Source: a virus. Taken from it: DNA of 27,896 nucleotides. Where the stretch lies: positions 1 to 27,896 of the IMG/VR virus record IMGVR_UViG_3300035698_028158. One strand, 5' to 3'. A program made the translations under genes and the position numbers. Below, piece after piece: positions 1 through 27,896 of this stretch. The stretch's first letter is position 1, and the number at the start of each line of letters is the position of its first letter. The notes below the pieces were generated by a model, which saw only the letters and a program-made list of their open reading frames with translations, made no database searches and was not told the DNA's origin.

Positions 1-549
1 CATCATTGAAAGTTCATAAAAATGAAACCCTTTATAACTCTCATCAAATCGATGAATTATTTTATTACAATCGACAGCAAAAAACAAACCATCGGCTACA
101 ACCACAGATTGCACACCATTAATTTCATTACTATATTTACTTACCCATTCACTTAAGCCGTTCGTGTGTTCAACAATTCCAAGCATTTTTGACCTATCAT
201 GCCACCACATACCGTTATCATGAACGTAAGTCGAACCAGCCACAGCTATAATAGAATAATTAGAATTATTGAATTTACTCAATAATATTTTTCCCCAATT
301 TTTTGTTTTGATTGTGATATCTGGATGACAGAAAACCATAATTACATTATCCTTATGATGTTCAATAATTGCTTTATTATAAAGTTCGGTAAGAGAATAT
401 TGATTATAGTTAGTATAACAAATGACATCATGTTTAACACCAATCGTATTATGAATGTGATTAATAAATTCATTATTTTTTTCGTCACCTAAATGTGAGG
501 AAAATATGACAACTATTTTATTTTTTAACTGCTTCATAATATTTTTCAT
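1..549 (-). CDS. Glycosyltransferase, GT-A/StrF-like, partial at window edge
   Basis: Reading frame open from 549 to the left edge (183 codons); the C-terminus lies outside the window. It begins with a beta strand (KIVVIFSSH), followed by VIMVFCHPDI, AVAGSTYVHDNGMWWHD, VQSVVVADGLFFAVD and RFDESYKGFHFYEL. That order (PDI in the acceptor region, G-x-W-W, V-x-x-V-D/A-D-G-x-F-x-A, F-D-E-x-x-x-G-F-H-F-Y) is typical of StrF-like, GT2-related transferases found in phages and in surface-polysaccharide clusters. The ATG at 549 is preferred over the ATG at 537 because it overlaps the stop of the upstream BRO-N gene as ATGA and has GAGAG just before it, suggesting translational coupling. Likely role: sugar transfer onto a phage or host molecule; the substrate cannot be read from the sequence. 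One of three glycosyltransferases in the window. Confidence 0.72.
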   Translation of the reverse strand, partial: MKNIMKQLKNKIVVIFSSHLGDEKNNEFINHIHNTIGVKHDVICYTNYNQYSLTELYNKAIIEHHKDNVIMVFCHPDITIKTKNWGKILLSKFNNSNYSIIAVAGSTYVHDNGMWWHDRSKMLGIVEHTNGLSEWVSKYSNEINGVQSVVVADGLFFAVDCNKIIHRFDESYKGFHFYELSMM

Positions 550-1343
550 ACTCTCAATTCTTTCGGCTCCACACCAATTTCAAATAATCTTTTAAATAAT
601 TCCTTTCCGGCAGTATTACTTACTTCAACTGCTTTATCATAAGACACACCACTTGTTACCAAACTATCAGTTAATGACATTGAAGAAGCTGTTGGCATAT
701 CAACCAACCTCAACACTTCTTTTCCTGATGTTCTTTTTGAAGCCGGAACACCATTTCTTTCTGCCCAGCTTTTTAATTCACTTGGTGTCATTCCAGAATG
801 GTCTAAACAACTACTCCTATTATAATCCATAGTGCCTTTAACCCCAACCTCTCTAATATTCTTTCCGTTAATTCGTTTTGATTCTTCTTTCTGGTGAGCA
901 ACATCGAGATGTTTTCCGATTTCAACACTCGCTTGTTTAAAAACTATATGGTCTTCAACACCTTTTCTTAAACTTGGTAATACATCACTGGTCACCCAAT
1001 CTGCAAACTTCTGTGCTTCCGGTTTATTTGAACGCAAAATCAGCTTATATAATCCTGATTCAGAAATGAAAGTAACTGAAGGCGAGTATTTTGCAGAGGT
1101 GTGTAAGTAGTCCTTACGGAGCTTATCAAAGAATTTAGGATTATTTATTTTCTTAAAAACTAGTTTTTCATTAGATTTTAAGTTAGCATCTTTGATTGCT
1201 TGTCGAATATTGGAGTGTCCAAGTAATTCTTGAATCTCTGTCCCTAAAAACCAGATTTTATTCTCGTCTTTAAAACTCCTAATTGTCGTTAGATTTCCAA
1301 ACACATTATGTTGGAATTGCTGTACAATTTCATCAAATCTCAT
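546..1343 (-). CDS. BRO-N domain protein (antirepressor-like)
   Basis: 265 residues from the ATG at 1343. Residues about 13-128 form a clear BRO N-terminal domain: FGNLTTIRSF, IWFLGTEIQELLGHSNIRQAI, FISESGLYKLILRSNKPEA, FADWVTSDVLPSLRKG. This fold binds DNA and is common in phage antirepressors and regulators. The C-terminal half (about 140-265) is not recognised; it contains GKNIREVGVKG and a helix-rich end. The frame extends upstream to a TTG at 1373, but that start would lie inside a perfect inverted repeat and the likely transcription start region, so ATG 1343 is chosen. The stop overlaps the start of the downstream glycosyltransferase. Inference: a DNA-binding regulator that may control its own promoter through the palindrome at 1357-1380. 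Confidence 0.82.
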   Translation of the reverse strand: MRFDEIVQQFQHNVFGNLTTIRSFKDENKIWFLGTEIQELLGHSNIRQAIKDANLKSNEKLVFKKINNPKFFDKLRKDYLHTSAKYSPSVTFISESGLYKLILRSNKPEAQKFADWVTSDVLPSLRKGVEDHIVFKQASVEIGKHLDVAHQKEESKRINGKNIREVGVKGTMDYNRSSCLDHSGMTPSELKSWAERNGVPASKRTSGKEVLRLVDMPTASSMSLTDSLVTSGVSYDKAVEVSNTAGKELFKRLFEIGVEPKELRV

Positions 1344-1356
1344 TTCAGTTATGTTT

Positions 1357-1380
1357 TTTACAGTTTTATGCAACTGTAAA
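1357..1380. repeat. Perfect inverted repeat, candidate operator of the BRO-N gene
   Basis: Nine-base arms TTTACAGTT and AACTGTAAA match perfectly around a 6-base centre. It lies 14 bp upstream of the chosen ATG and overlaps the candidate -7 box at 1377-1384. It has no T-tract on the side needed for termination on the minus strand, so it reads better as an operator than as a terminator. Confidence 0.5.
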
Positions 1381-1407
1381 CATAATGATTAAAAATCGAA
1401 AAATCAA
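1377..1407 (-). promoter_or_regulatory. Candidate host-type promoter of the BRO-N operon
   Basis: On the minus strand TTG (1407-1405) is followed after 20 bases by TATGTTTA (1384-1377), one mismatch from the Bacteroidota -7 consensus TAnnTTTG. The spacing fits the described TTG-(17-23)-TAnnTTTG pattern. The box overlaps the inverted repeat at 1357-1380. Confidence 0.4.
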
Positions 1408-1412
1408 GGGTT

Positions 1413-1724
1413 TTAATTTTTAAATTGCTTCAGTGCAGCCTCATAATCGGTTCTGGCTTTCATTAAAGGGAATGGTATCCGAATTAAAGCACCATCTGGG
1501 ATATCGAACTCATTTAAATAAATCCGATTCCCATATAAAATCAGGAAGTCATAGAATGGATTACTATAATATTTCTGTGATAGTTTATCCAATCTACTAT
1601 AATTAATATTCCAATACTCATACTTATCACTTGCATTAATTGGTAATGTAATAAATGGCATCTGATCAATTGTGCCATTAGTATTTCTTAGAATCTCATA
1701 TCTATCATAGTCTTTATGTGGCAT
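1413..1724 (-). CDS. Small baseplate protein, LysM/tail-protein-X-like
   Basis: 103 residues. The core around residues 40-92 runs NYSRLDKLSQKYYSNPFYDF, then LILYGN and FDIPDGALIRIPFPL. The order 'D-x-L-S-x-K-Y-Y-x-N-P-x-x-D-F-L-I-x-Y-G-N ... I-P-D-G-x-x-I-R-I-P' is the layout of LysM-like tail proteins (phage tail protein X; T4 gp53-type wedge components), which join the baseplate to the tube. Its ATG overlaps the stop of the 1097-residue gene by one base (TAATG), indicating coupled translation with that baseplate protein. Family membership is inferred from the pattern only; the exact T4 equivalent is uncertain. Confidence 0.6.
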   Translation of the reverse strand: MPHKDYDRYEILRNTNGTIDQMPFITLPINASDKYEYWNINYSRLDKLSQKYYSNPFYDFLILYGNRIYLNEFDIPDGALIRIPFPLMKARTDYEAALKQFKN

Positions 1725-4700
1725 TATTCAGTTCCCTCCCTTACTTTATATTCCTCAGTCAACTTATAAGCATCCAACATCGCACCTTGTTTTTTTCCAA
1801 TTTCACCACTATTACCATCAACACCATGCATATACTGGTCTTGTTTATTTGCTACTGCCGATGGTTTGGCATATAAACCAGTATTTTTAAATGTTGAATT
1901 AGCATAATAATTAAATGATGTTGCATTCTGAAGTGCATCGATTGGTCCTTTAAGACTTTGACCACCGATTACTTTCATTTGTAATGTGACATCAGCTATC
2001 ATTGGCTGCATACCTAAACCTTCAGGGTTCATGTCCCAAGTTGTGTTAGCATAATCAATTGTAACACTTTCAATAATAACCTTTGTATAAAAGAAATCAC
2101 CAACCCTTAAAACACATATTGGTTGTTTTCCAAATACCGAGTTTTTTGCTCTTAATTTACCTTGTTCATCCTTAACATCATAACGTATTGCTGCACCCTG
2201 TCTTGTACACTGCTGTAAGAACGTCAATCTTTTATGAAAATCTTCGGGTGTTTGTGAATGAAAAACCGGATAATATTCATATTTACTACTAGCTTCAAAA
2301 CCAGTTAAAATAGATTTGGTTCTCTCACTAAATATATTTTCTTTAAGCTGAGTCTTTCTTCGATTAAGTTGTAATGTTTTATTTTGAATTTCTTGTTGAA
2401 TCTTAATATTATTATCAATTTCTTTCTGATTGAGTTGTTGTACTTTATTCTCAATTGGTGTGGTATTCCTTTTAATATTAATATATGCTGCTCTCTCTTC
2501 CTTAACAAGTCTATCATGCATATGTTCTGTTGTTGCGCCTGAAGCACTACCACCAAGACTACCCGAACTAGCGGTTGCAGTAAATTTAAAATCATTAACA
2601 TCAATATCAGGAAACATTAATTGTAATCTACTACGAATTAACAGATATGCTGCTTGAGTTCTTCTATCCCCAAGTGCCTCATTATATGCTTTCTCACCTT
2701 CAGTATTATATAATTTACTTGTTCTTCCATCTAGTTCAATATTATAATATTTTATATTTTCGACATTACGAAAAACTTCCAATAAATTTTGATTTAAAAG
2801 ACATGGAATATATTGACCTATTTCACCAATTGCACTATATTGTGAGGGAGTTCCATCACTTAAAGTGTACCCCGTAGTATTTTTAGTAAGTCCAGTAATA
2901 AAATATATTTTTTCATTTATACCCCAACCATTTCCATCTTGTGCTGACTCTAAACCTTCAATAATTTCCCAATGATTGGGATTATTATACATTGTATCTA
3001 TAATAGTATCGATTTCATTAATATTTGGTTTATCATTCTGAAAATATATTTCTACTTGGTCAACCTTAATCGATGCAGGTTCAGCTTGTTCAACAAGACC
3101 CTCGTTACTAATAATCTGCTCTTCCAAATTAGCAATATCTTTTTCAAGTTGTTCAACAGTATATTCTTCAGGTATTGGATTACCTCCAAAAGCAAAGAAA
3201 TCAGCAATTGCCTTATTTTTATCTTTACCAAGTAGATTATCGTTTTTTAATTGTTCTGGATAATCAACCAACAATGTAAAAGTAAGAATAGCAGTTCTTT
3301 CTGAATTCATATAATTATACATTGGTTCATTCCTACCAACCATAACAGTTGATTCATACTTAGCACTTGCTACTTCGTTAATCTCCATATTATATGGTGG
3401 AAACCACATCAAGCGACCAGCAAATGGTCCTACTTCCGATATTGGAATTGGTGTAGCATCTTCATCATCAATAACTCCATATCCTTCTTCTTCTCTTTTA
3501 ATCGTACCAATTGCAAGATTCTCAAGACTAAACATAAGATTCTTATTATTTATCTTACCATCTTTCATTGTTGGGTGGATTCTTGGTAAGACATTTTTAT
3601 TGATAACTGAATAATCACTACCATTATATACTGTATTTCCTTTAAACCTAATAGATTTGGCGAAACCAGTTGTTCCATCTAAATTAGTTTCATCTGAACC
3701 ATAGGGGTCGAGAATTGTATGTTGCCTAATACCGGATTTACCAGCATTTCCACTATCACTAGCATATTTACTGGTTTCAGCATCAGGTGCTGTCCATAAT
3801 GGTGAGCCTTGAAATCCGACTATTGACTTATTATTATGAAATGCTTTTTTTGTGATGTCAACAAACTGACCCTCAGTTGCATTTAATAGATTCTTAGTAT
3901 ATTCAAGTAAACCTTCTTTAATTTTAAAATCAGTTGGGTCTTTTCTACTGGCTTCATCACCTGAAATATCATCTTCATATCCACGAAATTGTCCAATATT
4001 CTCCGAAGACTGTGGAATTAAACCATCCCTACCCCAAATTAGTTTGTCTGTAACACCGTCTTTAGAAATATTGGATTCGGTATCAACAAAATCAGTTAAG
4101 GTTTTAATTCTAGTAATCTTTACATCACCAAAATTTTCATCAATATAATCTTGAGTTGGTGCATACTCTTGAACTTCAGTATTAGCACTGAAACTTGTAA
4201 CTTGTGCCTGATTAGCCGCTTCGATTGCAGCATTATTAATTCCATATTTCCAATATGGGTTATAAAGATACTGATTAAACGTAAAAAAATCTCTAGTAGC
4301 AACTGATAAATTTCTAGGATAATCGACTTTAACCCCAACTTCAGCAGCATAATCAGTAAATGTTTTAGCATAAGCACTATTTCCAACATAATTAACTGGT
4401 TTATAAATGTTCATATTAATAGCATCATAGAACCTAGTCAACTGTGCTTTACCAGTGTTTCGGATATAATCAATATTGGTTGGGTTCTTATCAAACGGAT
4501 TGGCATCACCAAATACATCATAGGTATCAACTCCTAAAACATTACTTGCTACACTTCCAACTTTATCTAAGAAAGTTTTATCTTCTTTATTCTTTACACT
4601 AATGGTATTGTCTTGATTAAATTTAAAAACACCTTTCATATTACCCTTAAGTGCTTGAGAAACATCTATTGTTGGGAGATACTTAGTAGTAAGATTCATT

Positions 4701-5017
4701 GCTGAATTAAATGCAATTTGTTTACCTAACATAATCAAACCGATTTTTGCTAGAGGTGAACCATCATCTCTAAATGCATCATAAACATTTCCAGCTAAAT
4801 TGGTATTAACTTGAAAACGATTGTATTGTGGGATAACACTAAGAATACTTGAAATACTATCAGAAAGATTTGCTTTCCCATTCTCCGAAAATAATTGGGT
4901 GTTTTTATATTCATTATCAAGACTATACAAACTACGTGCATATATCGCATTACGATATTCTTCAATAGGTATATTACTACCTCTATAATTAATATCTCCA
5001 GTTAATAATCTTGACAT
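1724..5017 (-). CDS. Large baseplate/tube-initiator-like protein with inserted OmpA-like domain
   Basis: 1097 residues; no single family explains all of it. Residues 1-525 are an unrecognised structural region rich in Asn and Tyr. Residues about 530-586 (GRLMWFPPYNMEIN, GRNEPMYNYMNSERTAILTF, TLLVDYP) and 915-1020 (SQTPEDFHKRLTFLQQ, FGKQPICVLRVGDF, YTKVIIESVTIDY, PMIADVTLQMKVI) read as the two halves of a tail-tube-like beta domain of the gp48/gp54 or contractile-injection tube kind. Between the halves lie a charged helix (619-646), an OmpA-like domain (652-850: VEIYFQND, YYNIELDGRTS, YNEALGDRRTQAAYLLIRSRL, ERAAYINIKR) and a second long Gln/Lys-rich helix (852-900). Likely location: baseplate, near the base of the tube. 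A GTATTTAT box lies 14 bp upstream, and the LysM-like gene follows with a one-base overlap. The OmpA identification is by motif reading. Confidence 0.7.
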   Translation of the reverse strand: MSRLLTGDINYRGSNIPIEEYRNAIYARSLYSLDNEYKNTQLFSENGKANLSDSISSILSVIPQYNRFQVNTNLAGNVYDAFRDDGSPLAKIGLIMLGKQIAFNSAMNLTTKYLPTIDVSQALKGNMKGVFKFNQDNTISVKNKEDKTFLDKVGSVASNVLGVDTYDVFGDANPFDKNPTNIDYIRNTGKAQLTRFYDAINMNIYKPVNYVGNSAYAKTFTDYAAEVGVKVDYPRNLSVATRDFFTFNQYLYNPYWKYGINNAAIEAANQAQVTSFSANTEVQEYAPTQDYIDENFGDVKITRIKTLTDFVDTESNISKDGVTDKLIWGRDGLIPQSSENIGQFRGYEDDISGDEASRKDPTDFKIKEGLLEYTKNLLNATEGQFVDITKKAFHNNKSIVGFQGSPLWTAPDAETSKYASDSGNAGKSGIRQHTILDPYGSDETNLDGTTGFAKSIRFKGNTVYNGSDYSVINKNVLPRIHPTMKDGKINNKNLMFSLENLAIGTIKREEEGYGVIDDEDATPIPISEVGPFAGRLMWFPPYNMEINEVASAKYESTVMVGRNEPMYNYMNSERTAILTFTLLVDYPEQLKNDNLLGKDKNKAIADFFAFGGNPIPEEYTVEQLEKDIANLEEQIISNEGLVEQAEPASIKVDQVEIYFQNDKPNINEIDTIIDTMYNNPNHWEIIEGLESAQDGNGWGINEKIYFITGLTKNTTGYTLSDGTPSQYSAIGEIGQYIPCLLNQNLLEVFRNVENIKYYNIELDGRTSKLYNTEGEKAYNEALGDRRTQAAYLLIRSRLQLMFPDIDVNDFKFTATASSGSLGGSASGATTEHMHDRLVKEERAAYINIKRNTTPIENKVQQLNQKEIDNNIKIQQEIQNKTLQLNRRKTQLKENIFSERTKSILTGFEASSKYEYYPVFHSQTPEDFHKRLTFLQQCTRQGAAIRYDVKDEQGKLRAKNSVFGKQPICVLRVGDFFYTKVIIESVTIDYANTTWDMNPEGLGMQPMIADVTLQMKVIGGQSLKGPIDALQNATSFNYYANSTFKNTGLYAKPSAVANKQDQYMHGVDGNSGEIGKKQGAMLDAYKLTEEYKVREGTE
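2468..3064 (-). other. OmpA-like domain within the baseplate protein
   Basis: Residues 652-850 of the 1097-residue protein. The segment YYNIELDGRTS ... YNEALGDRRTQAAYLLIRSRL ... ERAAYINIKR parallels the OmpA C-terminal signature 'I-x-G-H-T-D ... N-x-x-L-S-x-x-R-A-x-A-V ... N-R-R-V'. The Arg of the RA helix is kept (R785/R786), but the His and Asp of the GHTD loop are replaced (GRTS), so peptidoglycan binding may be altered or lost. An extra segment of roughly 60 residues (683-745) separates the first strand-helix unit from the rest. Confidence 0.55.
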
Positions 5018-5397
5018 AGAAACTTTTTAAATAAATACTTGGATATTAATTTTAAATAACCTATTTTTACCTTCCCGAAAACTGTGCCATCACTCTACCC
5101 CGTTAATCATATCCTTACGGATAAAACAAATTTGGGTTATAAACTATAAATAAATTTGAAATTACCAATAAAATATTAACTTTAGATTTAAATAATGAAT
5201 TTCTTCAGAAATGAATATAGCTATCCCAAAAATTCAAGTTTTTATTGGTTTCGAAGAAATCAAAAACAAATATTGTAGTTTTGTAATCGTTTCAGAGAAG
5301 CGAGTAAGATGTTTTGAACACTTGGAAAAACTTCGTCAAAGTTACAAAAAATAAATTTAAGAAACAAGTGTTTTCACTAAATTAAAGAAAAAACTTA
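5018..5397. other. 380-bp non-coding gap between tape measure and baseplate genes
   Basis: Apart from the GTATTTAT box at 5031-5038, no convincing gene is present. The stretch 5074-5125 is about half G+C, clearly above its surroundings, and ends in a small hairpin at 5110-5123 (TATCC, loop GTAA on the minus strand, GGATA). A 47-codon plus-strand frame exists at 5211-5354 but resembles nothing known and runs against the flanking genes. The gap may be a long 5' leader or may hold a small RNA; neither is shown by the sequence alone. Confidence 0.4.
5031..5038 (-). promoter_or_regulatory. GTATTTAT late-promoter-like box
   Basis: The minus strand reads AAGTATTTATTTAAAAAG, 14 bp upstream of the ATG of the 1097-residue baseplate gene. 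One of eight copies placed before genes in the coding orientation. Confidence 0.55.
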
Positions 5398-7941
5398 TTA
5401 AGCATGATTATTTCCACCTTTATTATTCTTCAAATCTTCAGTTGATGAGATAGCTAATTTCTGGTTAAATGTTTTTCTCATAAACTTCTGACCATCAATA
5501 TCCAATGTGATGTTATTATGAAGGTTTACTTTACCTTTATCGAATTCAACTTTTAATGGTTTATTCATTAAATCAGCCATTTGAGAAATTGCATTATTTC
5601 TTTTTAATTTCGTACCTGAGATTGTTTTAATTGCTTCGGCTATTGCTTCATAATCTTCACGACTACCAGTTAATCCGGCTTTAATTTTCTCTAGACTTGC
5701 ACCAACTGTTTCAAGTGCAGGTGCATTTTTCCCCATTTTATTAATAACCATTGATAATCCAATTGCTGCTGGTAGTGTTATTGCAACAGCACCAAGACTA
5801 GCAGCAATTACAGCAAGTCCACCACCAATTTTAAGCATATCATCACCAGCACCTTTACTGGATTCAAACATTTCACCAAAACCTTTTGCCATAAATCCAA
5901 CTCCAGCAGCAGCAACACCGATTCCAACACCAATTAATGTTACTGCTGCACCAAATGCCATTAATGGTCCTGCTGTAACACCCGCAGTTGTACCAACAAC
6001 AGCTAATGCAATTGCAAATGGTATGAATGCTGCACCTAATGATAATATTACATTTGGTAATGCATCTATTCCTGTTTTATCTAATTTAGCCATTGCTTCA
6101 GCTAGTTTAGATATTCCAACAGCAGCAAGTCCAATTCCTGCACCTACTCCAACAGCAGCAGCACCAATTCCTGCACCAGCACCCATCATTGCTTTACCTG
6201 CACCAGCACGAGCAGCACCTTTACCTATTCCTATACGTTGACGTGCTAAACCACTTTTACCACTACCAGTTGCTTGAGCCATACGAGCATTACCAACAGC
6301 AGCTTTTCCACTATTCATGAACTTACCCATTCCACTACCCATGTAACGAGCTAATGTATGATTCATTAGAAGACTAGCTCCTTTCCATGCACCAGCAGCA
6401 GCAAGTAGAATTCCACCAGCTTTTATCCAACCACCAGTACTTCCGGCAATTTTACTAAACCCATCAGCTACTTTACTAAGTGGTACTAAAACCTTATTAA
6501 TTGTTTTAAGCATTGGTAATAATGCTGCTTTCAGTGTTTCGATTGTTGCTTGAAATACTTCATTAAATGTCATAGCTTGTTTAGCACGTTCTTCTAAACT
6601 TTTTTGTTCTTTAACAAATGATTTTGCTTGTGTTTCTGTTAGTTGACTAATATATTTTGTGGTTTCACCTATTTTAACTTGAAATTTCCCCGTACTGGTT
6701 TCATAGATTGCAGCACCTTCAATTAATTTCTTTTGTTCATCACTAAGTCCCATTCCACGCATCTCGGTACGCATTTTTTGGATTTCAGCTTGTCTTTGAG
6801 CTATTTCAGTCAATGCACCAGCTTCCATTCCCAATGATTTTGCAACTTGAGCCAGTCTATCACGGTCAGCAGGACTTATAAATTTCTCAAACACTGTTTT
6901 ACCAGCACTATCGGTTACTTTTCTAAAACTAACAACGCCTTTAGTCATGTCAGCGATTTTCTCAGTAAATTTTGCCGGGTCATTACGACTAAGGAATAAC
7001 ATTTCAAATGGGTCGGTTCTTGCGAATTCACCACCCATTACTTGTAGCTGTGCAGCTAAATCAATTGCACCATCAAGACTACGTGCAATATCGGCAGCAT
7101 TAAGTGCTGAAGTGATATCGACTTTAAATTTTTCAGCATACATAGCCATCTCAGCCATACCTTTAGTACCCTGTTGGAAAGTATAGGTATTTAATCTCTT
7201 GAAATTATCATTTACTGATTTCAATACCTTTGTAGTATTAACACCCATTCTTTCTGAGGTATCCACAATACCTTGTACATATTCATTCGTTGCTCTGGCA
7301 TCAATACCCATTATCTCGAATTGTGCACCAAGTCTTGTTGCTTCTTGAACACCAAGTCCAGTACCTTTACCGATTGCAATAATATCATTTACCATTTCGG
7401 CTGATAAAGCACGAGCACGACCAGTTTCATCGGCATAACCCTGCATTACAATTCCAATATCACCTATACTACCACCAAGTCTTGTAACATATCCGGCAGA
7501 CTTTTCGAAAGCATCACGCATTGCCACGGCTTTTTGTCCCGACATACCTAAATTAAGAACTGTTGATTTGATTACCTTATCTTGGTCTTGAAGATATTTA
7601 TATCCAATTTTTAATTGTCCAGCAAGTCCTTTAGCCAAATCAACAATAAGTTGTCTTTTCTTGAGTTGGTTTTCAAGTTGTTTATTAACTTCTTTCTGTT
7701 CTTTTTGAAGGTCTTTTTCTTTACCAATTAGAATGTTAATGTTTTTTACATTCTTAGTACTCCCACCTACTTGCTCATCAACTAACAGATTAATTTGTTT
7801 TTGATTGTTGAGAATTTCCTGACCAATTAAAGCACTCTTTCTTTCAGCATCAGATACGCCATTTAAAAGTTTAACCTGTCTTTCGTATTCGGCACTCCTT
7901 GCTTTTAAAATATCAATTTTTTCTGGTTTTGGGTCAGCCAT
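5398..7941 (-). CDS. Tail tape measure protein
   Basis: 847 residues. The N-terminal third is charged and helical with coiled-coil character (about 10-105, many Lys/Glu/Gln). The middle is helical and includes GTGLGVQEATRLGAQFEIMG and QVMGGEFARTDPFEMLFLSR, regions of the kind seen in tape measure proteins. The C-terminal part holds long Gly/Ala-rich hydrophobic segments (about 504-525, 580-615, 635-700, 715-740) that could cross or perturb the host membrane during DNA injection. Length, helical content and position upstream of the baseplate genes fit a tape measure; at 0.15 nm per residue the tail would be about 127 nm. It is transcribed separately: a terminator at 7971-7999 and a GTATTTAT box at 7961-7968 precede it. 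Confidence 0.8.
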   Translation of the reverse strand: MADPKPEKIDILKARSAEYERQVKLLNGVSDAERKSALIGQEILNNQKQINLLVDEQVGGSTKNVKNINILIGKEKDLQKEQKEVNKQLENQLKKRQLIVDLAKGLAGQLKIGYKYLQDQDKVIKSTVLNLGMSGQKAVAMRDAFEKSAGYVTRLGGSIGDIGIVMQGYADETGRARALSAEMVNDIIAIGKGTGLGVQEATRLGAQFEIMGIDARATNEYVQGIVDTSERMGVNTTKVLKSVNDNFKRLNTYTFQQGTKGMAEMAMYAEKFKVDITSALNAADIARSLDGAIDLAAQLQVMGGEFARTDPFEMLFLSRNDPAKFTEKIADMTKGVVSFRKVTDSAGKTVFEKFISPADRDRLAQVAKSLGMEAGALTEIAQRQAEIQKMRTEMRGMGLSDEQKKLIEGAAIYETSTGKFQVKIGETTKYISQLTETQAKSFVKEQKSLEERAKQAMTFNEVFQATIETLKAALLPMLKTINKVLVPLSKVADGFSKIAGSTGGWIKAGGILLAAAGAWKGASLLMNHTLARYMGSGMGKFMNSGKAAVGNARMAQATGSGKSGLARQRIGIGKGAARAGAGKAMMGAGAGIGAAAVGVGAGIGLAAVGISKLAEAMAKLDKTGIDALPNVILSLGAAFIPFAIALAVVGTTAGVTAGPLMAFGAAVTLIGVGIGVAAAGVGFMAKGFGEMFESSKGAGDDMLKIGGGLAVIAASLGAVAITLPAAIGLSMVINKMGKNAPALETVGASLEKIKAGLTGSREDYEAIAEAIKTISGTKLKRNNAISQMADLMNKPLKVEFDKGKVNLHNNITLDIDGQKFMRKTFNQKLAISSTEDLKNNKGGNNHA

Positions 7942-7960
7942 AATAATTTCCGTGTTTAAT

Positions 7961-7968
7961 ATAAATAC
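7961..7968 (-). promoter_or_regulatory. GTATTTAT late-promoter-like box before the tape measure gene
   Basis: The minus strand reads TTTTGTATTTATATTAAAC, 20 bp upstream of the tape measure ATG and directly after the terminator hairpin of the preceding unit. Confidence 0.55.
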
Positions 7969-7999
7969 AAAAGACCAAGTTTTTTATTAGCTTGGTCTT
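7969..7999 (-). terminator. Intrinsic terminator after the gp26-like unit
   Basis: On the minus strand AAGACCAAG, an 11-base loop, and CTTGGTCTT form a perfect 9-bp stem followed by TT; the T-tract is only four bases in total. It starts 7 bp after the stop of the 52-residue ORF. Confidence 0.6.
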
Positions 8000-8005
8000 A
8001 AGTTA

Positions 8006-8164
8006 TTATTTGTGTCTGGCTTTATCGTGCATTTCTTCAATCGCTTCATTCTCTTTTTGTAAGAGATATAAGAAATGTCGTCTACGATAAATTGGTAGCT
8101 TTTCTATGTAATCAGCTTGAAAATCAGCGTGGTGAGTTAAAAGGAAAATCTCTTCGTCCACCAT
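8006..8164 (-). CDS. 52-residue baseplate-assembly ORF, probable -1 frameshift extension of the gp26-like gene
   Basis: ATG at 8164, stop at 8006-8008. The product begins MVDEEIFLLTHHADFQADYI and continues EKLPIYRRRHFLYLLQKE to a charged end (MHDKARHK). The pattern 'L-P-x-Y-x-R-R-x-F-L-x-L-L-x-x-E' resembles short C-terminal extensions of phage tail assembly chaperones. Its frame is open upstream of the ATG, through PKHLAGEYKK, into the T9 run at the end of the gp26-like gene, and is exactly the -1 frame relative to that gene. It could be made separately from its ATG (18 bp after the upstream stop), as the tail of a fusion of about 378 residues, or both. The gene is real on coding grounds; its function is inferred. 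Confidence 0.7.
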   Translation of the reverse strand: MVDEEIFLLTHHADFQADYIEKLPIYRRRHFLYLLQKENEAIEEMHDKARHK

Positions 8165-8181
8165 TTTTTTATATTCACCCG

Positions 8182-9141
8182 CTAGATGTTTGGGAAAAAA
8201 AAATCTATACCTACTGATAATTGAGCATTGAATTTAACTCCATCTTTGGTAGTGAATTCATATTCCATATCAACATCAGGACTAACATCAATTATTTTTC
8301 TTCGAATCGTTAGTGCATCAAGTGCAGGCATAACGTCAACAAACTTACTAATATAACTTCTATCAGTGTTTCCGTCAATACTAACAATATTTGATTTGAG
8401 TTTAAGTGTGTTGAACTCACTAAATTCCAAATTATATGCATCTTGTTGTGCTTCAGCTTGTTTAGTAAGCATTGTTTCTTCACCTGAAGTCAGTAGTCTA
8501 AACATTACGGTTTTCTTACGCATTGGAATTTCTATTGAGAATTGTCCATTACCATCTGGTTGTTCAGTTACTTTCTTATATTTTAACTTTAAAAGGTCAA
8601 CTTTCTCAGGGAACAACACATTTGTCCTTGGATCAGGTACTTGAACATTATATTCTGGACCATAACTTGAACTACGAAGGAATAATATAATTGCGTTCCT
8701 ATCACCAGCAAGTAATTGGTCGGGAGTAATCCCTTTGGTTTTCACTTTTCTAGCTAATAGAATATCCAAGACAGTACCGTTTTCAATTAAAGATGGTGTA
8801 GTTAGAAGGTCTTCATCTTTTGATGTCATATATTCAACATTAACTTCAGTAATTTTATTCTGATAAAATAATCCTTTTGATGGAAGTTTAACAATTTCAT
8901 AACTCATCATTAAGTCCGGGTCAGTTTCTTGTGACATTGCGTCTTGATAGTTTTCCCGATTATATTGTGGTGGAGATGGTATTGCTTGAGGTGTTACCTC
9001 AGTAGGTGTAGTTTGTGGAATATTTGTTGGTGGTGGGACTGGTGTTTTATTAGTTCCATGTTGTTCTTTATATTTTCTTAATACTTCACCAATTGGTTCT
9101 CTCTCTGGTTGATTTTCCGGTAAATGTTGATTCTCGTCCAT
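8182..9141 (-). CDS. T4 gp26-type baseplate protein
   Basis: 319 residues. Residues 1-75 are a flexible Pro/Gln/Thr-rich leader. The domain from about 78 shows IVKLPSKGLFYQN, VNVEYMTSKDEDLLTTPSLI, ENGTVLDILLARKV, LLAGDRNAIILFLRSSSYGPEY, and near the end VKFNAQLSVGIDFFFP. The series 'LPSKG-x-x-Y ... T-x-x-D-E-x-L-L ... G-D-R-x-A-I-x-x-x-L-R-x-x-S-Y-G' is that of the T4 baseplate (gp26-like) family, which acts in baseplate hub assembly. The zero-frame stop comes three codons after a run of nine T, a -1 slippery site that would join the protein to the 52-residue ORF. A GTATTTAT box lies 39 bp upstream. Confidence 0.7.
   Translation of the reverse strand: MDENQHLPENQPEREPIGEVLRKYKEQHGTNKTPVPPPTNIPQTTPTEVTPQAIPSPPQYNRENYQDAMSQETDPDLMMSYEIVKLPSKGLFYQNKITEVNVEYMTSKDEDLLTTPSLIENGTVLDILLARKVKTKGITPDQLLAGDRNAIILFLRSSSYGPEYNVQVPDPRTNVLFPEKVDLLKLKYKKVTEQPDGNGQFSIEIPMRKKTVMFRLLTSGEETMLTKQAEAQQDAYNLEFSEFNTLKLKSNIVSIDGNTDRSYISKFVDVMPALDALTIRRKIIDVSPDVDMEYEFTTKDGVKFNAQLSVGIDFFFPNI
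8194..8203 (-). other. Candidate programmed -1 frameshift site (T9-C, heptamer T TTT TTC)
   Basis: In the zero frame the minus strand reads GAT TTT TTT TTC CCA AAC ATC TAG. After a -1 slip at T TTT TTC the ribosome reads CCC AAA CAT CTA GCG GGT GAA TAT, open through the 52-residue ORF to 8006. Both P- and A-site pairing survive the slip (TTT to TTT and TTC to TTT). No strong downstream stem was seen; only a weak CCC/GGG pairing. Confidence 0.6.
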
Positions 9142-9179
9142 AATTATTATAAAATTTTATACTTTATTATTGTTTTTTG

Positions 9180-9187
9180 ATAAATAC
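9180..9187 (-). promoter_or_regulatory. GTATTTAT late-promoter-like box before the gp26-like gene
   Basis: The minus strand reads CATAGTATTTATCAAAAAAC, 39 bp upstream of the ATG at 9141, in the divergent region shared with phoH. Confidence 0.55.
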
Positions 9188-9286
9188 TATGATTTTTATT
9201 TTAGACTCGGATTCAAGATTTTTAATTAAAGCTCGTATTATCATATATAAGCAAAGTTATTATTAAACAAATACTTTAGATAATAT

Positions 9287-10087
9287 ATGAAAAGAGATAG
9301 AGTTAAGGAAGAAAGGGAGTTTGAAGAATTGCTAACAGTTAATAGTAAGGAACAGATATTAAATATTAAAAGTATTGTTAATGAATTATTACCTAAAAAT
9401 TTAAAGGTTGCAGCAAAGAATGATAGTCAAATTAATTTAATTAAATCGATAAAAAATAATGAAATAACTATTTGTGCTGGTCCGGGAGGGACTGGTAAAA
9501 CTTTTGTGGCGATGGCAATTGCTTTGGGTTTATTAAAAAAATCAACAAATAGATATAAGAAGATTTATCTTGTTAAGTCAGTGAAAACGTTACAAGGTGA
9601 AGAAGTTGGTTTCCTGCCCGGTGATGTGAAAGAAAAGACTGACCCAATAATGTGGAGTTTCTATCTTAATATGGAAAAATTGTTGTTAGCATCTAGCATT
9701 AAGGCTTTAATTGAGAAAGATATTATTAGACCTGCACCACTTGCCTTTATAAGAGGTGCAAGTCTCGATGACTGTATAATTATTGCTGATGAAATGCAAA
9801 ATGTTAGTTTGGATAATTCAAGAACTCTTTTAACACGTATTGGAAGTAACTCTAAACTTATATTACTTGGTGATATCAATCAAATCGACATGAAGAATAA
9901 GGACGAAAGCTCACTAGAGACGCTTTTGGGACTGTTTGAAGGTGTTTCTAACATGGGAGTTATCAAGATGTCAGATGAAGATACAAACATCAGAAATCCA
10001 CTTATAAACACTATTGAAACCAAATATAAAACCTACATAGAAAAAAATAAACCTGTAAATGGTAAGAAACAAAGATTATTTGATTAA
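9287..10087 (+). CDS. phoH: PhoH-like ATPase
   Basis: 266 residues, typical size for a phage PhoH. Walker A is GPGGTGKTF (65-73), Walker B CIIIADEMQN (163-172), and LILLGDINQID (191-201) matches the conserved PhoH segment. IYLVKSVKTLQGEEVGFLPG and FIRGASLDDC, also typical of PhoH, lie between them. PhoH proteins are P-loop ATPases related to helicase domains; their role in phage growth is not settled. This is the first gene of the plus-strand cluster, divergent from the gp26-like gene. Its upstream region has only an imperfect box (GTATTATC near 9235). The stop overlaps the next ATG (TAATG). Confidence 0.93.
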   Translation: MKRDRVKEEREFEELLTVNSKEQILNIKSIVNELLPKNLKVAAKNDSQINLIKSIKNNEITICAGPGGTGKTFVAMAIALGLLKKSTNRYKKIYLVKSVKTLQGEEVGFLPGDVKEKTDPIMWSFYLNMEKLLLASSIKALIEKDIIRPAPLAFIRGASLDDCIIIADEMQNVSLDNSRTLLTRIGSNSKLILLGDINQIDMKNKDESSLETLLGLFEGVSNMGVIKMSDEDTNIRNPLINTIETKYKTYIEKNKPVNGKKQRLFD

Positions 10088-10368
10088 TGGAAACTAAAAT
10101 ATTAGTGTTATATATTGGTGTTCAAGGTATTCGGGGTGAAGATATTCCTGATTTTGTTCGTAAAATAACAGAGAGGCTTGCTCCCTCATCAATAGAAGGT
10201 GAGATTATTGCAATTCCAACACAAAGTTCTGAAACAAGGATTGAATGTATTAATCCAAAATATGTCACAGATGCAGCCTTAATTAAAGAACATACTGAGA
10301 TGATGAAAAAATTACAAGAAAATCTCCAAAATCAGTTGGAGCAGTTAAAAAAAGAAGATAATGAGTAA
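10087..10368 (+). CDS. Small unknown protein next to phoH
   Basis: 93 residues. A short beta-type start (KILVLYIGVQGI), an Ile-rich middle (EGEIIAIPTQSSETRIECIN) and a C-terminal coiled-coil-like helix rich in Gln, Glu and Lys (residues 65-93). Translationally coupled to phoH by TAATG, and its end overlaps the next gene by 8 bp. Family not recognised. Confidence 0.7.
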   Translation: METKILVLYIGVQGIRGEDIPDFVRKITERLAPSSIEGEIIAIPTQSSETRIECINPKYVTDAALIKEHTEMMKKLQENLQNQLEQLKKEDNE

Positions 10369-11095
10369 AAAAAGAGTAGGCATAGATATTAATGAGGTTT
10401 TGAGAGCCAGATGGTTACAAGCCGATAGATTCTATGCACAAGAATTCGGTGAAGAAGGTATTCCTGATGAGGAATATGTTTATGATATATGGAATGATTA
10501 TGAGTGGAAAGATACCATAGAAGTTCTTAAAGAATTAAAAGAACCATCTGAAATATTGGAAAACATTAACCCCGTCCACTATCAAGTTGATAAGGATGGT
10601 AAAAGTGATGCCGATGCATTTTTATTTAAACCAGAAGAGAAACTTAAATTAAGTGCACGTCAGATGTATAATAGGTTTATGTATGAGGATTTTTTATTTG
10701 AAATTCATGGTGCTGCACCTAAACTTTATCCTCAGTTGGATTTGGATGTAAATAATTTCTTACTGAAATATGAAAATATTGTGGATTTCACGGTAATGTC
10801 AGTGGAGAATAAGTTTAGTATCCCACCAACACTATTTTTCTTAAGTAAGATTCAAGCAAGATTTAAAGATTATAAATTTGTTGATACCGCATTGGATATG
10901 TGGAAACATGTTGATGTGCTTATCACAACAAACCCTACAATATTAAAAGCTGGTGTGCCTTGGGGTAAGAAGTTGATTAAACTAAAACGTCCATATAATA
11001 TTGATTTAATTACTGGTTCAATGGAAGCAATGCAAGTCGTTGACTTAATGGAAAATAAGAAATTTCAAAAAATAATTAAATATAAAAGCAAGTAA
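10361..11095 (+). CDS. HAD-like hydrolase domain protein, possibly nucleotidase-related
   Basis: 244 residues. It starts KKRVGIDINEVLRARW, a HAD motif I position in which the second Asp of D-x-D is Asn (D9, N11). Later HVDVLITTNPTILKAGVPWG with KKLIKLKRPYN resembles the end of phage 5'-nucleotidase-like HAD proteins, with a Lys in the motif III region. The middle (about 60-140) is helical and carries no known motif. Loss of the second motif I Asp suggests weak, altered or absent phosphatase activity. It sits in a coupled run of genes between phoH and two glycosyltransferases. The assignment rests on the ends of the protein. Confidence 0.55.
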   Translation: MSKKRVGIDINEVLRARWLQADRFYAQEFGEEGIPDEEYVYDIWNDYEWKDTIEVLKELKEPSEILENINPVHYQVDKDGKSDADAFLFKPEEKLKLSARQMYNRFMYEDFLFEIHGAAPKLYPQLDLDVNNFLLKYENIVDFTVMSVENKFSIPPTLFFLSKIQARFKDYKFVDTALDMWKHVDVLITTNPTILKAGVPWGKKLIKLKRPYNIDLITGSMEAMQVVDLMENKKFQKIIKYKSK

Positions 11096-11096
11096 A

Positions 11097-12266
11097 ATGA
11101 GTGAAGAACTACAAAAATCAGCAGAAGAAGCTGAATTAGAAAAGATTGAAAAGATTAAAACTAGTCTTGAGAAATTAACGAATAAGACATCTAATTTCTT
11201 ATTTGTTATACCTGAATCACAAAGTCCTGTTGCAAGTGTATATGAATTATATTTTCATGCTACAGTTGTGAAAAATATGGGATACACAGTTAAAATAATG
11301 GTTGAAAAAGGCGATTACGAAGTACCGACATGGATTGAAAAAGAACTTACTGATCATGAGCACGTTTTTATGTCAGACCCTAAATTAACTGTTGGTCCTG
11401 AAGATATAATGGTTATTCCAGAAGTTTTCTCCAATATAATGGAACAAACTAAGAATCTACCATGTATGAGAATTGGTTTATTACAGTCTGTTGATTATAT
11501 GATGAACTCACTTATTCCCGGTACTGATTGGAGAGGGTTTGGAATTGAAGATGTTATTACGACATCACAAACCCTTAAAGAATGGCTCGACCTATTCTAC
11601 GCTGACTCTCAATTTGATGTGAAAACATATGAAATTGGAATTCCCGATTATTTCGAGAAATCGAAAGTTCCACAAAAACCAGTTATTTCGGTTATTGGTA
11701 GGAATGCAAATGAGATTTCTAAATTCGTAAAATTGTTTTATAATAAACATAAGGAATATAGTTGGGTGACATTTGACCCCATGGTGACAAAGAGCAAGCC
11801 ACCGAAACCACTGAGACGAGTAGATTTCGCCAAGAGATTGCGTGAGAATTTTGCTGCTATTTGGGTAGATAGGATTTCGAGTTTTGGAACATTTCCACTT
11901 GAATGTATGAAATCAGGTACAATTCCAATTTGTTTGAAACCAGATATCATGCCAGAGTATATGATAGTTCGTGACGAGAACGGTAAAGCTGTTGAGGCAG
12001 TTGAAGGTGCTGGAGTTTGGACTGAGAATTATTATGACCTACCCGGACTTACTGGTGAAGTTCTTGTTAAGTTCTTAGATGACAATATCAACCCAGAACT
12101 TTATAACAAGATGAGTGAGGTTGCAGCAAAATATAATCAAACCGATAGTGAAGCTAGATTAGCTAATATCTATTCCGAACTCGCAAATAAGAGAATTGGA
12201 TTATTTAATAAAGCACTTGCTGATGCAGCACCACAAGTCCAAACACCAATTATTGAAGAAAAATAA
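11097..12266 (+). CDS. Glycosyltransferase, GT-B (GT4-like)
   Basis: 389 residues. After a charged helix (1-30), the N-terminal Rossmann-like half reads NFLFVIPESQSPVASVYELY, VVKNMGYTVKIMVEKGDY and EDIMVIPEVF. The C-terminal half includes PVISVIGRNANEISKFVKLF, FAAIWVDRISSFGTFPLECM and KSGTIPICLKPDIMPEYM, the last two matching the donor-binding 'E-x-x-x-x-G-x-P' region of GT4-type enzymes. It would move a sugar from a nucleotide donor to an unknown acceptor in the host cytoplasm. It begins 1 bp after the HAD-like gene. Confidence 0.72.
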   Translation: MSEELQKSAEEAELEKIEKIKTSLEKLTNKTSNFLFVIPESQSPVASVYELYFHATVVKNMGYTVKIMVEKGDYEVPTWIEKELTDHEHVFMSDPKLTVGPEDIMVIPEVFSNIMEQTKNLPCMRIGLLQSVDYMMNSLIPGTDWRGFGIEDVITTSQTLKEWLDLFYADSQFDVKTYEIGIPDYFEKSKVPQKPVISVIGRNANEISKFVKLFYNKHKEYSWVTFDPMVTKSKPPKPLRRVDFAKRLRENFAAIWVDRISSFGTFPLECMKSGTIPICLKPDIMPEYMIVRDENGKAVEAVEGAGVWTENYYDLPGLTGEVLVKFLDDNINPELYNKMSEVAAKYNQTDSEARLANIYSELANKRIGLFNKALADAAPQVQTPIIEEK

Positions 12267-12290
12267 TATTAAAATTAAATAGAATAAAAA

Positions 12291-13157
12291 ATGAATTTAT
12301 CAGTAATAATTCCAATACATGAATATAACGATGAGTTATCGTTATTGGTAACCCAAGCATTTGAGACAGTTGTTAAACAAGTAGAGATTACTACCCTCGA
12401 CAAAGAGGGGAAAGTTGTTGTATTACCACGTCCTCAAGTCGTTTTGGTTTTCCCGTCAGACCTTAATGAAGCCATTGTAGGTTTCAAAGACTCAATGATT
12501 CGCAAGTATAGTACAAGTGGAATCACCGACCAAAGTTTTGTTATGATTCAAAACGATGGAGTAACCGATTATCAATCACAAGTAAATCTTGCTGTTGAAA
12601 ACATAACTACCGATTATTTCTCGGTACTTGAATTTGATGATGAATATGGAAATTCATATTTTAGGAACGTACAGAAATATGTTGATGCTTTTCCTAAAAT
12701 TGATGTGTTCTTAACTATGATGATTGAAGTTAATGAAAATAATGAAGGTATTAAACAAACAAATGAGACTGTTTGGGCACAACAATTTGTTGGGGGAAAT
12801 GGTGAGATGGGCTATTTAAACGCCAACGCACTAAAACAATATACAGACTTTAAATTAAGTGGTGCAGTCATTAAGAAGTCGGAATTCCAAAATTTAGGGG
12901 GATATAAATCAAACATTAAATTGACCTTCATGTATGAATTTTTGCTTAGAGCATTAAATAATGCAGCAGTGGTTTTTAGTATACCTAAAATAGGTTATAA
13001 ACATTTTGCAACACGTGAAGGTAGTTTATTTAATGATTATTTAACAACAATGCCCGTTGAAGAAAGAAAGTTCTGGTTCGAGACAGCGACAAAAGAATCG
13101 AATTTTATGAATGATAGACCAATTGACGCATCAAAATTTCAAAAAGTTGTGCAATAA
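12291..13157 (+). CDS. Glycosyltransferase, GT-A (GT2-like)
   Basis: 288 residues. The N-terminus MNLSVIIPIHEYNDELSLLV is the classic first strand of GT2 enzymes. FSVLEFDDEYGNSYF (111-125) holds the DxD-like metal-binding site (D116, D117), and SGAVIKKSEFQNLGGYKSNI is the usual region after the acceptor site. An insertion of about 40 residues after the first helix is unusual. No ATG overlap with neighbours; 24 bp separate it from the GT-B gene. Together with that gene and the partial transferase at 1-549 it suggests glycan modification of a virion or host component; the target is unknown. Confidence 0.75.
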   Translation: MNLSVIIPIHEYNDELSLLVTQAFETVVKQVEITTLDKEGKVVVLPRPQVVLVFPSDLNEAIVGFKDSMIRKYSTSGITDQSFVMIQNDGVTDYQSQVNLAVENITTDYFSVLEFDDEYGNSYFRNVQKYVDAFPKIDVFLTMMIEVNENNEGIKQTNETVWAQQFVGGNGEMGYLNANALKQYTDFKLSGAVIKKSEFQNLGGYKSNIKLTFMYEFLLRALNNAAVVFSIPKIGYKHFATREGSLFNDYLTTMPVEERKFWFETATKESNFMNDRPIDASKFQKVVQ

Positions 13158-13184
13158 TAACTTGAAGTTTTGATTAAATATTAA

Positions 13185-14054
13185 ATGGCAAAGAAAATAC
13201 AAGGTTTACGATATTTTGAAGAACGAGAAGAAAAAGCAGTTATAGAGTATATTTTATCCGACTCATTAGAAGAAAAAAATAGAATCTATAACGAAATTCT
13301 TCTCAAACCTTTCAATATAATGAAAGAAACAATCCTAAGACGCTATCCCATTCATATTGGTAATTATGATATGAATGAGGTAGAGTCTAACGCTCTAGTA
13401 CACTTGGTTGACCATATGGTGAAATACAGACCATTTATTATCGAACGTAAAGCTGATGATGCTGAGAAGTGGAATAGATTAGGTGAAGCACATAGATTTA
13501 TTTATGAAGTCGATGCTGAAGTCGATTTATATAAATTGAGTGAACTTGATGATGATTACACATATAGAATGTTTGCTGCTAAAGCATATAGTTATTGTCA
13601 GACAATTATTAGAAATTATTATAAAGATCATAGTAAGAAAAGTTATACTGAAAAGAAAACTAATTTATGTTTTGATGATTTTGCTGATGAAATTAATGAA
13701 AGAAATGATCTCACTTACGAGATGGAGTTAGAAAATCAACATCAACTCGAAAAATTAATTAATAGTGTTGTAAAAAAAATTGATTTCAAAATCGATAATG
13801 ACCCAAATATAAAGAAGAACGAAATCATTGTTGGTGATGCCATTGCAAACGTATTAAAAAATTGGCAGGTGTTATTTATGGAAGATAGTCCTGATGGAAA
13901 ATATAATAAAAGAGTGACCAATAAGTTTGCTAAAAACAAGATTTTATTGTTTTTAAAAGAACAGACTGGTCTGAGTACTAAAGAAATACGTATTGGAATT
14001 AAACCATTTAAGGAGATATATTTCATCGAGAAGATTGATTACATGGAGGATTAA
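13185..14054 (+). CDS. Sigma factor-like protein, T4 gp55 type (late transcription)
   Basis: 289 residues. Residues about 40-152 resemble sigma region 2: ILLKPFNIMKETILRRYPIH, DMNEVESNALVHLVDHMVKY, then AAKAYSYCQTIIRNYYKDHSKK, which parallels the 'AfaY ... I-x-R-N-x-x-x-D-x-x-K-K' helix of phage late sigma factors. The C-terminus (about 250-289) has a possible helix-turn-helix, EQTGLSTKEIRIGIKPF. It is longer than T4 gp55 (about 185 residues). Inference: it recruits host RNA polymerase to the GTATTTAT boxes seen upstream of structural genes here. Its stop overlaps the next ATG (TAATG). Confidence 0.6.
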   Translation: MAKKIQGLRYFEEREEKAVIEYILSDSLEEKNRIYNEILLKPFNIMKETILRRYPIHIGNYDMNEVESNALVHLVDHMVKYRPFIIERKADDAEKWNRLGEAHRFIYEVDAEVDLYKLSELDDDYTYRMFAAKAYSYCQTIIRNYYKDHSKKSYTEKKTNLCFDDFADEINERNDLTYEMELENQHQLEKLINSVVKKIDFKIDNDPNIKKNEIIVGDAIANVLKNWQVLFMEDSPDGKYNKRVTNKFAKNKILLFLKEQTGLSTKEIRIGIKPFKEIYFIEKIDYMED

Positions 14055-14548
14055 TGAAAGAAGTTTATCAAACAGTAATAAACCCCGGACATGGCAATTG
14101 CATGCAAGCAGCGATTGCCAGTCTTTTTGATAAGGAATTGGATGAAGTTCCTAATTTCATTGAACATGATGGTTATTTTCAACCATTACATAAATTTCTT
14201 TATGAAAACGGTTATGATTATCAGGGAATGTTTCACAACAAAAAGTATAGTCAGCTATGTACTCCAACTCATTTTTGTTTTAATAATAAAAAATGGCATC
14301 GTCCTGCAATTATGACACCTAAAAAATTATATAAAGAACAAGGCGTGAATGGTTTGTTTTATGCCGGAGTATTATCACCGAAATTTTTTAAATGGAGTAG
14401 CCAATCAACACACGCTGTGTTAATTGATAAAGATTATAATATAGTTTTTGACCCTAATCCAGCATATAAGGAAATTCTGGAATATCCATTAACTGATATT
14501 TTAGGATATAATGGAATTATTGATGTATTTTTAATAAATCCAAAATAA
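14054..14548 (+). CDS. Papain-like cysteine peptidase-fold protein
   Basis: 164 residues. GHGNCMQAAIASLFDKELDE with VPNF (12-35) places a Cys (C16) at the start of a helix as in papain-like and C39-like enzymes. STHAVLIDKDYNIVFDPNP (118-136) supplies His120 and Asp133 in the right order for a Cys-His-Asp triad. Similar 'G-N/D-C-x-x-A-x-I-A-S-L ... V-P-x-F' proteins occur as unknown phage genes. It could be a peptidase, a deamidase or an enzyme acting on a host protein; the substrate cannot be told. Translationally coupled to the sigma-like gene; a GTATTTAT box follows its stop by 4 bp. Confidence 0.6.
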   Translation: MKEVYQTVINPGHGNCMQAAIASLFDKELDEVPNFIEHDGYFQPLHKFLYENGYDYQGMFHNKKYSQLCTPTHFCFNNKKWHRPAIMTPKKLYKEQGVNGLFYAGVLSPKFFKWSSQSTHAVLIDKDYNIVFDPNPAYKEILEYPLTDILGYNGIIDVFLINPK

Positions 14549-14551
14549 ATA

Positions 14552-14559
14552 GTATTTAT
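14552..14559 (+). promoter_or_regulatory. GTATTTAT late-promoter-like box
   Basis: The plus strand reads AATAGTATTTATATATGAA, 106 bp upstream of the ATG at 14666, and would start the virion-gene run 14666-18246. Confidence 0.5.
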
Positions 14560-14665
14560 ATATGAAAAACAAGGATATTAAATAATGTGTGTTGGCTAAT
14601 ATATAATGTTGACTCATCACATGTTAATGATATAGTAAATTACAAAAAAAGAAAAATTTCATATA

Positions 14666-15091
14666 ATGAGTAGACCAAAAAGAAAAAAGATAAATCTTAA
14701 TGAAGAAAGCGTCAATAATCTCTTTCAAGAGATTTACAATGAGAACCATAACATAAAGGCACAAATCAGCAGATTATTCACTAAATGGGAAACCAGAATA
14801 AAAGAAGAGGGTAATATTGCTGCAATTGGTGACCAAGTTGTAAAACTTATCGCTGCCCAAGCAAAAAATCAAGACCAGAAAATTATGATTCTTCGTTATC
14901 TAAAAGAAGTTGTTTTTAATAAAGAGAATCATGGTGGAACGACAGTTGGTGGTGGAAGTAATCAGACTAAGGAAAGTACTGATGATGTTACTACTAACAG
15001 AAGAAATCAATTAATTGGTATTGTTGCTGATGAATTCGAGATTAAATTAACTGAACTGGAAAAAGACGATAAAAAGAAGAAGAAGAAGTAA
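14666..15091 (+). CDS. Unknown small helical phage protein
   Basis: 141 residues. A basic start (SRPKRKKINLNEESVNNLF), a helical body (QISRLFTKWETRIKEEG, QVVKLIAAQAKNQDQKIMIL), a Gly/Thr-rich linker (about 93-112) and a basic end of six Lys. The layout could suit a DNA-binding or packaging protein, but no family is recognised. It is the first gene after the GTATTTAT box at 14552, and its stop overlaps the next ATG (TAATG), so it is probably expressed with the following virion genes. Confidence 0.65.
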   Translation: MSRPKRKKINLNEESVNNLFQEIYNENHNIKAQISRLFTKWETRIKEEGNIAAIGDQVVKLIAAQAKNQDQKIMILRYLKEVVFNKENHGGTTVGGGSNQTKESTDDVTTNRRNQLIGIVADEFEIKLTELEKDDKKKKKK

Positions 15092-16425
15092 TGAGTTTGG
15101 CTGACAATAAGCGAAGTGTTTTTAACACTATTGGTGCTTATACCTCTCTAATGGAGCAAGGAGATGCTATAAGACAAACCGACTTATTCCCGTCAATTAA
15201 TAATAAGGATGATATAGTACCATTCTTACTTGACGTGTTAAAGGTTGTTGCTGGTACTGAGGCATTAAAAGAAGCAATAGGTGGTATTTTCACTAAATTA
15301 ATTGATGATGTTGAACCTAAAATGAAGGAAGCCTTAAAGAAACAATTTGTACAATCAAATGCTGACGACCCATTACCAAGTACTTTCGTAACAAATGGAA
15401 TTACTGTTCCTGTTAAAACAATTGATGTTAATGGTATTTTTAAGAATGATCCTAGTTCAGAAACAGGGAATCTAATTTATGGTTCAGTAAGTAATTTCAA
15501 TACTAAAGCACATGATGCAATATTAAATGCTAGTACTCCGATTACATTTAGTAATTTATCGATTGAATATCTTCAAACTAGTGATGAGTTCCAAATTAAA
15601 CCTTCAGGAAGTATTCCTAATGTTGGACAGTATTTCAGTGATTATATTGATGATGTTGAACTTATAGATAAAAAATTAATAATTAGTGGTGTTATGGATG
15701 AAATCTATGGCACACTCACAAAAATACAAAACAAAACTGTTGAACAAGCACATGAAGAACTAGAAGTTGAAACATTATTACGACAAGTACTTAATGATGA
15801 TGATTCATTTATAATCTTACCTCAAAAATATGATGAGATTCTAGCAAAAGCAAGGGAAAGTGTTGAAGGTGTTCTTAATTACGATATGGGTTGTGGTTTG
15901 ATGCCAGCAGAACTTAGCATGGATGATTTCAGTAGGTTCGTGTCAACAATTTCAGGGTCAACCGACCCATTTATAGTTGGAAATCAATTTGAAGATACAA
16001 TTAATCAAAGTACAAGTGGTAGTACTGAAACTCAGGAATTAACCGATGAAAACAAACAAACAATCAAGGACGGTTTCTTTCAAAAAATTATCGACATCTT
16101 TACTGTTAAATTATTAGGTGCAGTAACAACAGCACCACAAATACGAGTAATGTTTGGAATGATGAGTTCATTACAGAATGAAGGTGATGTGTTATTAGAT
16201 AAAGCCACTAATGATATGGAAAATTTCAAGACCTGCATTAAATGTATGGCAAAGGAAATTATGAAATTAGTTGGTGAGTTTATATTTGCCTTAGCAATTG
16301 GTTATCTAATTAAATTATTAAAACCAGTAATTAAGAAAGTTATTAAAGAAAAAATAGTTCAACATAGTGAGATTATTGTAAGTCTCATAACTGCATTGGA
16401 TAGAATCAAAGGAGTATTAACATAA
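15091..16425 (+). CDS. Probable virion structural protein, family not recognised
   Basis: 444 residues. The sequence is acidic and helix-rich, with a beta-type section around 90-200 (TFVTNGITVPVKTIDVNGIF, ISGVMDEIYG). Near the end, residues 391-416 (LVGEFIFALAIGYLIKLL, then a Lys-rich stretch) form a hydrophobic helix followed by positive charge, which could be a membrane segment or a buried helix. The position upstream of the OB-fold spike and its small partners suggests a baseplate or tail-tip component. Function is not inferred further. Confidence 0.6.
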   Translation: MSLADNKRSVFNTIGAYTSLMEQGDAIRQTDLFPSINNKDDIVPFLLDVLKVVAGTEALKEAIGGIFTKLIDDVEPKMKEALKKQFVQSNADDPLPSTFVTNGITVPVKTIDVNGIFKNDPSSETGNLIYGSVSNFNTKAHDAILNASTPITFSNLSIEYLQTSDEFQIKPSGSIPNVGQYFSDYIDDVELIDKKLIISGVMDEIYGTLTKIQNKTVEQAHEELEVETLLRQVLNDDDSFIILPQKYDEILAKARESVEGVLNYDMGCGLMPAELSMDDFSRFVSTISGSTDPFIVGNQFEDTINQSTSGSTETQELTDENKQTIKDGFFQKIIDIFTVKLLGAVTTAPQIRVMFGMMSSLQNEGDVLLDKATNDMENFKTCIKCMAKEIMKLVGEFIFALAIGYLIKLLKPVIKKVIKEKIVQHSEIIVSLITALDRIKGVLT

Positions 16426-16438
16426 AATAAATAATATC

Positions 16439-16663
16439 ATGATAGTAGACCAAAAAGTAAATAAACAATATAGTGGCGTTTATTTAATCGATGGATGTGT
16501 CGATGGACCCCAACTCGCAACAACATCAAAACCTAATGGTTTTAAAAGATTCGTAACTAAATTAGTTGTTGGGTGGGTATGGGTTAGCATTGAGAAATTA
16601 AAAATTAAGCAAGAAGAACTTAAACTATTGAAGGTCGAATTAAAGTCATATCAAGAAGGATAG
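16439..16663 (+). CDS. Small unknown protein in the virion gene run
   Basis: 74 residues. N-terminal QYSGVYLIDGCVDGPQLATT, a short hydrophobic stretch with Trp (VTKLVVGWVWVSIEKL) and a Lys/Glu-rich C-terminal helix. It lies 13 bp after the 444-residue gene and 32 bp before the next. No family is recognised; the coding call rests on position, size and compact spacing. Confidence 0.5.
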   Translation: MIVDQKVNKQYSGVYLIDGCVDGPQLATTSKPNGFKRFVTKLVVGWVWVSIEKLKIKQEELKLLKVELKSYQEG

Positions 16664-16695
16664 GAATTAATTCTGAAGTTTTAAAATAAATTAAT

Positions 16696-17103
16696 ATGGC
16701 AATAGATTTTAGTAATATTGACGCAATTGTAGGGGGATTCACTAAAGTATTGAATCTATCATCGATTGGCGGTCCACCGCCAGTACCGTCACCGCTTATT
16801 TTAATTGGTGTACCTTTACGTGCTGGCTTGTCACCTACCAAGATAGCATCAAATATTATTGCAAGAAAATCAGAAGCTGGATTACCTGTGGGTGCATTAC
16901 CATCTGGACAACTTAGTTCAGATGAGATAATGGAGAGAATCAGAATTGAGGAAATAGTTAAAGCACTTCAACAAGATGCGATTATCTCAGTATCAATCCC
17001 ACCGGGAATCACATTAACGGCAGCAGGAATCTCCCCAACAGGTCCAGTTACGGTGTTCGGTTCCACTATAACATTAAGTAAAGGATATGGAGTAATACAA
17101 TAA
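16696..17103 (+). CDS. Small unknown virion-associated protein
   Basis: 135 residues with a Pro/Gly-rich section (SSIGGPPPVPSPLILIGVPL), a helical middle (SSDEIMERIRIEEIVKALQQ) and a beta-rich end (ISVSIPPGITLTAAGI, GPVTVFGSTITLSKGYGVI). Placement two genes before the OB-fold spike suggests a tail-tip or baseplate accessory. The Gly-rich beta end invites comparison with spike-tip proteins, but PAAR signatures are not visible. Coupled to the next gene by TAATG. Confidence 0.6.
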   Translation: MAIDFSNIDAIVGGFTKVLNLSSIGGPPPVPSPLILIGVPLRAGLSPTKIASNIIARKSEAGLPVGALPSGQLSSDEIMERIRIEEIVKALQQDAIISVSIPPGITLTAAGISPTGPVTVFGSTITLSKGYGVIQ

Positions 17104-17306
17104 TGGAAAACCTAACTAAACTAACACCAACGGAATTGCTGGTAAAGGGCAATCAAATTAAAGCAAAACACGATGCTTTAAAAGATGAAATCATTGCCTG
17201 TACTTATGAAATTGAAAGGCTTCAAAACGAAATAAATGAGAAAGCATTAATATTACAAGGTCTTGAAGAAAATTATGTAAAAATTGTCGAAATAATGGAG
17301 AATTAA
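17103..17306 (+). CDS. Small coiled-coil protein
   Basis: 67 residues, almost entirely predicted helix. A heptad-like pattern runs through KHDALKDEIIACTYEIERLQ and NEINEKALILQGLEENYVKI. Coupled to the preceding gene (TAATG) and 1 bp before the spike gene. Possibly a small assembly or trimer-forming partner of the spike; this is inference from position. Confidence 0.6.
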   Translation: MENLTKLTPTELLVKGNQIKAKHDALKDEIIACTYEIERLQNEINEKALILQGLEENYVKIVEIMEN

Positions 17307-17307
17307 A

Positions 17308-18246
17308 ATGGCATTTGAAAAACCATACTTACAAACAACGATAAGTAATAAACAGATTCACACTGGTATCGTTCGAAAAAGAACAATATTTTATGGTGAA
17401 GTTATAAGTATTGAAGACGAAACCGATGGTGGTAGGATTAAAGTTAGAATTCCAGAACTCGATAACCGAGTTGATGATATCGAGTTGCCTTGGTGTTATC
17501 CCGAACTTCCGAAATTCTTTCATGTTTACCCACAAGTAACTGAAATTGTTAGGGTTAGTCTTGAAGACCGTAAATTCCCTGAAAGAAGTAGGTTTTGGAT
17601 GGGTAGTATTATCTCACAACCACAAAAAATTGGTTTCGACTCCAAATACACGGCACTTTCAACAACAAATCTTGGACTTACTCTACCAGCTAAAGCACCA
17701 AGTACATATCCTGATGCTGATGGTGTTTACCCAACTAAAGAAGATATTGCAATTGTTGGAAAGGTTAATACTGATGTGATTTTAAGGGTTAATGAGGTTC
17801 ACCTTAGAGCAGGTAAACATGAGAATAATGATGTGTTGAAACTCAATACAACTAATCCTGCACAAATTAGCATGGTTTATGAACCAAAACCGGATACAGG
17901 TACACCCGGAAGACCGTCTCTTGGTATTACTACAAGTGTAAGTAATGAACAATATTATAGTAACACCATTATAATGAGTGATAAACTTGCGTTAATAACT
18001 CATAGTGGTAATCCTAAATTTAAATCAGCAAGACTTACTCCTGAAGATAGAGAAAGAATATTTGAAGAAGGTCATCCTATGGCACGTGCTGATATTATTG
18101 TTGAAGCTCTTGAAGTAATTAGACAGGCATTAATTGGTCATGTTCATGGTTATTCTGGGATAGAAGCCGATAAGAATGCTATACTTAAGAAGTTAGAAGA
18201 ACTACAATTTGAGCAAATAATGCAAAATGATATTGTAATTAATTAA
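17308..18246 (+). CDS. Baseplate hub spike protein, gp5-type OB-fold domain
   Basis: 312 residues. Residues about 24-105 form the OB-fold typical of gp5/VgrG-like spike proteins: TIFYGEVISIEDETDGGRIK with VRIPELD, then LPWCYPELPKFFHVYPQVTE with IVRV and RSRFWMGSI. The conserved 'G-R-I-x-V-R-I-P-E-L ... L-P-W-x-x-P ... P ... V-x-V' order is visible. The rest contains repeated short beta segments (VILRVNEVHLRAGKHENNDV) and a helical C-terminus after GHVHGYSG. No lysozyme domain is present, unlike T4 gp5. It would sit at the tip of the tail tube. It ends the run of virion genes; the following nuclease gene has its own promoter box. Confidence 0.75.
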   Translation: MAFEKPYLQTTISNKQIHTGIVRKRTIFYGEVISIEDETDGGRIKVRIPELDNRVDDIELPWCYPELPKFFHVYPQVTEIVRVSLEDRKFPERSRFWMGSIISQPQKIGFDSKYTALSTTNLGLTLPAKAPSTYPDADGVYPTKEDIAIVGKVNTDVILRVNEVHLRAGKHENNDVLKLNTTNPAQISMVYEPKPDTGTPGRPSLGITTSVSNEQYYSNTIIMSDKLALITHSGNPKFKSARLTPEDRERIFEEGHPMARADIIVEALEVIRQALIGHVHGYSGIEADKNAILKKLEELQFEQIMQNDIVIN

Positions 18247-18261
18247 TTTGTTGTATATTTG
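18233..18261 (+). promoter_or_regulatory. Host-type promoter of the PD-(D/E)XK nuclease gene
   Basis: TTG (18233-18235), 18 bases, then TATATTTG (18254-18261), a full match to TAnnTTTG. The ATG follows after only 6 bases, so transcription would start at or next to the start codon, giving a nearly leaderless mRNA. Confidence 0.55.
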
Positions 18262-18267
18262 CTCTCT

Positions 18268-19050
18268 ATGAAGATTGAGATACCCAATAAACTTTTCACG
18301 ACCTTTAATGAAGTCAGATATTTTGATGAACCACATAAATATTATTTAGATGGTCAGGAATTGCTTTCAGTCACCACATTACTTCACAGATATCAAGAAG
18401 AATTCAATGAAAAGTATTGGTCTGAAATCAAAGCCACCGAATATTCTATTACACCAAAAGAAGTTCTAAGGGCATGGAAGTTCATTAATAAAAAAGGAAC
18501 AATTAAGGGTTCGGCAATTCACGATTATGCTGAGATGTTATTCCTGAATAAAGTTTTTAAATACCCAATTCATACGATTCTCGATGAATTCGGATTCGAC
18601 CCCGTAATCGAAGAATATAATATCACGAAAAAACATGTCCATCGGTTCTATGATGATGTGCGAGGCAAATTAATCCCGGTTCGAACCGAAATGATTTTAT
18701 ATGATAGAGAATCATTAATTGGAGGCATGCTTGATATCCTATTCTTCAACATCAAAACAGGTGAATTCCAAATCTGGGACCATAAAACAAATAAAGAACT
18801 AACATTAAAAACTGAAAGACGATTAAAGGATGAATTATACATATTAGATGATTCTGATTTAACAATATATTCCTTACAATTAGGTATGTATAAACATATT
18901 ATCGAAAAGAATACTGGAATTAAATTAGGTAAATCGTATATTGTTTGGTATAGTCATAACAATTCTAATTATGAAATTATCGAAACAAAAGACTATTCTT
19001 ATCTCATTAATATCATTATGAATAAAAGAATTAAAGAACTAGCAGCATGA
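18268..19050 (+). CDS. PD-(D/E)XK superfamily nuclease (RecB/Cas4-like exonuclease fold)
   Basis: 260 residues from the ATG at 18268; a TTG nine bases upstream is rejected because it lies in the -7 box. Motifs in order: LLSVTTLLHRYQEEF near the N-terminus, KGSAIHDYAEM (80-90, with H85 and E89), E141, IGGMLDILFF (D156), QIWDHKTNKEL (D171, K173 of the D-x-K pair) and YSLQLGMYKHII (Q204, Y208). This is the signature of RecB-family and phage exonucleases that degrade or trim DNA, usually with two metal ions. Likely role: DNA recombination or processing in the infected cell. Its stop overlaps an ATG (ATGA at 19047), which opens only a 13-codon frame. Confidence 0.85.
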   Translation: MKIEIPNKLFTTFNEVRYFDEPHKYYLDGQELLSVTTLLHRYQEEFNEKYWSEIKATEYSITPKEVLRAWKFINKKGTIKGSAIHDYAEMLFLNKVFKYPIHTILDEFGFDPVIEEYNITKKHVHRFYDDVRGKLIPVRTEMILYDRESLIGGMLDILFFNIKTGEFQIWDHKTNKELTLKTERRLKDELYILDDSDLTIYSLQLGMYKHIIEKNTGIKLGKSYIVWYSHNNSNYEIIETKDYSYLINIIMNKRIKELAA

Positions 19051-19088
19051 CAGATGATAAAATACTAAACATTCATAATAAATTTTAA
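19047..19088 (+). pseudogene. Possible gene remnant: 13-codon frame coupled to the nuclease gene
   Basis: ATG overlaps the nuclease stop as ATGA, the usual coupling seen in this cluster, but the frame (MTDDKILNIHNKF) ends after 13 codons inside the tail of the convergent endonuclease gene. It may be the surviving start of a gene cut off when the endonuclease gene arrived, or it may be chance. Confidence 0.25.
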
Positions 19089-20630
19089 ATTTCCACAATC
19101 ATAAATTTTAAAATATCCTCTTTCATTCATAATTTGATGTTCGGTTTTGTCAGGGTTATATCCTTCTTTAATTAAGATATCTTTCCTAAATTTAAATCGA
19201 TAATGTCTCTTCATGTCACCACATTTATAATAATAATAGTTGGGTCTCGTGTTATCAATGAATTCAAAACCAAGTTTTTCATATAATCCACCATTTGAAT
19301 ATCTTCTATCGGCAAAGGTCAAAATCGATTTGGGATTATATGTTTTAATAAAATAATTAAGCATTTTACTTGCACCTCCAATGACTACAGTATTGAGTTT
19401 ATTACAAAATCTTAACATTTCGTATTCATTATCAATAATTAATTTATTTCCCATTGATAATCTCTTTTTTCCAAAAGTCATTATAGAAACCAATTCATCA
19501 TTATAATATAATCCGATTTTAACATTAGAACCTACAAATCCTTGAATATGATTGGTTTCAAGAAAATTTCTAATTAATTTATTGTCATTAATTTCCCTAA
19601 TTTGACATTTACGAGCATAAATTCTGTATTCAATAATACCAAGTTTAGATTTTATAATCGATTTAACTATTTGTGGTTTGTTTAAAATTTCATCTTCAAA
19701 TACTTGAAGTAATTGAATACCTTGTTTCTGACATAAAATTGTTTTATTTAAATGATAATATTTATCTTTATAAATCTCAGAATGCCAATATAAACCATTT
19801 ACCTCAATACCTAATTTATATGAAGGGAAATATATATCAATTTCTTTCTTTATTTCAGTCCTATTATTAAATTCATAATCAATATCATGTAAATCTTCAA
19901 CCAATATTTTTGGTAATGTTTCATATGATTTTTTTGGGTTACAATTAAGACAAATAGGTTTATCATATGTGAATCTTGAATTCAATAAATTTGCATTAAT
20001 ATTGAACGTTTCATTACATTTAAGACACATAAAATGAAAATCACCATTTTCATGTTTAATGAATCGATATTTATCTTTAAGTTTATTAATTACACGATTA
20101 ACATTCTTTTCATCACCAATATAAACATTATTCTTAAATTTATTTCGGATTCTATCAATTTTCATTGGATTATTAACACCATGATTTTTATTAAAATTAT
20201 CCCTGTATCTTTCCTTTATTTCATTAGATTTCATCGGATTATCAACCCCATAATTTATTTGAAGTGTTTTTCTTTTCTTTTCCTTTACAGTAGTAAGTTG
20301 ATTATGACTATGAACACCATATTTTTTTATGGTTGTTTTTAATATTTTTTCCTTATGTTCTTTTGATTTATTTAAACAATTAATACTACAATGATTATTA
20401 TATCCTCTTTGTAATGTACCTTTAAATTTAACCAATTCACCACATTGGGGGCATTTAGGGGTTTCATTTAATTCGTGAATAAAAAGATAAATTTTTTCAA
20501 TAAATGGAATGTCCTGATTTGTATTTGAAATAATAATATTATATAAATCAGGATTATTTTTCCTCAACCAAATTTCCTTTGTTTTATGTCCTGATTTGTT
20601 ATTATTTAAAAAAAAATCACCGTATTTCAT
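19065..20630 (-). CDS. Freestanding homing endonuclease, Vsr-like (EDxHD type), copy 1
   Basis: 521 residues from the ATG at 20630. In order: a helical N-terminus; a Zn-binding site (CPQCG ... CSINC, C60, C63, C81, C85); three 23-residue KYGV repeats (98-166); a second Cys pair set (MCLKCNE ... CLNCNP, C202-C230); a nuclease core of Vsr type (EIKKEIDIYFPSYKLGIEVN, GLYWHSEIYKD, YHLNK, LLQVFEDE; D265, H283, D313); and a C-terminal domain (LETNHIQGF, LYYNDELVSIMTFGK, GGASKMLNYF, ADRRYSNGGLYEKLGFEF) recalling a GNAT-like fold. It ends KTEHQIMNERGYFKIYDCGN as its paralogue does. Vsr-like EDxHD enzymes nick or cut DNA and act as mobile homing endonucleases. The in-frame ATG at 20660 is rejected since it lies in the tail tube terminator loop. 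It sits between convergent clusters, behind the tail tube gene. Confidence 0.82.
   Translation of the reverse strand: MKYGDFFLNNNKSGHKTKEIWLRKNNPDLYNIIISNTNQDIPFIEKIYLFIHELNETPKCPQCGELVKFKGTLQRGYNNHCSINCLNKSKEHKEKILKTTIKKYGVHSHNQLTTVKEKKRKTLQINYGVDNPMKSNEIKERYRDNFNKNHGVNNPMKIDRIRNKFKNNVYIGDEKNVNRVINKLKDKYRFIKHENGDFHFMCLKCNETFNINANLLNSRFTYDKPICLNCNPKKSYETLPKILVEDLHDIDYEFNNRTEIKKEIDIYFPSYKLGIEVNGLYWHSEIYKDKYYHLNKTILCQKQGIQLLQVFEDEILNKPQIVKSIIKSKLGIIEYRIYARKCQIREINDNKLIRNFLETNHIQGFVGSNVKIGLYYNDELVSIMTFGKKRLSMGNKLIIDNEYEMLRFCNKLNTVVIGGASKMLNYFIKTYNPKSILTFADRRYSNGGLYEKLGFEFIDNTRPNYYYYKCGDMKRHYRFKFRKDILIKEGYNPDKTEHQIMNERGYFKIYDCGNLKFIMNV
20133..20339 (-). repeat. Three tandem 23-residue KYGV repeats in endonuclease copy 1
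   Basis: Residues 98-120, 121-143 and 144-166, each with the core K/N-Y/H-G-V, followed by N-P-M-K or H-N-Q. See the matching arrays in copies 2 and 3. Confidence 0.65.
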
Positions 20631-20634
20631 AACA

Positions 20635-20642
20635 CAAAGATA
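20635..20642 (-). promoter_or_regulatory. Host-type -7 box of endonuclease copy 1
   Basis: The minus strand reads TATCTTTG, a full match to TAnnTTTG, 4 bp before the ATG at 20630 and directly after the T-tract of the tail tube terminator. No TTG was found at the usual -33 distance. A transcript from here would be leaderless. Confidence 0.45.
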
Positions 20643-20646
20643 TAAA

Positions 20647-20673
20647 AAAACCACGTACATAATACGTGGTTTT
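20647..20673 (-). terminator. Intrinsic terminator of the tail tube gene
   Basis: On the minus strand AAAACCACGTA, a 5-base loop and TACGTGGTTTT form an 11-bp perfect stem, and the T-tract reads on as seven T. It starts 23 bp after the tail tube stop. In the plus direction the tail is TTTTG, a weaker terminator. Confidence 0.8.
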
Positions 20674-20695
20674 GTAAGTAATCTTAAGTACTTGA

Positions 20696-21193
20696 TTACA
20701 AGTTAAGTATGCACCGCCATGGTTGGAGTTCCAAAGTTATATTAGTTAATTCATCGCTAGAATAATCATTCTCACCGAAATCGATTGATGTAATCATACA
20801 CTGTTCCAAGAACCACTTTTCTACTTCAACACCTGTTGGGTCTAAAGACTTCAAAGTGATGTCCTTCTTATAACCTGCTGCATAACCCATACGACCAGTA
20901 AGTGATTCTGCATGCAAACGAACCCACTCCATAAGTTGTTGAGAAGTAGATGGACCAATTGGGTCAAGGAATGTCACTGACATTGGGTCCCAAGTATATC
21001 TACCTGCAACATAGTTTTGTTCGTTCATATATTGAATAGGAACACTATTAATTTTCATCGAAGGTCTCTTAAACTTCTGAGTTTTCCAAACCTGAACGCC
21101 TAGTGAATCATCGAATACTGCAAAAAATCTATTAACTCTTTTTGGTTCGTATTCGAACGGCATCGTTCTTATCATTGTTTCTTCTGCTGCCAT
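20696..21193 (-). CDS. Tail tube protein, T4 gp19 type
   Basis: 165 residues, the size of T4 gp19 (about 163). FEYEPKRVNRFFAVFDDSLG at the N-terminus, FKRPSMKINSVPIQYMNEQN, YVAGRYTWDPMSVTFLDPIG, LMEWVRLHAESLTGRMGYAA, YKKDITLKSLDPTGVEVEKW and CMITSIDFGENDYSSDELTN follow the conserved gp19/tube pattern (P-x-R-x-N-R-F ... W-x-P-x-x-V-x-F-x-D ... D-P-x-G). It polymerises into the inner tube of the contractile tail. Its own GTATTTAT box lies 44 bp upstream and a strong terminator follows, so it is a single-gene late unit. Confidence 0.92.
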   Translation of the reverse strand: MAAEETMIRTMPFEYEPKRVNRFFAVFDDSLGVQVWKTQKFKRPSMKINSVPIQYMNEQNYVAGRYTWDPMSVTFLDPIGPSTSQQLMEWVRLHAESLTGRMGYAAGYKKDITLKSLDPTGVEVEKWFLEQCMITSIDFGENDYSSDELTNITLELQPWRCILNL

Positions 21194-21236
21194 TTTATTT
21201 AAATATTAATTTTCTGCTTATTTTTGTACGTTTATA

Positions 21237-21244
21237 ATAAATAC
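21237..21244 (-). promoter_or_regulatory. GTATTTAT late-promoter-like box before the tail tube gene
   Basis: The minus strand reads TTGAGTATTTATTATAAAC, 44 bp upstream of the ATG at 21193. Confidence 0.6.
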
Positions 21245-21284
21245 TCAAGTATTTGGAAATAATGCAGACTTAAAACAACTAATA

Positions 21285-21671
21285 TTATTTAGGTAGTATT
21301 CCGGTCCTCAGATACCATCTTAATCCAGACTTTGAAAGTTTTGCGAGTTGTGCTTTAGATGGTTTAATTATAGTTAATTGCTGAACTTCATCCACTTTTG
21401 GTTCTTTCTTTTCTTCCCAATTTTCAGAAATAGCATCACCAGCAAATAATTCTGGATGGTCTACTAAATCTGGTGGTAGTTGAGTTTCAACTTCATCAAT
21501 CTCTTTCATTTCATCAACGATATCGATATCATGTAATTCTTCCATTTTTGCAATAGGATCACCATCAATTACGATTTTAACCTGTGGTTCTTCAATTGGT
21601 GTCTTCGCTACTTCTTTCTTTAATTGTTCAACATTTATATTTTGATTTAATTCTTTTTTCTTTCTTCTCAT
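21285..21671 (-). CDS. Small acidic unknown protein between sheath and tube units
   Basis: 128 residues. A basic start (MRRKKKELNQ), a long acidic, probably disordered middle (many Glu and Asp, residues 30-95) and a basic C-terminal motif (SKAQLAKLSKSGLRWYLRTG). No family is recognised. Its own GTATTTAT box lies 31 bp upstream, so it is probably made late; placement among sheath and tube genes suggests a tail or head-tail accessory role, but this is inference. Confidence 0.65.
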   Translation of the reverse strand: MRRKKKELNQNINVEQLKKEVAKTPIEEPQVKIVIDGDPIAKMEELHDIDIVDEMKEIDEVETQLPPDLVDHPELFAGDAISENWEEKKEPKVDEVQQLTIIKPSKAQLAKLSKSGLRWYLRTGILPK

Positions 21672-21701
21672 AATCTTTTGATTTATATTGTGTTATTTCC
21701 C

Positions 21702-21709
21702 ATAAATAC
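21702..21709 (-). promoter_or_regulatory. GTATTTAT late-promoter-like box before the small acidic protein gene
   Basis: The minus strand reads TTTAGTATTTATGGGAAAT, 31 bp upstream of the ATG at 21671, directly after the T-tract of the preceding terminator. Confidence 0.6.
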
Positions 21710-21719
21710 TAAAAAAAAG

Positions 21720-21744
21720 AAAACCCGCTAAATTAGCGGGTTTT
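21720..21744 (-). terminator. Intrinsic terminator of endonuclease copy 2
   Basis: On the minus strand AAAACCCGC, a 7-base loop (partly self-pairing) and GCGGGTTTT are followed by C and eight T. It starts 18 bp after the stop of the endonuclease gene. Confidence 0.85.
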
Positions 21745-21761
21745 CCAAATTTTAAATGATG

Positions 21762-23324
21762 TTAAATTTTAATATATTTAATATTACCACAATCATATAT
21801 CCTTGGAATTTTTCTTTCTTGCATTATTTGATGTTCAGTTTTATTTGGGTCATAACCTTCCTTAACTAAAATATCTTTTCTAAACGAAAACCTATGTTTT
21901 CTTTTCTTTCCAACAACATACCAATAATTTGGTTGAGTAGTTTTATCTAAAACAAATCCCAATACCCCATAAAGATTTCCATTACTATATCTTTTATTGG
22001 CAAAAGTTATTATTTTATTCGGTTGATGTTTTAAATTAAAATGTTTCAATAATTTTGATGCTCCTCCAATTACAATTGTATTAATTTTATTACAAAATCT
22101 CAATAATTCAAATTCCCCAATATTTTTATTTTTATTACCTAAAACATTTCTTAATTTACCAAAAGTCATTAATGCAACAAGTTCATCATTATAATATAAA
22201 CCAATTTTTATTAATGAATTAACATTTCCCTGTATATGATTTTCATTTAAAAATTTTGAAGATGTTTTAGGGTCAACTTCTTTAATTTCACATTTACGAG
22301 CATAAATTTTATTATTTATTAAACCCAATTTATTACTAATCATCGACTCAATAATATCATACTTTTCAAGTAATTCATCCTCAAAAAAATGAAATAATTG
22401 TATATTTTTTTCTAAACATTTATTAGTTTTATCAATATGATAACTCTTATTAAGATAATATTCGGAATGCCAATACAGTCCATTTATCTCAATAGCCGTG
22501 CTATGTGATGGGATATTAATATCAAGTTCACCTGAGATTGTTTTTCTATCATTTGGAATATAATTAATATTGTTAGTTGTTAAAAAATTACATATTTTAC
22601 GTTCAAACGTGGTTCTTGGCGAACCAAGTGGTTGTATTATTGTTGATAATTCAACACCATGATTTAATCTATTCACCAATAATTTCCTATTTTCATTAAA
22701 AATATGACCATCAGGATGAGAAACTTTCAAGTTTTTACCATCAAATTCTAAAATATCATATCCTAGTTTAGAAAATCTGGATGTTAGTTTTTTCTCTCTA
22801 TTTTTTGCTAATTTTTGAAGGGCAGGTTTCACTATATCAGAACCTCTTTCATGATATGCGGCTTTCGATTTTTTAGATGCTAATAATCTTTTTTCTTTAA
22901 TTTGAAATGTATAATCAACACCATATTTTTTTTGTACGGCTTCTTTTGACTTATCAATTCTTTTTTTTATATTCACCGGATTACTCTGCCATTTTATTAA
23001 ACATTCACTAGTACAAAAATTTTTCTTTCGTTTCTTTCTCTCAATAAATATATTACCACACTCTAAACAAGTTTTTTTCTCAACAGCATTTTTATTTTTT
23101 TGTAAACCAGAACATTTATATGAACAAAATTTTTTATTTTCCTTTTTCTTCGAAATGAAGGGCATTCCACAACATTCACAATTTTTTTCAATATAAAATT
23201 TTTTATTGTTCTCAAACCTATCTTTTTTTTGACACTCTTTAGAACAGAAAATTTTTTCTTTACCTAGATTAACCTCAAAGGGATTACCACATAATTTACA
23301 TTCTAATTTAACAATTCTCGCCAT
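21762..23324 (-). CDS. Freestanding homing endonuclease, Vsr-like (EDxHD type), copy 2
   Basis: 520 residues. Three Zn-ribbon-like modules at the N-terminus: C9-C12-C27-C31, C49-C52-C67-C71, C86-C89-C104-C108, each of the form CxxCG ... FCSxxC. One KYGV repeat follows (128-150). The nuclease core holds TTFERKICNFL (E241), SGELDINIPSHSTAIEINGL (D268), YWHSEYYLNKSYH (H286) and FHFFEDELLE (D316), fitting the E-D-H-D order of Vsr-like homing enzymes. The C-terminal GNAT-like region (LNENHIQGN, LYYNDELVALMTFGKLR, GGASKLLKHF, YSNGNLYGVLGF) is close to copy 1, ending KTEHQIMQERKIPRIYDCGN. It lies between the sheath terminator and the next late gene with its own promoter box and terminator. Confidence 0.82.
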   Translation of the reverse strand: MARIVKLECKLCGNPFEVNLGKEKIFCSKECQKKDRFENNKKFYIEKNCECCGMPFISKKKENKKFCSYKCSGLQKNKNAVEKKTCLECGNIFIERKKRKKNFCTSECLIKWQSNPVNIKKRIDKSKEAVQKKYGVDYTFQIKEKRLLASKKSKAAYHERGSDIVKPALQKLAKNREKKLTSRFSKLGYDILEFDGKNLKVSHPDGHIFNENRKLLVNRLNHGVELSTIIQPLGSPRTTFERKICNFLTTNNINYIPNDRKTISGELDINIPSHSTAIEINGLYWHSEYYLNKSYHIDKTNKCLEKNIQLFHFFEDELLEKYDIIESMISNKLGLINNKIYARKCEIKEVDPKTSSKFLNENHIQGNVNSLIKIGLYYNDELVALMTFGKLRNVLGNKNKNIGEFELLRFCNKINTIVIGGASKLLKHFNLKHQPNKIITFANKRYSNGNLYGVLGFVLDKTTQPNYWYVVGKKRKHRFSFRKDILVKEGYDPNKTEHQIMQERKIPRIYDCGNIKYIKI

Positions 23325-23363
23325 TTTAATGAAATTTACATTTAACCAACTAATTCAATAATG

Positions 23364-23371
23364 CAAATATA
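23364..23371 (-). promoter_or_regulatory. Host-type -7 box of endonuclease copy 2
   Basis: The minus strand reads CTTATATTTGCATT; TATATTTG is a full match to TAnnTTTG. It lies 39 bp upstream of the ATG at 23324 and just behind the sheath terminator. No clear -33 TTG was seen. Confidence 0.45.
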
Positions 23372-23386
23372 AGTGAATTAATAAAA

Positions 23387-23418
23387 AAAAAGCCATTAAT
23401 AAATTATTAATGGCTTTT
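23387..23418 (-). terminator. Intrinsic terminator of the tail sheath gene
   Basis: On the minus strand AAAGCCATTAATAA, a 1-base centre and TTATTAATGGCTTT form a long stem (inner A/T pairs probably open as the loop), followed by a run of about nine T. It starts 19 bp after the sheath stop. Confidence 0.85.
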
Positions 23419-23436
23419 AAATTTCAAAACATCACA

Positions 23437-26217
23437 TTATGCACCAACATCGGCAAAACTTGCACCTGAAGGAGTAATTGTAAATGTTACGCCTATAAAT
23501 TCAAGACTACGTGTTGGCTTCAAGAAGATTTCACCGTATAATTCGTTTCTGTCACGAGATTCGGGAGTATTATTACTGTTATCCATTTTAACTCTGAAGT
23601 CAGTTAATCCTCTTTCTCTCTTAATACTATCAAGGATTGGATTTACTTTATTCAGAAACTGGTCAATAACTGCTTGATCATTCTGGTCAAATAATAGTCT
23701 TACTGAAATATTTGCGATAAGAACTTTAATTTGAAGTAATAATCTACGAACATTTATTCTATCAAGAGCACTCTCTCTAACCTGTAATGTTTTTTGTCCG
23801 AAGATTGCAGTACCTGCATCTGCGAAGTCAGCCATTGGGTTAATTCTACCTGCGTAGATATTATCACGAGCTTCAAGACTCAACTTATACATAGATTTCC
23901 TTGCATTAGTTACACCACGCTGGAGACCAGCAGGAGCGAACCAAGGGAATTTTGTGTTATCAGTAAAAGCCATTGCTTTAACAACCTCACCTGTTGGTGG
24001 GATATAAACATTCATATTATTTTGTGAGTCACGCATTTGAATCCAAGGGAAGTAAGTACAAGCATAACTTGAATCAATTTCAGTGTCATCTAATAATCTA
24101 ACAATTTCTTCTGAAACAGTAACATCTTCTTTCCCACTTCCACCAACTGTTGGAGAAATTGAACCAGCTAATTCGGGAGAATCGATAACATATAATGTAT
24201 CGGTTCTTTGCACTTCAATCATATCAATTGTATTTTGAATTAACAGAGTTTGTGACATCCATTCAATACCCGGAGTTGCGAAAAGGTTAATTGTAACATT
24301 CTCTGGGTTTGCAAAAGTATCGATTGCCATTTCCCATGATTGGAAGTCATTTGTTGGAACAACCAATGGTTGACCCGGATAACCTGATTTTCTTCCACCT
24401 TGACGATAATCGTCACCATAAGAACGAATTCTTCTATTCACATCCCAACCATCAAAACCACCAGCAGGAACAAGTGTAAATTTACGTGTATTAAGTTCAT
24501 AATATGGATTTGTTGCGTCATCAGTATCTGCATATGTTCTGAATTGACCTTCACCAACTTCAAACTCACCATTTGTATAACCTGTTCCGGTAGCACCACT
24601 GTCCATATGAAATCCTTTTGATTTTGTAAAACCTGTTGCTGCTTGACCACTATAGAAGTTATTAAAATCAAACATGTCTTGGTTAATACCATCACCAGTA
24701 TAACCAAGTTCAGATACACCTAAATAGGTTTTAGTAACCTTATCAGTATCAGCATATTCTGTCTTATAGAACATTTTTGGTGCAATACCAGTTGTTGTAC
24801 CAGTAATTACATCATCAGTATAATTGTTAAACATATAACCTTCGAAACCAGCAGGGAACACATCATCAGGGAACTCATCATCTAATTCAACCATAATGTA
24901 GTCACTTAGAAGCGAATATTCACCATCACTTGTACCAATTCTTTGTCCAATGAAATTAGTAGCACCCTTTACCATTGTACACTTTGAGAATGTTTCTAAA
25001 ATTGATGGTGCAGCATCAGTATCGGAGAAACTACGAACGAATATATCGAATTCACCAGTATAAGGCTTAATGTTTCCAATTGTTACTTTAATTTCTTCGT
25101 TAGCACTATTACCATCAGAAATACTAATAAGTTTAAATAATCTATCAACGCTATTACCCTTTAATTGAGATACAACCCAAGGAGTTTCAGGAGTTTGGAA
25201 TCCAACTTCATAATCACCAAAATATTGGTCACCAACTGGTGAATCTACCATTTCAGTTTTAATCCCATAAGCACTACCATCTTCATCAAGTTTTTTAATG
25301 AGGTCTGGATAAATCGCTTGAACCCAAATCATTGTTGATTTATCTTTTGGTAGATAACCAATTACATTTGGTAGGTAATTACTATCATTAGCATTTAATG
25401 ATGCACTATATGTTGCAGTATCACCACTATAAACTGAACCAGTATCAGCGTTTGTTGTAGTTAAAGTAAAACTACCGTAAACATCACCAACACCAGTTAA
25501 TGTGGTATTTAAGCTAATGGTAAGGTCAGTTGTTTGAAAATCAGTAACTGGAACACCATCAAGAGCGGTGTCTGAATCACCACGGCTTCTAATAACAGCA
25601 AGCACCATGTTTTCAAGTTCAGTTTGTGATTTTCCACTATATGTTGTCGTAACACCAGTTACTGTACCTGTACCACCTGTACCACCAGTATATGTTGTAC
25701 ATTCAAAAACCTTAATAATGTTCTCAAAAGTACCTAATACTGTATTTTTTTCCCAACCACTTTCATAAGTTCCAGTAACACCAGCACCACTAATTCCCAC
25801 ACCCAAAAATTCATTTCCTGTGAAACCAGTAGTGAAATCAGTAGTTGAAGTAATACCAGTACTTCCTGTACTTGTATCAACACCTGCTTCTAATATGATA
25901 TTCCATGATGGTCCAGCTTGATATCCACTGAGTCCAAGAACTCTGGTCACATATAATTGCTGTGCTTCCTCAAGGAATGCATTTGCAACATACGGTAATT
26001 GATATTGAAGATTTCCCTCTGGAAATCTTTTAGTGCTTTGAGCACCAAATCTGTCAGCGAATTGGGTCTGGTCTTGAATAAAGACTGCTTCGAAAGCTGG
26101 TCCTTTTTGAGTTTCACCAGCAACACCCAATGTTGTTATTCCTACATTTCTTGTTACGTAGGTGAGGTCACGTTCTTTAAATTTTACTCCCGGTGAGGTA
26201 AATACAAAATCTGTCAT
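23437..26217 (-). CDS. Contractile tail sheath protein, T4 gp18 type
   Basis: 926 residues, longer than T4 gp18 (659). The N-terminus (MTDFVFTSPGVKFKERDLTY ... GVAGETQKGPAFEAVFIQDQ, FADRFG, LPYVANAFLEEAQQLYVTRV) is the sheath start. Near the end, WFAPAGLQRGVTNARKSMYK, NIYAGRINPMADFADAGTAI, FGQKTLQVRESALDRINVRR and LLLQIKVLIANISVRLLFDQ are the conserved C-terminal sheath domain that holds protomers together. Residues about 110-280 are a Thr/Gly/Ser-rich insertion, and the middle (400-650) is also variable; these probably decorate the outside of the sheath. A GTATTTAT box lies 61 bp upstream and a strong terminator follows, so it is a single-gene late unit. Confidence 0.93.
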   Translation of the reverse strand: MTDFVFTSPGVKFKERDLTYVTRNVGITTLGVAGETQKGPAFEAVFIQDQTQFADRFGAQSTKRFPEGNLQYQLPYVANAFLEEAQQLYVTRVLGLSGYQAGPSWNIILEAGVDTSTGSTGITSTTDFTTGFTGNEFLGVGISGAGVTGTYESGWEKNTVLGTFENIIKVFECTTYTGGTGGTGTVTGVTTTYSGKSQTELENMVLAVIRSRGDSDTALDGVPVTDFQTTDLTISLNTTLTGVGDVYGSFTLTTTNADTGSVYSGDTATYSASLNANDSNYLPNVIGYLPKDKSTMIWVQAIYPDLIKKLDEDGSAYGIKTEMVDSPVGDQYFGDYEVGFQTPETPWVVSQLKGNSVDRLFKLISISDGNSANEEIKVTIGNIKPYTGEFDIFVRSFSDTDAAPSILETFSKCTMVKGATNFIGQRIGTSDGEYSLLSDYIMVELDDEFPDDVFPAGFEGYMFNNYTDDVITGTTTGIAPKMFYKTEYADTDKVTKTYLGVSELGYTGDGINQDMFDFNNFYSGQAATGFTKSKGFHMDSGATGTGYTNGEFEVGEGQFRTYADTDDATNPYYELNTRKFTLVPAGGFDGWDVNRRIRSYGDDYRQGGRKSGYPGQPLVVPTNDFQSWEMAIDTFANPENVTINLFATPGIEWMSQTLLIQNTIDMIEVQRTDTLYVIDSPELAGSISPTVGGSGKEDVTVSEEIVRLLDDTEIDSSYACTYFPWIQMRDSQNNMNVYIPPTGEVVKAMAFTDNTKFPWFAPAGLQRGVTNARKSMYKLSLEARDNIYAGRINPMADFADAGTAIFGQKTLQVRESALDRINVRRLLLQIKVLIANISVRLLFDQNDQAVIDQFLNKVNPILDSIKRERGLTDFRVKMDNSNNTPESRDRNELYGEIFLKPTRSLEFIGVTFTITPSGASFADVGA

Positions 26218-26277
26218 GTTAATTATTTTTAAATTTTTATTATTTTTTTCATTTAAAAGATTATTAAATCCTTTTCA

Positions 26278-26285
26278 ATAAATAC
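26278..26285 (-). promoter_or_regulatory. GTATTTAT late-promoter-like box before the tail sheath gene
   Basis: The minus strand reads TTCAGTATTTATTGAAAAGG, 61 bp upstream of the sheath ATG. Confidence 0.6.
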
Positions 26286-26431
26286 TGAAAAATAATCGAA
26301 AGGGTGTTTTCAATGAATATTAATGAGAGTGACGCTTACCCCAATAATTCAACATTTCCTAATTTTTGGTCTCTTTTCTTCCATATTTTCAAAAATTTTA
26401 GTTTTTTTGTATCTTTTCATTCACTTTTCAT

Positions 26432-26460
26432 AATTTAAATAAAAGTATTTTATTTAAATT
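26432..26460. repeat. Perfect 13-bp inverted repeat, A/T only
   Basis: AATTTAAATAAAA, GTA, TTTTATTTAAATT. Without a following T-tract in either direction it is not an obvious terminator; it could be a protein-binding site or a cruciform-prone element. Confidence 0.7.
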
Positions 26461-26483
26461 ATCCTTTATTTAAATTATCCTTT
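26452..26483. repeat. 16-bp tandem duplication
   Basis: ATTTAAATTATCCTTT occurs twice in direct succession; the first copy overlaps the right arm of the inverted repeat at 26432-26460. Confidence 0.75.
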
Positions 26484-26498
26484 ATTTTTAAAGATAAA

Positions 26499-26511
26499 GT
26501 ATTTATATTTG
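26499..26511 (+). promoter_or_regulatory. Overlapping GTATTTAT and TATATTTG boxes before endonuclease copy 3
   Basis: AAAGTATTTATATTTGTATTG contains both the late-type box (26499-26506) and a full host-type TAnnTTTG match (26504-26511). The ATG follows 16 bp after the latter. Which one is used cannot be told from sequence. Confidence 0.45.
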
Positions 26512-26527
26512 TATTGATATTATTAAA

Positions 26528-27896
26528 ATGAAAAATGAAATTCTAAAAATAGTAAAAAGTGGTGATGGTTATAATAAGAGAAGATTAACTGAATCATTTT
26601 TTAAAAAAAATCACATTAAGTTATATCGAAATATATTAAGTAAATCAATTAAATCTAATGTGTCATTTAATGTGATGTTATATCTAATTATTAATAATAT
26701 GCTTGAACCACCTGTTTGTGTTATGTGTGGTAAACCAGTCCGGTATAAAAAATTCAGTGAGGGGTTTTCGAAATATTGTTCAATGACATGTATTGGAAAA
26801 GATAAGAGTGTTCAGGAAAAAAGAGAGAACACATCATTAAAATCAATTGGTGTAAAGTATACTCTCCAATCTAAAAGTAAAAGAGATGAAATTAGAGAAA
26901 CCTGTTTAGCTAAATATGGTGTTGAGCATCCACAGCAACTCGATAGTGTAAAAAATAAAACAAAAGAAACTAATTTAGTTAAATATGGTGTTGAGCATCA
27001 TTTAAAACTCCAAACACAACTAGAAAAACGAAATGAAACATGTTTAATTAAATATGGTGTTAAGAACCCAATGCAATACTCCAAAACCATTGAAAAGAGT
27101 AAACGAACAAAAAAAGAGAGGTATGGTGATGAAAATTATATTAATGAACCTAAACAAAGAGAAACAAATTTAAAAAGATATGGTGTTGAGTATACCTTTA
27201 ATGATAATTATGTTAAAAGGAAAATAAAAGAAACCAATAAATTAAGATATGGTACAGTAATACCTTCCCAAAATAATATAATTAAAGAAAAAATAAGAAC
27301 GAGTAATTTAAAAACAAAAAGGAAATCAACAAAAAAATATTGGTCGGGAAAATTGGGTATTACATTAAATGATATTACCTTCAATGACGATAATGAAATT
27401 ATCATAACAAATTTTTGTGAAAAACATCCCACTTTTACAATGAATAAATCATTACTGAAAAATCGTTTACGTTATGGAATTGAAAATATTTGTACTCACT
27501 GCAACCCAATTTCAGAACATTCATCTATTAAGGAAAATGAAGTTCGTGATTTCATTAATTATGAGCTAAATATTGAAACAAAAAAAATAAGAATTAATAA
27601 TAAGGAACTTGATATCTATATTCAAGAAAACAAATTTGCAATTGAATTTGATGGTTTATATTGGCATTCAGAAATATATAAGGACGAAAAATACCACTTA
27701 AATAAAACCGAATTGTGTGAAGAACAAAGTATTCAACTACTTCATGTCTTCGAGGATGAATGGGTATATAAGAAAGAAATCGTTAAGTCAATTATTAAAA
27801 GTAAGTTAGGAATTATTGAGAATAAAATATATGGTCGTAAAACCGAGGTCAAAGAAATTAATGATAATAAAATAATTAGAGAATTCCTAGAAACTA
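26528..27896 (+). CDS. Freestanding homing endonuclease, Vsr-like (EDxHD type), copy 3, partial
   Basis: Open from the ATG at 26528 to the right edge with no stop (456 codons plus one base); the C-terminal domain lies outside. Order: helical start; Zn-binding CVMCGKP ... YCSMTC (C64, C67, C84, C88); seven tandem 23-residue repeats (101-257; one is 19 residues long); a second Cys set (FCEKHP ... CTHCNP, C297, C322, C325); and the nuclease core SSIKENEVRDFI (E336 or E338), NKELDIYIQENKFAIEFDGL (D362), YWHSEIYKDEKYHLNKTE (H380), LLHVFEDEW (D410). The segment VKSIIKSKLGIIE is shared with copies 1 and 2. It is divergent from the tail sheath gene. The closest relative in the window is copy 1. Confidence 0.8.
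   Translation, partial: MKNEILKIVKSGDGYNKRRLTESFFKKNHIKLYRNILSKSIKSNVSFNVMLYLIINNMLEPPVCVMCGKPVRYKKFSEGFSKYCSMTCIGKDKSVQEKRENTSLKSIGVKYTLQSKSKRDEIRETCLAKYGVEHPQQLDSVKNKTKETNLVKYGVEHHLKLQTQLEKRNETCLIKYGVKNPMQYSKTIEKSKRTKKERYGDENYINEPKQRETNLKRYGVEYTFNDNYVKRKIKETNKLRYGTVIPSQNNIIKEKIRTSNLKTKRKSTKKYWSGKLGITLNDITFNDDNEIIITNFCEKHPTFTMNKSLLKNRLRYGIENICTHCNPISEHSSIKENEVRDFINYELNIETKKIRINNKELDIYIQENKFAIEFDGLYWHSEIYKDEKYHLNKTELCEEQSIQLLHVFEDEWVYKKEIVKSIIKSKLGIIENKIYGRKTEVKEINDNKIIREFLET
26828..27298 (+). repeat. Seven tandem 23-residue KYGV repeats in endonuclease copy 3
   Basis: Units start at residues 101, 124, 147, 170, 193 (short, 19 residues), 212 and 235. Approximate consensus: E-T-N-L-x-K-Y-G-V-E-H-P-x-Q, then a charged helix ending K-x-K. 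The period is constant except for unit 5. Confidence 0.75.

Follow-up and report, generated by a model that had tools for sequence, protein, structure and literature searches.

The stretch of DNA analysed here (henceforth the window: 27,896 nucleotides, positions 1 to 27,896 of IMG/VR virus record IMGVR_UViG_3300035698_028158) probably carries the tail assembly chaperone locus of a T4-related myovirus, in which, judging from sequence comparisons, one gene would give rise to two proteins by a -1 ribosomal slip. Most ribosomes would keep frame 0 and stop at a TAG, producing the short gp26-type form of 319 aa, while a minority would slip back one base on a U run, with two Phe tRNAs re-pairing at U UUU UUC and/or U UUU UUU, and would read 62 further codons to produce a long form of about 378 aa, the ratio of short to long being one that we infer. 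A programmed -1 frameshift had been proposed at this place in an earlier note made from the letters alone, and the comparison with relatives strongly supports it through the slip site, the open frame and the selection found across them.

Layout of the locus and slip site

The short form, a gp26-family tail assembly chaperone N domain (TAC-N, G-like) of 319 aa, is encoded at 8182-9141 on the minus strand and matches PF12322 (T4_baseplate, E 2.5e-5) and phrog_150 (E 1.7e-5); its AlphaFold model has a pLDDT of 76.9. The PF12322 score of 24.5 bits is borderline, just reaching the curated cut-off of 24.5, and relatives bridge the protein to the family. The 3' end of the gene reads GAT (8205-8203) TTT TTT TTC (8196-8194) CCA AAC ATC TAG (8184-8182), with a T9 run at 8203-8195 on the minus strand. 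The slip site TTTTTTTTTC (8194-8203, minus strand) comprises two overlapping heptamers, U UUU UUU (8203-8197) and U UUU UUC (8200-8194), at least one of which is kept in 58/58 distinct relatives, and the 0-frame stop TAG (8182-8184, minus strand) lies three codons past TTC. After the slip, the -1 frame runs through PKHLAGEYKK-MVDEE...ARHK to a stop at 8008-8006. This extension (TAC-C, T-like; 8006-8194, minus strand; 62 codons plus stop) contains a 52-residue ORF (8006-8164) and is supported by its conservation in 58 relatives, by pN/pS and by a three-helix model; the predicted fusion is 316 + 62 = 378 residues long. Both frames can be followed directly in the sequence, and here the earlier note was right, having placed a slippery T TTT TTC three codons ahead of the stop and followed the open -1 frame via PKHLAGEYKK through the 52-residue ORF to a fusion of about 378 residues.

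The T9 run alone is unremarkable, because the window is AT-rich and holds ten mononucleotide runs of at least 8 nucleotides, the nine others being 8-9 long. What takes the slip site beyond chance is, on these data, its conservation and not its run length.

Conservation of the proposed shift and rival explanations

Two scans of IMG/VR gave about 90 loci, among which 58 distinct ones, counted as separate though sharing ancestry, had a complete extension. GA[T/C] TTT TTT T.. was found at the same place in all 58, as a T9 run in 47 and as T8 in 11; the T8 variants (seven GAC TTT TTT TTC, three GAT TTT TTT TCC and one GAT TTT TTT TCT) each retain at least one complete heptamer. TTT makes up ~83% of the Phe codons elsewhere in these genes. 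The 0-frame stop follows three codons past the run in the relatives, L077 excepted, and in 58/58 the -1 frame is open across it into a conserved extension, P.HLAGEYKKMVDEEIYILTKHAKFQADYIE.LPIYRRRHFL.LLQKE. Two marks of a G/GT-type locus are therefore present, namely two overlapping ORFs, the second staying open in another frame past the stop of the first, and a slippery sequence, conserved in 58/58 distinct relatives, close to where the first ORF ends. An alignment of relatives had been suggested as a check on whether the T run and the -1 overlap are conserved, which they are (58/58), and the opposite outcome, relatives with the two ORFs in unrelated frames or positions, does not occur within the clade, a result that favours a frameshift.

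A second and more distant set of relatives shows the same arrangement. In 78/78 distinct cyanophage-type loci xxT TTT TTC is located just ahead of the stop, and the xxT codon is AGT, TCT, GCT or AAT, i.e. the amino acid varies and the T is constant. For 77/78 of them the extension lies in the -1 frame, and a Vibrio phage relative carries the same heptamer U UUU UUC. The sole +1 extension among the 78, that of Synechococcus phage S-SCSM1 (4650-4871 of that locus), has an intact heptamer, and its frame may come from a wrongly recorded indel or from a genuine change at this locus. The cyanophage loci (L106-L185) have, about 12 nt ahead of the heptamer, a Glu-Gly pair with codons strongly biased to GAG GGN or GAA GGG, resembling a Shine-Dalgarno (SD) sequence: GAG is over-used (48/78 vs 551/1826), as is GGG (27/78 vs 26/474). 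Probabilities multiplied from such frequencies are descriptive, as they treat relatives with a common ancestry as independent. From its sequence this SD-like element may stimulate the -1 shift, and its distance to the slip site is similar to that in dnaX.

Separate translation from the ATG at 8164 had been offered in the earlier note as an alternative, and would make the 52-residue ORF a gene of its own, re-initiated after the gp26 stop. An AUG is indeed found at extension codon 11 in 52/58 relatives, and GGTGA is situated about 9 nt upstream of AUG 8164. However, the ATG is absent in 6/58, three of the 58 have no ATG, GTG or TTG within 20 codons, and between the upstream stop and extension codon 9 all 58 relatives lack -1-frame ATG, GTG and TTG codons. 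Read in the -1 frame, the ten codons before the ATG show conservation, and those between the 0-frame stop and the ATG (about six codons) have a pN/pS of 0.146 in this frame vs 2.6 and 3.0 in the others; by this measure they are under purifying selection in the -1 frame only. Several relatives, including L005, L046 and L055, have a -1-frame TGA directly before the T run, so that the conserved LAGEYKK can be reached only by slipping there. In the cyanophages the position of the ATG varies and that of the heptamer does not. The extension model (three helices, pLDDT 93.8) points the same way, with a predicted first helix that begins at residue 2, nine residues ahead of the ATG-encoded Met. Since the slip site and the -1 extension occur in all 58, with no upstream start and with selection specific to one frame, the 52-residue ORF is best regarded as part of the frameshift product and not as a gene. 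A two-gene arrangement is very improbable and is not needed, although some separate initiation at AUG 8164 may take place besides the shift. The other alternative in the earlier note, an erroneous T9 length arising in sequencing or assembly, with the gene really being one ORF, starts from the known proneness of homopolymers to error. It would have to hold for 58 distinct genomes from many metagenomes, all with the same frame relation, and for other clades in which the same overlap accompanies shorter runs, and we consider its probability negligible.

The main remaining rival to ribosomal slipping, unlisted in the earlier note and in our estimate unlikely, is transcriptional slippage, in which RNA polymerase would add or lose a U on the U8-U9 run, a fraction of the mRNAs would carry the long form in a single frame and the same two proteins would result. 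Bacterial polymerases slip on runs of about U8-U9, a length range that includes the runs seen here, and every relative of the window's clade has at least 8 U. It also speaks for the polymerase that a stimulator formed by RNA structure was not found: no conserved downstream RNA pairs were detected and the fold of the window is ordinary (z -0.75). Counting against the ribosomal reading, too, no clear SD-like stimulator was evident by eye in the window's clade. Transcriptional slippage has been reviewed (PMC5009743). Nevertheless, the U run at the heptamer is only six long in the cyanophage and Vibrio phage relatives, and on account of this short cyanophage run ribosomal slipping is favoured over transcriptional slipping. 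The clade variants (GAC TTT TTT TTC; GAT TTT TTT TCC/TCT) also argue against the polymerase in that each keeps one heptamer, though run length alone predicts the same. The nine other runs of 8-9 in the window speak against it as well. We infer that it is the ribosome rather than RNA polymerase that slips.

Frame of the extension across the family

Other relatives have the extension in the +1 frame. They include about 65 relatives of Microcystis phage Mel-JY01 as well as Flavobacterium phage immuto, Bacillus phage SP-15, Rhodothermus phage RM378, Streptococcus phage GXN1 and one uncultured phage, and most of these sites read TTT TTT TGG. By inspection, the sites of immuto (CTT T) and GXN1 (CCC C) suit a +1 slip better than a -2 slip. 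In RM378 (4670-4877 of its locus) and SP-15 (5707-5931) the +1 extension overlaps the end of the gp26-type gene and is either unannotated or a short hypothetical ORF. Profile comparison indicates that the extensions are homologous across three clades (A2-A4 E 2e-12, A2-A3 E 1e-5, A3-A4 E 3e-6).

In a tree of 51 gp26-family proteins, rooted at the midpoint and with long T4 and RM378 branches, the window's -1 clade (support 100/100) is nested in a group (100/96) that otherwise consists of +1 members and the cyanophage -1 clade. Read literally, this tree would mean at least two changes in shift direction. We consider the chances about even that all of these loci represent one homologous family in which the direction switched at least twice near the same codons without loss of the fused protein, with cyanophages shifting -1 at U UUU UUC, Microcystis, Flavobacterium, Bacillus and Rhodothermus phages shifting +1, the window's clade shifting -1 on U8-U9 among +1 phages, and T4 having separate genes. 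If true, the chaperone family would document naturally occurring changes of direction at frameshift sites. The presence of sites of both directions at corresponding codons makes the way in which a programmed shift changes direction directly testable.

The probable chaperone, its neighbours and known systems

The earlier note had taken the gp26-type gene product for a baseplate assembly protein that borrows a chaperone-type device. This reading has to be corrected, and the tail assembly chaperone itself (lambda G/GT-like) is the best reading of the protein: a tape-measure-like gene is located directly downstream, the protein's model is closest to the YqbN and HK97 chaperones, and T4 gp51 combines a gp26 domain with an extension of this kind. 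In VIA-align the best matches of the AlphaFold model were 3klu (YqbN, which we take to belong to the XkdN-like group; Z 6.5) and 2ob9 (the HK97 tail assembly chaperone; Z 5.6), both below the caution level of Z 8, followed by 5ir0, a Vibrio PICI-like element protein of unknown function (Z 5.0), and by unrelated rows at 3.6 or less. Foldseek against PDB returned no match at E 0.001 or better (E 0.25-0.76). An XkdN-like tail assembly chaperone is named in PMC11948020. For the extension model, similarity was found to P-HM1 Gp51 and to the tail assembly chaperone of a Microbacterium phage (probability 0.96-0.97, with weak E-values). Pfam searches with single extensions gave nothing convincing and the profile of the window's extension was not significant against T4 gp51 (E 0.083); the cyanophage extensions do link to T4 gp51 (E 1e-4), and the window's extension connects through them. 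Twelve of 37 extensions match phrog_634 (best E 2e-4), the window's own not among them; this group joins the C-terminal domain of T4 gp51 with small cyanophage ORFs annotated as 'hub assembly catalyst'.

The gene downstream, starting 64 nt past the stop of the extension, encodes a putative tape measure protein (5398-7941, minus strand, 847 aa), identified from orthologues in relatives and from profile matches. Tape-measure orthologues of 817-858 aa come after the extension in the relatives, and a profile of 14 putative tape measures matched the tape measure annotated in a Flavobacterium phage (E 7e-4, 243 columns) and, in the hydrophobic region only, Mel-JY01 (E 2.7e-7). For the window's own protein, PHROG gave nothing convincing and BLASTP against annotated tape measures was weak, and profiles were used instead. 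A position between tail tube and tape measure, another mark of a G/GT-type locus, is also found, with the tape-measure-like gene directly downstream. The tube is directly upstream of the chaperone in the Mel-JY01 and immuto relatives; that of the window (gp19-type, 20696-21193, minus strand, phrog_4542 E 1.4e-27) shares the chaperone's strand but is set about 12 kb upstream of it, beyond a block of opposite-strand genes. The tail sheath gene is at 23437-26217 on the minus strand (phrog_23 E 6.7e-62; PF17482). If the two forms work as lambda gpG and gpGT do, short molecules would cover the product of the adjoining tape measure gene, and the less numerous long ones would bring in tail tube subunits with their helical extension; these assembly roles are tentatively assigned on the lambda model.

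Several features of the surroundings may be added. The block that parts tube and sheath from chaperone and tape measure (9287-19050, plus strand) begins with a PhoH-like gene; in Mel-JY01 and immuto, by contrast, tube, chaperone and tape measure follow one another compactly. Around tube and sheath lie three related endonuclease genes of homing/HNH type (phrog_3339), at 19065-20660 (minus), 21762-23324 (minus) and 26528-27895 (plus), and a BRO-N family antirepressor-like protein (546-1373, minus strand, Pfam E 5.6e-22) is encoded beside the tail genes.

T4 genes 26 and 51 were reportedly named as the chaperone genes by Vladimirov, Gautam and Davidson in 2022. The chaperone conclusion for gp26-type proteins is prior art (Vladimirov, Gautam & Davidson 2022, Virology 566:9-15, as cited in PMC12846349 and PMC10885494), and the short/long scheme of TAC-N and TAC-NC in T4-like phages, as these citing papers relay it, is common to the window. 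According to passages in the same papers, TAC-N genes of T4-like phages are known to carry poly-T -1 signals (PMC12846349), and some T4-like phages have separate short and long genes in place of the shift (PMC10885494); a passage of PMC5009743 (2016) describes G-T frameshifting as conserved in long-tailed phages except T4. The present locus is thus a well-supported further case of a known short/long chaperone device, in a little-studied group of T4-related phages. It follows for annotation that a gene commonly called 'baseplate hub' and a small ORF called 'hypothetical' or 'hub assembly catalyst' would be one chaperone gene in many T4-related phages, and therefore that annotation pipelines miss the long form.

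Phage lambda slips at GGGAAAG and not at poly-U. Like the window, lambda makes a short form (gpG) and a frameshifted long form (gpGT) from a single gene that immediately precedes the tape measure gene, by a -1 shift near the 3' end (PMC5009743); the window differs in coming from a contractile-tail phage, and no sequence similarity is claimed. In T4, gp51 and gp26 (the hub 'catalyst' and hub assembly chaperone) both belong to PF12322 (E 3.9e-52 and 8.8e-64) and are similar to each other (BLASTP E 2e-6), gp51 having an extra C-terminal domain; T4 is unlike the window in using two genes and not one gene with a shift. A further comparable system is that of the Vandenendeviridae phage Adele (PMC12846349), which shares with the window a -1 shift in the chaperone gene, a poly-T site, an extension annotated as a separate hypothetical gene and a tape measure gene after it, and differs in its phage family and in its GTTTTT motif.
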